DNA of 64,000 nucleotides from Haloplasmatales bacterium 4B. Lineage in GTDB: Bacteria; Bacillota_I; Bacilli_A; Haloplasmatales; Haloplasmataceae. This document shows, one piece after another, positions 1 through 64,000 of the stretch. The notes under the pieces were generated by a model, which worked only from the letters and a program-made list of their open reading frames with translations, was not told the origin of the DNA and searched no databases. Position 1 is the stretch's first letter, and the number at the start of each line of letters is the position of its first letter. The stretch is from the NCBI GenBank assembly GCA_003586005.1, contig NSKI01000011.1, forward strand, positions 1-64,000. The letters run 5' to 3'. The position numbers were made by a program, and so were the translations under genes.

Positions 1-24
1 AGCCCAAGCATTTCTGCTTAGACT
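1..24 (-). terminator. possible terminator hairpin at the window edge
   Basis: On the minus strand, 9-base arms (16-24 and 1-9) pair around a 6-base loop with two G-U pairs. Any U-run would lie before base 1 and cannot be seen. It could terminate the permease transcript or belong to a mobile element end covering bases 1-77. Confidence 0.35.
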
Positions 25-77
25 TCACAGTATTAGAATTTTGGATTTTCTTCACCAACACTAGTTGACAAAGAACC
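1..77 (-). mobile_element. possible outer end of an ISL3-like insertion sequence (partial)
   Basis: Read on the minus strand from base 77 inward, the sequence begins GGTTCTTTGTCAACTAGTG. From memory this resembles the terminal repeats of ISL3-family elements, which typically begin GG-TCTTTGTCAA. No transposase is visible because the rest would lie before base 1. The call rests on terminal-repeat similarity only. Confidence 0.3.
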
Positions 78-132
78 AAAATTTATTAAACACATTTTTA
101 TTTGAATTGAACACAAATTTTTACTAAACTAA

Positions 133-1551
133 TTAAACAATCTTACCAAAGACTAAATTTAATATCAATACTGAAACGATACCAGCTACCCAAGCAGCAG
201 TAGTTGCTCCAGACCAGAATTTCATTTGTTCTTTTGGATCTTTATTATTTAATGAACGGTTAACTACATTGAAGTAACTATCATTAAAGTATGAGAAGAA
301 TACTCCACCAACCATTGCTGCAAGTGCTGCAAAGACAGGGTTAACATCTAATGTTTTTAAGATTGGAGCTGAAATTGAAGCCGCTGTAATTAGCGCTACA
401 GTTCCAGAACCTTGAATAAAACGAACGATTGTTGAAATTACGAAAGGTAATAATATTGCTGGAACACCCCAATCAGAAATGTAGCCGGCGATAGTGTTTC
501 CAACACCAGTGTCTTTAACAACTTGTCCTAAAGCTCCACCAGCACCAGTAACTAATAGAATAATACCAGCTGATCTAATTCCAGCATCCATGTAATCTAA
601 CACTTTCGCTTTATCTACTTTAGCTACTAAACCATAAATTGAAATTAACACACCGATTCCTACAGCAACAATTGGATTACCTAAGAATGCTAATACATCT
701 AACAAAGTAGCGTTAGCACCAGGAGCTGCTGTTTTAACAATTTGATTTAATAGTATCAAGATAATAGGTAAAAAGATTGGTGCGAATGACATATATATTG
801 ATGGTAATGGTTTGTCCTCATCATTTAGTTCAAAATTACCGATTTCTTTTCCAGCTACCTCTAGTTTTACAAGTTCACCTTTTTCATTAGGTAAAATAAC
901 TAAGTTTCTACCAATCCATTTAATATATAAAATACCAGCTACTGTCATTGGAATAGCTACAATAATACCCCAAATTAGTAATGAACCGATAGATACACCA
1001 AACGCCTCAGCTACAAATAGAGGACCTGGTGTAGGTGGTACCATTGTATGTGTAATAACTAAACCCATTGCTAGTGCTCCACCTATTACAATTAGGTTTT
1101 TACGAGTTTTTTCTGAGATCGCTTTAGCAATTGGGAATAAAATAACGAATGCTGAATCACAGAATACTGGAATTGAAACAATAAATCCAGTTAAGGCTAG
1201 AGCCAATTCTTCTCTACCTTTACCAAATAATTTGATAAAAGTTCTAGCCATTTTTTCTGCAGCACCAGAAATTTCAAATATTTGCCCCATGATAACACCA
1301 AAACCAATGATGATACCAATAGACCCTAATGTACCTCCAAAGCCTTTACTTATAATACCAGGAATAACTCCCATAGGTACTCCACCAATTAGTCCTATAA
1401 TCATCGCTGAGAATATAAGAGCTAAAAAGGCATGGACTTTAGTCATAGTTACTAGAATTACTAAGATTACTACACCTATAAATAGTCCAACTAACATTCT
1501 ACTTGGGTCTATATTAGCTGCCCAATCTGCAAGAAATAATAAATTATTCAT
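133..1551 (-). CDS. GntP-family gluconate/acid-sugar:H+ symporter
   Basis: A 472-residue polytopic protein with long hydrophobic segments throughout and the GntP-family pattern: glycine-rich re-entrant-like segments near residues 70-95, a conserved stretch with VFCDSAFVILFP near 130, and a C-terminal block ending in FFSYFNDSYFNVVNRS. The length fits the family (about 440-480). GntP permeases import aldonates and related acid sugars with protons, and the flanking kinase and dehydrogenase genes suggest a four-carbon acid sugar, though substrate cannot be read from sequence. The ATG follows AAGGAAGG. It lies 208 bases downstream of the FGGY kinase and has its own promoter (1592-1620) with a cre-like site over the -35 box. 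Confidence 0.9.
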   Translation of the reverse strand: MNNLLFLADWAANIDPSRMLVGLFIGVVILVILVTMTKVHAFLALIFSAMIIGLIGGVPMGVIPGIISKGFGGTLGSIGIIIGFGVIMGQIFEISGAAEKMARTFIKLFGKGREELALALTGFIVSIPVFCDSAFVILFPIAKAISEKTRKNLIVIGGALAMGLVITHTMVPPTPGPLFVAEAFGVSIGSLLIWGIIVAIPMTVAGILYIKWIGRNLVILPNEKGELVKLEVAGKEIGNFELNDEDKPLPSIYMSFAPIFLPIILILLNQIVKTAAPGANATLLDVLAFLGNPIVAVGIGVLISIYGLVAKVDKAKVLDYMDAGIRSAGIILLVTGAGGALGQVVKDTGVGNTIAGYISDWGVPAILLPFVISTIVRFIQGSGTVALITAASISAPILKTLDVNPVFAALAAMVGGVFFSYFNDSYFNVVNRSLNNKDPKEQMKFWSGATTAAWVAGIVSVLILNLVFGKIV

Positions 1552-1591
1552 TTTTTTCTTCCTTTCCTTGTTGTATTTTTTGTATAAGGTT

Positions 1592-1620
1592 ATTATATTC
1601 TATCAAAGTAAAAATTACAA
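1592..1620 (-). promoter_or_regulatory. sigma-A-type promoter of the GntP permease
   Basis: Minus strand: -35 TTGTAA (1615-1620), 17-base spacer, -10 TATAAT (1592-1597), about 40 bases before the permease ATG. The permease can therefore be transcribed apart from the upstream catabolic genes. Confidence 0.6.
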
Positions 1621-1629
1621 GCGTTTTCA
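1616..1629 (-). promoter_or_regulatory. cre-like (CcpA) site overlapping the -35 box
   Basis: Minus strand TGAAAACGCTTGTA closely resembles the catabolite-responsive element consensus of Bacillota (TGNAANCGNTNNCA), with a mismatch at the penultimate position. Its overlap with the -35 box is the expected position for carbon catabolite repression. CcpA itself is not in this window. Confidence 0.4.
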
Positions 1630-1689
1630 ACAAAAAAATGTTATTTTTTGTTTGTTTCATGTGTATTACTCTATATTTTTACGTGTAAA

Positions 1690-1709
1690 CTGTTCATATA
1701 ATGTTATTT
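1690..1709 (-). promoter_or_regulatory. candidate third DeoR-type tandem repeat
   Basis: Plus-strand bases CTGTTCATAT/AATGTTATTT resemble the two better tandem 10-bp sites at 5351-5370 and 8438-8457, in the same orientation relative to the genes. It is more degenerate and lies about 70 bases upstream of the permease -35 box. Confidence 0.3.
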
Positions 1710-1759
1710 TTTGATAGTTTGTAAAACAATTCACAACTCTTTAATATATTCGAACAAAT

Positions 1760-3277
1760 TTATTTCATTGACATATATTCATAAATACGTGAGTCATTCA
1801 AGGCATAGTACAAGTGCTTTTTCGTTCTCATTAGATGGACATACCTAGATATATGACTTGGATTTGAATGATATGTTTTTTTCTTAGATTCACCAATAAT
1901 ATCATTAAATCCTGATTTATAATCTTTGTAAACTCCTAATGTAACTAAAGTAGAAATTAACGCTCCTAGCGAGGTTGCTTCACTACTATCATAAACACTT
2001 ACTGCTTTATTAAACACATCTGCTTGAATTTGATTGAATGCTGTAAATTTAGTTAATCCACCTGCAATATTAATAATCTCAACATAACCTGTTAGCTCTT
2101 CAATTAGCGAAATATTCTCAGCCATTTCATAAGTTATACCTTCAAGTATTGCTCTAGCAAAGTCTCCTCTAGTATTTTCTAATGAAACATTAAAAAACAT
2201 TCCCTTTGACAATGGGTTCCAATAAGGAGCGGCACTTCCTTTAAAATGCGGGATTAATATAATTCCATTCGCCCCTGGAGGTGAGGTTTCCACCTCTTTA
2301 TTAACAACATTATAGATATTACTATCAATAATATCTTTATAAAATTTATCTTTAAACCATGTATAGATATTACCACTTGTTAATACACCCGCTTCAATTA
2401 TCCATTTTCCAGGTATTGCTGAAGCACTGCATAAAACACGCATATTTTCATCAATTATTGGTTTATCTGTATAACCAATAATAAATGAACCTGTTCCAGT
2501 ATTAGCTTCAATTGAGCCTTGTTTTAAAACATTTAGTCCAATTGCTGCGCACTGTTGATCCCCACCAGCAATGATTACTGGTATATTTTTATCTAAACCT
2601 GTTTTTTCATTTATAATATCTGTGATATTTCCTACAATTGATCCTGGAGCTACAATTTCTGGAAGAATGTCTTTATCAAGTCCAAATGCGTTAACTAATT
2701 CATCATCCCAAGTAAACGTATTTATATTCATCAATAAAGTTCTTGCTGCTTGAGAATAATCAGTGACGAAACGGTTTGTCAATAAATGTACAACATAATC
2801 TTGGACTCCAATAATCTTGTAGGCATCATTATAAATTTCTCTCATATTTTCTTTTAACCACATCATTTTTGGAGCTGAAAAATATGAGTCTAGCCTAAGC
2901 CCTGTTTTTTGGTAGATTTCTTTCATACTCATTTTTTCTTTAACAGAATTAGCCTGTTTGTAACTTCTTCTATCTTGCCACATAAGGGCATTATATAAGT
3001 ATTTCCCATGTTTATTTACTGGAATAATCGATGCTCTTTGACTAGTAATTGAAATAGCTTCAATCTTTATTTTGTTTTCTTTAGCATAGTCTGAAACATT
3101 TTTTAATGTTAATAATAAATTTTCTTTCCATGTTCTTGGGTCTTGTTCTACATTTAATCCATCAAAAACTGGTGAATATCCCTTTTGAGACATATATTTA
3201 ATTTCACCTTTTTTTGAATAGAGAATGCTTCTTAAACTTTGTGTTCCTACATCAATGATAATAATACTTGTTTCCAT
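1760..3277 (-). CDS. FGGY-family carbohydrate kinase
   Basis: A 505-residue kinase of the FGGY (actin-fold) family. The N-terminal phosphate loop IIDVGTQSLRS, the MWQDRRS segment near residue 100, the GGDQQCAA motif near 240 (whose Asp is the expected catalytic base) and the C-terminal NIAGGLTKF motif are all visible, and the length is typical. The family phosphorylates sugars and polyols with ATP; the substrate is not predictable. In Bacillus subtilis a similar kinase (YoaC) sits beside a 2-hydroxyacid dehydrogenase (YoaD), a pairing seen here with one gene in between. The start ATG follows AAGGGGGAA. A 15-bp hairpin separates it from the aldolase gene upstream. Confidence 0.9.
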   Translation of the reverse strand: METSIIIIDVGTQSLRSILYSKKGEIKYMSQKGYSPVFDGLNVEQDPRTWKENLLLTLKNVSDYAKENKIKIEAISITSQRASIIPVNKHGKYLYNALMWQDRRSYKQANSVKEKMSMKEIYQKTGLRLDSYFSAPKMMWLKENMREIYNDAYKIIGVQDYVVHLLTNRFVTDYSQAARTLLMNINTFTWDDELVNAFGLDKDILPEIVAPGSIVGNITDIINEKTGLDKNIPVIIAGGDQQCAAIGLNVLKQGSIEANTGTGSFIIGYTDKPIIDENMRVLCSASAIPGKWIIEAGVLTSGNIYTWFKDKFYKDIIDSNIYNVVNKEVETSPPGANGIILIPHFKGSAAPYWNPLSKGMFFNVSLENTRGDFARAILEGITYEMAENISLIEELTGYVEIINIAGGLTKFTAFNQIQADVFNKAVSVYDSSEATSLGALISTLVTLGVYKDYKSGFNDIIGESKKKTYHSNPSHISRYVHLMRTKKHLYYALNDSRIYEYMSMK

Positions 3278-3297
3278 TGTGTTTCCCCCTTCTTTTT

Positions 3298-3330
3298 AAA
3301 AGTAAGTGAGGGTCCCCCTCACTTACTTTT
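3298..3330 (-). terminator. intercistronic 15-bp hairpin
   Basis: Perfect 15-bp arms (3298-3312 and 3316-3330) with a 3-base loop sit directly on the aldolase stop codon, 20 bases before the FGGY kinase start. On the minus strand only four T residues follow. It is better read as a partial terminator or mRNA-processing/stability element that lowers kinase expression than as a full terminator. Confidence 0.6.
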
Positions 3331-4168
3331 ATTCTTTACTATTTAATAAATTTATATACTTTAATACGACCTCTTTTGCAGAATCAACTGCTAATTTCGA
3401 TAAACTAGAAAAGTGAATTTTCGGGTTTGAATTTATAGCTTTACTTAATTCATTAATTACATTAACAGAAATTTCTGTGTTCACATTAACTTTACAAATC
3501 CCGTTGTCAATACACTCATGCAGTGTATCAGCAGGGGTTCCTGAACCTCCATGCAATACAAAAGGTATATCAATTTCTTGTTTGATTTCCTTTAACCTAT
3601 CAACACTAATTTTAGGTTCACCTTTGTACATTCCATGAACAGTTCCAATCGATACAGCTAGTGCATCTACTTTTGTTTTTTCTACAAATTCTTTTGCTTG
3701 TAATGGGTCTGTATATATAGTCTCGCCATCATCTTCATTTGAATGTTCACCAAGCGATATGCTACCTAATTCAGCTTCAACACTTACATTATTTAAATGA
3801 GCATGTTTCACCACTTCAGATGTCGTTTTAATATTTTCCGCAAATGATAAACTTGAACCATCGTACATTACAGATGTAAATCCAACATCAATGGCTTCCT
3901 TAATAGTTTCTATTGACTTACAATGGTCTAAATGAATAACAATTGAAGTTTCAACATCTAGAGACATGGTCCTAATTAAATTAACGACTTCTTTTAACTT
4001 CATATTTACCAAGTATTTTTCACCAAAAGCAATAATTACAGGTGTTTTTAATTCCTTTACTGCTTCAATAACACCACGAATTGTTTCATAATTATATACG
4101 TTAAATGAACCAATTGCAATTTTCTTTTCTTTTGCTTCTTCTAAAACTGTTTTTAAATTTGCTACCAT
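3329..4168 (-). CDS. class II (zinc) fructose-bisphosphate/tagatose-type aldolase
   Basis: A 279-residue TIM-barrel aldolase. Metal and substrate motifs are present in order: HLDHCKS near residue 80 (zinc His and catalytic Asp), EAELGS near 133, GTVHGMYKG with its zinc His near 178, LHGGSGTP near 207 and VNVNTE near 229. The length fits the FbaA/GatY/KbaY group. These enzymes cleave a ketose bisphosphate or ketose phosphate to dihydroxyacetone phosphate (DHAP) plus an aldehyde. The neighbouring PdxA2-like enzyme should also yield DHAP, so the aldolase may condense DHAP into hexose bisphosphate or cleave a second sugar phosphorylated by the FGGY kinase. Its ATG overlaps the TAA of the dehydrogenase upstream, so the two are translationally coupled. 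Confidence 0.88.
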   Translation of the reverse strand: MVANLKTVLEEAKEKKIAIGSFNVYNYETIRGVIEAVKELKTPVIIAFGEKYLVNMKLKEVVNLIRTMSLDVETSIVIHLDHCKSIETIKEAIDVGFTSVMYDGSSLSFAENIKTTSEVVKHAHLNNVSVEAELGSISLGEHSNEDDGETIYTDPLQAKEFVEKTKVDALAVSIGTVHGMYKGEPKISVDRLKEIKQEIDIPFVLHGGSGTPADTLHECIDNGICKVNVNTEISVNVINELSKAINSNPKIHFSSLSKLAVDSAKEVVLKYINLLNSKE

Positions 4169-5262
4169 TATGCTTTAACCTCTTCTAACCATTTTTTAAA
4201 TCCTTCTTGATTTAAAACTTCTGGATTTAGAATGAATTTCGCTTTTTGTCCTCGTAAAAATCTTTCAATATCTTCCATTAATAAATATGGAGAACCTGTT
4301 AACACTTCTGTTGTTGTCCCTGCGATATGAGTTGTTAATGTAACATTATCTAGTTCTAACCATGGACTATTTTCTCCAAGTGGTTCTGTTTCAAAAACAT
4401 CAAGACCAGCTCCAGCAATTTTTTTGTTTTTCAATACATCATATAATGCATCACTATCAATTAAACCAGAACGAGCTGTATTTATGATATAAGCTGTGCT
4501 TTTCATCATTTCCAGATGCAATTTATCTACAAAATGTTTTGTAGCATCAAGTAATCTTAAATGAATTGAAATAAAATCAGATTCTTTAAATAATGTTTCT
4601 TTATCTACAGGTGTACATCCTGCTGCTTTAATTTGTTCTTCAGGAATAAAGGCATCATAAACCAATACCTCTAAATCCCACCCTGATAATTTTTTTGCTA
4701 CTAATTGTCCTATGTAACCAAATCCAACAATTCCGATTTTTTTACCTTTTAATTGTGGTACAAAACTTACATTTGAAAACTCTTTTTGCCATCCGTTATT
4801 TTTAATAGAATAATGCGCCTTAGCAATATTACGTGACTCAGCTAGAATTAATCCCACAGCAAAGTCAGATACAGCTTCAGCATTTCTTCCCATAACATTA
4901 AACGCTAAAATTCCTCTTTTTGTCGCTTCTGCTAAGTTGATGTTTTCTTTTCCAGCCCTTGATAGGCCAACTATTCTTAAGTTTGGCATACTATCCATCA
5001 ACTTTGATGAAACAGGAACAAATAAACCAGCTAATAGTGCGGCATCTAATCCATGCTCTAAGCAAACACTAGGAACTTCTTCAATCTCAGGACCTTGTTG
5101 CTCAACTAATAAACGACGATTTTGTAGACTTGTCCAGTCACTTTCCCAATCACCTACTACATAATCAGATACAAAATCTTTCAAATGCTTATTAATTGCT
5201 CCTTCAAATAAAGTTCCAGGAATCATAGGATCTCCAGAAAGTATTGCTTTAAACTTCTTCAT
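4168..5262 (-). CDS. D-2-hydroxyacid dehydrogenase (PGDH/YoaD-like)
   Basis: A NAD-dependent D-isomer-specific 2-hydroxyacid dehydrogenase of 364 residues. It has a Rossmann motif GFGYIGQ and the catalytic triad Arg (NTARSGLID), Glu (FETEPL) and His (THIAGTT). It would oxidise a 2-hydroxyacid, or reduce a 2-oxoacid, with NAD(H). The start is the ATG at 5262, preceded by AGGAGG at 6 bases; an upstream in-frame TTG at 5286 has no such site. A separate promoter (5315-5343) lies in the gap after the PdxA2-like gene. Specificity is unknown; a phosphorylated or free acid sugar is suggested only by context. Confidence 0.87.
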   Translation of the reverse strand: MKKFKAILSGDPMIPGTLFEGAINKHLKDFVSDYVVGDWESDWTSLQNRRLLVEQQGPEIEEVPSVCLEHGLDAALLAGLFVPVSSKLMDSMPNLRIVGLSRAGKENINLAEATKRGILAFNVMGRNAEAVSDFAVGLILAESRNIAKAHYSIKNNGWQKEFSNVSFVPQLKGKKIGIVGFGYIGQLVAKKLSGWDLEVLVYDAFIPEEQIKAAGCTPVDKETLFKESDFISIHLRLLDATKHFVDKLHLEMMKSTAYIINTARSGLIDSDALYDVLKNKKIAGAGLDVFETEPLGENSPWLELDNVTLTTHIAGTTTEVLTGSPYLLMEDIERFLRGQKAKFILNPEVLNQEGFKKWLEEVKA

Positions 5263-5314
5263 TTTATTCCTCCTAAATTTGTTCAAAATTGTTAATTAGT
5301 GTTTGTACTTCCAT

Positions 5315-5343
5315 ATTTTATAGCAAACAAGTTTACTTGTCAA
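5315..5343 (-). promoter_or_regulatory. internal promoter for dehydrogenase-aldolase-kinase
   Basis: Minus strand: -35 TTGACA (5338-5343), 17-base spacer, -10 TAAAAT (5315-5320). A tandem repeat site (5351-5370) lies directly upstream of the -35 box, where an activator would be expected to bind. Confidence 0.55.
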
Positions 5344-5350
5344 TGATTTT

Positions 5351-5370
5351 GTGTTCATTTATGTTCATTT
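5351..5370 (-). promoter_or_regulatory. tandem 10-bp repeat, probable DeoR-type operator
   Basis: Plus strand GTGTTCATTT/ATGTTCATTT: two 10-bp units differing at one base, overlapping the stop codon of the PdxA2-like gene and upstream of the internal promoter. It matches the repeat in the regulator's own promoter (8438-8457), and direct repeats at one helical turn are typical of DeoR-family operators. Confidence 0.6.
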
Positions 5371-6369
5371 TTGTTGCTTTTTAAAATTATTAGAATATTT
5401 TGCTGCTACTTTAATTGCCTCAATCATACTGATTGGGTTTGCAATATTTTTGCCAGCAATATCAAAAGCTGTACCATGGTCTACAGATGTTCTTAAAAAA
5501 GGCATACCATTGGTTAAAGATATCGTTCTATGAAAATCATAAGTTTTTGTAGCAATATGTCCTTGATCATGGTATAAAGATAAAATAGCTCCATATCTTC
5601 CATCTAAACCTTTAGCAAATACAGAATCTGCAGGAATTGGACCAATTACATCATAACCAAGTTCTTTCATTTCAGCTACTGCAGGAACAATTTCTACATT
5701 ATCTTCATCACCAAACAATCCATGTTCACCTGAGTGAGGATTAAGTCCAGCTACAGCTATTGTTCCCTTCACACCTAATCTATCAAGAGCATCAATACTG
5801 CGTTTAATATAATCTTTTAGTCGATCTTTTTTTACTAAATCAATGGCTTTACGTAAAGATACATGCCTTGACAAAAAGAAAACTCTTAATTTCTCAATTT
5901 CAAACATGGTTAGTGGATCTTGAGTATTTGATAAGTCAGCCAAAATTTCTGTATGCCCAATATAGGGTACTTTACCAGCTTTAAGCGATTCTTTATTAAT
6001 TGGCGTTGTCGCAATTGAATCAATATCATTCTCCATCGCCAGTTCAACAGCTTTCTTGATATATTCAAAAGCTGCTTTCCCGCACATCCCTTGAACTTTT
6101 CCAAAAGCTAATTTATCTATATCAATATTATTAACAGCAACTAAATCTATTATTCCAAATTGATAAAATCCTGCTTTTGCATTATCTATCGAATTAATTT
6201 TTAAATCTAAATTTAATATTTCAATCATTTTTTTAACAATATGCTCATCACCAATTAAAACAGGTTTACATATGTCATATATTTCTTTTTCAGCTAATGA
6301 TTTAATTGCGATTTCTGGACCAACTCCAGCTGGGTCACCAATTGGGATTCCAATGATAGGTTTATTCAT
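5365..6369 (-). CDS. pdxA2: PdxA2-like 4-phospho-D-threonate/erythronate 3-dehydrogenase
   Basis: A 334-residue member of the PdxA family: [14 protein letters not shown] at the N-terminus, TTPINKESL and GHTEILA in the middle, [11 protein letters not shown] near residue 210, LYHDQGH near 265 and a C-terminal [13 protein letters not shown]. The His residues in HTEIL, HDQGH and SVDHG match the metal and substrate ligands of the family. PdxA2 enzymes oxidise 4-phospho-D-threonate or -erythronate with NAD and decarboxylate it to DHAP. The 8-base overlap with the DUF1537 kinase gene supports this role over the vitamin B6 role of true PdxA, since no other B6 gene is near. The gene ends in TGA. Confidence 0.9.
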
Positions 6370-7636
6370 TTGTTACTTCCTCCTTAAAGAAATTCTTGAT
6401 TGTTGAATAAGCATCAACTTCACCAATCATTCCACCTTTAGTAATGATAGTTAGTCCATTATATTTCCCACCAACTACTTTTCCGTATACTGAAAGCGGT
6501 AATACTTCTGTTATAAGCTTTATTCCACTTGCTTTAGATTTTTTCAAAAAACCAAGTGATGTATCGCCACCACTACAAAATACTCCACTAATTGAAGCAT
6601 CTTTTTCCAATAAATTAATTAATATCTCAGCCAAGTTGTCATTAATTTTATTGGAAATATCTTCTGCTGAGCAATTATTTTGTTTTCCTATTTCACTCAA
6701 ATTTAAAACTTCTCGATTTTTAATGTCTGTGGTTGTTATTACAATAAATTCTTTATTAGTTTTTGAAGCAATATCTAATACTCTACTTACTTCAGAAAGC
6801 GATGACTTCTCATTATACATTTGGTTAGGATTAGCATATATAATATCAAAGTCTTGATCTTTTGCGATATGTTCTATCTGAGCAAATGTAGTATCAACAA
6901 CACTTCCAATCAAATACACAAAGCGATTATTAATTTTGCTACTCAGTAGTGCTTTGGAATAATAATATGTAAATGGACCTGGATCAACACTAATAATCTC
7001 ATATCCACTTTTTACCAATGCCTTTGATACTATTTCAATATCTTGATTAGTTTCTGAATCAAAAATTATAATATCATTTTCAATGTATGTATTAATAATT
7101 AATTCAGTTAGGTTATCATTATTTCTAATTTCACTTAAATAGATATTAGCTATCAATTTATTACTTTGCTTTAAGATTAGGTCTTTTGCAATCGATGAAT
7201 GAATTGGCATTTTAGGGTCTTTTGCCACATCAGTTTCAGCTAATTCTTTCCCGTCGACATAAATTATCCCCTCTTTACAAATCCTTTTTGAATTTGGAAA
7301 AGATGGGACAACCGCGATTTTTTTATTTGGAAAAAAATCCATAAAAGCTTCAATTTCGATGCCTAAATTTCCTCTTAATGTGCTATCAATTCGTTTATTA
7401 TATAATAAAGGATTAACTTCTGAAAAATTTCCTAAAATTTGATAAACACGATTATAGGCCTCCGTTTTTTCAACTGCACGACTATCTGTACTAATAGCTA
7501 GGGCATCAAATTCATCGATATTCATCGATTTATCATAATTAATAAGGCTCAATGTATTAAAGTTTAACTTATTAAGTAAAATCCCACTAGCATTTGCACC
7601 TGTATTATCATCAGCAATTATAATTGTTTTTAACAT
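6362..7636 (-). CDS. four-carbon acid sugar kinase (DUF1537 family)
   Basis: A 424-residue protein of the DUF1537 kinase family (OtnK/LtnK/DtnK). The N-terminal domain starts with [14 protein letters not shown], matching the family's DD-TGA motif, and includes [12 protein letters not shown] near residue 82. The C-terminal nucleotide-binding part has [14 protein letters not shown] near 352 and the glycine-rich [17 protein letters not shown] near the end. Family members phosphorylate D-threonate, L-threonate or D-erythronate with ATP at O4. With the overlapping PdxA2-like gene, the D-threonate/D-erythronate route to DHAP is most likely. The ATG follows CCGGAGG. The gene lies 13 bases after the regulator. 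Confidence 0.88.
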
Positions 7637-7649
7637 TTTTTCCTCCGGT

Positions 7650-8405
7650 TTATTTAATTATAATAACATTACTATCTTGTAAATTTAATCCATTAAGACT
7701 AGTTAAATCTAGATTTGTAATTATCGTATCAATTAATTGAATAGGTCCAATTCGATATAACGATTTTTGGAAAAATTTAGATGCATCTGCAACAAGCAAA
7801 GACTTTTCAGATACTTCTAATACTTTCCTTTTTAATTGTTGTTTTGCTATATCTGGGGTGCACATTATCATGCCATTATCTACAGAAGAAACAGCCATAA
7901 TAGCTAAATCAATATTAAATTCTTCAAGCATAGATAATGCATAGTGTCCAGTAATACTGCCAGTTTCTCTTTGAATTATACCGCCTAATAAAATTATATT
8001 GTTATTAGATGAATATAATTGCGAGGCAATCATAATATCACTAGTAATTATAGTTAAATTCGTAAACTGTGTTAATTTCAAAGCTACTTCAAAAGTAGTT
8101 GTCCCAGCATCTAAAAAGATAGTTGAATTAGGTATAATATAATTTACTGCTTCTTTTGCCAACTTTTCTTTTACTTCCAAATTCTTTTTGCGTTTTTGGT
8201 TATATGCAACCTCATGTAATAATACCTTATTTACAATCGCTCCTCCATGTGTTCTTTTTAAAATATTATCTTCTTGTAATTTTTCTAAATCTCTCCTGAT
8301 TGTCATTTTTGATACTTTTAACATTTTAGCAAGTTCTTCAACAGAAACATTTCCTTGATTTGTAATTATATCTACAATTTTAATGTGTCTCTCATTAGTT
8401 AACAT
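7650..8405 (-). CDS. DeoR-family transcriptional regulator
   Basis: A 251-residue regulator. Residues 1-57 form the DeoR winged helix-turn-helix (VSVEELAKMLKVSKMTIRRDLEKL), followed by the sugar-phosphate-sensing domain with FLDAGTTTFEVA near 96, LLGGIIQRETGSITG near 140 and VADASKF near 208. Such regulators usually respond to a phosphorylated pathway intermediate. The gene is first in the acid-sugar transcription unit, with GGAGAGGGAG before the ATG and a promoter at 8460-8488. A tandem repeat between that promoter and the gene suggests autorepression, and similar repeats mark two other promoters of the region. Confidence 0.92.
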   Translation of the reverse strand: MLTNERHIKIVDIITNQGNVSVEELAKMLKVSKMTIRRDLEKLQEDNILKRTHGGAIVNKVLLHEVAYNQKRKKNLEVKEKLAKEAVNYIIPNSTIFLDAGTTTFEVALKLTQFTNLTIITSDIMIASQLYSSNNNIILLGGIIQRETGSITGHYALSMLEEFNIDLAIMAVSSVDNGMIMCTPDIAKQQLKRKVLEVSEKSLLVADASKFFQKSLYRIGPIQLIDTIITNLDLTSLNGLNLQDSNVIIIK

Positions 8406-8437
8406 TTTATCTCCCTCTCCATACCATTGTTAGTTTT

Positions 8438-8457
8438 GTGTTTATTTGTGTTCGTTT
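8438..8457 (-). promoter_or_regulatory. tandem 10-bp repeat, probable autoregulatory operator
   Basis: Plus strand GTGTTTATTT/GTGTTCGTTT: two related 10-bp units immediately downstream of the -10 box of the deoR-type gene. A bound regulator would cover the transcription start, so repression is expected here. Confidence 0.6.
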
Positions 8458-8459
8458 AT

Positions 8460-8488
8460 ATAATATCATAAATAATTTAATTACTCAA
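8460..8488 (-). promoter_or_regulatory. promoter of the regulator-kinase-PdxA2 unit
   Basis: Minus strand: -35 TTGAGT (8483-8488), 17-base spacer, -10 TATTAT (8460-8465), about 55 bases before the regulator ATG. Confidence 0.6.
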
Positions 8489-8565
8489 CTACTTTGAGCA
8501 ATATCATTCCATTTAGATATATTTTATAACTATTATTAAAAAAAATACGCATTTTTATGCGTATT

Positions 8566-9058
8566 TTATAAAGTGAGCTCAGATATAAAAGTTTTAATAA
8601 TCTTCTCATAAGTCATAACCTTTGTTGATGAAAAATATAGATTAGCTTTATACAAAATTTTTTTATCACCAATTCCTACCGAGAACATATTAGCAGCGTT
8701 TATAGCATCAATGCCACTTACAGCATCTTCAATTCCCACGCAAGTACTTGGTTTAACATTAAAATAGTTCGCTGCTGCCAAAAATATATCTGGTGCTGGT
8801 TTTCCATTTTCTATTTTACTAGGATCGGCAATATAATCAAAATAATGCTCCCCTTTTAACTTTTTGAGAATAGTTCGTGCGTTATTACTAGCTGAGGCTA
8901 AGGCAATTCTAATATTTTTTTTTCGTAACACTAACAATAATTTTTCTATATTAGGTAAGTAATCATTCTCATTTATTGAGTTTATATATTCTTTGTAATA
9001 ATTATTTTTAATCTCCAGTAAATCTCGCTTTATTCTGTCTGATATAAGATTATTTCTT
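8566..9058 (-). pseudogene. 5'-truncated beta-phosphoglucomutase-like HAD remnant
   Basis: The minus-strand frame ending at 8566 reads as the cap and C-terminal core of a beta-phosphoglucomutase-type HAD protein: a cap-helix segment with NNYYKEYINSI, then IRIALASASNNA (motif II), GKPAPDIFLAAA (motif III Lys) and GIEDAVSGIDA (motif IV). It stays open up to the end of the lipoprotein gene at 9059, but the N-terminal DxD nucleophile motif and about 50 residues are missing, and no ATG with a ribosome site is present. A TTG at 8937 would give 123 residues still lacking the nucleophile. It is most likely a deletion remnant without catalytic activity. Confidence 0.7.
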
Positions 9059-10273
9059 TTATGATTTACTTACAGTTATAGTATAATCTCCTGATATCTC
9101 AGATGCTACTCCTAAATAATATGTTCCTGCAGATAATGGATAATTCAAAGTATAAATATTATTAAAATTACTATCAAGAATCATCATATCTGGTCCGTAA
9201 TGTGAGGAATATATATTAATATAACTTGATTGTGCTAATGTAAAGGTATACCATCTTTCAAATATATTTTCATCTATTGTTACAACAAATGGTGTTCCAA
9301 GATTAATAGCTGTTAATTCATCTGGTTCAAATGGTGCAAAAATGTATTTCAACTCATATCCATTCTTAGCCTCTTCAGGAATTATGATTTCAGGCATTGA
9401 GTTAATTTTATTGATTTTAATTCCAATTTCAAAATCTTCAACATAATCAAACATTTTTTTGACATCGATTTCAGCATCATCTACTTCTTCCTGAATTTTA
9501 TCAATAATTATGTCATTGTTCATAATGTTCATAAAATCTAATTCTATTCTAGCTATATCATTCTTCTGATCAATATCAAAATATATATCAATAATAAATG
9601 TCTTAAATAAATTTGCGATATCCTCAAATTTTATATCCTCTATAAATGACTCAAAATCTTCATACTCAAGTTTTTTGTCTTGATTAAAATAATCGAAAAT
9701 CTCTTTCATTACATCATAAACATTATATTCAAGTTCATAGTGAACTAAATTACGATCATTTTCTTTAAGTCCTTCAATAAAAGTCGCTTTTTTAAAATTT
9801 TTTATGGCATTAAAAATAATATCTTGAACTATTTTAAGATCGTCACTATTGTCATCATTAATATTATTTAAGATTAGGCTAAAATCTTCATCAAAATTTA
9901 TTGCTTCACCATATGTTCCCTTATACCAAACATCTGTATCATTAATGTAAATTAATTCAGATTCTTCATCAACAATTACTTCAAAGCCTTCTAACCCTAT
10001 AGCTTCCATAATTTTATTATAATAATACATTCTTATTAAATTTTTATCCTCATCATCAGTATATTTTTGTATTGTTAACAATGGATTAAATTTTACTTCC
10101 AATTCCTCTGTAACTAACCGAATATGAAGACTTGTTTCATAACTCTTAGCGTCTAATAGATTTTGAATTTCACCTCTAATGTCTTCATCAGTTAGTTTTG
10201 TTTCCTTTTTATCGCAAGCATACAAGAAAAATGTAAATACAGAGAAAATCATAATAATTAACCCTTTTTTCAT
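9059..10273 (-). CDS. lipoprotein with C-terminal PPC-like beta domain
   Basis: A 404-residue secreted lipoprotein. A signal peptide with lipobox FLYAC puts the lipidated Cys at residue 20. The middle (about 40-300) is acidic, mixed alpha/beta and not recognised. The last ~90 residues (TPFVVTIDENIFERWYTFTL to the end, with LSAGTYYLGVASEISGDYTITV) resemble a bacterial pre-peptidase C-terminal (PPC) beta-sandwich, a domain often found on surface proteins and thought to act in binding or secretion. The ATG follows GGGAGGAGAAG. It appears monocistronic, abutting the HAD remnant downstream. No enzymatic motif was seen. Confidence 0.75.
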   Translation of the reverse strand: MKKGLIIMIFSVFTFFLYACDKKETKLTDEDIRGEIQNLLDAKSYETSLHIRLVTEELEVKFNPLLTIQKYTDDEDKNLIRMYYYNKIMEAIGLEGFEVIVDEESELIYINDTDVWYKGTYGEAINFDEDFSLILNNINDDNSDDLKIVQDIIFNAIKNFKKATFIEGLKENDRNLVHYELEYNVYDVMKEIFDYFNQDKKLEYEDFESFIEDIKFEDIANLFKTFIIDIYFDIDQKNDIARIELDFMNIMNNDIIIDKIQEEVDDAEIDVKKMFDYVEDFEIGIKINKINSMPEIIIPEEAKNGYELKYIFAPFEPDELTAINLGTPFVVTIDENIFERWYTFTLAQSSYINIYSSHYGPDMMILDSNFNNIYTLNYPLSAGTYYLGVASEISGDYTITVSKS

Positions 10274-10423
10274 ACTTCTCCTCCCAAAATTTTAAATTTA
10301 CAACATCCAAGTTTAATTATACCTTAATTTATATTAAACTAATGTCGATTTATGTCTAATTCTAAAAAATTGATTGAAAAAGAATCAATTACTGCTACTA
10401 CTAGTAATAATAATGCCTATTCT

Positions 10424-11458
10424 TTAAATCAGATTTTCTAAATCATCATAAATAATAACTTGATTTTTACCTGAATTCTTAGCAGCATATAATGCGATAT
10501 CAGCCCAACTAATATTTTCAATCATCGTTCCTATATGACTAAACATTTTAACACCCACACTTACAGTTAATGAGAAACCATCAAAGTTATAGCTTGAAAT
10601 TTGTTGTTGAATTTTTTTAATTTCATTAATTGCCTTATCTTTTTCAGAAATTGCTAAGAAAGCAAGGAATTCATCGCCACCAAATCGGCAAATAAAATCT
10701 TCATGATCTATATTTTCATTTAATATTCTAGCTAATTCAAGGATTACTTTATCACCAAAGGCATGACCATTACTATCATTCACTGGTTTAAAATTATCAA
10801 TATCAAACAAGGCAATAGTAAAGCAATTTTTTTTAGAACGAGATTTATTTTTCATTTTTTCAAAATAATCATTCATTAATAATCGATTAGGTAATTGAGT
10901 TAGTGGGTCTTTTTCTGCTAATTCTCTAGCTAACCTTTCTTTGGTTCTACTCTCAGCAATTTGATGATTTACCTCATTAATAACAAAAACATAAATAATT
11001 AAATACATTACCCGGATAAAATACCGATAAGTATCAAAGTCCATTTCTTCTGTAAAGAAAAATGCTGCTATTGTAAAATATAATATACTTTGAATAAGAC
11101 AATTTATTGTGCCTTTTAGACCAAATTTAGCTCCATTGTATAAGATAATCAAAAAATATAAAATGTAAATATCTGATTTTAATCCACCTCTCAAAAATAG
11201 CAATACTGAAATTGAGATGGTATCAAAATACTTTGTCCAACTTAAAATAAACAAAAACCTGCCATTTTTACTATATGCAGCAATAGTAACAAAAGCATTG
11301 TACAAACTTATTATAACCAGTAGCACAATGTAATAAAAAGAACTTTTATTGTAACTACTTAAAAGCAATGTAATCGGATAGATAATTATTATTAATGCCC
11401 AACGAAATACCGAGAATCTTTTTTCCAACTCTTTAAATAACAGCAAATTATTATTCAT
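10424..11458 (-). CDS. membrane diguanylate cyclase (GGDEF)
   Basis: About 344 residues. The N-terminal half (to ~170) has roughly six hydrophobic segments; the C-terminal half is a GGDEF domain with DPLTQLPNR, FDIDNFKPVND and the intact active-site loop RFGGDEF near residue 260. It should make c-di-GMP from two GTP at the membrane. The position where the inhibitory RxxD I-site would be reads DHED, so the Arg is missing and classical product inhibition is unlikely. Two ATGs (11467 and 11458) are possible; 11458 has better spacing to AGAG. Upstream on the same strand are a c-di-GMP-I riboswitch and terminator, so control by its own product probably acts on RNA. Confidence 0.9.
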   Translation of the reverse strand: MNNNLLLFKELEKRFSVFRWALIIIIYPITLLLSSYNKSSFYYIVLLVIISLYNAFVTIAAYSKNGRFLFILSWTKYFDTISISVLLFLRGGLKSDIYILYFLIILYNGAKFGLKGTINCLIQSILYFTIAAFFFTEEMDFDTYRYFIRVMYLIIYVFVINEVNHQIAESRTKERLARELAEKDPLTQLPNRLLMNDYFEKMKNKSRSKKNCFTIALFDIDNFKPVNDSNGHAFGDKVILELARILNENIDHEDFICRFGGDEFLAFLAISEKDKAINEIKKIQQQISSYNFDGFSLTVSVGVKMFSHIGTMIENISWADIALYAAKNSGKNQVIIYDDLENLI

Positions 11459-11487
11459 AATGTTCATCTCTAATCTTATAAAATAAA

Positions 11488-11514
11488 ATTAGCGCAGCAA
11501 GATGCCGCGCTAAT
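11488..11514 (-). terminator. intrinsic terminator of the c-di-GMP riboswitch
   Basis: 12-base arms (11488-11499 and 11503-11514) with one mismatch and a 3-base loop, followed on the minus strand by TTTTATTTTAT. It lies between the aptamer and the diguanylate cyclase start and is the likely expression platform. Confidence 0.75.
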
Positions 11515-11561
11515 TATTCGTTTTTTTCACATAACAGTATTGTTCAAAATTAGTTTTTAAA

Positions 11562-11640
11562 GGCAACCCGACAATCATTGTATTTCTACATTAGATTCGT
11601 GGCTTTGCGTCCTAGACTTTCGTTCTAGTTTGCTTTTTTC
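11562..11640 (-). promoter_or_regulatory. c-di-GMP-I (GEMM-I) riboswitch aptamer
   Basis: Minus strand contains the class I hallmarks in order: an A-run, GCAAAC, a short hairpin (CTAGAACGAAAGTCTAG) with a GAAA tetraloop, GGACGCAAAGCC, and the closing GTCGGGTTGCC. It sits between a promoter (11653-11681) and a terminator (11488-11514) ahead of the GGDEF gene. Whether ligand turns the gene on or off depends on the alternative pairing, which needs folding analysis. Confidence 0.88.
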
Positions 11641-11652
11641 AAATATAATTAA

Positions 11653-11681
11653 AATTTAACACTTATTTAATAATATGTCAA
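11653..11681 (-). promoter_or_regulatory. promoter of the riboswitch-cyclase unit
   Basis: Minus strand: -35 TTGACA (11676-11681), 17-base spacer, -10 TAAATT (11653-11658). It begins just after the stop codon of the upstream kinase gene, and transcription would start a few bases before the aptamer. Confidence 0.6.
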
Positions 11682-11684
11682 TAA

Positions 11685-12686
11685 TTAATAATCATAATTA
11701 GCAAATTTAGTAAAATCAAGGTCTAAGAATGGTTTGTTATTTAATATACTTTCACGATACAATGAAATATATTTTTTGGCCCACTCATTAGTTTCAACAT
11801 CTAAACTACGATACACTGCAATATAAAGAATTATTTCTCTTAACTTTAAAAAATATTGTAGTTGTTTAAGCCAATAGCTATCTATTTGGTTTGCTTTTTG
11901 GTAACCTTTCATAAATAAGTTCATAAAGTTTTCCGCTAATTTATTTTTTTTATCAAAAGCTGGTTCAAAAAAAACATAATAAAACAAAGCTATAGCGATA
12001 TCGCTAATAAACCACATATAAGTACAATCATCAAAATCAAATACCGTTATATTATTGTCATTAACAAAAAAATTACCCATATGTATATCATTATGAATTA
12101 GCCCAAAATTATTTATATCTTTAGGCAAACTGTTTATAATTACTAGAAGATCTTTTAGCTTATAGTAGATTTCAATTTCAGATTTAGGTAAATAATCTAA
12201 AGCATTTACTATTAATAGATCCTTATCCCAGTTTAAACGTTTACTATTCTTGGCAATGTATTTTTTAGTTAATTGATGTAGTATCCCTACTGTATAACCG
12301 TAATTTATTAACATGTCATCTTTTACTGCTTTTTTGTTAACATGTGTACCCTTTGCTTTAACATATGCTGTAGCAGTGAAATATGTTTGGTTATCACATT
12401 TGATGACTTCAACTAAGTTATCATTTACTGATTTAATAGGTGTTGATACAAAGGCTTGATGCACTGCCAAAAAATTGACCCATTCTAATTCTGCTTCTAC
12501 TAACTCTAAAGTACGATGATCGCTATGTGAGATACGTAAAATATAGATTTCTTCTCCTAAAGAAAATTCATAAATAAAATTCTCAAAACCACCAACCTTA
12601 GTTACATTATTATAACTTGCTCCATATCTTAATGCGGCCTCTTTTAAAATGTTTTCATTAAATAAACTTACAATATGTTTTTCCAT
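11685..12686 (-). CDS. APH/choline-kinase-like phosphotransferase
   Basis: A 333-residue aminoglycoside phosphotransferase-family protein. The Brenner motif reads LIHNDIHMGNFFV near residue 197 (catalytic Asp in HND), followed by the metal-binding VFDFDDC near 217. An N-terminal lobe with YILRISHS (Lys replaced) is also visible. The family includes kinases for homoserine, choline, hydroxylysine, protein side chains and aminoglycosides; substrate cannot be assigned. The start is 1 base after the dagK stop, so the two are cotranscribed. With dagK upstream, a lipid-related small-molecule substrate is conceivable but not supported by any motif. Confidence 0.8.
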   Translation of the reverse strand: MEKHIVSLFNENILKEAALRYGASYNNVTKVGGFENFIYEFSLGEEIYILRISHSDHRTLELVEAELEWVNFLAVHQAFVSTPIKSVNDNLVEVIKCDNQTYFTATAYVKAKGTHVNKKAVKDDMLINYGYTVGILHQLTKKYIAKNSKRLNWDKDLLIVNALDYLPKSEIEIYYKLKDLLVIINSLPKDINNFGLIHNDIHMGNFFVNDNNITVFDFDDCTYMWFISDIAIALFYYVFFEPAFDKKNKLAENFMNLFMKGYQKANQIDSYWLKQLQYFLKLREIILYIAVYRSLDVETNEWAKKYISLYRESILNNKPFLDLDFTKFANYDY

Positions 12687-12687
12687 T

Positions 12688-13581
12688 TTAGTCCTTCTTA
12701 GGTGTTAAAATACGGAAATGATTATGTAAATTCTTAAATTCTGTCGGAAGTCTTCCTCCATATTCTCCATCTAAATTAATTGGCATATCTTTTAAAGTTT
12801 CTATTTTTATATTTTTTGCTTGGGCATATATTACCTTAGCGTTTTTTAAATGCTTACCAGTTAATGTTTTAACACCTAATCCAAATAATTTATGAAAAGA
12901 CATTTTTTCAGCAATAATTAAATCAAATAAACCATCATTATACTCTGATTTTGGTGCTAACTGTTCAAATCCACCAACTGATTTTGTATTACACACTAAA
13001 AATAACATGATTTCACCACTATAAGATTTTCCATCATATTCAATATGAACCTTAGTTGACTTAATATAAGGAAGTTTTCTAATACCTCTAACTAGGTATG
13101 CGCCCCATCCAATAACTGTTTTTAATTTACTTGGAACTTCATATGTTAGCTCTGTAAGTGCACCTCCAGCAGCAACATTAACAAAATAATTTTCACCTGC
13201 TTTTCCAATATCAACTTGAGCAGTAAAATTATTACATAAAATATCACAGGCTTTTTTAATGTTTCTAGGAATACCTAACGCCCTAGCAAAATCATTTGTA
13301 GTACCTGCTGGAATAATCCCTAAGGTTGGTCGATTTTCCTTCTCAGCCAAACCATTAACTACTTCAAAGATTGTTCCATCCCCACCTGCGGCTATTATTA
13401 TATCAAAGTTATTCTCTGCAGCTAAACTTGCTGCTTTTTTTGCACACCCTTCGCCAGTTGTAGCGTGAGCACTTGCCTCGTATCCTGCCTTTTCAAGTCT
13501 TTCTAGAATATAAGGAAGATACTTTCTTACTTTTTCCCTACCTGATGATGGATTATATATTATTCTTGCTTTTTTCATCAT
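12688..13581 (-). CDS. dagK: diacylglycerol kinase (DagK/YegS family)
   Basis: A 297-residue DagK-type lipid kinase. The catalytic domain shows IYNPSSGR at the N-terminus, AAGGDGTIFEVVNGL near residue 64 and GIIPAGTTNDFARALG near 90; the C-terminal part has LDGEYGG near 272. Soluble DagK of Gram-positive bacteria phosphorylates diacylglycerol released by lipoteichoic-acid synthesis and recycles it to phosphatidate; related YegS/BmrU proteins may use other lipids. There are two adjacent ATGs (13581 and 13578) after AGGGAT; either is possible. Transcription continues into the APH-like kinase gene. Confidence 0.88.
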   Translation of the reverse strand: MMKKARIIYNPSSGREKVRKYLPYILERLEKAGYEASAHATTGEGCAKKAASLAAENNFDIIIAAGGDGTIFEVVNGLAEKENRPTLGIIPAGTTNDFARALGIPRNIKKACDILCNNFTAQVDIGKAGENYFVNVAAGGALTELTYEVPSKLKTVIGWGAYLVRGIRKLPYIKSTKVHIEYDGKSYSGEIMLFLVCNTKSVGGFEQLAPKSEYNDGLFDLIIAEKMSFHKLFGLGVKTLTGKHLKNAKVIYAQAKNIKIETLKDMPINLDGEYGGRLPTEFKNLHNHFRILTPKKD

Positions 13582-13951
13582 ATCCCTACTTTTTTAATTA
13601 TTTTTTATATATTAATTATACCAAATGTTGTAAGAATTAGACACTAAAATTAACAAAAATTACATAAAATTTACATATTTCAACTTAATTTTAGGTTTAT
13701 TTTAAATAATTAACGTTTTTTGTTTTAAATATGGAATGTAACAGTCAAAGCTATAAAAAACAATGTTTTTTGTTTTGAATGTAATACTTTTTTCGTAATG
13801 GTTTTTAATATAAAATCCCAAGTGTTCATACGTTTTCTTTGACCTTTTAAAAAGCATTAGGCTCCCAAAAAATAAACGGTGTTGTAGGTAATATGATTTC
13901 TATAACTAATTATAATTCACAGGTATTACTTTTTGATGATACTACACTAAA
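13582..13951. other. 370-base intergenic region
   Basis: Separates the ZIP transporter gene (ending 13952) from dagK. It holds no convincing gene. Two copies of a T-rich motif, AAYGTTTTTTGTTTTRAAT (near 13709 and 13763), are about 54 bases apart; their role is unknown. Confidence 0.5.
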
Positions 13952-14764
13952 TTAAATAAATAACAATATACTTATTGCCATCATTAACATACCTGCCACC
14001 AATCCATAAATAGATAAATGAGTTTCCCCATATTCACGAGCTGATGGCAACAGTTCATCAACTGAGATAAAAACCATTATTCCGGCTACACCAGCAAAAA
14101 GAATTCCAAATAAAGTATCAGATAAGAATGGGTATAAGATTAAGTAGCCGATTATGGCTCCAATTGGTTCTGATAACCCTGATAAAAATGAATATTTAAA
14201 GGCTTTTAATTTACTGCCAGTAGCATAATATATAGGAACAAAAACAGATATCCCTTCAGGTATATTATGCAATGCAATAGCTACAGTAATGGGTATTGCT
14301 AGAGTTGGATTTTTTAATGCAGATAAAAATGTCGCAATACCTTCTGGAAAGTTGTGGATGCCTATTGCTAAAGCTGTAAACAAGCCCATTCTCAATAATT
14401 TTGATTCTTTTACTTTTTCTGAATCAACTTCCATCTCTTCTAACTTAGAAAGTTCATGGGGATTTTCTGCTGAGGGAATTACCCTATCTATAATAGCTAT
14501 AAAAGCCATTCCAGCAAAAAAAGCGATAACTGTAACCCAAGAACCTAATCTTTCACCCAGTTCATTTATTAATGAAGACTGAGCCTTAAAAAATATCTCT
14601 ATAAAAGAAACATATATCATAACACCAGCTGAAAAGCCTAAACTTATAGCCAGAAATTTAGTGTTTGTCTTTTTAGCAAACAAAGCAAATAAACTACCAA
14701 TTCCTGTTGATAGTCCTGCAAATAGTGTTAGTAAAAACGCAATTAAAACCGCTCCGCTAAACAT
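13952..14764 (-). CDS. zupT: ZIP-family divalent metal transporter (ZupT-like)
   Basis: A 270-residue membrane protein with about eight hydrophobic helices. The two ZIP metal-site motifs are present: [10 protein letters not shown] near residue 137 and [10 protein letters not shown] near 166, the HNxPEG motifs of the ZupT/GufA group. A charged cytoplasmic loop near residues 97-120 ([17 protein letters not shown]) matches the variable loop between helices 3 and 4. It should import zinc or another divalent metal. No Zur-like operator was noticed upstream, and it appears to be monocistronic. Confidence 0.88.
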
Positions 14765-14913
14765 AATAAATACTACTCCTTAATTTAAGTTCTTTAATAG
14801 TTATATTTTATCCGTTTCAGACTAAATAATCAATTATCATACTCTCTAATTAATTATAAATTCTATTTATTTGAAGACAATAAAAGTAGTGTTATAAAAA
14901 AGGATGTTTACAA

Positions 14914-15390
14914 ATGTTAGAAAAACTAATACTTTTATCTATTTTACTACTTTTAGGTATTATTAGTAAAAACCAAACAATCATTATCGCTTTATTAGTA
15001 TTAATAGGACTAGTCTTTTTAAACCTAAACGATATGGCATTAAATAATATTAAGAAACTATGTTTAAATTATGGGATAGTTTTAATCTCGATATATGCAT
15101 TTATTCCTATTGCTAAAGGTGACATAACTCATCAAGAGTTATTAAAGGCATTACTTACATGGAGGGCATGGATAGCTATTTTTTCAGGAATTTTAGTGAC
15201 CCATTTTTCAAAATATGGCATCAAAATAATGGATACTTCACCAGATGTAACAACAAATGTCTTAGTTGGAATAATAATAGGAATGCTTGTTTTTAAAGGA
15301 GTAGCCTCAGGACCACTAATCGGAAGTGGTATCGCATTAATGTTATATTCAATAATCAATTTTTTTATTAATTTTTTTAATAAGATTTAA
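14914..15390 (+). CDS. DUF441/UPF0756 membrane protein
   Basis: A 158-residue protein with four hydrophobic segments and the DUF441 signature LTWRAWIAIFSGILVTHFSKYGI near residues 77-105, followed by DTSPDVTTNVLVGIIIG and SGPLIGSGI. The length is that of the family (about 150). The function of these inner-membrane proteins is not known. The start ATG lies 7 bases after AAAAAAGGATG. A -35 TTGAAG and -10 TATAAA occur just upstream. The next gene's promoter overlaps its stop codon. Confidence 0.82.
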   Translation: MLEKLILLSILLLLGIISKNQTIIIALLVLIGLVFLNLNDMALNNIKKLCLNYGIVLISIYAFIPIAKGDITHQELLKALLTWRAWIAIFSGILVTHFSKYGIKIMDTSPDVTTNVLVGIIIGMLVFKGVASGPLIGSGIALMLYSIINFFINFFNKI

Positions 15391-15419
15391 TTGAATCCTG
15401 TATTTATCTTTGTTATAAT
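15391..15419 (+). promoter_or_regulatory. promoter of the cyclophilin lipoprotein
   Basis: -35 TTGAAT (15391-15396), 17-base spacer, -10 TATAAT (15414-15419), immediately after the DUF441 stop codon and 31 bases before the next ATG. Confidence 0.65.
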
Positions 15420-15450
15420 TAATCAATATCACAGTAAAGAGGTAAAATTA

Positions 15451-16011
15451 ATGAAACTAAAATTAGTGTTTTTTATATTACTTATCCTCCTAACTTTAGC
15501 TATTACAGGATGTAATAAAAAAAATGGTAACTACATAGTTACTATTGAAATGGGGAACGGGGGAATTATTAAAATTGAACTTTATGAAGATATAGCACCG
15601 ATAACAGTTCAAAACTTTGTTAATCTAATTGATGAAAATTTTTATGATGGTTTGATTTTTCATCGAGTAATAGAAAATTTTATGATTCAAGGTGGAGATC
15701 CATTAGGGACAGGATATGGTGGTTCAGAGAATACAATTAAAGGAGAATTTGAATCAAATGGTTTTAATAATTCTCTAAGTCACAAAAGAGGTGTTATTTC
15801 GATGGCAAGGGGTAGTGACCCTGATTCAGCAAGTTCACAATTTTTTATCCTACACCAAGATTCACCTCATTTAGATGGATTCTATGCATCATTTGGTAAA
15901 GTAGTTAAAGGCATGGGTGTTGTTGATGAAATAGCAGAAGTTGCAACTAATAGTAGTGATAAACCCCTAATTGATCAAATTATGAAGACTATCACAGTTG
16001 AAAAAAACTAA
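15451..16011 (+). CDS. cyclophilin-type peptidyl-prolyl isomerase lipoprotein
   Basis: A 186-residue secreted cyclophilin. The signal peptide ends in lipobox AITGC (Cys 21). The catalytic core includes FHRVIENFMIQGGDP (active-site Arg, Phe, Met, Gln), SMARGSDPDSASSQFFI and the FGKVVKGMGVVD segment. It should speed proline isomerisation in exported proteins outside the membrane. The ATG at 15451 follows AAAGAGG; starting at the upstream in-frame ATG-like codon (15391) would place the promoter inside the gene and bury the signal peptide, so it was rejected. It is followed by a terminator at 16151-16190. Confidence 0.9.
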   Translation: MKLKLVFFILLILLTLAITGCNKKNGNYIVTIEMGNGGIIKIELYEDIAPITVQNFVNLIDENFYDGLIFHRVIENFMIQGGDPLGTGYGGSENTIKGEFESNGFNNSLSHKRGVISMARGSDPDSASSQFFILHQDSPHLDGFYASFGKVVKGMGVVDEIAEVATNSSDKPLIDQIMKTITVEKN

Positions 16012-16150
16012 TACTTTTAAACAAATTACCAATGAAGACATTAAAATCGAGTTAATATAGTTATCGATGATATTAAAGAATTTATAGAATCGGTTTACAT
16101 TAGGGTATTGTTGTTTCATGTTTAAAGGAATAACTTAAATATATATGAAT

Positions 16151-16190
16151 AGGGAACTAAGCTAATATAAAGCACTAGTTCCCTATTTTT
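16151..16190 (+). terminator. terminator between convergent genes
   Basis: 9-bp arms AGGGAACTA (16151-16159) and TAGTTCCCT (16176-16184) followed by ATTTTTAT on the plus strand. It ends the cyclophilin transcript; the minus-strand side lacks a good U-run for the LRR operon. Confidence 0.65.
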
Positions 16191-16202
16191 ATATAAAAAC
16201 AT

Positions 16203-19200
16203 CTAATAAATAATAAATTTTGACATTGCATTATCTATGATACTATTAACTTCAGCTTCAACTAATCCATTAACTTCTTCAACATATTCAAGCATATGAG
16301 CTTCTACTAATGAATCAATTTCAGATATAGTTAAGTCAGGGTTATCATATATCAACTGATTACGATAACTTTGTTCTTCTAAATCTATTAGTTCTTGTCT
16401 AATTAATTGACGATTTACTAAATCGCTGTCATTTTCAAAATGTTGATAAAAATCATTTTCAGTAATTACAGGTATATTAATTTGTAATAAATTACTCGTT
16501 GTTTTTTGAGCTAGCTTGCTAATTACTTCTTCTTTATCCAAATTATTGTGTACCATTGATATATATGATAATTTATTAATTATGTTTAATTCAATAGAGT
16601 TCAAATTAGTTAAGGAGTTGCTAATATATAAATATCGTAACTGCGAACAATTATTAAACATACTAAAAATGTCAGCTGAATCTAACGTTAAATTTTCTAA
16701 ATATAATGTTTGCAAATTATTTTTATCGATATTATCCATAAATGAAAAATCTGTTAGTTTATTGCTTGCTAAATGAATTGTTTGAAATTCTACATTTTCA
16801 AAACCAGAAATTGACTCAATATTTTCGTATGATTCCAATTCACTTAACTGTGTATTATTAAAACCTGATAACTCCATAACTCCATCATTAACAGAAAAAT
16901 GCAAATTATATAAAGGCGTATCATTAAATGAGTTAGTAATATATAACTTATCATAATTATCAAATTCAACCCAATTCAAATTGGAGTTATCGTCAAATGA
17001 ATCTGTTATTTGCATGTTGCCACCATTACCATTAATCATCATGGAAACAATACTATTATTAATAAAACTTCCTGAGATTGAACTAATAAATGTATCTGAT
17101 AAATTAATTTCTGATAGATCAGTATTATTTTTAAAACTATTTGATATTGAAGATATTGTAATATATCCAAAATTAATATAGTTAAGTTTACTATTGTTAA
17201 AAAGACTAGATATCGCTTCTATCTCTAAATTATCATAAACTGATCCGGATATAGAAATACGTTCAAGATTTGTTAATTTCGAGATATCAACAGGAAAGTT
17301 TGCAAATTTTCGATCACTAGTGATAATATTATTCATATTTAGTACTTTTAAACTTGTTAAATCATCAATAAAATGGTAATTATCTATTGACGTATTTGAT
17401 ACATCCAAAGTTTCTACATATGTAAATGAATCGTTAATAGTTATTGATTTACTGTAGTTATACGGGAAGTATAAATTAACTAATTTACTACTTTTGAAGC
17501 TACTATCAATATTATTTATATTGCTACCTAAATTAACATTATATAAACTAACACAAGCATTAAAACTATTAGTTATATCTGTTACATTATCACTTAATGA
17601 AATACTTTCTAAATTTGATAAATTACTACATGATAAATTATCAATAGTAGTTATAGTAGTATTGTTTCCAAAATTAAGTATAATTAAATCATTCATTTCG
17701 GAAATAAAGTCTATATTAGTAAAACCAGTGTTTGATAAATTTAAACTTTCTAAATATTTAAATGATCCATTTAAATCATTACTATACCCATTTAGAAAAC
17801 TAATTTGTGTAAATAATTTACTATTAAAACTATTTTCAACTATCACTGACATCTTATCTATATTATAAACACCATAATAATAATTAGTAATACTAATTAA
17901 CTCATTATTTCCTGATAGTGTATCTGTAAATTTAACTACAGTACCAGGGATGTCTAAGACCTTTAAAGATTCCATGTTATTTAAACCAACTAATTCTGTA
18001 AATTCATTTTCTGCTAAGTTTAAATAGGTAAGTGAACTCATATTATCAAAAACGCTATTGTTACTAAGTTCATTTAATTTAATAGATATAATATTATTAT
18101 TTATTAAATTTAATTCTTCTAAATTAACTAAATTTATTAATGGTTTTATATCACTAATATTATTATTGTTTAAACTTAATATCTTTAATGATGTTAAGTT
18201 TTCTAAACTAGCAATATCTTGAATTTTATTGTTATCATAATTTTTATTAATATACAATATTTCTAATCTATTTAATCCACTTACATATGTTAAATTAGTA
18301 ATATCAGTATAACTTAAATCAAGTTCTTTAATGTATGTTAAATTTTCTAAAAAATCAAAATTATTTATTATTTTATAACTTAAATTTACCGTCTGGAAAT
18401 TATTATCTTTTAAACTATCAGCTGTAATATCTACTGCATTTGCTGTTATGCTATATAAATCCAAATCAGCACTTCCCAGACTAGACAACCCATTAATATA
18501 ATTGATAGATGTTGTTGTTAAATATAAATTTGTTAAGTTTTGTAAATTTGTAATCCCGTTTATAAAAGTAATATTGTTAGATTCTAAATTTAAGATTTCT
18601 AGATTATCTAAGTTGTTAATTCCATTTACCGAACTAATATTATTATCATTTAAATATATTTCTTTTAAATTCACAAAATTAGAAAGCAAATTAAAGTTAT
18701 CTAATACAACATTATTAAATCCTAAATCCAGGATTTCTATTTTAGGCATCTTACTTAAGAATTCAACATTATTAATTTGGTTCCCAACTAAAGAAAGATT
18801 TTTTATTAGATTAGAATTAATATCAGTAATACTAATATTAATTAAATTATTATCTGCTGAAAACGACCCCAGTTTTGGTAAATTATTAATCCACAAAATA
18901 TCAGTTAATTGATTATTATTAACTTCAACTTTTGTTACATTTAAAAGATTAAATGAATTTATATCTATACTGTTTATGCCATAATCATTTAAATTTACTT
19001 CTGTAAATTGATTTAATCCTTTAAAAGAATTGATAATATCAGTATTAATTGTTAAAAAATCAAAACTCAATACATTTATATCTTCATTAAGATAAAACAA
19101 TAATTTGGGTGTATTTATAAATGAATTTTCAATCCTATTAATATCGTTATATTTTTCATTTTCATAGTCAAACCAAGTTATACGCGATAGATTATCCATT

Positions 19201-21152
19201 TCACTAAACGAATTTACTATTTCGGTTATTTCATTATTGTGTAAAATTAGGTCCGATAAACTATCATTATCTTTAAAATCAATGATTTTTGTTAAATTAT
19301 TATTCGCTAAATTTAACACTTTAATTGATGGTAAAGTGGTTTGTGTCAAAGCTGGTAAAGTCGTAATAAAATTATTAGATAAATCTACATTTTCTATAGT
19401 AGATAATTTAAATAGTTCATTAATTGATATAATATTATTATTTGCTAAAGACAAATTTTTTAGTTTTGGGAAATTAGCAACACTTAAAAATGCGACATTA
19501 TCAATTAGATTACCACTTAAATCTAATGTGTTAATTTTAGTAGGATTGATAATTTCTTCCTCAATATTAGAAATTAAATTGTTAGTTGCTGAAAAATTCG
19601 TAAGATTAGGTAAATTATTAATCCACAAAATATCAGTTAACTGATTATCATTAACTTCAACTTTTGTCACATTTAAAAGATTAAATGAATTGATATCTAT
19701 ACTGTTAATGCCGCAATCATTTAAATTTACTTCAGTAAACTGATTTAATCCTTTAAAAGAATTGATAATATCAGTATTTGTTGTTAAAAAATCAAAACTC
19801 AATACATTTATATCTTCATTAAGATTAAATAATATTTGGGGTGTATCTATAAATGAATTTTCAATCCTACTAATTATATTTTTCTTTTCATCTTCATCAA
19901 TATTTTTATACCATGAAACCTGTGTTAAATTATCCATTTCAATAAATGAATCAATTATTTCTGTTATCTCATTTTCAGCTAAATTAAGATTAACTAAACT
20001 ATCATGTTTTTGAAAATTAGTAATTTTCGTTAATTTATTGTTTGATAGATCTAAAGTTTTTATTGTAGGAAGTGTGTCATTATTTATTACGGGTAGCTCA
20101 GCGATTAAATTATCTTTTAAAATTAAAGTCTCAAATACATTATCATGCAATGAGGTGTTATTAATTAAAGGTGAAATATTAGAAATTAAATTATTAGATA
20201 AATCTAATATTTTTAGGTTACCTAAATCTAAATCAGAGGTAATAGTTGCTAGTGAATCTATTCCATTATCCTTTGCGAAAAATGTTTCTAAACCTGATAT
20301 ATTTTCAATAAAAGTAAAGTCAGCAACAGTTGACATGCAACTAGCCTCAGCATTCATATTTGTTAAATTATTGTTACTTATATCTAAAATCTTTAGTTTT
20401 TCTAAAGTTCCTAATGCTTCAGTTTTACAAATATTATTAGTTGCTGCAAACAAGTTTTCTAACGCGTCAAAACCATCAATTTCATTTACATTATTAAAAC
20501 TTATTTTGTTGTTTTCAACACTAAGTGTTTTTAATTTCGGCAAATTACTAAGCGCGTCAATAGTCTCCACTTCATTTTTATTAATATTTATTGTTTCTAA
20601 GTTCTCTAAATCAGCTAATTCTTCAACTTCAATTAAACCATTATTTACTAAATTAATTTCACTCAAACGTTTAAAATTTTCAATACCATCTAAACGTTGT
20701 AATGTATTAGTATTATTTATTGTAAGGCTCTTTAGCTTAGTCATATTTTTTAATGGTTCTAGTTTAAAAATTTTTGTATTGTCGATTGTCAATGTTTCAA
20801 CACGTTCTAGGTTTATTAATGGTGAAATATCTTTAATTGATTTACCTGTTAATTCTAACTTATTAATATATGGGAAACATTGAATTCCATTAAGATCGAT
20901 TTCATATAATGGATCATCTTCATTAATAATTAAAGACTTTACTTCCACAATAGAATCACCAAATTTATTGCTTTCAATTTTATAACCATTTTCAACTAAT
21001 ATTTTATAAAAATCATCACTAACAGTGTTAATAAATTGATTATAAGTTTGACAATAATCAGGTAAAAAAACCTTATTCCTACTATTGTCAAGACAAGATG
21101 TAAGGATAAAAGCATATAACAATAAAATTGGGATCAATATTTTTCTACGCAT
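16203..21152 (-). CDS. giant leucine-rich-repeat surface lipoprotein
   Basis: A 1649-residue lipoprotein: signal peptide with lipobox ILTSC (Cys 20), then internalin-like leucine-rich repeats from about residue 75 to 1540 with the pattern L-x2-L-x-L-x2-N-x-I, and a ~100-residue acidic helical tail. It would project from the outer face of the membrane as a long solenoid for protein-protein contact. Residues ~429-515 and ~673-759 are almost identical, within a 244-residue duplicated block. It is the last gene of the 17-kb operon; the ATG follows GGGAGG and starts 1 base after the preceding ABC gene's stop. That coupling suggests it works with the four ABC proteins, perhaps as their substrate-capturing or adhesive component. 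No catalytic motif was seen. Confidence 0.88.
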   Translation of the reverse strand: MRRKILIPILLLYAFILTSCLDNSRNKVFLPDYCQTYNQFINTVSDDFYKILVENGYKIESNKFGDSIVEVKSLIINEDDPLYEIDLNGIQCFPYINKLELTGKSIKDISPLINLERVETLTIDNTKIFKLEPLKNMTKLKSLTINNTNTLQRLDGIENFKRLSEINLVNNGLIEVEELADLENLETININKNEVETIDALSNLPKLKTLSVENNKISFNNVNEIDGFDALENLFAATNNICKTEALGTLEKLKILDISNNNLTNMNAEASCMSTVADFTFIENISGLETFFAKDNGIDSLATITSDLDLGNLKILDLSNNLISNISPLINNTSLHDNVFETLILKDNLIAELPVINNDTLPTIKTLDLSNNKLTKITNFQKHDSLVNLNLAENEITEIIDSFIEMDNLTQVSWYKNIDEDEKKNIISRIENSFIDTPQILFNLNEDINVLSFDFLTTNTDIINSFKGLNQFTEVNLNDCGINSIDINSFNLLNVTKVEVNDNQLTDILWINNLPNLTNFSATNNLISNIEEEIINPTKINTLDLSGNLIDNVAFLSVANFPKLKNLSLANNNIISINELFKLSTIENVDLSNNFITTLPALTQTTLPSIKVLNLANNNLTKIIDFKDNDSLSDLILHNNEITEIVNSFSEMDNLSRITWFDYENEKYNDINRIENSFINTPKLLFYLNEDINVLSFDFLTINTDIINSFKGLNQFTEVNLNDYGINSIDINSFNLLNVTKVEVNNNQLTDILWINNLPKLGSFSADNNLINISITDINSNLIKNLSLVGNQINNVEFLSKMPKIEILDLGFNNVVLDNFNLLSNFVNLKEIYLNDNNISSVNGINNLDNLEILNLESNNITFINGITNLQNLTNLYLTTTSINYINGLSSLGSADLDLYSITANAVDITADSLKDNNFQTVNLSYKIINNFDFLENLTYIKELDLSYTDITNLTYVSGLNRLEILYINKNYDNNKIQDIASLENLTSLKILSLNNNNISDIKPLINLVNLEELNLINNNIISIKLNELSNNSVFDNMSSLTYLNLAENEFTELVGLNNMESLKVLDIPGTVVKFTDTLSGNNELISITNYYYGVYNIDKMSVIVENSFNSKLFTQISFLNGYSNDLNGSFKYLESLNLSNTGFTNIDFISEMNDLIILNFGNNTTITTIDNLSCSNLSNLESISLSDNVTDITNSFNACVSLYNVNLGSNINNIDSSFKSSKLVNLYFPYNYSKSITINDSFTYVETLDVSNTSIDNYHFIDDLTSLKVLNMNNIITSDRKFANFPVDISKLTNLERISISGSVYDNLEIEAISSLFNNSKLNYINFGYITISSISNSFKNNTDLSEINLSDTFISSISGSFINNSIVSMMINGNGGNMQITDSFDDNSNLNWVEFDNYDKLYITNSFNDTPLYNLHFSVNDGVMELSGFNNTQLSELESYENIESISGFENVEFQTIHLASNKLTDFSFMDNIDKNNLQTLYLENLTLDSADIFSMFNNCSQLRYLYISNSLTNLNSIELNIINKLSYISMVHNNLDKEEVISKLAQKTTSNLLQINIPVITENDFYQHFENDSDLVNRQLIRQELIDLEEQSYRNQLIYDNPDLTISEIDSLVEAHMLEYVEEVNGLVEAEVNSIIDNAMSKFIIY
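18877..19137 (-). repeat. intragenic duplication, copy A
   Basis: About 260 bases inside the LRR gene nearly identical to 19609-19869, offset exactly 732 bases (244 codons), so the frame is kept. The flanking parts of the 244-codon unit are recognisably homologous but much more diverged. Confidence 0.85.
19609..19869 (-). repeat. intragenic duplication, copy B
   Basis: Partner of 18877-19137. Matching runs include the codons for INVLSFDFLT and INSFKGLNQFTEVNLND in both copies. Confidence 0.85.
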
Positions 21153-21153
21153 C

Positions 21154-23682
21154 TTACACTACCTCCCTTAATATATCAATTGGATTAGTGTTAACAACTT
21201 TAGCGATACTTCTGCTACTTATGTACATAATCAATGATACAACAACAATTATTTGAACTAATAAATTCACATAAGATACATTTATAATCGAATTACTATC
21301 GCTAATTAATAAATGAATATTTGAAAAAGTGAGAACAGGAGAATTTAAAGAAGTTAAATCAATAAAGAAATTGTTAATGGCATTATAGATAAATAATAAG
21401 ACCACAAAAGTAAGAATTGAAGCGGTAGTAAAGATATAAATTACTTCGTATTGGAATAAACGCTTAATATCTTTAATAGTTGAGCCTACCGATCTAAATA
21501 CTCCTATTTCATTAATTCTAGCTTTAAAAATCACTTTAATTAACATTGAATAAAATATAACTGAGGCAATCATTAAAATATTAAAAAAGATAGAAAACAA
21601 AGTATTAATCATATTTAAATATGATGAAGCAACATTATCAGTACCACAGGCGTTATAATTATTGACATAAAAAATACTTTTAAATAAGTCGCTTTTCGCA
21701 ATTATTGCATCGTCAAATGCTTTTGGACTACAAACTTCATTACTTTGAGCGCTATCATGGCTAATAAGTGAAACATTTTTAAACTCATAGCTACTACGAC
21801 TAAGAACATCAAATATTGAATCCTCATTATCATTTGCCCTATTAGTATAATTAATAGTATACATACTGTTTAAATAATTAATATTCTGTTTATTTTCTGT
21901 AAACAAATTATTATAATTTTCATTAGTCATATAAATAATTGATTCATTTTGGTTATCGATTATTCCTGTAATTGTAAATTTAACAGAATTTGTTTTATCT
22001 AAATAAAAAGCAACATCTAGATCAGCTTGTAATACCAGGTCATAAACGCTTTTAATATAGTCTTCATCCCTAATATCACTTAAATAATATATCGCACCAG
22101 ACCTTTTTAGCAATTCAAAATATTCTGGATTATTTATTTGTTTTTTAAAATTATCTATATATTCTAAATAATCATCATAACTAGCAAACACATTATTATT
22201 ATCTTCGAAATGTAATTTGCATTTTTCCAGAAAATTGGGTTCTAGTGATTCTTTATCCATACAATAGTTAGGCACTTTCATATCAACAAAACGAATATCG
22301 TGACCGTTAATAGTGCTATTATTTAATAAATCCTCTACATCAATTAATTTATCACCTTTAGATACATTGTATTGCGGTACAGTTAACTCTTTGCCAATAT
22401 ATTGGTCTATATCATCGTAAGCATCTAAATTATAATATTCTTTAATAAATTTCGATGTTGTCATTAATGTTCTTGGTCGCATAGGTTTAATTGATTTGTT
22501 TATAAAAAGTTTATCATGATCATATTTATTTAAATTTGTTGTTAATAGTCGCAAATTGTACTCTTCAAGTAAATCAGGACTATTTTGTAAATTTTCAAGA
22601 GAATAGACTATGTTATTGTAATCAACGACATCTTTTGAAATTCCCGAAACTATTTCATTTTGATCTTTTAAAGAAATTTTATCAATCATTCGCTGATTTA
22701 TTGAATTAAATTCTAAGGCACTTATACTTTCCTTATTACTTATAACACTTATTGAGTTAGAATCTATCTTATTTAATGTTTCATAATAAGAATAGTAAGA
22801 ATCTCGAACACCTCGGTCAAGCCCATTAAAAAGAACTGAAAAACTAAATGCAAGGGCAAGAGATAAAGCGATAAAGAAATTTCTAAAGAAACTTGTCCGT
22901 AGTTTATTAAAAGTCATTATAAACTTATCACGTTTTTTTAAGCTAACAGCTTTTATTTTTCTAAAAACATTTTGATAAGTTTGTTCAATCTGTTCTTTAA
23001 TCAAATCCTGCTTGAAATTTCCGTTTTCAATTTCAATTATGCGATTAGCATACTTGTTAGCTATGGATCTGTCATGGGTAACCATCACAACTAAACGATC
23101 TTCTGATTCACCTTTTAGTAATTTTATTACTTCATCCGCGGTACGCCAATCCAGAGCGCCGGTTGGTTCATCAGCTAAAATAATATCTGGGTCTTTAACA
23201 AGGGCCCTAGCGATAGCTACACGCTGTCTTTGTCCACCTGATAATTGTTGAGGCAATTTATTAATATGGTCTAATAGCCCAACTTTTTCAACAACACTCT
23301 TGATTTTAGCATCCTTCATGCTTTTCGGAACATTTTGAAATTGTAAAGCCACTTCGACGTTTTGATAAACAGTTAAATATTCAATAAGAAAATAGTTTTG
23401 AAAAATAAATCCGATTTTTTTATTTCTTAGAGCATCCCAATGGCCTTCATTTAATCGTGAAACATTATTTCCTTCGCAATAATAATCGCCTTTTGTTGGT
23501 TGGTCAAGTCCACCTAAGATATTAATTAATGTCGATTTCCCCGATCCAGACCGTCCTACAACCGCTACAAACTCGCCTCTTTTAAATGAAGTGGATATAT
23601 TATTCAAAGCAGTTACTGACCGTTTTCCTATGTATACTTTTGTTAATTCAACAAGTCTTAATATGACGTCGCCTCTAGACAT
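21154..23682 (-). CDS. ABC ATPase fused to FtsX/MacB-type permease (842 aa)
   Basis: Residues 1-225 are a LolD/MacB-type ATPase: Walker [10 protein letters not shown], signature [15 protein letters not shown], Walker [13 protein letters not shown] and switch VTHD. A helix near 265-285 is followed by a ~400-residue predicted extracytoplasmic domain, then three C-terminal helices with the FtsX-like [13 protein letters not shown] loop. This NBD-TM-ectodomain-3TM order is that of MacB, which couples ATP hydrolysis to movements outside the membrane rather than moving solute through the bilayer. It is the seventh gene of the operon, next to the LRR lipoprotein. The ATG follows GGAGGGG. Cysteines in the ectodomain may form disulphides. 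Confidence 0.88.
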
Positions 23683-23694
23683 TATATCCCCTCC

Positions 23695-25794
23695 TTACCA
23701 TGTTAATGTTTCAATAGCTTTTTTTCTAGAAATTCGATATGCAGGTATATAAACACTCAATAAATACAAGATAATTGTTGCTAAAATAACATAGAAAAAT
23801 ATATCGACTTCATAAGATATTGTACTAATTCTTCCAAATTCCTTAATCAGATTTGAATTAAAGGATATTATTCGCGTGTAAAGGCTTGTCAACCCTAATA
23901 CTAATAGTGCATATACTGCCATTAAAATTATGACTAGAATTGTAAGTACTTTTAATGTTTCCCTAACAAATATTCTTCTTATACTAACTCTACTTACACC
24001 AATACTTGTGTAGACACCAATATCTTTAGTACGCGAAGAAATATTAAATAGGACAATATTCATAACAACTGTACCAAAAATAACAAAAATGGCGATAATT
24101 ATAAAAAGTATAAGGTAGTAAGCAAAATTTTCTAACAACACTCCTTGTTCAAATTCATTTAGTTTAGAATTAGTAATTTGAATATTGTATTTATCTTCTA
24201 ATAGCTTTAGATCATTAGTTCCATTTTTAAAATCTTTATAATAAAAATAAGCATCACTTTTATATAAATTATCAATAGATGTATACTTTAAATCTGTCTG
24301 TAAATAATTAAGATAATTTGTAAAGCCATCCGGGCTTATAAAAATTGTGCCGGAATAATTTATTCCATTATAATTTGAATCAAGGATTCCTACTATTTTT
24401 GTTTCAAAACAATTATCAAGGTCATCAGTATCACCACAAACATAAATTGATTGGTTTAAAAATGATTCCATAGGATATTCTTTAATAATAGCTTGCAACT
24501 CTTTTTTATAGTTTTTATATTCATCTTTCTCAAAGCTAATATTTAAATAATGACTATAAATGAGCTCTGTTGTTACATAAACACCATTTGCAGTTGTGTT
24601 AGAATCACTGTTTTCATATAATAGTTGATCGCTTAAATAGAAATTATTTGGATTTACTGGCATAGTTTTTAATTCAATGTTATGAACATTATTAACTGAT
24701 TCTATAAATCCAGATTCATATGTATTGTTCTTGTATTCTAAATATGATTTTTCAACTAAATACTTATTTTCTAATCCAACTTCACTTATATCTGGATTCA
24801 ATTTCAACTGGTCTAAACTAAAATCATCATAATCTGTGATAAAATATCTTTGATAATCATTATTTCGTTCAAACATTAATTTATTATGGATAACAGCATT
24901 ATTTAAAATCAAATTGATAATAAATAAGATTGCTAATCCAATGACAAATGATGTTATAATTTTCAGATTCGCAGCTTTATTTTGTTTAAAGTTAGCATTT
25001 GCTAAAAATCTTACAAATCTACGATTAACTTTTTTATATCCACTAGCATATTTCCTATTTATGGTTAGTTTTTGCATTTGTTTAGTTTCAGCGTCTGGTT
25101 CGCTTTTACCCATATTTTCATTATATTCATCAGATATTATCCGTCCATCTTTAATGCGAATAATTCTATCTGCGTATTCAGATGCCAATTTTTCATCATG
25201 AGTAACTAGTAATACAATCCGTTTTTCTTTAGCATAATCTCTTATCATATTCATGATAGATGTTGCTGATGCACTATCTAGTGCTCCAGTTGGTTCATCA
25301 CACAAGAGGATATGTGGACTTGATAAAATACTCCGAGAAATTGCTACTCTTTGTTTTTCTCCTCCAGATAATTTACTAGAGTTTGTATTTATATGTTTCT
25401 CTAAACCAACTTCAGTTAAGATTCTTTTTGATTTTGACTCATAAACCCGTTTTCTCTCTCCAGAAAACATTAACGGTAACATAACATTTTCTTTAGCTGT
25501 TAAGTGTTCAACTAAATTATAACGTTGAAAAACAAAACCAATATTTTTGTTGCGAAATTTTCTCCATGCTGAATCATCAAATTTTTTAGTTGAAACACTA
25601 TCGATGATTATTTCACCTTCAGTATAATTGTCAATTCCACTTAACATATTTAATAGTGTTGATTTTCCACTACCACTCTCACCTAAGACTGCGATAAATT
25701 CACCATCATAAAAGGTTAAATTAATGTCATTCAAAGCAATAAAATCTTGTTCTTTTGTATAGAATACTTTTTTAAGTCCTTTTATTTCAATCAT
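23695..25794 (-). CDS. ABC ATPase fused to FtsX/MacB-type permease (699 aa)
   Basis: N-terminal ATPase (1-225) with Walker A GESGSGKST, signature LSGGEKQRVAISRSI and Walker [13 protein letters not shown]; a linker to ~265; one helix near 280-300; a ~250-residue predicted ectodomain; and C-terminal helices near 560-690 carrying the FtsX loop KDIGVYTSIGVS. All nucleotide-site motifs look intact. It is a paralogue, not a copy, of the three other fusions in this operon: the ATPases align easily while the ectodomains differ in length and sequence. The start lies 2 bases after the preceding stop. Fused half-transporters of this sort dimerise, so it may pair with itself or with one of its neighbours. 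Confidence 0.88.
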   Translation of the reverse strand: MIEIKGLKKVFYTKEQDFIALNDINLTFYDGEFIAVLGESGSGKSTLLNMLSGIDNYTEGEIIIDSVSTKKFDDSAWRKFRNKNIGFVFQRYNLVEHLTAKENVMLPLMFSGERKRVYESKSKRILTEVGLEKHINTNSSKLSGGEKQRVAISRSILSSPHILLCDEPTGALDSASATSIMNMIRDYAKEKRIVLLVTHDEKLASEYADRIIRIKDGRIISDEYNENMGKSEPDAETKQMQKLTINRKYASGYKKVNRRFVRFLANANFKQNKAANLKIITSFVIGLAILFIINLILNNAVIHNKLMFERNNDYQRYFITDYDDFSLDQLKLNPDISEVGLENKYLVEKSYLEYKNNTYESGFIESVNNVHNIELKTMPVNPNNFYLSDQLLYENSDSNTTANGVYVTTELIYSHYLNISFEKDEYKNYKKELQAIIKEYPMESFLNQSIYVCGDTDDLDNCFETKIVGILDSNYNGINYSGTIFISPDGFTNYLNYLQTDLKYTSIDNLYKSDAYFYYKDFKNGTNDLKLLEDKYNIQITNSKLNEFEQGVLLENFAYYLILFIIIAIFVIFGTVVMNIVLFNISSRTKDIGVYTSIGVSRVSIRRIFVRETLKVLTILVIILMAVYALLVLGLTSLYTRIISFNSNLIKEFGRISTISYEVDIFFYVILATIILYLLSVYIPAYRISRKKAIETLTW

Positions 25795-25796
25795 TA

Positions 25797-28700
25797 TTAT
25801 TCACCGTCCAAATCTGCAACTGAATTCAGCATTTTCATATCCGCCATATTATGATTAATATTATCATCAATTAATTGTTTCTTAAATATAATCTGCATTA
25901 AAATTACTACCGATATAAAAGAGAATATATTAAAATTAAACAATTCTGATAATTGAATATTAAGAAATAATTGGTTTGACGATTGATACAAATATATAAC
26001 GAATGGGTTATCTCGGTAAAAATAACCTATAGCTTCACCAATTAACAATATAACTACAACAATACCGTAGGATACTATTAGTAAGATTCGACCTTCAATT
26101 TTCATAATCCTCTTTAAGTCTTCAAATTTAGCACCAAGAATTCTCAAACTACCATATTCATTACGACGATTAACCAAGAATAACTGATAAATATTTCTAA
26201 ACAATCTCGAGACTATAAAAGCGAATGTATACATCAAGACAACTACTAATGTGCCTGAAGCCAGGGCAGACATACTTTTAATGATAATCTCTGGATTAAG
26301 ATAATAAAGTCCTACTTTTTCAGTTATTGTTTTTATAGAATCATCAGAAACATCTAGACTTAACCCTGTCATTCCTGAAATATTATTATCAAATATTTCA
26401 AGTCCCATTTTAATCATTATAAATAAGTTTTGATAACTGTTTTCTGTTAAATCATTATCATATTCTAACTTTAAAACACTTTCTGGGTTAGATTTAAGAC
26501 TATAATTTGAATTGTTGAATTTATCCCAATATTCATCCAAAAAAACTGTTTTAATTGTCATTTCATTAGCTAATGAATTAGGTTTTTTTAAACCATTTTT
26601 AATATCAGCTAAATAAGCCAAATTTTCTTGTTTTTGAATATTTTGATAAACATCGTAAACATTGTTTACAATAAATTCATCATAAGAATCTAAGTTACAA
26701 TCACCGCAAATATCATTTTGTTGAGAAGGTTCCATCAATTGTAAATAGTTAAATAGGAAATTATTTAACAAGCCGGCATAATTCAAATTGTAACCTTCTA
26801 TTTGACCATTTAAATTACTTATATCATCACTTAAATCAAACATCGCATGTTCAAGTGGTAATGTTAATTCTTTAATTCGTTCATACAACAAATTATAATT
26901 AATTTTCAAATAATTGGTTTGAATTTCAGTAATTACTTCATCTAGATTTTTTTCTTCATAAATATCTTTGTTAATCTCCATATATAAAGGAACTAGATGA
27001 GATTCTTCATACAAATTATCAATAATTTGAATATTAACTAAATCATTTGCTTTATTAGAAAAGAAGATATTAATATTATTTTTAGTAGTAAAATATGATT
27101 CAATTTTTTCTGAAGCATTGTAAAGCCCAACTATTTTAAAGCGATTAGTCTCAAACTCCTCAACAATACCACTTTCATTTATTGTAATTTTAGGAGTACT
27201 TATTTCAATCCATTTTTCTTCTTCAGATAAATTTTTAAATTGCTGATAAACCTTGTTGATATTTGAGGTATTTGTCCCTTTTAAAATCTTGGAATTTATA
27301 ATTGTTTCTACAGAAACAAGTACTTCATTTTCTTTATTTGGCAATCTACTATCACCAATAAGAAATTCTTCTAAATAGTCCGAATTGTTATCAGCATATA
27401 GATAGGAAAGTCCAAAGTTTACTTCTTTATTTAATAATTGACTTATATGTAAGTCATTAGTAATATTAATCACTTGGTAATTTACCTTTAAATTATCAAA
27501 TATGATTTCTTCATTTTTTTCTCCAACTACAATGTTTTGTGGATCATAATACATTGAGTAATGACTATCATACTTATTTTCATTTAAGTATTCTTCAATT
27601 TTTTTATAAGCATTTAATGTTTGCTTAAAATTAAATGAATAATCATTTATTAATACTTTATTTTCCTTACTACTAAACTCATCAAGATTTGTTTCTTCAA
27701 TAAATTGTTCTTTATAATCACTAACATTTCCTTCTAATAACAACCCTGTTTCATGTATAGAATTAAATTGAATTAGTTTATTTTCTTTATATATACTGTT
27801 ATTTATATTAACAGTGTTATCATTTTTCATAAATATACCTGATGTAAGGTTTATTCCAATTAAAGTTAACAACAGAAAACTAGTGAGGAAAAATGATAAA
27901 AACAGATACGTTTTCCGGTGAGTTATAACTGAGGTTCTCGCAAAACGTTTCCCTTCTGCCATTGTCTCTGTAATCCCACTATATGAATCAAAACGTTCTT
28001 CTGTTTCAAATTGTTTTCTACGTTCCTTAATTACTTTATCTTTTTCTTGAGAATCTATATGAAATGTTTCTTCAGAACGTTCTTTATATTGAGTTAAATC
28101 CAAACCTAAATCTTTTAAAATTTGCGATTTATCAACCTTTTCTTCTAGGTTATTTATATCTGTCATTTCCCATAATTTATCATCATCACCGTAGAGACCT
28201 TCATCAACAATTTGGTCAAGTTCATCTACCTGAATATTTGATTTATCACCCTTAACTAATTCATCTCTAACAACATAGCCACTCTTTAATTCAATCAATC
28301 TTGTACCGTAGTTTTTAACAATTGATTTATTGTGGGTTGCGATTATCAGTAACTTATTTTTACAAACACTTGCAAGTAAATCTAAAATTTCTTTACTTGT
28401 CATACTATCTAAAGCGGCAGTTGGTTCATCACATATAATACACTCAGGGTCTTTGACAATCGCTCTAGCGATTGCTACTCTTTGTTTTTCTCCTCCAGAC
28501 AATTGCCAAGGCTTTTTATAAGCATGTCTTCTTAAGCCGACAAGAGTCAGAGCCTTCATCGCATTTAACCTTTTCTTTTTCTCGTTAGTTACACCTAATA
28601 CATTTAGTGACAATTCTACATTTTCAAGTACAGTAAGGTTATTAAATAAAACTTGATGTTGAAAAATAAATCCAATTTTTTTACTCCGCAATTCATCAAT

Positions 28701-28928
28701 TTTAGCTTGAGGTATTGTTTTAAATTCATTATTATCAAAGAAGTAACTACCAGAATAAGTATTATCAAAACCACCAAGCACGTTTAAAAAAGTAGACTTT
28801 CCCGATCCACTCCGCCCCAAAATTACTATTACTTCACCTTTTTCAAACTGAAAGTTTAAGTTACTTAGGGCAACAACATTATAATTAATTGTTTCATATA
28901 CTTTTGTCAAATTCTTTATATTTATCAT
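25797..28928 (-). CDS. ABC ATPase fused to FtsX/MacB-type permease (1043 aa)
   Basis: The largest of the four fusions. The ATPase (1-220) has Walker [10 protein letters not shown], signature [15 protein letters not shown] and Walker B CIICDEPTAALD. A charged ~120-residue linker follows, then a helix near 340-365, a ~520-residue predicted ectodomain, C-terminal helices near 895-1025 with an FtsX-like NEYGSLRILGAK loop, and a charged tail. The long linker and ectodomain are unusual for MacB-like proteins and could hold partners on both sides of the membrane. The ATG (after GAGGGAA) starts 1 base after the previous stop. Confidence 0.87.
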   Translation of the reverse strand: MINIKNLTKVYETINYNVVALSNLNFQFEKGEVIVILGRSGSGKSTFLNVLGGFDNTYSGSYFFDNNEFKTIPQAKIDELRSKKIGFIFQHQVLFNNLTVLENVELSLNVLGVTNEKKKRLNAMKALTLVGLRRHAYKKPWQLSGGEKQRVAIARAIVKDPECIICDEPTAALDSMTSKEILDLLASVCKNKLLIIATHNKSIVKNYGTRLIELKSGYVVRDELVKGDKSNIQVDELDQIVDEGLYGDDDKLWEMTDINNLEEKVDKSQILKDLGLDLTQYKERSEETFHIDSQEKDKVIKERRKQFETEERFDSYSGITETMAEGKRFARTSVITHRKTYLFLSFFLTSFLLLTLIGINLTSGIFMKNDNTVNINNSIYKENKLIQFNSIHETGLLLEGNVSDYKEQFIEETNLDEFSSKENKVLINDYSFNFKQTLNAYKKIEEYLNENKYDSHYSMYYDPQNIVVGEKNEEIIFDNLKVNYQVINITNDLHISQLLNKEVNFGLSYLYADNNSDYLEEFLIGDSRLPNKENEVLVSVETIINSKILKGTNTSNINKVYQQFKNLSEEEKWIEISTPKITINESGIVEEFETNRFKIVGLYNASEKIESYFTTKNNINIFFSNKANDLVNIQIIDNLYEESHLVPLYMEINKDIYEEKNLDEVITEIQTNYLKINYNLLYERIKELTLPLEHAMFDLSDDISNLNGQIEGYNLNYAGLLNNFLFNYLQLMEPSQQNDICGDCNLDSYDEFIVNNVYDVYQNIQKQENLAYLADIKNGLKKPNSLANEMTIKTVFLDEYWDKFNNSNYSLKSNPESVLKLEYDNDLTENSYQNLFIMIKMGLEIFDNNISGMTGLSLDVSDDSIKTITEKVGLYYLNPEIIIKSMSALASGTLVVVLMYTFAFIVSRLFRNIYQLFLVNRRNEYGSLRILGAKFEDLKRIMKIEGRILLIVSYGIVVVILLIGEAIGYFYRDNPFVIYLYQSSNQLFLNIQLSELFNFNIFSFISVVILMQIIFKKQLIDDNINHNMADMKMLNSVADLDGE

Positions 28929-28929
28929 A

Positions 28930-30378
28930 CTATTCCCTCGCTAGCACTTTTATTGTATTTTCTTTATTCATTAAAAATGATGAAATCATCGTTTCAAAAA
29001 CTAAGATAAATACGATAGCTAAATAAGTTAATATTAATCTTAAGAAATTAACATTAACTGCTCCTACAACTTCTTTTTTAAAGGCACCAACAACAGTATC
29101 AAAAACAACATTAGCTACATGTTCAATAAACAGACTATATTCAGCCTTAAGTATATATGGTATAGCTTCAATACTCTTAATTATAAATAGTAATAAAAAA
29201 GTTTTTATAACTAGTTTTTTAAACATTAATAACGCATAAGTAAATGTCTTAATCACAAGTATTTTTCTTATCATACTTTGGTCAGCACCAAAGGCTTTCA
29301 TAACGGCAATCTCTTTACGTTTATCGTGAATAACCATATTGAAGATGAATAAAAAAGAAATAAAACTAAATAGTAAAAAGGCATATATTACACCATAAAT
29401 CATCATTTTAGGCATAGAATCATTGCTTATATTTAACCAACCAATAATAGCTGACATTACTGGTGTATTTACAAAATTAATAAAATATAAACCCAAAAAC
29501 TGATTTATATATTTTATAACAACAGCTGCAAGTAAAAAAATAATTGTAGAATTGATGATAGCATTCATAGCTTTAGTTAATTGTTTATTGTTAAAATTAA
29601 AACTAACCCTAGACATCGTAAAGAGTTGGCTAATTTTAAGTTGTTTCCGATTAGATTTTAAAGATTTTTTATTTTTTTCAATATCATCATTTAGGGATTC
29701 TTCATCTGAATCATAAAGGATTTCACCATCACTTAGAACAAGAATTCGATCGGAGTATTTTTTAGCGTACTCCTCATCATGAGTAACCATAATTACAGTT
29801 CGATCGTTAGTTAAATCCTTTAATAAAGCTAAAATAGAATCTGAAGTATAGTCATCTAAGGCACCAGTCGGCTCATCACACAGTATTATTTTTTGGTCAT
29901 TAACAATTGCCCTAGCAATAGCTACCCTCTGTTTTTGTCCACCTGATAATTCTTTCGGTTTTAATTTCAAAAATTGATTTAATCCAACATTCTGTAATGC
30001 TTTAGCGGCTAATTTACGTGCTTCCTTTAAACTTAAATTATTAACTACAAGCGGCATTGCGACATTATCTAAAATAGAAATATCATCAATTAAATTAAAT
30101 TCTTGAAAGACAAATCCTATATAGCGATTTCTTAATCTATTAATAAAACTTTTAGATAACTTATTAACGTTAAAACCATCTATATAAATTTGTCCAGAGT
30201 CAAATTCATCGAGAGTACTTATAGAATTCAGTAAAGTTGTTTTTCCGCTACCACTTCTACCAAGTATAGAAACGAATGTATTACTATTTATATCTAAGTT
30301 CAAACCATCAAAAATATTTTGCTTTTCGCCACCTTTTCCATATGATTTGACTAAATTTCTAATTGATATAATTGCCAT
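28930..30378 (-). CDS. ABC ATPase fused to minimal FtsX-type permease (482 aa)
   Basis: An intact ATPase (1-225; Walker A GRSGSGKTT, signature [15 protein letters not shown], Walker [21 protein letters not shown]) joined to a short permease: a helix near 268-290 and hydrophobic segments near 320-350, 375-400 and 450-475, with the FtsX-like KEIAVMKAFGAD loop. Unlike its three operon paralogues it has almost no extracytoplasmic domain, so it could be a core or stabilising half that pairs with an ectodomain-bearing partner. The ATG follows GAGGGATAATT. Confidence 0.87.
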   Translation of the reverse strand: MAIISIRNLVKSYGKGGEKQNIFDGLNLDINSNTFVSILGRSGSGKTTLLNSISTLDEFDSGQIYIDGFNVNKLSKSFINRLRNRYIGFVFQEFNLIDDISILDNVAMPLVVNNLSLKEARKLAAKALQNVGLNQFLKLKPKELSGGQKQRVAIARAIVNDQKIILCDEPTGALDDYTSDSILALLKDLTNDRTVIMVTHDEEYAKKYSDRILVLSDGEILYDSDEESLNDDIEKNKKSLKSNRKQLKISQLFTMSRVSFNFNNKQLTKAMNAIINSTIIFLLAAVVIKYINQFLGLYFINFVNTPVMSAIIGWLNISNDSMPKMMIYGVIYAFLLFSFISFLFIFNMVIHDKRKEIAVMKAFGADQSMIRKILVIKTFTYALLMFKKLVIKTFLLLFIIKSIEAIPYILKAEYSLFIEHVANVVFDTVVGAFKKEVVGAVNVNFLRLILTYLAIVFILVFETMISSFLMNKENTIKVLARE

Positions 30379-30391
30379 AATTATCCCTCGC

Positions 30392-30823
30392 TTACTTTAA
30401 GACATTATTAACCCAGTCATTAAATGCTTCATTATCATTTACATTATCTTTTAACCAATTAATAAATTTCTGATTACTAAGGAGCTTTTTAGCGTGATTC
30501 CCTTTATTTCGATATTCAAAAAACAAAAATTCACTTATATTCTCAATATTTTTAAATACTTCTTTCCCATAAATAAATTTCTTTGGCTTTTGTTTTTTTC
30601 TATTAGCTGGCTTAATCGAAAGATTTTTGCTGCTTGTTTTTCTATTTTGAAATATTTCAAAATTTTTAAAATTATCTAAGTCTTGATATATTTCATGATC
30701 GCTTTCATCTTGATTATTTTCAAGTTTAACTGGAGGTTTCTTCTTAATGATTTGATCAAGTTGGAAATCCTTTAGTTTATCATTAACATCTTCTTCTTTT
30801 AATTTTTCTTGATTTTGATCCAC
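30392..30823 (-). CDS. small charged cytosolic protein of the ABC-LRR operon
   Basis: A 143-residue, highly charged hydrophilic protein with no signal peptide or membrane segment and no family I recognise. Residues 1-80 are low-complexity (Lys, Asp, Asn, Glu); about 84-143 could fold as a small helical domain (FIYGKEVFKNIENISEFLFF to the Trp-containing end). The start codon is GTG, 7 bases after GGGGGAT. Lying between a membrane protein and the first ABC gene with 12-13-base gaps, it may be a cytosolic adaptor; that is inference from position only. Confidence 0.65.
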   Translation of the reverse strand: MDQNQEKLKEEDVNDKLKDFQLDQIIKKKPPVKLENNQDESDHEIYQDLDNFKNFEIFQNRKTSSKNLSIKPANRKKQKPKKFIYGKEVFKNIENISEFLFFEYRNKGNHAKKLLSNQKFINWLKDNVNDNEAFNDWVNNVLK

Positions 30824-30835
30824 TTTATATCCCCC

Positions 30836-31795
30836 TTATTTTAAAATAAAAAATAATAAAACTAATAGCACAGCGCTTATAGGTATAATTAAATTTATAT
30901 AGAATATAAATTTAAAAACTAAGTTTTTGGTTTGTTGATGAATACTTTTTTGTAAATGATTATTTAAAATCATTCTTGTATATTTAAATTGCAGGTTTGT
31001 TTTTTTTAAGTAACTTATGGAAAATTTCTTTTCTGGAGCACTATAATACATATATAAATCTTTTTCAAATCTTTCAATGTTTTCATCATTAATTTGGATT
31101 AGATTTTCATAGCGTTTCTTAATAACCTTTATTTCCTTCTGTTCTCTTTCTGATGCTCTTTTTAAATAATAAAAATAGGTAATTTTTATAAACGGAAAGA
31201 TAATTAATGTGTTAAATACAACATTATAAGCTATAGTATATTGCTTATCTACAACTGTGTTACCAATAAAATAATAATTAAATACTGCCAACAAAGTCCC
31301 TAATAACCAAAACCATTTTATATATTTTTTTATCCATTTATTGTTAATCTTTCGCTCTTTAGCCTCTGTTAATCTAGCATGTGAATTTATAAGCTTCAAA
31401 TCACTTTTTGCGGTATTTTCTAAAACAGTTTTATATTCATTTGATAATTGTTGAAAGCCACGATAAACAATATCTTGTTTTTGAGTATCAATTATATCCT
31501 CATTTTGTAAAATGTCATAAATTGATTGAATTGCTTTATCTTTGTAATTATAAATTTGAGTTTCTTCAAGATTTAAAGAATATTTTTTAGAACCTAGGCC
31601 CATAAAGAAAGGATTTGTATAACCTACAATAGGATTTACTAATTTGTGTTGTTTGTTCACTATCTCTAAAAAAGATTCATCTTCTATCTCTTTACTTCCT
31701 AGTAGCAATAATTCATTTTTCTTAAGTTGTATAAAATTTGTGACATCTACTCCTTGAGTTTCAAATAGAATTATTAACTTTTCATAATCTCTCAT
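30836..31795 (-). CDS. membrane protein with cytosolic domains, ABC-LRR operon
   Basis: A 319-residue protein of unknown family. Residues 1-150 are soluble and mostly helical. Two hydrophobic segments lie near 155-175 and 185-210, a charged coiled-coil-like stretch at 211-285 (SEREQKEIKVIKKRYENL), and a last membrane helix at 295-319. Basic residues flanking the first pair suggest the N-terminus and coil are cytosolic. It is the second gene of the operon, 22 bases after the first. A scaffold role is possible, but nothing in the sequence proves it. Confidence 0.7.
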   Translation of the reverse strand: MRDYEKLIILFETQGVDVTNFIQLKKNELLLLGSKEIEDESFLEIVNKQHKLVNPIVGYTNPFFMGLGSKKYSLNLEETQIYNYKDKAIQSIYDILQNEDIIDTQKQDIVYRGFQQLSNEYKTVLENTAKSDLKLINSHARLTEAKERKINNKWIKKYIKWFWLLGTLLAVFNYYFIGNTVVDKQYTIAYNVVFNTLIIFPFIKITYFYYLKRASEREQKEIKVIKKRYENLIQINDENIERFEKDLYMYYSAPEKKFSISYLKKTNLQFKYTRMILNNHLQKSIHQQTKNLVFKFIFYINLIIPISAVLLVLLFFILK

Positions 31796-31817
31796 TATTT
31801 ATCACATCACTTTACGA

Positions 31818-33548
31818 CTATTTTATTAAGATCTTGAGCAATAGGTAAAATTCGTTACTATAATAATTATCATGTTTATATAAAACTTTTAGAATTTCAT
31901 ATCCAAAAATATTATCATTGTAATTTTTTTCAATATAGGGATACAATTTATTATTTAATTTAATTAATTCAGTTTTAATACTGGCCTTATCAAATCCATT
32001 CATTTCATCGATATTTATATAAAAATCATTAATTTTAGTACTACTTAAACGAATTTGTTTAGTGCTATCTATTTCTTCAGTAAAGTATCCCCACAGTAAT
32101 ATGTCAATTATTTCAAATATCTTTTCATCATCACAGACATCTTGTGACCTATAACATGTATCATTTAAATAGATTAATAACTCATATAATAATTTTTCAT
32201 TGTAAAGATATTTCTTTATTTTAACCTCGCTATCTAATGCTGCTGCACCAATTCTAACTTGGGGGGGAATATTTGTTTTTATAGATTTACTATATATATT
32301 GTAATCTTTTAAATAGCGTTCAGTTAATTGATAAGCATCAAGAAGTTCTACTTCAAATTTTTTAAATTCACTATTTTTATAATCTTTATTAAATTCCTTG
32401 ATTATCAAGTCTAGATTTTCACCATTTTGTAAAAACACTTCTACATCAGTAATACCTGAATCCTCCATAATCTTTAAAGACCATGATTGGATGAAATAAT
32501 AACAATCAATACTCAAATTTATTTGGTCTATTATGTCTTTATTGCCCTTATCTTTGATGTTTTTAAAACTTAAATAGTCTTCTTTAAATTGATTTAACAA
32601 TAATAATTTATCATTTTTATAATTAGCAATTAATGATCTGTTCTGATCTAACCAGATTATTAACTCGCTATTATTATTGATATAAGTATATAAATCATTA
32701 ATTATAACTTCTTCATTATATAGATATTCATTAAGATAGGGGATTTTCATAAGTATTTTTTGAGCAAAATTGCCTACATTAATATCTAATATTTCAGTGT
32801 AAAGATTATCTTCAACTAATACAGATAAAATCCCAACTTCATCTGACTCCATCTTTTCACTAATATAGATTTTGTTTTCTTCTGATAAATTTGGATAAAC
32901 ATTATTCATAAATTGTTTTTCATAATTACTTAATTGCGTTAATAAACCTGATGTTAAATTTAATCTATCTAGCATTTTATTTGTTGAAAATAGTTCAGTA
33001 AATGAAGATGCATTGTAACTAGCTTGTTCTATTTTACTAATGTCTGTTAAAACATCTATTTGGGTACTTTTTATAATTGGCATAGTGACAAGTGGTTTTG
33101 TTACCCCACTATAATATAATTGTGAATAAAAAACTGTAATAATAATGATAATATATAACATAAAAATTGATTTTCTCATAAATACAAATATAAAGTTAAC
33201 TTTTTTATAACCGGGATAATTTTGATTGAGCATTTTAACTAAACGGGTATATTTAAAAACTATTTTAATAATGATTTTAATAAATAAGTAAACAAAGCAA
33301 AAAATGATTAACACTATTAAAACACTTAAAATTATACCTAATTTAAAATCACTAATAAATTCATAGACAAAATATAGATTATTAAATGAAAATATATAAT
33401 AGATACATAAAAAAATGCTAAAAAAACTTGAGAAAGATTGACTCAAGTTTGTTTTTAATGATTTTTTATATGAACTGATAAGTACGAAAAAGATTGTAGC
33501 TATTGTAAAAGCTATAGTATAATTTAAAATACCATCAAAAATACTCAT
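31818..33548 (-). CDS. four-helix membrane protein with large ectodomain (CvpA-like layout)
   Basis: A 576-residue protein, first in the operon. Four hydrophobic segments fill about residues 3-150; the positive-inside rule (SSYKKSLK after helix 1, KYTRLVKMLNQ after helix 3) puts the remaining ~420 helical residues outside. Such a four-helix base joined to an outside domain recalls CvpA-family proteins fused to extracytoplasmic domains, but I see no decisive CvpA motif and no protease motif. The start is the ATG at 33548, 7 bases after GCGGGGG; an upstream in-frame GTG (33563) overlaps that ribosome site and was rejected. It could be the anchor or sensor of the ABC-LRR machine. Confidence 0.7.
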   Translation of the reverse strand: MSIFDGILNYTIAFTIATIFFVLISSYKKSLKTNLSQSFSSFFSIFLCIYYIFSFNNLYFVYEFISDFKLGIILSVLIVLIIFCFVYLFIKIIIKIVFKYTRLVKMLNQNYPGYKKVNFIFVFMRKSIFMLYIIIIITVFYSQLYYSGVTKPLVTMPIIKSTQIDVLTDISKIEQASYNASSFTELFSTNKMLDRLNLTSGLLTQLSNYEKQFMNNVYPNLSEENKIYISEKMESDEVGILSVLVEDNLYTEILDINVGNFAQKILMKIPYLNEYLYNEEVIINDLYTYINNNSELIIWLDQNRSLIANYKNDKLLLLNQFKEDYLSFKNIKDKGNKDIIDQINLSIDCYYFIQSWSLKIMEDSGITDVEVFLQNGENLDLIIKEFNKDYKNSEFKKFEVELLDAYQLTERYLKDYNIYSKSIKTNIPPQVRIGAAALDSEVKIKKYLYNEKLLYELLIYLNDTCYRSQDVCDDEKIFEIIDILLWGYFTEEIDSTKQIRLSSTKINDFYINIDEMNGFDKASIKTELIKLNNKLYPYIEKNYNDNIFGYEILKVLYKHDNYYSNEFYLLLKILIK

Positions 33549-33595
33549 ATTAATCCCCCGCACTTTTTGCCAAAATATGACATAATTTTTATGAA

Positions 33596-33624
33596 ATTAT
33601 ACCATATATTATTTTAATAGTCAA
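33596..33624 (-). promoter_or_regulatory. strong promoter of the ABC-LRR operon
   Basis: Minus strand: -35 TTGACT (33619-33624), 17-base spacer, -10 TATAAT (33596-33601), one mismatch from consensus overall. The start point would lie about 40 bases before the first ATG. No operator-like repeat was seen. Confidence 0.75.
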
Positions 33625-33689
33625 TCAAGGTTAATTTTGTATTTTCCAATCATATATTAAATTAATGATTTTTTCACTAATATCAAAGT

Positions 33690-34445
33690 TTATGAAATCT
33701 CATTTAATTCAGATTTAATTACTTCAGGGATTCGTTTATTAGCATTTTTCTTATAAACCCCTCCATGATAACAAACAACAGTTTTAATATTATAATCTGC
33801 CAATTTCTTAAGAGAGTTTAAAGCTAATTTTAAATCTTGAGTTTTATGTTGGTTGGGTCCATACAACTCTCCATTGATAACCGTCAAAGCATCACCAGCA
33901 ATTAATGTCTTATATTTTTTTAAATAAAGACAAATGTGACCTGGTGTGTGACCTGGTGTATGGATGATATTAATTCCCCCACAAATATCTAAAAATTGGC
34001 CATCAGAAAGAGGTATATCAACATTAGTATAATAATTATTTAAAATATTAATTACTTCCTTATGTTTTTTATATGTATAACTATTCGCCATCGATCTAAC
34101 TTTCCTTAGAAAATCATCTGTTAATTTAATTGGTTTTATTTTCCCTTCAATATATTCTTTTTCTAAGCTGTGACTTAAAATCTCAACTTCATTATTTTGC
34201 TCAGCAATGCTAGATAACCCACCAATATGATCAAAATCTTGATGGGTTAAAATTACTTTTGACAATTTTTCAAAAGGTATAGAAATCTTGTTCATTTGTA
34301 TTTTAATAATTTCAAGACTCCCAGGAATACCTGTATCAACTAAAACAACGTTATCTTTATCATATAGTAACGTAATATATAGCTTTTTCCGATCTCCTAA
34401 TGTGTTTAAAACCTCTAACACCTCTAAACCTTTGTCTAATTTCAT
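33690..34445 (-). CDS. metallo-beta-lactamase-fold hydrolase
   Basis: A 251-residue MBL-fold protein with the metal motifs LTHQDFDHIGG (HxDxDH pattern), HTPGHTPGHICLY and the bridging Asp in IAGDAL, plus a late VVCYHGG His. This arrangement is of the general hydrolase group (glyoxalase II-like or lactonase-like); the reaction cannot be assigned. The start is the ATG at 34445, 9 bases after AAGGTGGA; an in-frame GTG at 34454 abuts that site and is less likely. It lies 25 bases after the NYN gene and is probably cotranscribed with it. Confidence 0.85.
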   Translation of the reverse strand: MKLDKGLEVLEVLNTLGDRKKLYITLLYDKDNVVLVDTGIPGSLEIIKIQMNKISIPFEKLSKVILTHQDFDHIGGLSSIAEQNNEVEILSHSLEKEYIEGKIKPIKLTDDFLRKVRSMANSYTYKKHKEVINILNNYYTNVDIPLSDGQFLDICGGINIIHTPGHTPGHICLYLKKYKTLIAGDALTVINGELYGPNQHKTQDLKLALNSLKKLADYNIKTVVCYHGGVYKKNANKRIPEVIKSELNEIS

Positions 34446-34470
34446 ATTACTCACTCCACCTTAAATATCT

Positions 34471-35229
34471 TTATTTGACTCTTACATACATAGATGTGTT
34501 TATTTGTTGGAATTCAAAATCCTTATATTTTTTTAAAAATATTAATGTTGTCTTACTGTTGTTTCCATCATAATTTCTTGGATGAAAACCTGGAAATTTC
34601 TTTTGAAATAATTGAGCGACTTCACCCCAATATGCCCAGCCCTCATCATTAATACATGATTTTATAATATTTTTTAAGCCTACTATTATTGTGTCAATTG
34701 GGGTTATGTTACTTACAGATTTTGTAGTTGTTTTCTTCACTTTTAAATCATTTTCAGTTTTCTTTACATCTGTTTCTTCTGGTATGTCGGATGAAAATAT
34801 TTTGTCGATATAAGAAAAAGTTTCACAAGAATTCACGAGTGAGATTGGTGTTTTACTTTCCCCCATTCCGAAAACAAACATGTTATCTTCTTTTAATCTA
34901 GTAACTAATCTTGTAAAGTCACTATCGCTTGAAACAATACAAAAACTATCTACTTTCCCCTTATATAAAATATCCATTGCATCTATAACTAATGTAAAGT
35001 CAGATGAATTTTTACCCACTGTATAAGAATATTGTTGTACTGGTGTTAAGCCATACTCAATAGCTTCACTCTTCCAAGATTTTAATTGATCTGTTGTCCA
35101 ATCTCCATAAATACGCCGGTAATTAATTTTCCCAAACTTATTAGCCTCATCAATTATTAGTCCTACGTATTTAGGGGATATATTTTCTGCATCAATTAAC
35201 AATGCAATATTTTTATCATGAACTTCCAT
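34471..35229 (-). CDS. NYN-domain ribonuclease-like protein with LOTUS/OST-HTH domain
   Basis: A 252-residue protein. Residues 5-145 form a NYN (PIN-like, LabA/DUF88) domain with acidic active-site candidates in LLIDAENI, DFTLVIDAMD and VSSDSDFTRL. The last ~75 residues (GLKNIIKSCINDEGWAYWGEVAQLF through FHPRNYDGNN to the end) match an OST-HTH/LOTUS domain, linked by a Lys/Thr-rich stretch. The combination suggests RNA cleavage or RNA binding; targets are unknown. The ATG follows AGAGGTAATTTA. It lies between the NUDIX and MBL genes in one short operon. Confidence 0.87.
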   Translation of the reverse strand: MEVHDKNIALLIDAENISPKYVGLIIDEANKFGKINYRRIYGDWTTDQLKSWKSEAIEYGLTPVQQYSYTVGKNSSDFTLVIDAMDILYKGKVDSFCIVSSDSDFTRLVTRLKEDNMFVFGMGESKTPISLVNSCETFSYIDKIFSSDIPEETDVKKTENDLKVKKTTTKSVSNITPIDTIIVGLKNIIKSCINDEGWAYWGEVAQLFQKKFPGFHPRNYDGNNSKTTLIFLKKYKDFEFQQINTSMYVRVK

Positions 35230-35251
35230 TAAATTACCTCTCTTTCTAAAA

Positions 35252-35641
35252 TTATAATAGTTCTTTAATTTTTTCTAAAATAGCCAAATCCGCAGGGGCC
35301 CAATCTAAAGTATCCAGTTCTTCTTTTCTAATCCAAGATTTATTGATATGTTCTGTTAAAGTTAAGTCTCCTAATAATACTGTACATAAGTAAACATGCA
35401 TTATTATATAAAATGATTCATATAGGTGCTCTACTGTCAATAAATACTCATCAACTTTTATATCTGTTTGTAATTCTTCTTTAATTTCACGAATTAGGGC
35501 TTTTTCTTTTGTTTCATTAGGTTCAATTTTTCCACCAGGAAACTCCCACTTTAAAGCTAAGGGACCTTTAGTTCCACGTTGGGCACAAAACACCTTTTTC
35601 TCTTCTATAAATACTGCTGCAACAACTTCTATTTTTTTCAT
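35252..35641 (-). CDS. NUDIX hydrolase, MutT-like 8-oxo-dGTP diphosphatase
   Basis: A 129-residue NUDIX protein. The Nudix box is complete (GGKIEPNETKEKALIREIKEEL), preceded by WEFPGG, and the overall form VAAVFIEEKKVFCAQRG is that of MutT/NudG-type enzymes of about 130 residues. It probably removes pyrophosphate from oxidised dNTPs. The ATG at 35641 has GGAG 8 bases upstream; the ATG four codons earlier overlaps that site. Confidence 0.88.
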   Translation of the reverse strand: MKKIEVVAAVFIEEKKVFCAQRGTKGPLALKWEFPGGKIEPNETKEKALIREIKEELQTDIKVDEYLLTVEHLYESFYIIMHVYLCTVLLGDLTLTEHINKSWIRKEELDTLDWAPADLAILEKIKELL

Positions 35642-35737
35642 TATTATCTCCATAATATTCCTTGTATTTAAATTATAACAGAAAACAAGTAATTTCTATA
35701 GAGTAAATTATTTTTTTTGATATATAATAATTTATAA

Positions 35738-35983
35738 TTATGCAATTTCTTTTTCATTAATTAATACACACTCAACACCAATAATTACGCCAATTTTTTT
35801 AACAATTCCAATTTGTGCTTCTAATTTGTTTGTAAATATTAGCTTGAAGTAATCTTTATATATTACTACTTCTGATTGCGGAAATTCCTGTTTAATAGCA
35901 TTAATTAATTCGTTTTCATATAACTTTAAGTTAACTAATTTCCTAAACTCAACTGATTTAATATGAAATAGTTTTATTAACAT
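35738..35983 (-). CDS. small protein of unknown function
   Basis: An 81-residue protein starting at the ATG at 35983, which has GTGGAG 9 bases upstream; an in-frame GTG at 36079 would add 32 residues but has no ribosome site. The sequence is mixed alpha/beta (a helix with YENELINAIKQEF, then strands with VVIYKDYFKLIF) and has no recognised family or membrane segment. It is divergent from the XRE regulator gene. Confidence 0.5.
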   Translation of the reverse strand: MLIKLFHIKSVEFRKLVNLKLYENELINAIKQEFPQSEVVIYKDYFKLIFTNKLEAQIGIVKKIGVIIGVECVLINEKEIA

Positions 35984-36122
35984 GTCTACCATCTCCACAA
36001 AGATTTTTTCTATATTTATTTTAGTATTTTTTTTACATAATATTCCAAGCATGAAAATATTTATCTTAATCTTGTCCACTAATTGATTACATCATAACAA
36101 TTTTAACGTTTATGTATAAAAT

Positions 36123-36195
36123 TGTCAACATTTAGAATACACTATAATTAAAAATATTCGTTTTGTTGATATTTAATGTCTATAGTCAACATTTT
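36123..36195 (+). promoter_or_regulatory. repeat-containing control region of the XRE gene
   Basis: Two direct copies of GTCAACATTT (36124-36133 and 36185-36194) and one inverted relative (TGTTGATATTT, 36164-36174) lie upstream of the XRE regulator, with TATAAT boxes close to both direct copies. The arrangement fits an autoregulatory operator also covering the divergent small gene. Confidence 0.45.
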
Positions 36196-36236
36196 GTTAT
36201 AATAAATAAAAGGCAATGAATATAATAGGTGATAGT

Positions 36237-36623
36237 ATGACTAATATAGTTACAACTGACAATGTATTAGGAAAAAAACTCCGAAAAGAAAGGTTAGCAA
36301 GACAACTAACTCAAACTCAATTAGCGAAGAAATTTAATGTAGAAAAACAAACTGTGTCTAATTGGGAAAATGGCTATAGAAAGCCTGATTTAGTAACCGT
36401 CAGTAAATTAGCAACTTTTTTTGATGTATCGATTGATTACCTAGTCGATCATGATTTTGTTTCAGAAAATGAGATCCCTTTAGAACTTAAAAGAAATGAT
36501 AATATAATTATTGAAGAAATAGGTGAAGGTATAGAACTTCATTTCCGTAATACAACAAAAATCACATCAAGTAAACTTAAAATTATAAAAGCTGTACTTG
36601 CAGCTATGGATGATGATAAATGA
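36237..36623 (+). CDS. XRE-family helix-turn-helix regulator
   Basis: A 128-residue DNA-binding protein. Residues ~10-66 are a Cro/CI-type HTH (LRKERLARQLTQTQLAKKF, KQTVSNWENGYRKPDLVTVSKLATFF, DVSIDYLV). The C-terminal ~50 residues are acidic then basic, without a known sensor domain. The ATG at 36237 follows TAGGTGATAGT. Repeats in its leader suggest it controls its own gene. Target genes elsewhere are unknown. It is followed by a shared terminator. Confidence 0.88.
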   Translation: MTNIVTTDNVLGKKLRKERLARQLTQTQLAKKFNVEKQTVSNWENGYRKPDLVTVSKLATFFDVSIDYLVDHDFVSENEIPLELKRNDNIIIEEIGEGIELHFRNTTKITSSKLKIIKAVLAAMDDDK

Positions 36624-36634
36624 TATAAAAGAAA

Positions 36635-36671
36635 AAAATCCTTTAGTTTTATTATTATACTAAAGGATTTT
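36635..36671. terminator. bidirectional terminator
   Basis: 13-bp arms AAAATCCTTTAGT (36635-36647) and ACTAAAGGATTTT (36659-36671) with T-rich tracts on both sides serve the convergent XRE and membrane-protein genes. Confidence 0.85.
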
Positions 36672-36675
36672 TGTT

Positions 36676-37548
36676 TTATTTATATGAATAATATGATGAA
36701 TCAGACTCACTTTCATTTTCATCTAAAACAGATTCACTTAATTTATTTTCTCTATCATTTTTAATACCTAAAGTAATAAATGATATATCAACAATAGCAT
36801 GAAAATATGTAACTAAAAACCTTGTGGCCTGGATTATTATATATGTTATTAATAGAGATTTTTGATTTATTTTATCAAAATTTCCATTGAGGAGACTAGT
36901 TTGATAATTTTTAGCGTATAAACTTAAAATAAAATTAATAATTCCAAAAATTAGTAGAATGCTTATAGAACTCCAAAAATGCCATTTTATTATTCTTTTA
37001 GTATTATAGAATAAATTATCAAATGATTTTTGAATAAATGAGTAATACGGAACAAATCGATAATAACCTGCTAAATAAAAGACAAGTGGGATAAACGCTA
37101 TTATAGCAAGGATATTTATTAAAGGTATTATTAGTAAAATTACTAACCCAAAACCTATGCAAAAGATTCCTAAAGATAATAAAATACTTCCACCGATAAA
37201 ATACCAGATATTTTTTATTGTGCATATAAGCCCCTCTACGCCCTCATCTAATATGTAATTTTTTATGATTGTAATTGTGTGAGCAGTGAGAACAAATTCA
37301 ATAATAATTGAAAATATCATAAATAATATTACATCAGCACTAAGTAAATACCTGATTACCTTTAATTGTGAAAGGGCCACACTTGTATTATTTGAATCTG
37401 GAATATTCTTGATATTATTAGACAATAATAACATTAATATAAATGATATTAATAATTGAATAAAAATAATTATGAAGAAACTAACAAATCTCTTTTTAAA
37501 TATCTCTAGAGCTATAGAAAAGGACCCTAAACATGATATATTTTTCAA
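36676..37548 (-). CDS. polytopic membrane protein of unknown function
   Basis: A 290-residue protein with about six hydrophobic segments (near 20-40, 70-95, 110-135, 140-165, 190-212, 235-255) and a Ser/Asp/Glu-rich C-terminal tail. The layout, with a long interrupted helix pair and the LAGYYRFVPYYSF segment, loosely recalls DUF975/YciC-type membrane proteins; no firm family call can be made. The likely start is TTG at 37548, 8 bases after GGGGGAC. It is apparently monocistronic. Confidence 0.65.
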   Translation of the reverse strand: MKNISCLGSFSIALEIFKKRFVSFFIIIFIQLLISFILMLLLSNNIKNIPDSNNTSVALSQLKVIRYLLSADVILFMIFSIIIEFVLTAHTITIIKNYILDEGVEGLICTIKNIWYFIGGSILLSLGIFCIGFGLVILLIIPLINILAIIAFIPLVFYLAGYYRFVPYYSFIQKSFDNLFYNTKRIIKWHFWSSISILLIFGIINFILSLYAKNYQTSLLNGNFDKINQKSLLITYIIIQATRFLVTYFHAIVDISFITLGIKNDRENKLSESVLDENESESDSSYYSYK

Positions 37549-37770
37549 AGGACGTCCCCCTTATATTAATAATAGTAATATTATACTATATATATCACAT
37601 TATTCAATTGTTTAATGAAAAATTCAACATACAATTTTACATTCTTACAACTATTCTTTTATATTAAAATATATTTATATTAGAACTCTCCAACTTATTT
37701 ATACTATATTTACCCTTCTCGCTATTGGCGCTTTAATTTTAGAAAGGTATTTTGATTTAAAAAACCGACT

Positions 37771-37811
37771 ATATTAAAAACTTTCTAGATAATCTAGAAA
37801 GTTTTTAATAT
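37771..37811. terminator. perfect 20-bp palindromic terminator
   Basis: Arms 37771-37790 and 37792-37811 are perfect reverse complements around one base, with internal T-runs on either strand. Positioned after the tungsten operon's last gene on the minus strand. Confidence 0.75.
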
Positions 37812-37847
37812 TACTCTATCATTCTTTAAATTTAATAAACTAGTATC

Positions 37848-38285
37848 TTAACTTATTACTTCAATAGTATCTCCAGGTCTTACAACACCACCTTTAAGCA
37901 CCTCTGTAAATATCCCTTCATTCGGCATAACACATTTACCAATTTTTTGAAAAATAGCACATTTGGAATGACAGGTTTTACCAATTTGAGTTACTCTTTG
38001 AGTGGTCTCACCAATTTTTAACACAGTTCCTACTGGTAATGAATATAATTCTATACCACTTGTCGTAATATTTTCAGCAAATGAACCTGAAGTTAAATTT
38101 TCTACACCTTGTTCAATCATCTTATTAATGCTTTCTTGAGATAGTAAACTTACCTGCCGATGCCAATTACCCGCATGAGCATCATCTTTTAATCCAAAGT
38201 TTTCGATAAAGATTCCCTCATTTATTTCTGCCTTAGGAATCCCCCTCTTTTTACTTATGTTAATTGAAATAACATTACCCTTCAT
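37848..38285 (-). CDS. MOSC-domain protein
   Basis: A 145-residue MOSC (Moco sulfurase C-terminal) domain protein: [45 protein letters not shown] and a Cys-containing [11 protein letters not shown] segment. Stand-alone MOSC proteins often accompany MoaC or MogA and are proposed to handle sulfur for molybdenum or tungsten cofactors. The 11-base overlap with moaC shows translational coupling. It is the last gene of the tungsten-cofactor operon. Confidence 0.88.
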
Positions 38286-38769
38286 TTATTTTCACATCCT
38301 TTTTTAGATAATGACCACTCTTACCACCAATTTTTTCAAGCAAACAGATGTCTTTAATCACCATGTCTTTATCTATAGCTTTACACATATCATAAATCGT
38401 TAATGCAGTCACCGAGACAGCTGTTAGTGCTTCCATTTCTACACCTGTCTTACCAACAGTATTAACTGAAGCAAAAATGTCTATTTCATTTTTCTCTTTA
38501 TTAATTTCAAAGTCTATATCTATGCCATCAATTAAAATATTGTGACACATCGGAATTAACTCACTAGTTTTTTTAGCCCCCATTATCCCTGCTACTTGGG
38601 AAACACTTAAGACATCTCCTTTTTTCATATGACCATCGATTATTTTAGCTAATGTTTCTGAATGCATTTTGATAGTACCCTTAGCAATTGCCTTTCTAGC
38701 TGTTTTTTCTTTTTCACTTACGTTAACAATTCTAGCACGTCCAAATTGATTAAAATGAGTTAATTTCAT
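38275..38769 (-). CDS. moaC: cyclic pyranopterin monophosphate synthase MoaC
   Basis: A 164-residue MoaC. Signature segments are present: [52 protein letters not shown] and KSGHY near the C-terminus, including the catalytic Lys and Asp-containing region. With MoaA it converts GTP to cyclic pyranopterin monophosphate. The start is the ATG at 38769 with GGAGG upstream; a longer in-frame alternative at 38802 would overlap moaA and lacks a site. Confidence 0.95.
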
Positions 38770-38770
38770 T

Positions 38771-39730
38771 TCATCCTCCAATTTTATACATATTCCTATC
38801 AACCTTTTGAAAATCTTTTTGATTAATTTTATGAGACTTAGGCTTTAACATGATACTATTTTTTAAAAAGTCCTCGATAGGCTCAATATCTTCCCTAATA
38901 CATTTTAAAAGGTCGTATTCAACATTACCATGTAAACAAGTTTTTAACAACCCATCAGAAGTAATTCTTAAGCGATTACAACTATTACAAAAATGATTAC
39001 TGATAGGGCTAATTAGCCCAATTTTCCCCTTATAATTTGGAACATTATAATAAATAGCAGTTTCAATATGTGAATTATCTAGTCTAGTTAGTTCAGGACA
39101 TTGTTTTAAGACTTCATTATTACTTAGATAATACTTTTCAAAAGGAAATTCATGACTACCAATTGGCATTAATTCTATAAAACGAACGATTACTTCTTTA
39201 TCTTTCGTTAAATTAATAAAGTCCATAATTTCATTATCATTAAATCCCTTCATTAAAACGACATTAATTTTGACTGGATTCATTTCTAAAAGCAGTAAAT
39301 TTTCAATGCTTTCTAAGATATCTAATATATTACCACCACCTGTAATATATTTAAATTTAACTGGGTCTAGAGTATCTAAACTTATATTAACTCTATCTAG
39401 CCCTGCTTTTTTTAGTTCCTTTATTTTTCTAGGTAGTAAAGACCCATTTGTCGTCATCACGACTTCGTTTATGCCATCAATAGCCTTAATTTTTGAAACA
39501 AGCTCAATAATACCATGACGCACAAGAGGCTCACCACCAGTTAAACGGATTTTATTAAAACCTATTTTACTAGCTCCCAAAACAATTTTTAAAATCTCAT
39601 CATCAGTCAAAAGTTTAGATTCTAAAAATGAAGGGCTATTATCGGGCTTACAGTATCGACAATTAAAATTACATTTGTCGGTTACTGATATTCTTAAGTA
39701 GTTTATCTCTCGATTATATCTATCCTGCAT
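38771..39730 (-). CDS. moaA: GTP 3',8-cyclase MoaA (radical SAM)
   Basis: A 319-residue MoaA. The N-terminal radical-SAM motif is CNFNCRYC (CxxxCxxC) and GGEP follows at [10 protein letters not shown]. The C-terminal second [4Fe-4S] cluster ligands are in [19 protein letters not shown], and the chain ends in Gly-Gly, as needed for MoaA activity. It forms 3',8-cyclo-GTP from GTP using SAM, the first step of molybdopterin synthesis. It lies 2 bases after the MoeA-PBP gene. Confidence 0.95.
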
Positions 39731-39732
39731 TT

Positions 39733-41661
39733 TTAACTACCTTTCTTTATCTCAATGACCTCACCAATATTATCAAACTTGTAACCACCAAGTGATTCCA
39801 CAAGTTTTTTAAATTTATCACCTTTTAATACCTGGATAAAGTCTTTGATTTGTTTTGAATCTAGTGCTGATTTTAAAATTAAAAAATCATAATCTTCATA
39901 GCCGATTGGGATAAAATCTAGATCAAAGATTTGTGCTGCAGACCTAACACCTAAACCACAATCAACTGTGTTAGCATAGACTGAGCTCGCAACCATCATG
40001 TGAGTTGTTACTTCAAATTCATAACCATTAATTAAATCTGGACTAATACCTGATTTATCTAATAAGTAATCAAACAATATTCTAGTTCCAGACCCCTTTT
40101 GTCTGTTAATGAAGGTTATATCAGATTTCGTTAAATCAGCTACTGACGAGATAAATTTGTCATTATCTTTTCTTATCATCAGCCCCTGTTCTCTTTTAAT
40201 CCCTTTTAATAAAACTACATCTTCATTATTAAAGTATTTATTTAAAATAGGTAGATTATAAATACCTGAATCTACATCTAAAATATGAATTGGGGCAATA
40301 TGACATTCCCCTCTTTTGATAGCCATAATGCCAGAGAAACTTCCGACATGAGCTGATGATAAACTTGTGTCCTTATCTTCTTCACGTAAGATATTCGCAA
40401 TATAATCTAAAACAATATCATGACTGCCGATAGAAACAATGGCACTTTCAATTTCTTCTATATCTTTCAATAACTCTACATCAACAACTTTGTTTGCTTC
40501 ATAGCCCTCAGATTTTTTATCAACACGTAAAAATCCGTCAGCATTAACTAAACTCATTGTAACTCCTGCTCCTCTACTTAAAGGAGTTGTAATTAACTTA
40601 TTCTTCACATAACCTAATTTAACCCTGACAAATTCAATACTGTTAAGAGAAGAATATATTTTTTTAGTTAGTACTGCTTTTACTTTCTTATTCCCTAATG
40701 ATACTTGATAATATAATCCGTTAAGTATTGGTTTAACAACTTGATCAAAAGCAATATAAGTTGATACAGGATACCCTGGTATTCCTATCACAGGAACATT
40801 TTTTACCATACCAATTATGACTGGCTTACCAGGCTTTATTGCGATACCATGAACAAATACCTCACCAATTTCTTTTATTATTGTCGCTGTAAAATCTTTA
40901 CTTCCACTTGAAGACCCAGCAATAACAATAACTACTTGGCTGTTTTGTGCCGCATTTAAAATATTATTTTTAATAAATTCATAATTATCTTTAATAGGAG
41001 GAATTATAGTTGATACTCCACCTAAATCACTAACACTATTTTTAATAAAGTGAGAATTAGAGTCAATAATTTTCCCTTTTTCCAATAGTTTGGAGTCACT
41101 TATAATTTCATCACCAGTTGGAATAATTGATATAATTGGCTTTTTATAAACACTAATTGTTTTAACTCCACCTGCTAGCATTGCAGCTACATCTACTGGT
41201 TTAATTTTATGCTTAGCTGGTATCACCATTTCATTAGCGACAATATCCTCACCTATAGGTCTAATATGCTGAAACTGACTACTTGGTTTATTAATAATTA
41301 AACTGTTTTCTTTTATATCAAGTAAATCTTCAATCATTATAACAGCATCATATGGGGGCTCTATAGGATCTCCTGTATTAATAAAAACATAATCCTCATC
41401 TTTAAGAAGTTCAATCGGATTAGTCAAATCGGCACTATGTGTTTTGTTTGCGATAACAGCAATACCATCCATCGCTGCCGCATTGTAGTAAGGTGATGAA
41501 ACAATAGAAAAAACAGCTTCTGTTGTAACTCTATGTAACCCATCTTCAACAGGAATTATTTCTTTATCTAATTTTTTACACTGTTTTAAGATAATGTTTT
41601 CAATAATATGTTGAGCTTCATCTAAGTCTACCGTATCTAAATACACATTTCTTTTAATCAA
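39733..41661 (-). CDS. MoeA fused to periplasmic-binding-like domain
   Basis: A 642-residue fusion. Residues ~1-405 are MoeA-like (YYNAAAMDGIAV, FINTGDPIEPPYDAVIMIED, IIPTGDEI, AGSSSGSKDFT, KPGKPVIIG, PGYPVS). Residues ~420-630 are a PBP-like/LysR-substrate-type domain (SIGSHDIVLDYIAN, RQKGSGTRILFDYLL, DCGLGVRSAA). MoeA inserts the metal into adenylylated molybdopterin; the added domain is assumed to bind molybdate or tungstate or to act as a sensor. Such fusions occur with a second, stand-alone MoeA, as here. Confidence 0.9.
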   Translation of the reverse strand: MIKRNVYLDTVDLDEAQHIIENIILKQCKKLDKEIIPVEDGLHRVTTEAVFSIVSSPYYNAAAMDGIAVIANKTHSADLTNPIELLKDEDYVFINTGDPIEPPYDAVIMIEDLLDIKENSLIINKPSSQFQHIRPIGEDIVANEMVIPAKHKIKPVDVAAMLAGGVKTISVYKKPIISIIPTGDEIISDSKLLEKGKIIDSNSHFIKNSVSDLGGVSTIIPPIKDNYEFIKNNILNAAQNSQVVIVIAGSSSGSKDFTATIIKEIGEVFVHGIAIKPGKPVIIGMVKNVPVIGIPGYPVSTYIAFDQVVKPILNGLYYQVSLGNKKVKAVLTKKIYSSLNSIEFVRVKLGYVKNKLITTPLSRGAGVTMSLVNADGFLRVDKKSEGYEANKVVDVELLKDIEEIESAIVSIGSHDIVLDYIANILREEDKDTSLSSAHVGSFSGIMAIKRGECHIAPIHILDVDSGIYNLPILNKYFNNEDVVLLKGIKREQGLMIRKDNDKFISSVADLTKSDITFINRQKGSGTRILFDYLLDKSGISPDLINGYEFEVTTHMMVASSVYANTVDCGLGVRSAAQIFDLDFIPIGYEDYDFLILKSALDSKQIKDFIQVLKGDKFKKLVESLGGYKFDNIGEVIEIKKGS

Positions 41662-41671
41662 ATCTACTCAC

Positions 41672-42904
41672 CTACAATTCATAAACTTTTACGATTTCAT
41701 CTGCTGATAGTCCCTCACAATTAGCTGATATTTTTATAAAACCTAACGCATTTGCGATTAAAGTTATTGTACCCGATTTACCATAAATTGGCTCAGCTAG
41801 ATACCCTTGGAGGGTGCTTATAATTTTAACCATTTGATATGTCTCTCTTCCTGGAGTTGAATGAACATTTTTAGTTAATGTTGCTTCAATATAAAATACC
41901 GGCTTAGCTTTACTACCAATTAACACTTGCTCTATATGATCGATGAATGTTTTAAAAACTATTAAAGCTGAAGCTGGCTGGCCTGGAAGTCCCACAATTA
42001 ATTTATCCCTTACTTTCGCAAATATAGATGGCTTTCCAGGTTTAATCGCTATACCATGAACAAATACGGAGTCACTTTCAATCTCATTTAATAACTTATG
42101 CGTAAAATCTTTATTTCCAACCGAACTTCCTCCAGAAATAATAACAATATCACTTTTTGTTATCGCATTTATAATTGTAGTTTTCAATATTCCCTCTTGA
42201 TCTCTTAAAACACAAAAATCTACTAAATACCCATTTCTTTCTAGTATCACACCAGATATTGTGTAGCTATTGATGTCCCTAATTTCTCCTATTTTAGGAG
42301 TAACGTTTGGACTTACAACTTCATCACCTGTTGAAATAACTGTAAACTTTAATTTTTTGTATACTTCTACAGTTTCATAGCCAATAGAAGCAAGGACTCC
42401 TAAATCTTGCGGCCCTATTAAGCTCCCTCTATCTAAGACCTGTTCCCCTATTTTAATATCCTCGCCCTTAAATAAAACATTTTCTTTAGGAGCCAATTTT
42501 GTATAAACAAATAAATCATCGCCATTTAATTGATCAGTATCTTCAATCATTACTACGCAATCAGCTCCAGTAGGCAATACTCCCCCAGTAGGAACATAAA
42601 TTGCTTCGCCATGATTAATGTTTGTTTTAGCATCATAACCCATCTCTACTTCACCCACGATTTTAAGAAAGGCTGGTAAAGATTCACTTGCTCCAACAAC
42701 ATCTTTACTCATTAAGGCATAACCATCAACTGTTGAACGATTAAAATGTGGCACATCACATTTAGAGAAAATTGGTTTTGCTAAATATCTGTTAAGCGAC
42801 TCAAATAATTTCACTTCTTCAGAATCTATCTCATAATTTGAAAATTTATCACTTATTAATTTTTTTGCTTCATCAATTGTACAAACATTAAACACTTTTT
42901 TCAC
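41672..42904 (-). CDS. moeA: molybdopterin molybdenum/tungsten-transferase MoeA
   Basis: A 410-residue MoeA with motifs VPHFNRSTVDGYAL, VPTGGVLPTGADCVVMIED, VISTGDEVV, SGGSSVGNKDFT, GIAIKPGKPSIFAK and GLPGQPASALIVF. It ligates the metal oxyanion to the dithiolene of adenylylated molybdopterin. The presumed start is a GTG at 42904 with a 17-base overlap into the tupC-like ATPase. Organisms using both metals often have two MoeA paralogues, one for Mo and one for W; position next to tupABC suggests tungsten here. Confidence 0.92.
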   Translation of the reverse strand: MKKVFNVCTIDEAKKLISDKFSNYEIDSEEVKLFESLNRYLAKPIFSKCDVPHFNRSTVDGYALMSKDVVGASESLPAFLKIVGEVEMGYDAKTNINHGEAIYVPTGGVLPTGADCVVMIEDTDQLNGDDLFVYTKLAPKENVLFKGEDIKIGEQVLDRGSLIGPQDLGVLASIGYETVEVYKKLKFTVISTGDEVVSPNVTPKIGEIRDINSYTISGVILERNGYLVDFCVLRDQEGILKTTIINAITKSDIVIISGGSSVGNKDFTHKLLNEIESDSVFVHGIAIKPGKPSIFAKVRDKLIVGLPGQPASALIVFKTFIDHIEQVLIGSKAKPVFYIEATLTKNVHSTPGRETYQMVKIISTLQGYLAEPIYGKSGTITLIANALGFIKISANCEGLSADEIVKVYEL

Positions 42905-43529
42905 CCATCTCTAATAGTGTATCTTTCAATATAAATTGTTTATCACTTATCGCATTTATAAAATCAATTTGATGTGATACAAAAATAATTGTTGTCTGTT
43001 TTTTTATTTTTAATAATATAGCTTTTAGCTTTTCAATTGATTCAATATCTAAATTTGTAGTTGGCTCATCAAGCAATAATAATTTTGGTTTGAAAATCAA
43101 ACTTCTAGCTAGTGCAATTTTCATTTTTTCTCCACTAGAACATTTCTTCGCTAATTGATTTTTGATATGATCAATTTCAAAATATTCTAAATAAGCATAA
43201 ACTTTATTTTCTAGTTTAGATGCATCACTTTTTCTTATTTTAAGTGGATAATAAATATTGTCATAAACTGTGCCATTAAAAATATAAGGGTTTTGCGAGA
43301 CATAGGTTATGTCTTTCATAAATTCATAATGCATAAGCTTATTGTCATATAAAATTTCGCCTTTATCATATAGCATTAAATTTGCGATTATTTGCAGTAA
43401 TGTTGTTTTTCCAGAACCATTTCTTCCTTTAATACAATAAGTCATGTTTTTATTAAATACAACATTATTAATATCTAGAATCAACTTGTTTTGATAATAT
43501 TTTTTTAGTTTATTAATTTCTATTTTCAT
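42888..43529 (-). CDS. tupC: tungstate ABC transporter ATPase TupC
   Basis: A 213-residue ABC ATPase: Walker A GRNGSGKTT, Walker B LLLLDEPTTNLD and switch VSHQ are intact. The signature is CSSGEKMKIALARS instead of LSGGQ, a departure that still keeps the Ser-Gly pair. It powers the TupB permease encoded directly upstream with a 4-base overlap. Confidence 0.9.
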   Translation of the reverse strand: MKIEINKLKKYYQNKLILDINNVVFNKNMTYCIKGRNGSGKTTLLQIIANLMLYDKGEILYDNKLMHYEFMKDITYVSQNPYIFNGTVYDNIYYPLKIRKSDASKLENKVYAYLEYFEIDHIKNQLAKKCSSGEKMKIALARSLIFKPKLLLLDEPTTNLDIESIEKLKAILLKIKKQTTIIFVSHQIDFINAISDKQFILKDTLLEMGEKSV

Positions 43530-44221
43530 AATTTATCACCAATTACATAATGGTATGCTATTGAATTAAATATAAAAGATAAGCTTATTAAAACTAGCCC
43601 CATCGCAATCGATTTGGCATAATTACCTTGACTATTGTTTAATGCAATGAATGTTGTCATAACCCTTGTTTGTCCTTTTATATTTCCACCAACAATCATT
43701 ACCGCACCCACCTCAGATATAGCACGAGAAAACCCAGCTACAAGTGCAATAAAAAGATAGACTTTTACTTCTTTAATTAACTTTATTAATATTTCAAATC
43801 GATTTGCACCCAAGGTTCTGCAAGTCGAAATAATCTCTTTTGAAATGTCAGAACAATTATTTAAAATTAAGCTAGTAATGATTGGCGTAACTAATAATAC
43901 TTGGGCAATAATCATCGCACTAGGTGTAAACAACAATTGAAATGTACCTAAGGGACCATTTCTCGCTAAGATTAAAAAGACAAATAGACCTAACACAACA
44001 GGAGGTAATCCCATTAAACTATATAATATTTTTGATGTAAATCGTTTAAATTTAAATTCATGAGTAGCCATCATTAACCCTGTAGGAACAGAAATAATCA
44101 ATGAAATAAATGTTGCTGTAAAAGATACAAAAAGTGATAAAAGAATTATCTCATACAATTCTTTATCTAAACTAAAAATAAGTTCAAATGCATCTTTAAT
44201 CCCATCAAAAATATAATTCAT
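43526..44221 (-). CDS. tupB: tungstate ABC transporter permease TupB
   Basis: A 231-residue permease with about five to six membrane helices and the coupling-loop region TLGANRFEILIKLI, followed by SRAISEVGAVMIVGGNIKGQT, a stretch typical of TupB/WtpB/ModB-type permeases. It forms the homodimeric channel for tungstate uptake with TupA and TupC. It starts 3 bases after tupA. Confidence 0.92.
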   Translation of the reverse strand: MNYIFDGIKDAFELIFSLDKELYEIILLSLFVSFTATFISLIISVPTGLMMATHEFKFKRFTSKILYSLMGLPPVVLGLFVFLILARNGPLGTFQLLFTPSAMIIAQVLLVTPIITSLILNNCSDISKEIISTCRTLGANRFEILIKLIKEVKVYLFIALVAGFSRAISEVGAVMIVGGNIKGQTRVMTTFIALNNSQGNYAKSIAMGLVLISLSFIFNSIAYHYVIGDKL

Positions 44222-44224
44222 TTT

Positions 44225-45031
44225 TTACTCCTTTGGTGCATTAGCTATAAATAAACTCTGATTATAGGTATCTTTCCCAAATTGATTTATAAGATTTTGG
44301 GCTTTTTCAGAAATAAGCCAATTATAAAAAATATCTGCATCATCATAATTAATTTGTTTATGTAATTCAGGATTAATTAAAATTACACCATATTGATTAA
44401 ATAAAACTTCATCATTTTCAAAAACAATTTTTAAATCCAGATTGTCTTTCATTGATAAATAGGTTGCACGGTCAGTAAGGGTAAATGCTTTTTCTTCACT
44501 TGCCAATGCTAATGTAGCACCCATACCTTGACCATTTTCAACATACCAATCTCCATTTGCTTCAATTTCATATTTTTCCCATAAAAATAATTCTTTAATA
44601 TGGGTCCCAGAATTATCACCACGAGAAATAAACTTTGACTCAGTTACATAAATTTCAGACAAAACTGACTCAAGTGTATTTTCACCAATATCCTTTGGAC
44701 CAACAATTACAAAGTCATTGTACATTAAATCGCTTCTTTTAATTCCATACCCATCATCCATGAATTGTAACTCACTTGGTTTAGCGTGGACCATTAAGAT
44801 ATCCGCTTCTCCCATTTTTCCTATCTCAAGGGCTGCCCCTGTTCCTACTGCGATTACTTTAACAGATATACCTTTTTCTTCTTCAAAATAAGGAAGTAGA
44901 TATTCTAATAATCCACTATTCTCGGTTGATGTTGTAGTAGCTAAAATAATTGCATGTTCATCTTTTTTTGAACAAGCAAATAACATTAACGTAATAAATA
45001 TAATAATTATTAAATTAAGTACTTTTTTCAT
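44225..45031 (-). CDS. tupA: tungstate-binding lipoprotein TupA
   Basis: A 268-residue solute-binding lipoprotein with lipobox MLFAC (Cys 20). The mature N-terminus LATTTSTENSGLLEYLLPYFEE is diagnostic of TupA, whose TTTS segment binds the oxyanion; FISRGDNSGTHIKE and GQGMGATL also match. TupA is highly selective for tungstate over molybdate. It lies 3 bases after the AOR-like gene, so tungsten uptake, cofactor making and the AOR-like protein are one transcript. Confidence 0.95.
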   Translation of the reverse strand: MKKVLNLIIIIFITLMLFACSKKDEHAIILATTTSTENSGLLEYLLPYFEEEKGISVKVIAVGTGAALEIGKMGEADILMVHAKPSELQFMDDGYGIKRSDLMYNDFVIVGPKDIGENTLESVLSEIYVTESKFISRGDNSGTHIKELFLWEKYEIEANGDWYVENGQGMGATLALASEEKAFTLTDRATYLSMKDNLDLKIVFENDEVLFNQYGVILINPELHKQINYDDADIFYNWLISEKAQNLINQFGKDTYNQSLFIANAPKE

Positions 45032-45034
45032 ATT

Positions 45035-46252
45035 TTATCTTCTTTCATTAAATTTTTTTTCTAAATTATATCCTCTTTCACCAATTAAGATAAACTCTTC
45101 CTTTGTGAGATTCAAACCTGTCACAGAATTTAGAACTTCTATTAACTTATCCTTGAGTTGAACTTGTAAAATCAAGGAACAAATTCCAATTGCCATACAA
45201 CTTTCCTTCAAATATTTAGCCGGCTTTTCCTTTTTTTGTATTTTAGGGTTAAATATTTCTTTATTATTAGCTTTCATTGAAATTTCTTTAATTAAACGTG
45301 AAATATTTTCAACACTATTAGTTTTAGAGAGTTCCTTTCTATTTATTAAGACATCAACTAAACTTATTGTATCTAAACCCATATCATCAGCAATATTCTT
45401 CCAAATAATCAGAGAATCTAGATTATTAATATTAACATAGTTCCCAAGTAGTTTTAGTTTATCGAGTTGTTTTGCTTTTATTATATTGCCTTTATAATCT
45501 AGAATTCTATCACATGAAGCTGGACATGTAATACAACCAGCATTTTTTAAAAGTTTATCATTATTGAGATAATGATTATCTTTTAGTCCATTAAACCAGT
45601 TTATTTCATCTTCTCGAATAACTTTAGGTACTTTTGACCCGTTCGCAACAATAGCTTTTAACTTTTTAGCTCCAAATATAGCACCAATTCCACTACGACC
45701 TGTAAATCTATCTTGAGAGAAAACTTCAGCATAACTCACTAAATTCTCCCCAGCTGGACCAATAACCAACTTACCAGATTTAGGTGCATACCTAGACAGT
45801 TTGCTTATAGTTATTTTAGTTGTATCCCCCCATAAATCAAATGCTTCATGAAATTTAATTATACCTTCACTAATTTCAACCCAAGTAGGAACTTTTGCGA
45901 CACCCGTAATAATTAGCGCATCTAATCCTGCATTTTTTAACCTCATACCAAAATTACCCCCGCAATCAGAAGAAACTAAGCAATTTGTATGCGGTGATAT
46001 TGAACTTATATTAAATCTATTTGAAGCGGGTACTTTAGTTAACGATAGTGGACCAGTTGAAATAACAATAATATTATCTAAATTAGATTTATCAGACTCA
46101 TTTGAAACAATATCAGTTATTATTTTATAAGCCATGATTTTCCCACCTAAATAAAGTCGTCGATCATTATCAGACCACGAATACTCAGATATTTCTTGTG
46201 TAGAAAGGTTTAGTTTTAAAACCTTCCCCATATATCCACCTAGAGTTGTCAA
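45035..46252 (-). CDS. short AOR-family (tungsten) protein lacking active-site segments
   Basis: About 405 residues against ~600 for aldehyde:ferredoxin oxidoreductases. The N-terminal AOR domain is clear: GGYMGKVLKLNLS, YLGGKIMA, STGPLSLTKVPASNRF, CGGNFGMRLKNAG, GPAGENL and GRSGIGAIFGAKKLKAI. Cluster ligands CITCPASC and a late GIC persist, as does the pterin motif DDMGLDTIS. However, the regions matching the active-site Glu (Glu313) and His (His448) of the Pyrococcus enzyme are altered or deleted. It may bind W-pterin and a [4Fe-4S] cluster yet not oxidise aldehydes. The start is uncertain: TTG 46252 (after AAGGTGA), GTG 46261 or ATG 46231 (after AGGTGG). First gene of the tup-moe-moa operon. 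Confidence 0.8.
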   Translation of the reverse strand: MTTLGGYMGKVLKLNLSTQEISEYSWSDNDRRLYLGGKIMAYKIITDIVSNESDKSNLDNIIVISTGPLSLTKVPASNRFNISSISPHTNCLVSSDCGGNFGMRLKNAGLDALIITGVAKVPTWVEISEGIIKFHEAFDLWGDTTKITISKLSRYAPKSGKLVIGPAGENLVSYAEVFSQDRFTGRSGIGAIFGAKKLKAIVANGSKVPKVIREDEINWFNGLKDNHYLNNDKLLKNAGCITCPASCDRILDYKGNIIKAKQLDKLKLLGNYVNINNLDSLIIWKNIADDMGLDTISLVDVLINRKELSKTNSVENISRLIKEISMKANNKEIFNPKIQKKEKPAKYLKESCMAIGICSLILQVQLKDKLIEVLNSVTGLNLTKEEFILIGERGYNLEKKFNERR

Positions 46253-46422
46253 ATCTATCACCTTTTCGCTAATTCTCGAGAAAAAAAACGCTTACCTTCA
46301 TTAATATAATAGCATATCTTGTTATAAAAATAAACAAACATATAAGATAGTTGAAACTGCTTAGAAGAATTAACTAAAGCCATCCTGATATTTAACTTAT
46401 CTCTTAGAACAACTTCCAAATA

Positions 46423-46473
46423 TTAATGTTTATGAGCAGAATGAGTCTTTGAATCAATTTTTTTACCTGACAT
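46423..46473 (-). CDS. possible 16-residue His/Lys/Ser-rich micropeptide
   Basis: ATG at 46473 with a perfect GGGAGG at 7-base spacing opens a 16-codon frame, MSGKKIDSKTHSAHKH, ending TAA. Three His, four Lys and polarity suggest metal or nucleic-acid binding but nothing is known. It lies between a terminator and the tungsten operon. A chance ribosome site cannot be excluded. Confidence 0.4.
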   Translation of the reverse strand: MSGKKIDSKTHSAHKH

Positions 46474-46514
46474 TTAAATACCTCCCATAATCTATATTTT
46501 AATTATACAAAAAA

Positions 46515-46562
46515 AGATTGTGTAAATCCAAGTGGAGTTTGGCTCCTTTATTTACACAATCT
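46515..46562 (-). terminator. terminator with 13-bp stem
   Basis: Arms 46515-46527 and 46550-46562 are perfect reverse complements, with an inner GGAG/CTCC pairing; seven T residues follow on the minus strand. It ends the transcript of the small membrane protein and InlB-repeat protein. Confidence 0.8.
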
Positions 46563-46710
46563 ATTTTACACTGCCCATTTTTCTTAATCTTTCTTTTCTG
46601 TAATGATAATAAGTTAAAATACAACAACTCTGAAAAGAAACAGGTTGCTCCGCCAATAAATAAACATATTTCCCTAATAACTGCTTCAATAACTGATACG
46701 TATTTACAAA

Positions 46711-46926
46711 TTATTTTGATTTGATATTATAGATTAAAATCTCAATTAAAAGTCCAAAAGAACCAATTATAAGTAACCCAACAGAGTATATGGTTGTAAG
46801 TATATCATCATTGGTAGGAAGTCTGTATCCTCTAACTAGCCCAACTATACCTGTTATTACAAGTATCATACTAATTAAAATTGTTATGAAATTTAAAATA
46901 CTTGCATTATTCTTTTTATTTTCCAA
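46711..46926 (-). CDS. small two-helix membrane protein
   Basis: About 71 residues with two hydrophobic helices (SILNFITILISMILVITGIVGLV and TTIYSVGLLIIGSFGLLIEILIY) joined by a short RGYRLPTNDD loop. No family was recognised. Two non-ATG starts compete: TTG at 46926 with AAGGTGA five bases upstream, or GTG at 46935 whose site would be AGGAAG immediately adjacent; the TTG is preferred. It follows the InlB-repeat gene by about 25 bases and is probably cotranscribed. Confidence 0.55.
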   Translation of the reverse strand: MENKKNNASILNFITILISMILVITGIVGLVRGYRLPTNDDILTTIYSVGLLIIGSFGLLIEILIYNIKSK

Positions 46927-46951
46927 TAGTTTCACCTTCCTAAATAATTAT

Positions 46952-48295
46952 TTATTCTAAAACTTGTGTAATATAAATCAATCTTGAACCATCGACTTGC
47001 TTTGTAACAGTTGATAAAATAGTAATACTTGCAGAAGGTCCTTCTAAACCGATACCAGCGCTAAATGATGATACTAAATCAATTTGATCATAAATATGTT
47101 TATAATCTGATGAAAAAATAATTTGTGAAAAATCATCTCTAAATGGAACATAATTACCATTATCTAAATTTATATTTATAAAATATACTTCTAATGAAAT
47201 TTTTATGCTTGTAATAGAAACTGTGTTGAAATATTGTCCATCATAATAGTCATAATTATTTTTTAGATTAAAACCAAATATGACCCCATTTTCATCAATT
47301 CCAAAATGGTTTCCCCCTAATTCACTGAAATTATAATTAATAAAGTCAGTACCAGTCTCTGTACTTATTATTCTTGTACTCCAACATGTTTCACAACCAG
47401 GTAAATAATTATACCACTCTTCTTTAACTTCTTCGTACTCCCATTCTTGTTTACCTTGTATTGCTTCATTTCCTAAAAGTTGTATATCAAAATCTGGTGA
47501 AAGATCAGATTTATCCCATCCAACCGACATAACATCATCGAGTCTATAATTTGGCATAATATCCCAAGTTAACTCACTTTTAATTTTACCTTGATAGCCA
47601 CTAGGATCTAAATAAACGGTTGTTTTTACTTTACTGTAGGATGTTGTATTTATCCCCCAACTAGCACTACCTTCACAATAACTATAAAATTCAGATTTAC
47701 AATCAATAGTTAAATTATTATTTGTGTTCTCTTCAATTTGTGTCGTAGGATGCCATTTTGCATATAATGTTATGCTATATGATGGCATTGTTGTAAAAGC
47801 ATATGGTTGTGTTAAAGAACTATCACTATACCATCCTCCGAAAACGTAATTTGTTTTAGTTGGGTCGGTTGGCTTTGTTATTGTTGTCCCAGCTGTTTTA
47901 GTTATTGATGATACAGGAGTACCACCATTACTATTAAAACTGATTGTATAATAGGTTGTACCTCCTCCTCCTTCATCAGTACAAGGAACTGATCCATCTC
48001 CACAACTAACCATCATCATACTAATATCATCTTCTAATGGATTTGTTTTTTCTTTCTCTGCCTTATTTCTTTTTGATTTTTCTTTTTTAACCTTAGCTTC
48101 ATAATCCTTTTTATTTAGTTTTCTTTGTTCTTTAAGTGTACCATTTTCATAAATCATTTCATAATACGAAACAGATTCGAAGACAATAATTTCATCGTTA
48201 TTATTATCTTTAATTTCTTCTGCTTGCACATTGAAATTAATTGAAATAAAACATAAACATAAAGTAAAAAATAATAAAATGCTTTTTTTCTTCAT
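46952..48295 (-). CDS. secreted protein with InlB/Flg_new B-repeat
   Basis: A 447-residue secreted protein. The N-terminal signal peptide (to about QAEE, residue 27) has no lipobox Cys in position. A Lys/Glu-rich segment runs to ~95. At ~113-185 a single Listeria-Bacteroides (InlB B-type) repeat is clear, with YTISFNSNGGTPVSSI, FGGWYSDSS and ITLYAKW. The remaining ~260 residues are beta-rich with Trp and Cys pairs (CETC) and not recognised. There is no LPXTG anchor or C-terminal helix. It is likely a released or cell-associated surface protein. The ATG follows AAGGGGA. Confidence 0.8.
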   Translation of the reverse strand: MKKKSILLFFTLCLCFISINFNVQAEEIKDNNNDEIIVFESVSYYEMIYENGTLKEQRKLNKKDYEAKVKKEKSKRNKAEKEKTNPLEDDISMMMVSCGDGSVPCTDEGGGGTTYYTISFNSNGGTPVSSITKTAGTTITKPTDPTKTNYVFGGWYSDSSLTQPYAFTTMPSYSITLYAKWHPTTQIEENTNNNLTIDCKSEFYSYCEGSASWGINTTSYSKVKTTVYLDPSGYQGKIKSELTWDIMPNYRLDDVMSVGWDKSDLSPDFDIQLLGNEAIQGKQEWEYEEVKEEWYNYLPGCETCWSTRIISTETGTDFINYNFSELGGNHFGIDENGVIFGFNLKNNYDYYDGQYFNTVSITSIKISLEVYFININLDNGNYVPFRDDFSQIIFSSDYKHIYDQIDLVSSFSAGIGLEGPSASITILSTVTKQVDGSRLIYITQVLE

Positions 48296-48673
48296 TATAG
48301 AATCCCCTTTCCTTATTTTCTAAATCCTATCATTTTTTTTTAAAAAAAATCGCGAATTTTGTCGAAATATTTATTTATTTGTAATAAATTATAAAAGAGA
48401 AGCTATAAATACTTATCTTCTCTCATACTGACATATCCTTAAGTTTTTATCACAATGTGAACTAATATTTTAATACCAATAGTTCCCCTAATTCCAAAAG
48501 CATTTATGTAAGACAATATATTGTGCATGAGGATAATTATATCCTAAACCTTTACTTACAGTTATCTCTTTATATTTTTTATTAGAATATAGAAAACAGG
48601 ATTATTTACAATTAGTTTTAAAATAGAAACAATAAATAAAACACCTTAATTTAGTAATTTATTTAAACAACTG
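48296..48673. other. intergenic region between divergent genes
   Basis: Contains an AGAGAAG/CTTCTCT inverted repeat near 48399-48425 and a short minus-strand frame near 48475-48550 that lacks a start. No gene can be supported. The B12 operon promoter begins at its right end. Confidence 0.4.
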
Positions 48674-48702
48674 TTGACAATATTTGCATATAATTATACT
48701 AT
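48674..48702 (+). promoter_or_regulatory. promoter of the cobalamin operon
   Basis: -35 TTGACA (48674-48679), 17-base spacer, -10 TACTAT (48697-48702), ending just before the riboswitch. Confidence 0.65.
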
Positions 48703-48719
48703 TAAGGTACAACATTATA

Positions 48720-48915
48720 ACATTTTTAGGTGTCTCTTTGAGACTTAATAGGGAATTGGGTGAAAGACCCAGACTGTCCCAGCAACCGTAATATGGACGA
48801 AAGACAATAACCACTGCATAAGCGGGAAGGTGTCGAGTAGGGTGAAGTAGAGTCGGTAGACCTACCTTTAAAATGTCGTTGTCAAATCTCCTGGGAATGA
48901 GAGTTTTAGGCGTTA
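48720..48915 (+). promoter_or_regulatory. cobalamin (B12) riboswitch
   Basis: Class hallmarks occur in order: AGGTGTC, AATAGGGAATTGGGTGAAAGACCC, GACTGTCCCAGCAACCGTAA, CCACTGC, GCGGGAAGGTG, then AGTCGGTAGACCTACCT closing the core at about 48868. A terminator follows at 48935. High B12 is expected to stop transcription of the three downstream genes. Confidence 0.92.
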
Positions 48916-48934
48916 TATTTATACGTTTATTTTT

Positions 48935-48963
48935 ATCATGCCAAGGAGAGGTATGATTTTTTT
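48935..48963 (+). terminator. riboswitch expression-platform terminator
   Basis: Arms ATCATGCC (48935-48942) and GGTATGAT (48950-48957) followed by a T-run, 37 bases before the first start codon. Confidence 0.75.
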
Positions 48964-48993
48964 ATTTATTTTAAAAAAGGAGAGGATTATAAA

Positions 48994-50220
48994 ATGAAAA
49001 AATTCATGTCTCTTATCACGGTTTTATTTTTAACTTTGGTATTAGCAGGTTGTTCTGATACAGAACAAACTAATGTAACAACTGAAGAACAAGCTGAACA
49101 ATCCATTGTCATTGAGTTAATCGATGCTTATGGTGTTACTACAAACACCACCATTACCCTAGATAAGGATGAAGATAAAACATTACTTACATTAATTGAG
49201 GAAAACATTGGATTAACTTATACTGAATCCGAATATGGTAAATATATTACCTCAATTGGGGGTGTAACACCCAAAGCTGGTTCTTATTTATCCTTATCAA
49301 AAAATGGGGAAGTATTGGAAGTCGGAATCGATGAAATCACATATAAATCAGAAGATATCATTACTTTCGAAATAATATGGTGGGATAGTGTATTACAAGA
49401 AGTGGATTTGGCTATTACTAAATTCGTTGAAAACTATGCTTCTACCTATGTCAATGAGACAATAATAGATTATAATGTTGCTGCAGCGCTTTATCATTTA
49501 GGTATCATAGATCAATTTTTAACCTTGGATGAAGTGAATACATTATATAAGGACTTGACTACTGATAATAGTAGTGAATTGTTTAGAGCGATTGTTGCTG
49601 TTAAGGCAGCAGGTGGAAACCCTACCGATGTATTGGGTAACAATTTAATCAGTCAATTAGTCGATGTAGCTGAAACAAATCAGTTTAGTGCCCCCTATAG
49701 TTTAATGGCCTTAAATACTGATAATTATACACAAGATACATTCACTTACGAACAAATTGTAGTTACGCTGCTAAGCACAACTAATCCCCCTTTGAATGCG
49801 GGATTAGATCTTGGAGGGATATCACTTGTTGCACTTGCACCTTATCTTGATCAAGTGGAAGTAAAAGCGGCAATTGACGCCTTTGTTTCAGATGTATCAG
49901 AAAAACAGTTCGCTAATGGTGGCATTGCTGACACAACAATGTGGTCAAGCGGTGAGAATGCTTCAAGTATGTCCCAAGTTGTGATGGGGTTGATAGCTGT
50001 GGGTGAAAATCCGCAAGGAGAATCATTTACAAAGGCTGATGGAGATTTAATTACATGTTTATTAAAATATCATCAGGGAGATGGGTCTTTTAAATGGAAA
50101 TTAGACAGTGAATCTGCAGATTTAGATTTTTCAACTCCTCAAGCGTTTGCGGCTCTTGTTATGTTGCAACAGTATGCAGAGAACAAAGTAGCTATCCAAT
50201 TATTTGATTTTAGCGAATAA
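48994..50220 (+). CDS. transcobalamin-like B12-binding lipoprotein
   Basis: A 408-residue lipoprotein with lipobox VLAGC (Cys 20). Residues ~38-130 resemble a DUF4430 domain (TLLTLIEENIGLTYTESEYGKYITSIGG, LSLSKNGE). From ~140 to 400 a helical repeat region (AALYHLGII, FRAIVAVKAAGGNPTDV, SMSQVVMGLIAVGENP, HQGDGSFKW, TPQAFAALVML) resembles the alpha6/alpha6 barrel of prenyltransferase-like and transcobalamin/intrinsic-factor proteins. Animal B12 carriers join the same two domains in the opposite order. Being first under a B12 riboswitch, it probably captures cobalamin outside the membrane and passes it to the S component encoded two genes on. The ATG follows AAAGGAGAGG. Confidence 0.85.
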   Translation: MKKFMSLITVLFLTLVLAGCSDTEQTNVTTEEQAEQSIVIELIDAYGVTTNTTITLDKDEDKTLLTLIEENIGLTYTESEYGKYITSIGGVTPKAGSYLSLSKNGEVLEVGIDEITYKSEDIITFEIIWWDSVLQEVDLAITKFVENYASTYVNETIIDYNVAAALYHLGIIDQFLTLDEVNTLYKDLTTDNSSELFRAIVAVKAAGGNPTDVLGNNLISQLVDVAETNQFSAPYSLMALNTDNYTQDTFTYEQIVVTLLSTTNPPLNAGLDLGGISLVALAPYLDQVEVKAAIDAFVSDVSEKQFANGGIADTTMWSSGENASSMSQVVMGLIAVGENPQGESFTKADGDLITCLLKYHQGDGSFKWKLDSESADLDFSTPQAFAALVMLQQYAENKVAIQLFDFSE

Positions 50221-50240
50221 ATTTAGTTAGGTGGGATGAC

Positions 50241-50687
50241 ATGAAAAAAACTTTGATTAAAATAACCTTGACTGTCTTTGTGGTGGCAATCTTAGTATTA
50301 GTCATTCAATACTTTTCACAAACTGGAAAAGCTGAATCTGATGGAACAATTATTTTTGTCTTGATTGATGAATCGGGTGAGGAAATAATCCGCCAATCGG
50401 TTGACTATACCCGCTTAAAAGAAGACGGGGACCCCAACACATTATTCGATATTTTGAACTCAGAATTTAATGTAGTTTGTGCGGGTGCTATGTATCAAAA
50501 AGATGAAACCTGTAGCCACTCATTTACCAATGGTCATGTCATTTTGTCGGTTGAAACAGTAGAAACAGATTTTTTTAATAGCTATATAGAAATCTATCAT
50601 AATGGTGTCTATTCGAATAAAGGAATTAGTTTGATTGAGTTTAAGGATAAAGACGTAATTGAACTAAGATATAAGCAGGTGGGCTAA
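50241..50687 (+). CDS. membrane-anchored DUF4430 protein
   Basis: A 148-residue protein with an N-terminal signal anchor (helix at ~7-25) and a DUF4430-type domain (NTLFDILNSEFNV, IEIYHNGVYSNKGISLIEFKDKDVIEL). It lacks a lipobox and the alpha barrel of the preceding gene. A Cys pair (VVCAGAM and DETCSHS) may form a disulphide. It likely helps bind or hand over cobalamin. It lies 20 bases after the transcobalamin-like gene, with GGTGGGATGAC before the ATG. Confidence 0.8.
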   Translation: MKKTLIKITLTVFVVAILVLVIQYFSQTGKAESDGTIIFVLIDESGEEIIRQSVDYTRLKEDGDPNTLFDILNSEFNVVCAGAMYQKDETCSHSFTNGHVILSVETVETDFFNSYIEIYHNGVYSNKGISLIEFKDKDVIELRYKQVG

Positions 50688-50690
50688 ATA

Positions 50691-51185
50691 ATGAAAATAA
50701 AAGATATTGCCTTGTTGGCATCCTTTGTCGCCATTGTATTTGTACAAGAACAAGCTTTAATGCTTTTGCCAAATATTCAGTTCACAACACTTTTAATTGT
50801 TCTTTATACAAAACTACTTTCATTCAAGAAAGCTGTTGCTGTTATTATCGTCTATGTCTTTCTCGACAGTTTACTTTGGCTTGGTATGGGCATCGTTTAT
50901 GTTCCTACATTGTTATTAGGATGGTTGTTAATTCCAGTTCTTCTACATACTGTCTTTAAGCGACTAGAAACTTCCTTAGAACTTGCAATCTTCGGTTTGG
51001 TTTTTGGCTTTGTATATGGTTGGATTCAAATACCTGCGGCCGTGTTAATAACAAATGTGCCGTTTATTCCATACTTAGTAGCGGATATTCCATTTGAGGC
51101 TATAATGGCAATTTCTAATTTTCTAACAATATTATGGTTATATGAACCACTTCATAAAAGAATCAAAATGATTCAATCTTCTTAA
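50691..51185 (+). CDS. ECF-type transporter S component, probable cobalamin
   Basis: A 164-residue protein with five to six hydrophobic segments, the length and layout of energy-coupling-factor S components (LLPNIQFTTLLIVLYTKLL, WLLIPVLLHTVF, LVFGFVYGWIQIPAAVLI). S components bind a vitamin and use a shared ATPase module, here encoded elsewhere. Position under a B12 riboswitch and next to two presumed B12-binding proteins makes cobalamin the likely substrate. It starts 3 bases after the preceding stop. Confidence 0.82.
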   Translation: MKIKDIALLASFVAIVFVQEQALMLLPNIQFTTLLIVLYTKLLSFKKAVAVIIVYVFLDSLLWLGMGIVYVPTLLLGWLLIPVLLHTVFKRLETSLELAIFGLVFGFVYGWIQIPAAVLITNVPFIPYLVADIPFEAIMAISNFLTILWLYEPLHKRIKMIQSS

Positions 51186-51240
51186 AGTGGCTATGCTATT
51201 CAAGAGGACAAGTTATTTTAACTGATATTATAATACATAT

Positions 51241-51280
51241 ATAAAAGAATTTAGTTTTATTAAAAACTAAATTCTTTTAT
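51241..51280 (+). terminator. terminator of the cobalamin operon
   Basis: 18-base A/T-rich arms (51241-51258, 51263-51280) with a short loop, followed by T-rich sequence on the plus strand. Confidence 0.7.
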
Positions 51281-51325
51281 ATTTAATTATTATTATTTTA
51301 ATAAATTTACTTTTATACAATAAAA

Positions 51326-51355
51326 AGGTTACCAATTTGTTTAAATTAGTAACCT
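51326..51355 (-). terminator. terminator of the formate dehydrogenase operon
   Basis: Arms AGGTTAC (51326-51332) and GTAACCT (51349-51355), extended by A/T pairs, followed on the minus strand by TTTTT. It lies just after fdhD. Confidence 0.75.
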
Positions 51356-51368
51356 AATTATTGCAATC

Positions 51369-52148
51369 TCAATAAATTATTCTTTTGGCGTCATGATATA
51401 TATTCATTCTTTCTCCTCTTACAAAACCAATTAACGCTACATTAAAATTCTCAGCAATTTTTACTGCTAAATCAGTAGGAGCAGAACGACTAATAATTAT
51501 CGGTATTTTTGCTTTTAGTGTTTTAAGAAGCATTTCCGAAGAAATACGACCACTTGTAAATAAAACTGTTTTAGATAAATCTAAATTATTAAGTATAGCA
51601 TCACCAATTATTTTATCGATTGTGTTATGTCTTCCAACATCTTCACAAAATGTAAGAATTGACTCACTGTTAGTTAACATTGATGAATGGACTCCACCTG
51701 TTTCTAAAAACAAAGTTGATTTATTATTTAAATCTTTACTCAGTTCAATTATCTTTTGATAGTGAATTTTAAAATCACTAACAATTTCCCTTAATTTTAT
51801 AGAGTCAATTGGATGATATAATATAGTGTTATTTCCACATCCGGTAGTTTTTGCTCTTTTTCCTGATAACTTTTTTGTAAGATCAATTTCATTATTTAAA
51901 TTTACTCGAACAACCCCTTTACTTTGATTAACATATATATCAAAAACATCTTCCTTAGTACTTATAAAACCTTCAGAAAATAAATACCCATAAGCCAATT
52001 CTTTTAAGTTTTTTGGTGTACATAAAAGGGTTATAATTTCTTCTTTATTTACAATAATAGTTAAAGGATATTCACAAATTACTGTATCATTTTCTACAGT
52101 AACTTTTTTGTTTTTGATTTTTTTAATTTCAACTACCGTTTTATCCAT
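51369..52148 (-). CDS. fdhD: formate dehydrogenase sulfurtransferase FdhD
   Basis: A 259-residue FdhD: LAYGYLFSEGFI, a Cys motif RAKTTGCGNNT, HSSMLTNSE, CEDVGRHNTIDKIIGDAI, LFTSGRISSEML and IISRSAPTDLAVKIA. FdhD passes sulfur to the metal of the bis-nucleotide cofactor before insertion into formate dehydrogenase. The usual CxxC pair is reduced to one Cys here (CGNN), the second position being Asn. The ATG overlaps the mobA stop. Last gene of the operon. Confidence 0.93.
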   Translation of the reverse strand: MDKTVVEIKKIKNKKVTVENDTVICEYPLTIIVNKEEIITLLCTPKNLKELAYGYLFSEGFISTKEDVFDIYVNQSKGVVRVNLNNEIDLTKKLSGKRAKTTGCGNNTILYHPIDSIKLREIVSDFKIHYQKIIELSKDLNNKSTLFLETGGVHSSMLTNSESILTFCEDVGRHNTIDKIIGDAILNNLDLSKTVLFTSGRISSEMLLKTLKAKIPIIISRSAPTDLAVKIAENFNVALIGFVRGERMNIYHDAKRIIY

Positions 52149-52749
52149 TTATTATCACATCAACTTTTAAATAATTTTCGATATCTTTAATTGTATTTAA
52201 ATTATAAAACATCTTTTTGTCATATGAATTAATTATTTGTCTATCAATTACTTGATAATTTAATTTTTTAATTAAATCTTTTAGGCCATATATACTACTA
52301 TTTTCAACAAAACCTTCAATTTCTTCAAACACAGTTTTATGGTATACCGCATTAAATGGTTCAAGATAACCATTTACTTCTGATAATAATACATCTTTGT
52401 TAAAATGAGTTAATAACTCATCCATAAACGCTATAAATCCTAGATTTATAAATGGCATATCACAAGCAATTACATAACTATATGAGCTAGTTGTATGCTT
52501 TAAGCCTACATGCAACCCAGCTATTGGACCAATTTGATGGTATTCATCACTAACAATTTTTACAGATTCATCATTATAACTTGTCAAATTATTACTGACG
52601 ACAATTATTTCTTTAAAAAGCTCTTTTAAGATATTAATTTGATAATCAAGTAAGCGACCATCTTTATAAGGAATATTGATTTTATCAAATCCCATTCGTG
52701 AACTTTTACCACCAGCTAAGATAATAGCTGTCTTGCATTTTTTCAACAT
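52141..52749 (-). CDS. mobA: molybdenum cofactor guanylyltransferase MobA
   Basis: A 202-residue nucleotidyltransferase starting TAIILAGGKSSRMGFDKI, with IACDMPFIN near residue 93 (metal-binding Asp) and YLEPFNAVY near 127. It transfers GMP from GTP to the metal-pterin to form the bis-MGD cofactor of the formate dehydrogenase encoded directly upstream. The start codon overlaps that gene's stop. Confidence 0.93.
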   Translation of the reverse strand: MLKKCKTAIILAGGKSSRMGFDKINIPYKDGRLLDYQINILKELFKEIIVVSNNLTSYNDESVKIVSDEYHQIGPIAGLHVGLKHTTSSYSYVIACDMPFINLGFIAFMDELLTHFNKDVLLSEVNGYLEPFNAVYHKTVFEEIEGFVENSSIYGLKDLIKKLNYQVIDRQIINSYDKKMFYNLNTIKDIENYLKVDVIING

Positions 52750-55442
52750 TTGTTTACTTTAACTGCACAAACCTTAAATTCTGGAATGTTGCAAATATCA
52801 TCTAGAGCTGGGTTTGTTAACATATTAGCTCCATCAGCAAAGTGAAATGGCATAAATACTACTCCATCATCAATTGTATCGGTAATTTGTACTTTTGCAA
52901 CTGATGAACCACGTCTAGAACTAACTGTTATAAATTCGTTATGTTTTAATTGATATTGTTTTGCGGTATCTGGTGATACTTGAATAAAATTATCTGGAAC
53001 AGTTGCTTTTAATCCCTCAACTCTATCAGTCATTGTTTTAGTATGAAAATGATATAAAGTTCTACCAGTTGTTAGTATTAATGGATATTCTGAATCAGGT
53101 AGTTCTTGTGGTCCTAAATGCTCAATTGGCGTAAATATTGCTTTCCCTAATTTAGTGAATCCATCTTTATATAAATATTTTGTGCCAGGATGGTTGCTAG
53201 TTGGGCATGGCCATTGCATACCATTATCATCAATTCGATCATAATCTAAACCAGCATAAATTGGTGTTAACGAAGCCATTTCCTTAAATATATCTTCAGC
53301 ATTATTATAATTAGCTTCAAGACCAAGACGAGTAAGCAATTCACTTAAAATTTCCCAATCACTACGAGCATTTCCTTTTATTGTTACAGCTTTTCTAATC
53401 CGTTGAACACGACGTTCTGTATTAGTAAATGTCCCATCTTTTTCAGCATAACTTGCGGCGGGTAATACGACATCAGCAAATTCTGCAGTTTGTGTTAAAA
53501 AGATATCTTGGACAACTAAAAAATCTAAATTAGTTAACGCTTTTTTAATATGATTTGTATCAGGATCTGATACTACTGGATTCTCACCCATTATATACAT
53601 GAATTTAATATCTTGAGAAGAAGCTTCATTCATCATTATCGGTAAAGTATGCCCAACTTCTCTAGAAAGACTTACTCCCCATGCTTTTTCATATTTTTTA
53701 GCAACTGCATCATCAAATACTTTTTGATAACCTGGTAAAACATCTGGTAGTGCCCCCATGTCACAAGCACCTTGAACATTATTTTGCCCACGCAATGGAT
53801 TAATACCAGTAGATTCTTTACCAACGTTACCAGTCATAAGCGCTAAATTGGCCATAGATTTTACATGATTAGTACCACTACTATGTTGAGTTATTCCCAT
53901 TGCGTAATAAATTGCGGCTCTATCAGCAGAGGCATAAAGGCGAGCAGCCTTGACAATATCCTCTTTACTAACGCCACATATTTCTGCGGCTTTTTCAGGA
54001 GTATACTCCTTTATAACTTCTAGTAAATCTTCTAAGTTGTTAGTGTTTTTATTAATAAATTCTTTGTCGTATAAACCTTCGTTGTAAATAACATTCATTA
54101 ATCCATTTGCGAGAGCAACATTTGTCCCCGGTTTTATTTGCAAGTGGACATTTGCCATGTTAGCTAGTTCAATTTTACGAGGGTCAGCTACAATTAATTT
54201 CGCACCTTTTTTTACTCTTTGTTTTATCATTACCCCAATTACAGGATGAGTTTCAGTTGTGTTTGAACCAATTACTAGGAAGGTATCTGTGCCACCAATT
54301 TCAGAAATACTATTTGTCATCGCTCCACTTCCAAGAGTCGTTGCTAAACCAGCAACTGTTGAAGCATGACAAAGCCTTGCACAATGGTCAACATTATTTG
54401 TTCCAAATCCCGCTCTAACAAGTTTCTGCATTAAGTAATTTTCTTCATTTGTACATTTTGCTGATGAAAGACCTGAGAATGCATTTGGACCATGTTTTGC
54501 TTTCGTTTCATTAATCTTCTTAACGATTAGATCCATTGCTTCTTCCCATGTAGACTCAACAAATACACCATCTTTTTTAATTAAAGGTTGTTTTAAACGA
54601 TCCGGATGGTTAATAAACTTATAGCCAAACGAGCCTTTAACACAAAGTAATCCATCATTTGTCCCACCTTTAACAGGTTCAACACGCACAACCTTATTAT
54701 CCTTAACAACTAAATTAAATTGGCAACCCACACCACAATAAGGACATGTTGTTTTAATTTTATCAACTTCCCAATTACGATATTTATCTTTAGTTTTTGG
54801 CATTAAAGCTCCAACAGGACAGTTATTAACACAATTTCCACATGATACACATTTATATAAGTCAATAACACCATCTATTGAATCATCATGTTGTTTTATT
54901 TTAATATGGGTATCTATTCCTCTTTCATCAAAACCAATGGCTGATGTCATTTGAAGTTCTGAACAAATTTGTACACATTTACCGCACAAAATACATTTTC
55001 GACTATCAAAAGTATAAAATTCATTAGAATTATCAATGAAATCCCTACTATTAAGCGGTTTAAAGATGCTATCAGGATTTACATTATATTGATAACTATA
55101 ATCTTGTAGTTTACATTCTCCAGATTTCTCACATACTAGACATTCGTTAGGATGATTTGCCCACATAAGTTCCAGAATTCCCTTACGTGTTTCAACTACA
55201 TTTTTGGTATTAGTACGAACAACCATACCATCTCTTACTTTAGTAGAGCAAGCAGTCATTAAATTTCTTGCTCCTTCAACCTCAACCACACACATCCGGC
55301 AAGAACCAGTAGGGTTTAATCTATCATCATGGCAGAAAGTAGGTATGTCAATATTTAATAATCTTGCAGCTTCAAGAATTGTTAAATCATTATCTATCTC
55401 AACACTCATATTATTTATCAGAATTTTTACTTTATTGCTCAA
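52743..55442 (-). CDS. fdhA: formate dehydrogenase alpha subunit (Cys type, FeS-rich)
   Basis: An 899-residue catalytic subunit. N-terminal NuoG-like part: [2Fe-2S] ligands (CHDDRLNPTGSCRMC), a His-Cys cluster motif (HPNECLVCEKSGEC) and two [4Fe-4S] motifs (CILCGKCVQIC, CVSCGNCVNNC). The molybdopterin enzyme follows with CPYCGVGC near 236 and the active site CARLCHAST, where the metal ligand is Cys in place of the Sec of many FdhF enzymes. A C-terminal nucleotide-binding domain ends the chain. It oxidises formate or reduces CO2 with Mo or W bis-MGD. Start is TTG at 55442 (after AGAGGGGG), overlapping the nuoF-like stop as TTGA. Confidence 0.93.
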   Translation of the reverse strand: MSNKVKILINNMSVEIDNDLTILEAARLLNIDIPTFCHDDRLNPTGSCRMCVVEVEGARNLMTACSTKVRDGMVVRTNTKNVVETRKGILELMWANHPNECLVCEKSGECKLQDYSYQYNVNPDSIFKPLNSRDFIDNSNEFYTFDSRKCILCGKCVQICSELQMTSAIGFDERGIDTHIKIKQHDDSIDGVIDLYKCVSCGNCVNNCPVGALMPKTKDKYRNWEVDKIKTTCPYCGVGCQFNLVVKDNKVVRVEPVKGGTNDGLLCVKGSFGYKFINHPDRLKQPLIKKDGVFVESTWEEAMDLIVKKINETKAKHGPNAFSGLSSAKCTNEENYLMQKLVRAGFGTNNVDHCARLCHASTVAGLATTLGSGAMTNSISEIGGTDTFLVIGSNTTETHPVIGVMIKQRVKKGAKLIVADPRKIELANMANVHLQIKPGTNVALANGLMNVIYNEGLYDKEFINKNTNNLEDLLEVIKEYTPEKAAEICGVSKEDIVKAARLYASADRAAIYYAMGITQHSSGTNHVKSMANLALMTGNVGKESTGINPLRGQNNVQGACDMGALPDVLPGYQKVFDDAVAKKYEKAWGVSLSREVGHTLPIMMNEASSQDIKFMYIMGENPVVSDPDTNHIKKALTNLDFLVVQDIFLTQTAEFADVVLPAASYAEKDGTFTNTERRVQRIRKAVTIKGNARSDWEILSELLTRLGLEANYNNAEDIFKEMASLTPIYAGLDYDRIDDNGMQWPCPTSNHPGTKYLYKDGFTKLGKAIFTPIEHLGPQELPDSEYPLILTTGRTLYHFHTKTMTDRVEGLKATVPDNFIQVSPDTAKQYQLKHNEFITVSSRRGSSVAKVQITDTIDDGVVFMPFHFADGANMLTNPALDDICNIPEFKVCAVKVNKC

Positions 55443-56995
55443 TTTAATACCCCCTCTGTAATAATCGCGTCAACAGGACATACTTCAAAACATGTACCAC
55501 ACTTAATACATTCATCTTGATTTATAACATGCAGCCCTTTTAATTCTCCGCCTATACAATTTGTTGGACATTTCTTAGCACAAATTCGGCAACCGATACA
55601 TGAATTTGTAATCTCATATTTATTGATTAAATCCTTACAAACGCTCGATTCACATTTCTTATCAACGATATGTGCCACATATTCATCTCTAAAATTATTT
55701 AGAGTTGAAAGAACTGGATTAGGTGCAGTTTGTCCAAGACCACATAGTGAAGCTTTTTTGACTAAACGTGCGAGTTCTTCAAGTTTTTCCAAATCCTTTA
55801 ATTCTGCCTGACCGCTTGTAATTTTATCTAGTAAATTATACATGTGCATAGTTCCTTCTCGACAAGGAGTACACTTTCCACATGATTCATCAACTATGAA
55901 ATCAAGGTAAAACTTGGCGATATCGACCATACAATTATGATCATCTAAAACAATCATTCCCCCTGAACCCATCATTGAACCTAATTCAATTAAAGTATCA
56001 AAATCAACTGAAGCGTTTAAATCTTTTTCAGTCAAACACCCCCCTGAAGGTCCACCAGTAAGTACTGCTTTAAATTTTCTTTGCTTTTTGGCCATTCCAC
56101 CACCAATTTCATTAATGATTTCACCAAGTGTAATCCCCATTGGAACTTCAATTAATCCTGAATTTTTGACTTTACCAGCAAGCGCGAAGACCTTTGTCCC
56201 AGGTGATTTATCAGTACCATATCCTCTAAACCATTTCGCTCCATTATTGATAATTTGGGGAATATTTGCTAATGTTTCCACGTTATTAATAATAGTAGGT
56301 TTTTGCCATAAACCTTTCTCAGCCGGAAATGGTGGCTTATTTCTACTCATACCGCGATCACCTTCAATTGAAGAAATCAACGCAGTTTCTTCTCCACAGA
56401 CAAAAGCTCCTGCTCCAAGCCTAATATCAATATCAAAATTGAAATCTGTTTCTAATATGTTTTGACCAAGCAAGCCATTTTTGCGAGCTGAATTAATCGC
56501 AATTTGCATTCTTTTAGCAGCTAGTGGATATTCAGCACGAACATAAATATAGCCGTATTTAGCACCTATCGCATAAGCCGCGATCGCCATTCCTTCAATA
56601 ATAACGTGCGGATCTTTCTCAAGGACAGATCTGTCCATAAACGCTCCAGGGTCACCTTCATCTGCGTTACAAATAAGATATTTTTGTTCTGACTCATTAT
56701 TTAAAGCAAACTGCCATTTAGTACCTGTAGAAAATCCTCCTCCACCACGTCCACGAAGACCAGATTCTTTTACAATATCAATTACTTCTTTACTTGTTAA
56801 TTTTGTTAAGACTTTATTCAATGAAAAATATCCATCACGAGCAATATATTCATTAATATTTTCAGGGTCAATTAAATCACAATTCCTTAATACAACTCTA
56901 ACTTCTTTATCATGCCCGCGCAGATCTTTATCAAATTTATTGCCTACAGTTTCTAAAGTATCACTCTTTATTTTTTCTAACTCAGTTAAATTCAT
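55439..56995 (-). CDS. NuoF/HydB-like flavin subunit of formate dehydrogenase
   Basis: A 518-residue NADH-binding flavoprotein: GRGGGGFSTGTKW (NADH/FMN site), NADEGDPGAFMDR, GAGAYVCGEE-like GAGAFVCGEETAL, and cluster ligands ESCGKCTPCREGT. The C-terminus adds two [4Fe-4S] motifs (CIGCRICAKKCP, CIKCGTCFEVCP) as in HydB/HndC, pointing to ferredoxin interaction or flavin-based electron bifurcation. It links formate oxidation to NAD. The N-terminal thioredoxin-like [2Fe-2S] domain of longer homologues is missing. Confidence 0.92.
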   Translation of the reverse strand: MNLTELEKIKSDTLETVGNKFDKDLRGHDKEVRVVLRNCDLIDPENINEYIARDGYFSLNKVLTKLTSKEVIDIVKESGLRGRGGGGFSTGTKWQFALNNESEQKYLICNADEGDPGAFMDRSVLEKDPHVIIEGMAIAAYAIGAKYGYIYVRAEYPLAAKRMQIAINSARKNGLLGQNILETDFNFDIDIRLGAGAFVCGEETALISSIEGDRGMSRNKPPFPAEKGLWQKPTIINNVETLANIPQIINNGAKWFRGYGTDKSPGTKVFALAGKVKNSGLIEVPMGITLGEIINEIGGGMAKKQRKFKAVLTGGPSGGCLTEKDLNASVDFDTLIELGSMMGSGGMIVLDDHNCMVDIAKFYLDFIVDESCGKCTPCREGTMHMYNLLDKITSGQAELKDLEKLEELARLVKKASLCGLGQTAPNPVLSTLNNFRDEYVAHIVDKKCESSVCKDLINKYEITNSCIGCRICAKKCPTNCIGGELKGLHVINQDECIKCGTCFEVCPVDAIITEGVLN

Positions 56996-57007
56996 CTTAT
57001 CACCCCT

Positions 57008-57481
57008 TTATTTATATTTTTTTAATATTTTCTCAATTTGATCAACAGTTACGTGCCCATACTGATCCTCATCAATCATAACAACAGGTGCTTTCCCACA
57101 ATCACCTAAACATCTTGTAGGTGCAATTGTAAACAATCCATCTTTTGTTGTTTGACCATAAGGTGTTTTTAAAATTTCACATACTTTATCCACTAATTTT
57201 TGTGATCCCTTTACATAACAAGCGGTTCCTGTACATACACCTACGATGTGTTTTCCTCTTGGTTTCGTAGAAAACATTGTGTAAAACGATACAACACCAC
57301 TAATTTTACTATAACTTTCATTTAAAGCTTTAGAAATGTATTCCTGAATTTCTTCAGATACACATCCAAAAATTCTCTGAGCATCTTGTAATGTTGGCAT
57401 TAATGGTCCAGGTTTTAGTTTGTTTTTCTCGATGCACTCATCAAGAACCTTAAATTTTTCATTTGTATAAATCTCTTTCAT
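57008..57481 (-). CDS. NuoE/HydC-like [2Fe-2S] subunit
   Basis: A 157-residue thioredoxin-fold subunit with four cluster ligands in CTGTAC and CLGDCG. It is the smallest partner of the NAD-linked formate dehydrogenase trimer and first gene of the five-gene operon. The start is the ATG at 57481 with GAGG 8 bases upstream; an in-frame ATG at 57529 has no site. Confidence 0.92.
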   Translation of the reverse strand: MKEIYTNEKFKVLDECIEKNKLKPGPLMPTLQDAQRIFGCVSEEIQEYISKALNESYSKISGVVSFYTMFSTKPRGKHIVGVCTGTACYVKGSQKLVDKVCEILKTPYGQTTKDGLFTIAPTRCLGDCGKAPVVMIDEDQYGHVTVDQIEKILKKYK

Positions 57482-57584
57482 CCTATCATCCTCATAAAAA
57501 TTATTTCCCTCAAAACTTTCTACTGTCATTATAACATAAATTATATTCTAGAAAACCAGCAATTCTGTTAATCGTTCTAAAAAA

Positions 57585-57617
57585 CAGATACTCCTCATAT
57601 ATGTAAAGGACTATCCG
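57585..57617 (-). terminator. terminator after pepD
   Basis: Minus strand CGGATAGTCCT pairs imperfectly with AGGAGTATCTG, followed by six T residues. It separates pepD from the formate dehydrogenase operon. Confidence 0.6.
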
Positions 57618-57639
57618 TTTTTTTTACTTAAAATAATAA

Positions 57640-59094
57640 TTATTTACTTTGTTTTAAAACTTCACATAAGAATTCATAAAGACTTTTTGTTGAAGAAATA
57701 CTTAAATGTTCTTCTGGTGTATGTACATCATAAACATTTGGTCCAATTGAAACCATGTCAATATCGCCAACTTTTTCTTTTAAGAACCCACATTCAAGTC
57801 CTGCGTGTATTGCATCAATTTTAGCCTCTTCATTATACATATCTTTATAAACTTTAAGCATTAAATCTCTAATAGGTGAATCTACTTTATATTCCCACTC
57901 AGGATAATCAGCTACTAATTCCATAGTTGCTCCGCTTAATTCACATAATGCTTTTACTCTATTATTAATTTCATCTTTTAAACTTTTTACAGAACTTCTT
58001 ACTGCGCTAGTAAAGACTATATTATTATCTTTAGTCTCTAAAACACCAATATTATTTGAACTTTCTACTAACCCCTTAATATTTGCACTCATTGTTTGAA
58101 CACCAAATGGTAATAACATAAGTATATTTATTAAATTATTTTTAGTTTCTAAACTAAATATTTTTTCAACATTATCTTTTTTTTCAAGAGTTATTGTGAC
58201 ATTAGGATCTGAAATAGCAAATTCTCTTGAAAACAATTTGATGTATTCGTTTATAAGATTTTGTAACTCATCAAATTTACCATCTTCAATTAATACTATT
58301 GCTTTTGTAAGTTTAGGAATGGCATTCATTTTTTCTCCACCCCTAATATTTGCTATATCAATTCCAATTTGATCGTTTAGTAATTGTAAAAATCTACCCA
58401 TTAACTTAATCGCACTTGCTCTATTTTTATTAATCTCAATACCAGAATGACCACCAAGCAATCCACATACGGTTATTTCATAGGCATTTTTATTACCTTT
58501 TACTTTACTCCATTTAATTGGAAGATTAACAATATTATTCACGCCACCAGCACAAGATGCTAAAAATATCCCTTCTTCTTCAGAGTCAATATTTATTAAT
58601 GTTTTCCCTTCAACATTGGCTCCATTAAGATTTAAAACTCCATCCATTCCTGTTTCTTCAGCTACTGTTACAAGTGCTGTTAATGGTGGATGTGGAAGAT
58701 CTTTAGCTTCTAAAATCGCCATAATCATCGCAACGGCAATTCCATTATCAGCTCCTAAAGTAGTGCCTTTAGTTCTAATCATATCACCATCAATTACTAG
58801 AGGTATAACGTCCTTTTCAAAATCAAATTCAAAATCTTCTTTTTTAACACAGACAATGTCCATATGTCCTTGAAGAATTACTCCTTTACTAAATTCATAA
58901 CCAGGAGTGCCAGGTTTTTTTATAATCACATTTAAAACATCATCTTGAATAACTTCAAGATTGTTTTCTTTTGCGAATCCTACTAAAAAATCACTTACTG
59001 CCTTTTCATTACCTGAACCTCTAGGGATTCTTGTAAGTGATTCAAAATTTTTAAATACAAATTGCGGACTTAATTCCGATAAAATGTCTTTCAT
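57640..59094 (-). CDS. pepD: M20 aminoacyl-histidine dipeptidase (PepD)
   Basis: A 484-residue M20/M28-type dipeptidase: LQGHMDIVCV (metal His and Asp), GADNGIAVAM, AEETGMDG (catalytic and metal Glu), DSEEEG, CGLLGGHSG, and a final HAGLECG and VHTPEE. Cytosolic PepD cleaves unspecific dipeptides with zinc. The ATG at 59094 follows AAAGGAG at 8 bases. It is last in a run with the OPT peptide transporter, suggesting uptake followed by hydrolysis. Confidence 0.92.
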   Translation of the reverse strand: MKDILSELSPQFVFKNFESLTRIPRGSGNEKAVSDFLVGFAKENNLEVIQDDVLNVIIKKPGTPGYEFSKGVILQGHMDIVCVKKEDFEFDFEKDVIPLVIDGDMIRTKGTTLGADNGIAVAMIMAILEAKDLPHPPLTALVTVAEETGMDGVLNLNGANVEGKTLINIDSEEEGIFLASCAGGVNNIVNLPIKWSKVKGNKNAYEITVCGLLGGHSGIEINKNRASAIKLMGRFLQLLNDQIGIDIANIRGGEKMNAIPKLTKAIVLIEDGKFDELQNLINEYIKLFSREFAISDPNVTITLEKKDNVEKIFSLETKNNLINILMLLPFGVQTMSANIKGLVESSNNIGVLETKDNNIVFTSAVRSSVKSLKDEINNRVKALCELSGATMELVADYPEWEYKVDSPIRDLMLKVYKDMYNEEAKIDAIHAGLECGFLKEKVGDIDMVSIGPNVYDVHTPEEHLSISSTKSLYEFLCEVLKQSK

Positions 59095-59107
59095 CAAAAC
59101 ATCTCCT

Positions 59108-59452
59108 TTAATTAATTTTATATCTTTTATGATTTTTTCTTGTAATTTCAATTATCAGACCTTTAGATAACAAATTATTGATTAAATTTAAAGAAACAAT
59201 TTTTGGATCAATAATTTTTATTTTGTCTTTACTCCAAAACAAAGAAGCTTTCATACCAACTATCAATATCTCTATTTCTCTATTAGAGAGACTTTCAGTT
59301 TTCTTAAGCTCTTTTAGAATTTTTTCTTCTAATTTTCTCTTAAGTTCATTAAATAATTCTTGTCCTTTTCTTTGTTGCTTTACGTATCCCCATGCATAAA
59401 TAATAGTGAATCCAATAGCTATTACTAAGACCATAATAATTTTATCTATCAT
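59108..59452 (-). CDS. small single-helix membrane protein
   Basis: A 114-residue protein: one N-terminal membrane helix (IIMVLVIAIGFTIIYAWGYV), a charged helix (KRKLEEKILKELKKTESL) and a C-terminal part that may be a small winged-helix-like fold (REIEILIVGMKASLFW, IIEITRKNHKRYKI). No family was recognised. It overlaps the pqqD-like gene by 11 bases and precedes pepD by 13. Confidence 0.6.
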   Translation of the reverse strand: MIDKIIMVLVIAIGFTIIYAWGYVKQQRKGQELFNELKRKLEEKILKELKKTESLSNREIEILIVGMKASLFWSKDKIKIIDPKIVSLNLINNLLSKGLIIEITRKNHKRYKIN

Positions 59453-59813
59453 CTTGATTTCCAGCCATTTCTAAGGTAATAAATTTATTGTTTCTTAAAA
59501 TGTTTACATATTTACCTAATCTTTCATAGATAGGTTCAATTTTTTTACCAAACTCCATTTTTAACATATCTCCAATTTCTTCTATGTTTCTATTTCCGTC
59601 AATTGAATTCCATACAAAACTACCAAATGTATCTAAATCAATTCTCATGATTTTTGGGGTTTTAAATAGTGGTCTAATTATTTTTTCTATGATTCCATTT
59701 CGAGGAATAATAATTTGTACAAGACCACTATCAGTTACTTCCCAATTATATTTTACTGTCTTTTTGGGTACAAGCTCAAGAAAATTCACTTCTTTTTTAA
59801 TTTTTTTTCCCAT
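59442..59813 (-). CDS. PqqD-family protein
   Basis: A 123-residue protein whose second half matches PqqD: LDTFGSFVWNSIDGNRNIEEIGDML, then EPIYERLGKYVNILRNNKFI. PqqD domains are winged-helix peptide chaperones that present precursor peptides to radical-SAM maturases. No precursor peptide or radical-SAM maturase is next to it; neighbours are a peptide transporter and a dipeptidase. The ATG follows AAAGGTGA. Confidence 0.8.
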   Translation of the reverse strand: MGKKIKKEVNFLELVPKKTVKYNWEVTDSGLVQIIIPRNGIIEKIIRPLFKTPKIMRIDLDTFGSFVWNSIDGNRNIEEIGDMLKMEFGKKIEPIYERLGKYVNILRNNKFITLEMAGNQDDR

Positions 59814-59888
59814 AGTTCACCTTTACCTCATTAACATGTATAAAAGGAGATATTATACACCCCCTTTTATATATATATTTCCGATTTT

Positions 59889-61793
59889 TTATTTGCTTTT
59901 ATGCAATACAGATTTCCAAAGTAGGGTATATGTTAATAAAGCAAAGAATGCTAAAGCTCCAATTTGACCTAAATCTAAGCCTAGATTGATATTAAAGTTT
60001 GCTACAGCAAATAGAGCTAATAATATACCTATTAAACCTTCTCCTGCAATTAAACCAGAAGAGTAAAGTAATCCTGAGTCAATCTTAGATTTAATTTGCT
60101 CTTGTTTTGCATCTTTATTACTAAGTTTTTTATCTAAGAATCCTCTTATAAGTCCACCGACCATAATTGGTGTACTTAAGTGGATTGGTAAATATAAACC
60201 GATTGCGATAGGTAGTACTGGAAGACCTAATAATTCGATAGCAATACCAATACCAACGCCCGTAAAAATTAGGGCCCATGGTAAATCTCCACCCATAACA
60301 CCTTCAACAACTAATCTCATAAGCGTTGCTTGAGGTGCAGGAATTTCTGTAGAACCGAATCCCCATGCCTTATTTAATAAAAATAATACGCCACCAATAG
60401 TTAATGCAGCTGCAAAAATACCGATTAATTCACCATACTGTTGTTTTTTAGGAGTAGCCCCTAGCAGGAAACCAGTTTTTAAATCTTGAGAAGTATCTCC
60501 TGCAATTGCAGCGATAATACAAATAATAGCTCCAACCATTAGGGTTGCAATCATACCAGTTTGTCCATCATTACCTGTTGCTTTAAAGATTGCAGCAGTG
60601 ATAATTAATGTCGCGATGGTCATACCAGAAACTGGATTTGAAGAACTTCCAACAAGTCCAACGATTCTTGAAGAGACTGTTGCAAAGAAGAATCCAAATA
60701 CTGCTATAACTAGTGCACCAATTAATCCTACTGGAACGATTGGAAGCATTGCCATAATTAATACAACAACTAGAGAACCTACAATGACAAATAACATTGG
60801 TAAATCTCTATCTGTTCTTACACTTTTGTCTCCGCCAACTCCACCTTTGTAATCTCTCAAAGCATCTTTGAAGGTTCGACCAATAAGTGGTAATGATTTA
60901 ATCAAACTAAAGATACCTCCAAAGGCAACAGCTCCAGCACCAACATATCTAATATAGTTATCCCAAATTCCCCAATATCCTAATTCACTAATAGGAACAT
61001 CTGCCGGATACATTATAACTGTGCCCATACTACCTATGTAGTCAATAAGTGGAATTAATCCAAACCAACCAATAACAGCTCCTGCTAACATATAAGCAGA
61101 AATTTTAGATCCGATTATAAATCCAACACCAAGTAAAGCTGGTAATACATCTGCACCAACTGCTGCTCCCTTATAGCCAGTAATCTCAGTCTCAATCTCA
61201 CTTGGGAATAGCTTTAATCCATCAGCTATTAACTTATAAAGAGCTCCTATTCCTAAACCGATAAATGTTGTTTTAGCTTTTTGACCACCCTCTTCTCCAG
61301 CTAGTAACACTTCTGCACAAGCTGTACCTTCTGGGTAAGGCAATACGCCATGTTCATTAACAATTAATGCTTTCCTTAATGGAATCATAAATAAAATGCC
61401 TAAGACCCCTCCACAAAGGGCGATTACTGTAATTGTTATTAAACTTGGAGCATCTTTTCCCCAATCTTCTGACCAAATATATAGGGCAGGTAGAGTAAAG
61501 ATAGCTCCTGCTGCTAAAGATTCACCTGCAGAACCAATTGTTTGAACCAAGTTATTTTCTAGTATTGATTCCTTTCTCAATACCCCTCTAATAACTCCCA
61601 TGGAAATAACAGCAGCTGGGATAGAAGCACTTATAGTCATACCAACTTTAAGTCCTAAATAAGCGTTAGCCGCTCCAAATATAATTGCTAACAAAATACC
61701 AAGTAACAAAGATGTTAAAGTAAACTCAGGTAGTATTTTGCCTGCTGAAATAAATGGTTTAAAATCTTGAGTACTATTTTTGATCTCTGACAT
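59889..61793 (-). CDS. OPT-family oligopeptide transporter
   Basis: A 634-residue polytopic protein with about 14-16 hydrophobic segments. Family features include FGAANAYLGLKVGMTISASIPAAVI, YPEGTACAEVL near residue 150, GSSSNPVSGMT, GDTSQDLKTGFLLGATPKKQQ and GLYLPIHLSTPIMVGG. OPT proteins take up oligopeptides (or metal-peptide conjugates) with protons. The ATG at 61793 follows GGAGG; an in-frame ATG at 61877 lacks a site. A hairpin near 59840-59870 separates it from the pqqD-like gene. Confidence 0.92.
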   Translation of the reverse strand: MSEIKNSTQDFKPFISAGKILPEFTLTSLLLGILLAIIFGAANAYLGLKVGMTISASIPAAVISMGVIRGVLRKESILENNLVQTIGSAGESLAAGAIFTLPALYIWSEDWGKDAPSLITITVIALCGGVLGILFMIPLRKALIVNEHGVLPYPEGTACAEVLLAGEEGGQKAKTTFIGLGIGALYKLIADGLKLFPSEIETEITGYKGAAVGADVLPALLGVGFIIGSKISAYMLAGAVIGWFGLIPLIDYIGSMGTVIMYPADVPISELGYWGIWDNYIRYVGAGAVAFGGIFSLIKSLPLIGRTFKDALRDYKGGVGGDKSVRTDRDLPMLFVIVGSLVVVLIMAMLPIVPVGLIGALVIAVFGFFFATVSSRIVGLVGSSSNPVSGMTIATLIITAAIFKATGNDGQTGMIATLMVGAIICIIAAIAGDTSQDLKTGFLLGATPKKQQYGELIGIFAAALTIGGVLFLLNKAWGFGSTEIPAPQATLMRLVVEGVMGGDLPWALIFTGVGIGIAIELLGLPVLPIAIGLYLPIHLSTPIMVGGLIRGFLDKKLSNKDAKQEQIKSKIDSGLLYSSGLIAGEGLIGILLALFAVANFNINLGLDLGQIGALAFFALLTYTLLWKSVLHKSK

Positions 61794-61880
61794 ATTTATC
61801 CTCCATAAATTAATTCCAGGTTTAATTATTAACTTCTTTTTTAAATTTTCAAGAAGTGTTTTTACACCTAATTGCATAAA

Positions 61881-61909
61881 ATTATATTATGGGCAGATAC
61901 ATATTTCAA
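61881..61909 (-). promoter_or_regulatory. promoter of the OPT gene
   Basis: Minus strand: -35 TTGAAA (61904-61909), 17-base spacer, -10 TATAAT (61881-61886), about 85 bases upstream of the ATG. Confidence 0.65.
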
Positions 61910-62041
61910 CATAATTTTATTTTATTTTATTTTTCACAAATTAATTTTTAGTAATATTTTTGAACTTTTTTATTTATAATTATTTAATTTATACTTTATT
62001 CTGGGAAAATGTAATAATTGGCAACGATTAAATTCATTAAT

Positions 62042-62070
62042 TTACAATACCGTTATGGGTATGTTATAAT
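62042..62070 (+). promoter_or_regulatory. promoter of the 62091 membrane protein
   Basis: -35 TTACAA (62042-62047), 17-base spacer, -10 TATAAT (62065-62070). Confidence 0.6.
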
Positions 62071-62090
62071 TTTATAATAGAGGTGATTAT

Positions 62091-62561
62091 ATGTTTGAAT
62101 TAGTGATTCAAAAACAAAAAGAAAGAAAACATTGGCTTATAATGACAATATTTTTATTTGCCTTTCTATATATCTATACTTTAATTGACTCATTTAACAT
62201 GAGTTATCTTCAAATGACAGAAAAATATGGGTTATTCTTAGTTATTATTAATATTTCCTTGAATTTTATAATGTCTGTTATTAGTAGTGTGATGATGAGT
62301 ATTAGTTATGCTTACTACAAACTATCAGGAAAAGAAGGCACAGGTTCATTTTTTAGTGCGCTGAGCGTTCTATTTGGAATGCTAACATATGGGTGTACAA
62401 CATGTGTGATAGCCCTTTTTGCTTCTATTGGTATAACATTTTCAGTAGCTTTGCTTCCCTTAGCAGGCTTACCATATAAATTTGTTTCTTTAGCTCTAAT
62501 TATTTTAGGTTTTTTATGGCTAATTAGAGAAATTAAACACTCAAAATGTAGATTAAAATAA
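62091..62561 (+). CDS. four-helix membrane protein, unknown function
   Basis: A 156-residue protein with four hydrophobic segments (about 17-33, 48-75, 85-118, 122-145). A Cys pair in TYGCTTCVIALFASIG lies inside the third segment and could bind metal, form a disulphide or carry thiol chemistry. No family was recognised. The ATG follows AGAGGTGATT. Confidence 0.65.
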   Translation: MFELVIQKQKERKHWLIMTIFLFAFLYIYTLIDSFNMSYLQMTEKYGLFLVIINISLNFIMSVISSVMMSISYAYYKLSGKEGTGSFFSALSVLFGMLTYGCTTCVIALFASIGITFSVALLPLAGLPYKFVSLALIILGFLWLIREIKHSKCRLK

Positions 62562-62578
62562 ACTGATAATATACAAAT

Positions 62579-62607
62579 ACACCACAGTAAATTTTTTACT
62601 GTGGTGT
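62579..62607 (+). terminator. terminator of the 62091 gene
   Basis: 13-bp perfect arms ACACCACAGTAAA (62579-62591) and TTTACTGTGGTGT (62595-62607), followed by ATTTCGTTTATTT. Confidence 0.8.
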
Positions 62608-62852
62608 ATTTCGTTTATTTATAGTTAAATATTTAACAGATTAACAAAAAACAAAATTTTTTTATCGCATAGGAAACAAAGAAACAGTGGCTGATCAATC
62701 TTATTTTAGCACGCTGGATATCATAGTCACCATTCCGGTTTTAAATTAAGACTCTTTCACTCAGGATTTTATCTTTACATACCATTATAGTTATATTTCC
62801 CATCATAAAAATCCTATCCTTACCGCAAATATTATAACTTTTTATCTTCTTT

Positions 62853-63305
62853 TTACATATTCTCTTTAATATAATTTAGCATTTTAATAATATGAGCTAA
62901 AATGATATATAAAAATCCGAAAGCAAATGTTGTAGCCCAAATAACTAGTGTAGCTATAAAGCTATCAGCAACAGCACCAAGAACTATTCCACTAATAAAT
63001 CCAATTATAAAAATTCCAATCGCTATTATATTGGCTATTCTTTCCATACCATTATTTTTAGATGCTAATTTATATTTTTTTATTTTCTCATAATCTTCAT
63101 CTGATATGTCAAGAGCGATTTTTTTTACGAATTTATTAACAAGACTACTGTAATAATAATCCTCTTTACAGGTGTCGGAGTAATCCATTTTAGAAAATCC
63201 CCATGAAATTAAATCTTTCTCTTTTTGAGTTTCTTTCTTACTTTTTAGATAGGATTCCTTCTCTAAAAAAAAGTTATTCAACATCTCATTAACATCTTGA
63301 TTCAT
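62853..63305 (-). CDS. membrane protein with two helices, unknown function
   Basis: A 150-residue protein: a charged soluble N-terminal part (~1-85, with KETQKEKDLISWGFSKMDYSD) and two C-terminal membrane helices (IANIIAIGIFIIGFISGIVLGA and TLVIWATTFAFGFLYIILAHII). No family was recognised. The ATG follows AGAGGGGGAAG. Confidence 0.6.
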   Translation of the reverse strand: MNQDVNEMLNNFFLEKESYLKSKKETQKEKDLISWGFSKMDYSDTCKEDYYYSSLVNKFVKKIALDISDEDYEKIKKYKLASKNNGMERIANIIAIGIFIIGFISGIVLGAVADSFIATLVIWATTFAFGFLYIILAHIIKMLNYIKENM

Positions 63306-63402
63306 AAATCTTCCCCCTCTACTAATTTTATATATTTTTATTGTACATCATTAAGTTTATATTTTAAAGAACAAAATGATCAATTTAATTCATAACTATC
63401 TT

Positions 63403-63662
63403 CTATTAACCTGAAATTTTAGATAAAATGAACTTCTGTTTTCGTAAAGATTTTCGTCACAGATTTGCCCATAATGAGCCTCAATTATTTCTTAACATAT
63501 AAAGCTCCAAGACCCGCACTAACATGATGCATTAAATTGCTAAATCTAGTTTAAATTCCTGATATGTTTTTAATGCCTCATAGCCATCATTTCTGTAACA
63601 ATCTGATATCTAATAGCACTTTAATAAATCTGCAAATTCATTTTCATCATTAACTACTAATA
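63403..63662 (-). pseudogene. decayed two-component system (response regulator joined to kinase tail)
   Basis: Minus strand from ~63662 reads as an OmpR-type receiver start, VLVVNDENEFADLLKCY, then stop, then NDGYEALKTY and LDLAI-stop-CIML. About 30 bases later come pieces of a histidine kinase G2 box and tail: SAGLGALYVKK, a frameshift, then EIIEAHYGQICDEN and FYLKF. Everything between the receiver's Asp region and the kinase C-terminus is gone, with several stops. The gene order (regulator then kinase) matches a normal operon that suffered a deletion. Confidence 0.75.
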
Positions 63663-63855
63663 CTTTTTATATAAATTTTAACATTAAGTTATTCATCATT
63701 AAATATATTTTAGTTAATTATAATTAACTATTTTATAGTTTTATAAAAGCGCTATCATTTTATTTAAAAATTCGCAAATTTTACTATGAATATCCCTCTC
63801 CTTTGTGTTAGAATAATAATGTACACTAAATAAAACTTGTAAAGGGAGAGATAAG
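63663..63855 (+). promoter_or_regulatory. leader region of the alanine dehydrogenase gene
   Basis: No clear -35/-10 pair was chosen. CTCTCCTTT (63796-63804) can pair with the ribosome site AAAGGGAGAG (63841-63850), so a weak site-sequestering fold is possible. Confidence 0.3.
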
Positions 63856-64000
63856 ATGAAAATAGGCGTACCAAAAGAAATTAAAAATAACGAAAACCGT
63901 ATTGCTGTTACTCCTGCAGGTGCAATGCAGTTTGTTAGTCATGGACACAAGGTTTTTGTTGAAAAAAATGCTGGTATGGGTTCGGGTTTTACTGATCGAG
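63856..64000 (+). CDS. ald: alanine dehydrogenase (5' part, runs off the window)
   Basis: The first 48 codons match alanine dehydrogenase: [20 protein letters not shown], then [20 protein letters not shown], including the substrate-site Arg of ENRIA. The enzyme interconverts alanine and pyruvate with NAD and ammonia. The ATG at 63856 follows AAAGGGAGAG. The rest lies outside the window. Confidence 0.92.

Follow-up and report, generated by a model that had tools for sequence, protein, structure and literature searches.

A conserved eight-gene locus joining four ABC ATPase-permease fusions to a giant leucine-rich repeat lipoprotein in Haloplasmatales bacterium 4B

Why are four different ATPase-permease fusions encoded next to one giant leucine-rich repeat (LRR) lipoprotein, and do the products act together? 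This question is raised by positions 16203-33624 of the stretch of DNA analyzed here (the window; 64,000 nucleotides from Haloplasmatales bacterium 4B). ORF calling within the window gave eight minus-strand ORFs in this region, transcribed in the order M581, M319, small143, ABC1, ABC2, ABC3, ABC4, and LRR, with intergenic gaps of 22, 12, 13, 1, 2, 12, and 1 bp. A sequence-only reading had described closely packed genes on one strand for two membrane proteins, a small charged cytosolic protein, four non-identical fusions, and an LRR lipoprotein. The packing (gaps of 1–22 bp), strand, and extent were confirmed, and Pfam and hydropathy analyses agreed with the kinds of proteins.

The predicted proteins and their genes

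A near-consensus promoter had also been proposed for this operon. We found a TG-extended promoter-like site (TTGACT-17 nt-TATAAT; 33596..33624, minus strand) that matches the consensus at 11 of 12 positions, with the TG upstream. Taken alone, this consensus match is weak because the scanned region had no clear excess of such sites over shuffled sequences (181 versus 164.8, SD 10.9). The same scan gave two terminator-like sites against 3.4 expected; both lay elsewhere or on the opposite strand, and none was found inside the operon on its own strand.

All of the following genes are on the minus strand. M581 was called as an ORF of 581 aa at 31818-33563. Its start is more likely ATG at 33548 (31818..33548; 576 aa) than GTG at 33563, since a GGGGG stretch precedes the ATG and this start agrees with the relatives. 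The ORF, hydropathy, and relatives define a membrane protein with ca. 3–4 N-terminal transmembrane (TM) helices followed by a mostly helical region of ca. 430 aa, which is presumably extracellular. M319 (30836..31795; 319 aa), a membrane protein defined by the ORF, hydropathy, and homologues, is conserved in its N-terminal region and has a TM helix at the C-terminal end; hydropathy scored one TM segment over the threshold in the window protein and three in a homologue from the second family described below. small143 (30392..30823; 143 aa; ORF and homologues) is soluble and charged, and ca. 50 aa at its C terminus form a conserved domain. It has no TM segment by hydropathy, which fits the small cytosolic protein of the sequence-only reading.

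A Pfam scan gave no match for M581 or small143, and only one sub-threshold chance match for M319 (E 0.087). In PDB sequence searches, M581 gave no match and M319 gave only chance-level TetR matches (E 0.11). A search of 72,556 plasmid records, from which records close to the window's genome may be absent, likewise gave nothing for M581 at E 0.01. Structures of M581 and ABC3 predicted by AlphaFold from three-row alignments (mean pLDDT 52.4 and 45.0, respectively) were too poor for use.

The four fusions are ABC1 (28930..30378; 482 aa), ABC2 (25797..28928; 1043 aa), ABC3 (23695..25794; 699 aa), and ABC4 (21154..23682; 842 aa). All were defined by the ORF, Pfam, hydropathy, and the phylogenetic tree given below, together with NCBIfam models for ABC1 and ABC2 and a YtrF profile match for ABC3. 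Pfam detected ABC_tran in all four, and FtsX at or above the cut-off in ABC1, ABC3, and ABC4 (the last barely, 25.8 versus 25.5 bits); no FtsX match was obtained for ABC2. The NCBIfam ATPase models that came nearest, without reaching their cut-offs, were those of MacB, LolD, FtsE, and a bacteriocin exporter. By hydropathy, each of the four window proteins has four TM segments (five were scored in two ABC homologues of the second family), with TM1–TM2 loops of ca. 38, 530, 260, and 410 aa in ABC1, ABC2, ABC3, and ABC4, respectively. Walker A, Walker B, and H-loop patterns were present in all 40 machine sequences and the signature pattern in 39 of them. Judged by the ATPase class, motifs, and four-TM topology of the window proteins, the four motors are predicted to be a type VII (MacB/FtsX/LolCE-type) ABC engine.

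The permease profile of ABC3 matched the solved YtrF (E 3.7e-11) across most of the outer domain and TM2–4. That of ABC4 matched MacB (E 0.0015) and YtrF (E 0.0043) at the FtsX end only. The motors thus share with the type VII ABC proteins MacB, FtsEX, LolCDE, YtrEF, and YbbAP a MacB/LolD-class ATPase, a four-TM permease, an outer domain between TM1 and TM2, and, in three of four, the FtsX domain. They differ in being four different fused subunits, one nearly without an outer domain, encoded together in the loci read with an LRR lipoprotein and a CvpA-related membrane protein.

The last gene (16203..21152; ORF, Pfam, and alignment) encodes the giant LRR lipoprotein of 1649 aa, in which Pfam detected LRR families. 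It begins with a hydrophobic stretch by hydropathy, and Cys20 is invariant in all 12 sequences, including that of the window, as a lipoprotein would predict. The membrane-proximal domain (residues 20-110; 20823..21095), delimited by alignment across both families, is 37–57% identical to that of the window in the 11 other sequences. Fourteen residues of this domain, including Cys20 (lipobox), Cys34, and Cys92, are invariant in 12 of 12. Complete LRR proteins range from 1355 to 2441 aa, those of the second family from about 2250 to 2440 aa. Since residues 20-110 are conserved while the total length varies, the protein may dock by this conserved end, with its other end free on the outside. Its LRR arrays resemble those of internalin-type surface proteins, and NCBIfam internalin-type models matched with E values of 7e-30 to 7e-42. 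However, the scores are about a tenth of the cut-offs (best 143.7 bits versus 1275), and this protein differs from internalins in its lipoprotein anchor with a Cys domain of its own and in being encoded with four ABC motors.

Occurrence and gene order in two families

We searched 100 genomes each for M581 and M319. Four matched, all Haloplasmataceae: the window's own and three of the seven other genomes of this family; none of the 92 other genomes of the class matched in this sequence search. The eight genes stand in identical order in three other genera, four with that of the window. In one of these genomes (G003), a contig stops inside ABC4, and a second one begins with the remainder of this gene followed by the start of the LRR gene, so that this junction spans two contigs. 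By eye, the genes flanking the operon vary among the Haloplasmataceae loci. M581, M319, small143, and the LRR protein are 30–41% identical within the family. For ABC2 and ABC4, identity to the window proteins within the family is 86–91% in the ATPase domains but only 34–42% in the outer domains (for ABC4, in two relatives). These values suggest a fixed engine with a variable outside. In ABC3, the pattern is less marked (ATPase domain 68–71% versus outer domain 51–56%). M581, M319, and full-length ABC4 were not found in four of the eight Haloplasmataceae genomes (for ABC4, among the best three candidates per genome), indicating that the machine is dispensable. MurG scored over the cut-off in all eight, and the window's organism is therefore probably walled.

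Profile searches extended the occurrence to a second family (f12, putatively Izemoplasmataceae). One of its genomes (G051; one contig of 1,958,905 bp) is putatively that of Xianfuyuplasma coldseepsis zrk13, a species placed in Izemoplasmataceae in the NCBI taxonomy and described in excerpts of PMC8397711 as coccoid and wall-less, with no distinct wall by electron microscopy. Among 395 genomes of the class, with the best five candidates scored per genome, the M319 profile matched in 12: four Haloplasmataceae, six of the second family (best 3e-8), and two of other families, in which the matches were partial and contained an internal stop. All six matches in the second family adjoin M581 homologues, and a small143 match was obtained in three. 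A wider M319 profile gave seven matches in the two families among 392 genomes and one further weak partial match (5e-4) in family f4 running across four TGA codons (best five candidates per genome). The ABC4 permease profile gave long matches (E ≤8e-74) only in four Haloplasmataceae and eight second-family genomes of the 395, with the best three candidates scored per genome. It matched in 264 genomes in all; the remainder were partial, mostly at the FtsX end, with E values of 2e-11 or weaker. Among 225 genomes of the phylum, seven matched at 1e-15, all in the two families (best five candidates per genome).

In the second family, all eight kinds of genes are present but are split into two blocks by housekeeping genes. 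In eight genomes whose loci were read and in G531, whose locus lies on two contigs, the first part reads TsaE, TsaB, ABC1, ABC2, ABC3, ABC4, the LRR lipoprotein, and two small lipoproteins related to each other (lipo1 and lipo2). It continues with RimI, TsaD, a 630-aa protein (S630), M581, M319, small143, and GlnRS. The housekeeping names were checked by Pfam in locus L104 only, where the TsaB, RimI, and GlnRS ORFs matched a TsaD family model, GNAT acetyltransferase models, and a class I E/Q synthetase model, respectively; elsewhere they were assigned by position and by eye, as were several small143 homologues by position. The contigs of G283 and G248 begin inside ABC1 and ABC4, respectively. 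For G248, M319 was taken from the genome-wide search and the locus reading is without small143; for G075, the second small lipoprotein is not listed separately. The LRR gene follows ABC4 in all 13 loci of the two families where both are visible.

Two additional components were considered and rejected. S630 as a ninth component is unsupported because at E 0.001 it had matches, a good part of them short, in 46 of the 247 genomes of the class searched (best five candidates per genome), and it also stands in all seven machine-less neighborhoods described below, which were chosen for having it. lipo1 and lipo2 as universal components were rejected because neither was found in the eight Haloplasmataceae genomes in a search run without a positive control; the parts list thus appears to differ between the families.

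The homology of the less familiar proteins between the families was supported by profile-profile comparisons built on few sequences: E 1.3e-9 for M581, over the long C-terminal region, E 1.7e-9 for M319, and E 1.8e-5 for small143. The M581 match does not cover the CvpA part of the protein. Colicin_V (CvpA, PF02674) was matched N-terminally by all six second-family M581 homologues scanned (E ≤0.1, best 3.4e-8); of the two whose scores were seen, one was above and one below the curated cut-off. None of the four Haloplasmataceae M581 proteins, including that of the window, matched it in Pfam. Second-family M581 homologues thus share an N-terminal match with the CvpA family, from which M581 of both families differs by a long additional helical region conserved between them.

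We constructed a maximum-likelihood tree of 47 ATPase domains, comprising ten per motor from ten genomes and seven from other MacB-like fusions of the window's genome. ABC1, ABC2, ABC3, and ABC4 each formed one clade spanning both families, with support of 100/99 to 100/100 and recovery in 100% of 200 bootstrap trees. The seven other fusions fell outside these clades. Relationships among the four clades were weakly supported in the same tree.

Joint presence and absence in the second family

With all candidates scored in 49 second-family genomes, ABC4 was found in 13 and M319 in 17, and all 13 ABC4 carriers have M319. In 20 good-quality genomes, both were found in the same eight. ABC4 carriers thus number 17 in total (four Haloplasmataceae and 13 of the second family). 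We read 20 second-family loci; the ABC4 carriers G534, G536, G537, and G538 lie outside this set. M581 and the motor/LRR block were both present in nine and both missing there in 11. In the 11 block-less genomes, M581 was found in none within the stretches read at the locus, and ABC4 was absent genome-wide by profile with all candidates scored.

Seven of the 11 had been chosen for having S630 without a long ABC4 match. In these seven, both blocks are gone from their places and the housekeeping order is kept. Small differences were seen among the seven: no RimI was seen in G173, and an extra ORF follows TsaB in G059 and G214. In G234, two other MacB-like fusions lie between S630 and GlnRS.

The other four genomes (75–88% complete) carry M319 and small143, one of the M319 matches being weak (1.5e-17), and neither the ABC/LRR/lipoprotein block nor M581 was seen at their locus. 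M319 and small143 are thus able to occur independently of the motors. Three of the four belong to a genus whose other members carry ABC4.

Fisher's test for the association of M581 with the motor block over the 20 loci gave p 6e-6, which serves only as a guide because related genomes are not independent and loci were chosen. Joint presence and absence across two separate sites tie M581 to the motors and support one system. The sequence-only reading had proposed one multi-subunit surface machine, with adhesion, substrate capture, or lipoprotein or peptide handling as candidate jobs. Its one-system part is supported by the gene order, the orthologue clades, and the co-occurrence; the 319- and 143-aa proteins are more loosely attached, as they stand alone in four of the 20 loci. 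Scattered single homologues, which would speak against one system, were not what we found for the parts tested: the same eight genes follow in the same order in three of the seven family genomes, all of different genera, and as two blocks in the second family.

Candidate functions

Known type VII ABC proteins work singly, as mechanical engines that each have a partner of their own. According to excerpts of PMC11466899, they can transmit ATP-driven movement to outside partners without transport being required, and excerpts of PMC12646458 likewise describe mechanical, non-transport action. We suggest tentatively, at somewhat below an even chance, that the products of the eight genes make up a single conserved machine of the envelope, in which a type VII ABC engine exerts mechanical action on the LRR lipoprotein. 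The four different ATPase-permease subunits, one of each kind, would probably form two heterodimers or a larger hetero-oligomer; finding the motors side by side, one of each, in the loci read suggests that such hetero-oligomers are obligate. Movement driven by ATP binding and hydrolysis on the cytosolic side would reach, via the four-helix permeases, extracellular domains that differ greatly in size. Because the LRR lipoprotein is the outer partner that stays constant, it is the likeliest object of the motors' work. It may dock via its conserved membrane-proximal Cys domain, with the variable solenoid reaching outward to bind a target, while the motors switch, pull, or release it. M581 could be a fixed scaffold beside the motors; M319, at the membrane, and small143, in the cytosol, could form a pair with an accessory or regulatory role.

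An obligate four-motor type VII assembly driving one giant surface solenoid, doing mechanical work such as capture, pulling, or controlled release on the outside of a single-membrane cell independently of peptidoglycan, would be a new class of nanomachine; we consider this stronger proposal possible but rather doubtful. If true, this would add an organizational level to type VII ABC proteins, four engines being retained jointly with one giant surface protein, and three proteins without a Pfam family in the window's genome would gain a context and testable partners. Since its putative carrier X. coldseepsis is cultured and wall-less, complexes and localization could be examined directly in a simple envelope.

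The sequence-only reading had recognized no described system with this composition, and none was found in searches of open-access full texts, judged by the titles and the beginnings of the abstracts returned. The main text of the X. coldseepsis paper contains no 'MacB', 'lipoprotein', or 'leucine-rich' (PMC8397711). The engine is known, and the assembly appears new within the literature searched, with a real chance of a new machine class.

The main rival, which is unlikely but carries weight, is a system that, like YtrEF, Bce-type systems, or YbbAP-TesA, transports or senses a membrane-active molecule, be it a peptide, an antibiotic, or a lipid, with the LRR protein as an accessory binder and the motors extracting or expelling the compound. 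We keep it because the ABC3 permease resembles YtrF (the match given above). Bacteriocin exporters are also among the nearest ATPase models, although below the cut-offs, and in the Bacillus subtilis ytr operon, which excerpts of PMC12772383 link to the lipid II cycle, several ABC subunits are likewise encoded together. That operon (ytrGABCDEF) includes a YtrF-type permease, and the same excerpts treat its function as unsettled. It differs in having separate ATPases and permeases, with one proposed type VII pair, YtrE2F2 (PMC11466899), and no LRR or CvpA-type protein described in the excerpts of either paper. A Bce-type transporter has a ten-TM permease with one outer domain (excerpts of PMC11466899), whereas hydropathy gave four TM segments in each window ABC protein and no ten-TM permease. 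Pfam and NCBIfam detected neither a MacA/HlyD-type adaptor, as in MacAB-TolC-type efflux pumps, nor a two-component or enzyme domain among the operon's products, three of which lack any known domain. A shared substrate is unlikely to be lipid II because MurG is under the cut-off in the 16 second-family genomes tested. No such transporter or sensor is known to us that has four different motors together with an LRR protein of 1355–2441 aa.

LolCDE-like handling, in which the motors would pull the LRR lipoprotein (with lipo1 and lipo2 in the second family) off the membrane and release it or hand it on, for example, to the exterior or into vesicles, seems improbable. The ATPase domains would fit, as they score high against LolD models, though below the cut-off, and every locus read carries a lipoprotein, with two extra small ones in the second family. 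However, LolA and LolB were not detected by Pfam in the operon proteins or in lipo1 and lipo2 of one second-family genome, and four specialized motors for one to three cargoes seem excessive. Both lineages are single-membrane, so there is no second membrane as a delivery target, which also counts against this handling.

FtsEX-like control of cell-wall hydrolases would agree with the FtsX-type permeases and with the probably walled state of the window's organism, in whose genome MurG is over the cut-off. Against it, MurG was over the cut-off in none of the 16 second-family genomes tested, eight of them machine carriers (G029 gave a partial sub-threshold match), by a model that matched in all 14 control genomes and was over the cut-off in nine of them. 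Together with the lack of a distinct wall in X. coldseepsis by electron microscopy (excerpts of PMC8397711) and of a hydrolase domain detectable in the operon by Pfam, this makes hydrolase control unlikely as the common job and, overall, very improbable. Chance or neighborly clustering of transporter, LRR, and membrane genes that act independently is scarcely tenable and mainly refuted by the order across two families, the four orthologue clades, and the joint presence and absence at two sites, even though a MacB-like ATPase domain occurs in at least seven further long ORFs of the window's genome and the 12–22 bp gaps between some of the genes are ordinary.

Two further roles were considered and set aside. 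Haloplasma is contractile, and motility is disfavored because two genomes of one genus, putatively Haloplasma (3.3–3.4 Mb), were without M581, M319, and full-length ABC4 among the best three candidates. X. coldseepsis is described in excerpts of PMC8397711 as non-motile cocci, which also argues against this role. For anti-phage defence, a PADLOC scan of the seven proteins other than ABC3 gave no match for four of them; its matches on three ABC proteins were to models of the ATPase part (mad3, mad8, and others) and are taken as generic.

The site flanked by the 630-aa protein and GlnRS in second-family loci

In the loci of the second family (probably Izemoplasmataceae), a secreted or membrane protein of ca. 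630 aa adjoins TsaD (e.g., positions 3–1892 of locus L043). Matches to this protein were found in 46 of the 247 class genomes, many of them short, and no Pfam family exceeded the cut-off for the two members scanned. At locus L105 (G234:C1, 5002–9619), the genes for the 630-aa protein and GlnRS flank two MacB-like fusions, neither of which is one of the four ATPase-permease fusions of the operon (ABC1–4). This pair occupies the place held in other genomes by the genes of the membrane proteins M581 and M319 and the small charged soluble protein small143, and possibly constitutes a second system at this site. Between the same two flanking genes, four other genomes (L106–L109) carry M319 and small143 alone. 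Since M581 was absent from the locus in these four genomes and ABC4 was absent from the genomes, M319 and small143 may have a separate role as a pair.

ABC3 gene read as two ORFs

The ABC3 gene of draft genome G283 (C193, 4215–6464) appears as two ORFs of 604 and 144 aa, reflecting either a broken gene or an assembly error.

Riboswitches and molybdopterin genes in the window

A c-di-GMP-I riboswitch scoring 73.6 bits (11559–11644, reverse strand) immediately precedes the gene of a GGDEF diguanylate cyclase (10424–11467, reverse strand), an arrangement by which c-di-GMP could feed back on its own synthesis. On the forward strand, a cobalamin riboswitch (48712–48883) precedes a gene (48994–50220) whose 408-aa product contains a DUF4430 domain and is perhaps a corrinoid-binding surface protein. 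The reverse strand also carries molybdopterin synthesis genes with an ABC ATPase (38771–43529), encoding a MoaA-like radical SAM protein and two MoeA-type proteins, one with a PBP-like domain. Farther along the window, the same strand carries a molybdopterin oxidoreductase gene (52743–55442), whose product has an iron-sulfur domain of the NADH-G type.

Follow-up and report, generated by a model that had tools for sequence, protein, structure and literature searches.

Which role could be kept by a protein of the WOR/AOR family that leads a tungstate-uptake operon and is too short to carry the acid/base residues of the active site? The gene is found in a stretch of 64,000 nucleotides of Haloplasmatales bacterium 4B (contig NSKI01000011.1), which we call here the window. 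A sequence-only reading of this DNA had proposed either an enzyme-derived protein that binds tungsten-pterin as a carrier, store or sensor, or a decaying gene. The gene and the parts of its product to which we refer are given below; the residue numbering of the short WOR is that of the 408-aa frame, and G001 is a related genome that carries a second short copy.

45035..46261, minus strand: short WOR-like pseudoenzyme gene; open frame with AFOR_N and partial AFOR_C, and a G001 homologue that lacks the same blocks
45638..46228, minus strand: complete AFOR_N domain (pterin platform), residues 12-208; Pfam PF02730, 187 bits
45512..45535, minus strand: CxxCxxxC = C243, C246, C250 (PfAOR Cys288, 291, 295), Fe4S4 ligands by the residue map; kept in both short forms
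45461..45463, minus strand: Asp267, at the position of catalytic Glu313, where G001 has Val; residue map
45362..45388, minus strand: DDMGLDTIS pterin motif, D292-S300, aligned with PfAOR Asp338-Ser346
45215..45256, minus strand: junction of the ~120-residue deletion (Tyr427 and His448 gone), residues 336-349; alignment, low pLDDT at 336-346
45179..45181, minus strand: C361 (PfAOR Cys494), fourth Fe4S4 ligand; residue map

The frame can be read from a GTG, which yields 408 aa (45035-46261, minus strand), or from a TTG at 46252, which yields 405 aa. Judging from the sequence, the TTG is probably the start, since a Shine-Dalgarno sequence (AGGTGAT) precedes it with suitable spacing and the resulting N-terminus matches those of WORs. 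The product scored above the Pfam cut-offs for both AFOR domains: AFOR_N matched over profile positions 1-198 of 199 (187 bits; cut-off 29.8), and AFOR_C (PF01314) was covered only in part, with a best stretch limited to profile positions 58-136 of 385 (66 bits; cut-off 27). This bears out the AOR-family protein of ~405 residues with an AOR N-terminal domain that had been described before. The top match in a phmmer search of the PDB was PfAOR (1aor, 3e-43), recovered in three pieces: residues 9-215 aligned with PfAOR 3-212, 237-319 with 282-365, and 370-406 with 503-539. With 405-408 aa here and 359 aa in G001, both chains fall short of a three-domain WOR of ~600 residues.

We transferred the 1aor numbering through a full-length relative (L003) and obtained a residue map. 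In the alignment, three blocks of full-length WOR are absent: ~45-60 residues ahead of CxxCxxxC, including Thr243; ~120 residues between PfAOR 365 and 485, including Tyr427 and His448; and the C-terminal ~65 residues. The sequence-only reading had claimed the absence of a single part of ~150 residues carrying His448; the His448 block is indeed missing, but as one of three. According to two studies (PMC12096430; PMC13328260), Thr243, Glu313, Tyr427 and His448 are the second-shell residues of AOR. Three of them were removed with the deleted blocks. The loop of the remaining one has changed from GPExET to AKQLDK in the short WOR, which agrees with the Lys/Gln-rich sequence noticed earlier in this region, although the Glu313 column itself holds an Asp. 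The loss of acid/base residues turned out to be stronger than first stated, as all four second-shell residues are gone in both short forms, which belong to two genera.

Other parts of the protein were retained. The CxxCxxxC, the late Cys and the DDMGLDTIS that had been reported were all located by the map against PfAOR, and the four Fe4S4 cysteines (C243, C246, C250 and C361) are likewise present in G001. PfAOR Asp338..Asp343 correspond to D292..D297, where Asp338, Gly341, Leu342 and Asp343 are retained, and DxxGLD is kept in both short forms. Arg76 and Gly95 of PfAOR are also retained; Asn93 is replaced by Asp and Ala183 by Phe. The column of PfAOR Asp489, presumably a pterin contact, holds Met in the short WOR and is already Ser in both full-length sisters described below. 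Asn93 and Ala183 contribute main-chain contacts to the Mg ion that bridges both pterins (PMC12096430; PMC13328260); for contacts of this kind, these two substitutions may be of little consequence. The G001 form additionally lacks the platform residues Arg182, Gly185 and Arg186. When the 76 family-invariant residues aligned in both short forms were considered, 45 were retained in both, and the losses common to both are concentrated at the Glu313 loop and at the deletion edges.

The AlphaFold2 model of the short WOR (pLDDT 80.7, pTM 0.84) presented low pLDDT at residues 1-5, 227-242 and 336-346, the last two being deletion junctions. A Foldseek search with this model gave nine WOR-family chains and then nothing notable (1aor, 7.8e-27, TMq 0.80). 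The model of the G001 form was of low confidence beyond the N-terminal domain. The short WOR is like the large subunit of WOR/AOR (PfAOR, 1aor; Clostridium autoethanogenum AOR, 9g7j) in AFOR_N, in CxxCxxxC with the late Cys, in DxxGLDTxS and in predicted fold, but it is ~200 residues shorter, lacks the three blocks and keeps none of the four second-shell residues.

The genes that accompany the short WOR are the following:

46294..46356, minus strand: upstream stretch conserved with G001, containing a TATGCTATTAT box (promoter-like); local alignment
44225..45031, minus strand: tupA, tungstate-binding protein; NF041772 3e-67, below the equivalog cut-off
43526..44221, minus strand: tupB, permease; NF038017 / NF041773
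42888..43529, minus strand: tupC, ATPase; ABC_tran, with WtpC/TupC models among the best matches
41672..42904, minus strand: moeA1; MoeA_N, MoCF_biosynth, MoeA_C
39733..41661, minus strand: moeA2 fused to a PBP-like domain; PF03453, PF00994, PF03454, PF12727, NF011068 above cut-off
38771..39730, minus strand: moaA; sequence, Mob_synth_C match
38275..38802, minus strand: moaC; sequence, gene order conserved in relatives
37848..38285, minus strand: MOSC-domain protein; sequence, gene order conserved in relatives
51369..57529, minus strand: formate dehydrogenase (FDH) block of nuoE-like, nuoF-like, fdhA, mobA and fdhD; FdhD Pfam, Molydop_binding in fdhA, G001 match

A gap of 3 nt separates the short WOR from tupA, in agreement with the earlier claim that it is the first gene of a tupABC operon, and the operon continues after tupABC with moeA, moeA-PBP, moaA, moaC and MOSC. 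Tungsten-using relatives conserve this pairing of a plain MoeA with one that carries a fused periplasmic-binding-protein-like domain. The FDH block lies on the same strand, ~5 kb upstream of the short WOR. A riboswitch controlling the operon was discarded, because Rfam at the gathering threshold gave only two riboswitches, both elsewhere in the window: a cobalamin riboswitch (RF00174; 48712-48883, plus strand), ahead of a group of secreted-lipoprotein/membrane-protein genes (48994-51185), and a c-di-GMP-I riboswitch (RF01051; 11559-11644, minus strand), directly upstream of a GGDEF-protein-like gene (10424-11467). In the region 16203-30378 (minus strand), a leucine-rich-repeat lipoprotein-like protein of 1649 aa is encoded beside four ABC-transporter/permease fusion proteins.

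One short homologue was found in a set of 60 relatives. It belongs to G001, a Haloplasma MAG (labelled Haloplasma contractile isolate B5_bin.1) from a different genus of the same family; it has 359 aa and 37% identity by BLAST, lacks the same three blocks in the alignment and overlaps tupA by 4 nt. The G001 operon runs on a single strand as short WOR-tupA-tupB-tupC-moeA-moeA/PBP-moaA-moaC-MOSC-nuoE-nuoF-fdhA-mobA-fdhD. Its first nine genes have the same order in the window, and the FDH block, 59-82% identical between both genomes, is continuous with the tup operon in G001. Conservation extends to ~60 nt 5' of the short WOR, where the local alignment scored 46 against a best of 38 in 200 shuffles.

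Across the order (n=8 genomes), the short WOR, TupA and a full Molydop_binding (FDH) match co-occurred in the same two genomes, with weak partial matches in two others; the genome studied here encodes a single AFOR_N protein and a single Molydop_binding protein, the FDH. A wider scan of genome contigs for short forms gave no more than the Haloplasma MAG and a WOR of 573 aa from Desulfarculaceae, and the viral contigs searched gave no match. The class sample contained full-length WORs only, plus one fragment at a contig end. The plasmid search matched 82 records, 2 of them with a place that spans 80% or more of the query; the 15 matches listed are annotated as ordinary AOR family proteins. By these searches the short form appears in two genomes so far, among the genomes searched.

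In the tree, both short proteins formed one clade (support 98/96), whose sister sequences, the closest ones found, were the full-length WORs of two relatives, G021 and G125 (support 95/94 and 100/98), with 44% and 38% identity, respectively, to the short WOR over shared columns. Both short forms have long branches, and long-branch attraction is a possible source of their grouping; the three deletions common to both speak for a single origin. The G021 and G125 proteins differ from the short WOR in that all four catalytic residues are present, in that they adjoin an iron-type alcohol dehydrogenase gene (identified by reading the sequences) and in that they are not first in a tup operon. Other WORs of the class are encoded divergently from the same tup-moe-moa cluster, with MoaD-like and ThiF genes. 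Descent of the short WOR from a full-length WOR of the branch beside iron alcohol dehydrogenase appears likely from the tree. The proposed derivation from an enzyme that lost its catalytic residues is well supported by the tree, the shared deletions and the second-shell losses in two genera.

Another aspect to consider is whether the gene is under constraint. Between the window and G001, no gene of the operon has evolved faster than the short WOR (43% identity and dN 0.54, compared with 59-82% and 0.13-0.31 for the others), and this rapid evolution possibly reflects weak constraint or a new role. Its pN (0.38) is below its pS (0.60), at a dS of ~1.2, a near-saturated synonymous divergence. When neutral drift was simulated to d = 0.2, which is six times smaller than the estimated synonymous divergence, ~13 stops accumulated and none of 1000 runs kept an open frame. 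Since neutral drift would have disrupted the frame, and no stop or frameshift is present, we consider that it is under constraint. A decaying gene as the main reading was rejected on the basis of this open frame and simulation, of the synteny, of the conserved upstream region and of a homologue in a second genus (37-43% identity) that shares both the deletions and the operon place. A milder version of this explanation is a relic that is kept translated by its first place in the operon and its coupling to tupA, its biochemical role being nearly gone. The dN, the long branches of both short forms and the loss of the platform arginines in G001 agree with it; the intact frame, the pN below pS and the retention of every cluster ligand in both short forms do not, and we regard it as unlikely.

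Since a second genus has retained this short gene as leader of the same operon, a helper in making or handing over the FDH cofactor is probably a better explanation than a broken gene. What the protein retains, what it lost and its context of tungstate uptake, MoeA-type metal insertion and FDH are most simply read together as a holder of tungsten-pterin bound for FDH. We therefore propose, tentatively and at somewhat less than even chances, that the protein is a non-catalytic derivative of WOR, binding an Fe4S4 cluster and perhaps a W-bis-pyranopterin, and that it aids the assembly or hand-over of the FDH cofactor. An ancestral full-length WOR would have lost its substrate cavity and the acid/base residues of the proton relay and retained the N-terminal pterin platform, the Fe4S4 site and one pterin motif. 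The resulting pseudoenzyme would have been kept at the head of the tungsten-cofactor operon serving formate dehydrogenase. Either tungsten-bis-pyranopterin or a pterin intermediate that precedes it may be held beside the cluster in an open site with no substrate pocket, and kept or passed between MoeA, MobA/FdhD and FdhA. Pterin binding and the hand-over to FDH are what we infer from residues and gene context. The broader idea, that a WOR pterin platform and Fe4S4 site freed from catalysis became a dedicated station for the tungsten cofactor of an unrelated tungstoenzyme (FDH), is possible but doubtful.

Several observations speak against a cofactor holder: much of the pterin surroundings (domain 3) is absent, G001 lost platform residues, its model is of low confidence outside the N-terminal domain, the gene evolves faster than the rest of the operon, and only two genomes are seen to have it. 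Against the need for a short WOR, other tungsten or molybdenum users of the class make the cofactor without one. For the tungsten FDH of Methylorubrum extorquens, PMC13197769 places MoeA1, MobB, MobA and FdhD on the cofactor route, with no WOR-like helper named in the abstract. Among the roles suggested before, which sequence does not distinguish, a carrier or assembly factor fits the gene neighborhood best, and a sensor is unsupported, with no DNA-binding or signalling domain found in the protein.

A new catalytic or redox role, in which the Fe4S4 cluster, with or without W-pterin, would serve electron transfer, for example as an FDH partner, has in our opinion only a small chance. It would explain the four cluster cysteines retained in both short forms and the FDH genes in the same operon of G001, but the neighbors of the gene are those for tungstate uptake and the cofactor and not the FDH subunits, and NuoE/NuoF-like electron partners already belong to the FDH block.

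As the genome studied here, rated 100% complete, gave no match for MoaE or MoaD/ThiS, the short WOR was a candidate for the sulfur step, substituting MoaD/MoaE (MPT synthase) as the site of pterin dithiolene formation in a genome with MoaA, MoaC and FDH. Nevertheless, no MoaE was found in any of the 395 genomes sampled from the class, which include 22 with a strong MoaA match and about ten MoaA-positive ones lacking a detected WOR, and MoaE-free MPT synthesis thus does not require a short WOR. Only AFOR domains were found by Pfam in the protein, with no MoaE or MoaD/ThiS domain. The class-wide absence of MoaE and the WOR-free, MoaA-positive genomes weaken this candidate, which we consider very improbable. 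A MOSC gene stands beside moaA/moaC in nearly every such cluster of the class and might hint at how the missing sulfur step is done. Very improbable, too, is a split enzyme, in which another gene would supply the missing catalytic blocks to the short WOR, as no missing-block piece was found in the window or in ~33 kb of G001, the part that is retained has itself lost the Glu313 loop, and three separate deletions are common to two divergent genomes.

If the short WOR is a cofactor helper, its possible likeness to XdhC, FdhD, the algal Moco carrier protein and NifEN is that of a non-catalytic holder of a metal cofactor; to our knowledge, none of these is homologous to WOR. NifEN derives from an enzyme and serves its own paralogue, unlike the case proposed here, in which FDH is unrelated to WOR. 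The Tub/Mop tungstate/molybdate storage proteins, which have a TOBE domain (PMC11980592), would share with the short WOR a possible tungsten-keeping role beside TupABC, but Tub binds the oxyanion and not a pterin. A Tub-type tungstate store was discarded, since Pfam found no TOBE domain (PF03459) in the short WOR. The 2026 WOR classification (PMC13328260) treats WorL, in its available text, as a two-domain protein, and that text does not include a short non-catalytic form; a literature search on truncated AOR with tupA found nothing further in open-access main text. By sequence, the short WOR is a real and conserved variant of a known family, with a proposed function.

Little is understood of how cells choose tungsten over molybdenum and bring it to formate dehydrogenase. 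A naturally non-catalytic WOR, found in both cases beside tungstate-transport and FDH genes, would offer a handle on a cofactor intermediate, and it would also show what the WOR scaffold needs merely for holding the cofactor. A protein above both AFOR Pfam cut-offs need not be an aldehyde oxidoreductase, and counts of WOR enzymes may include pseudoenzymes.
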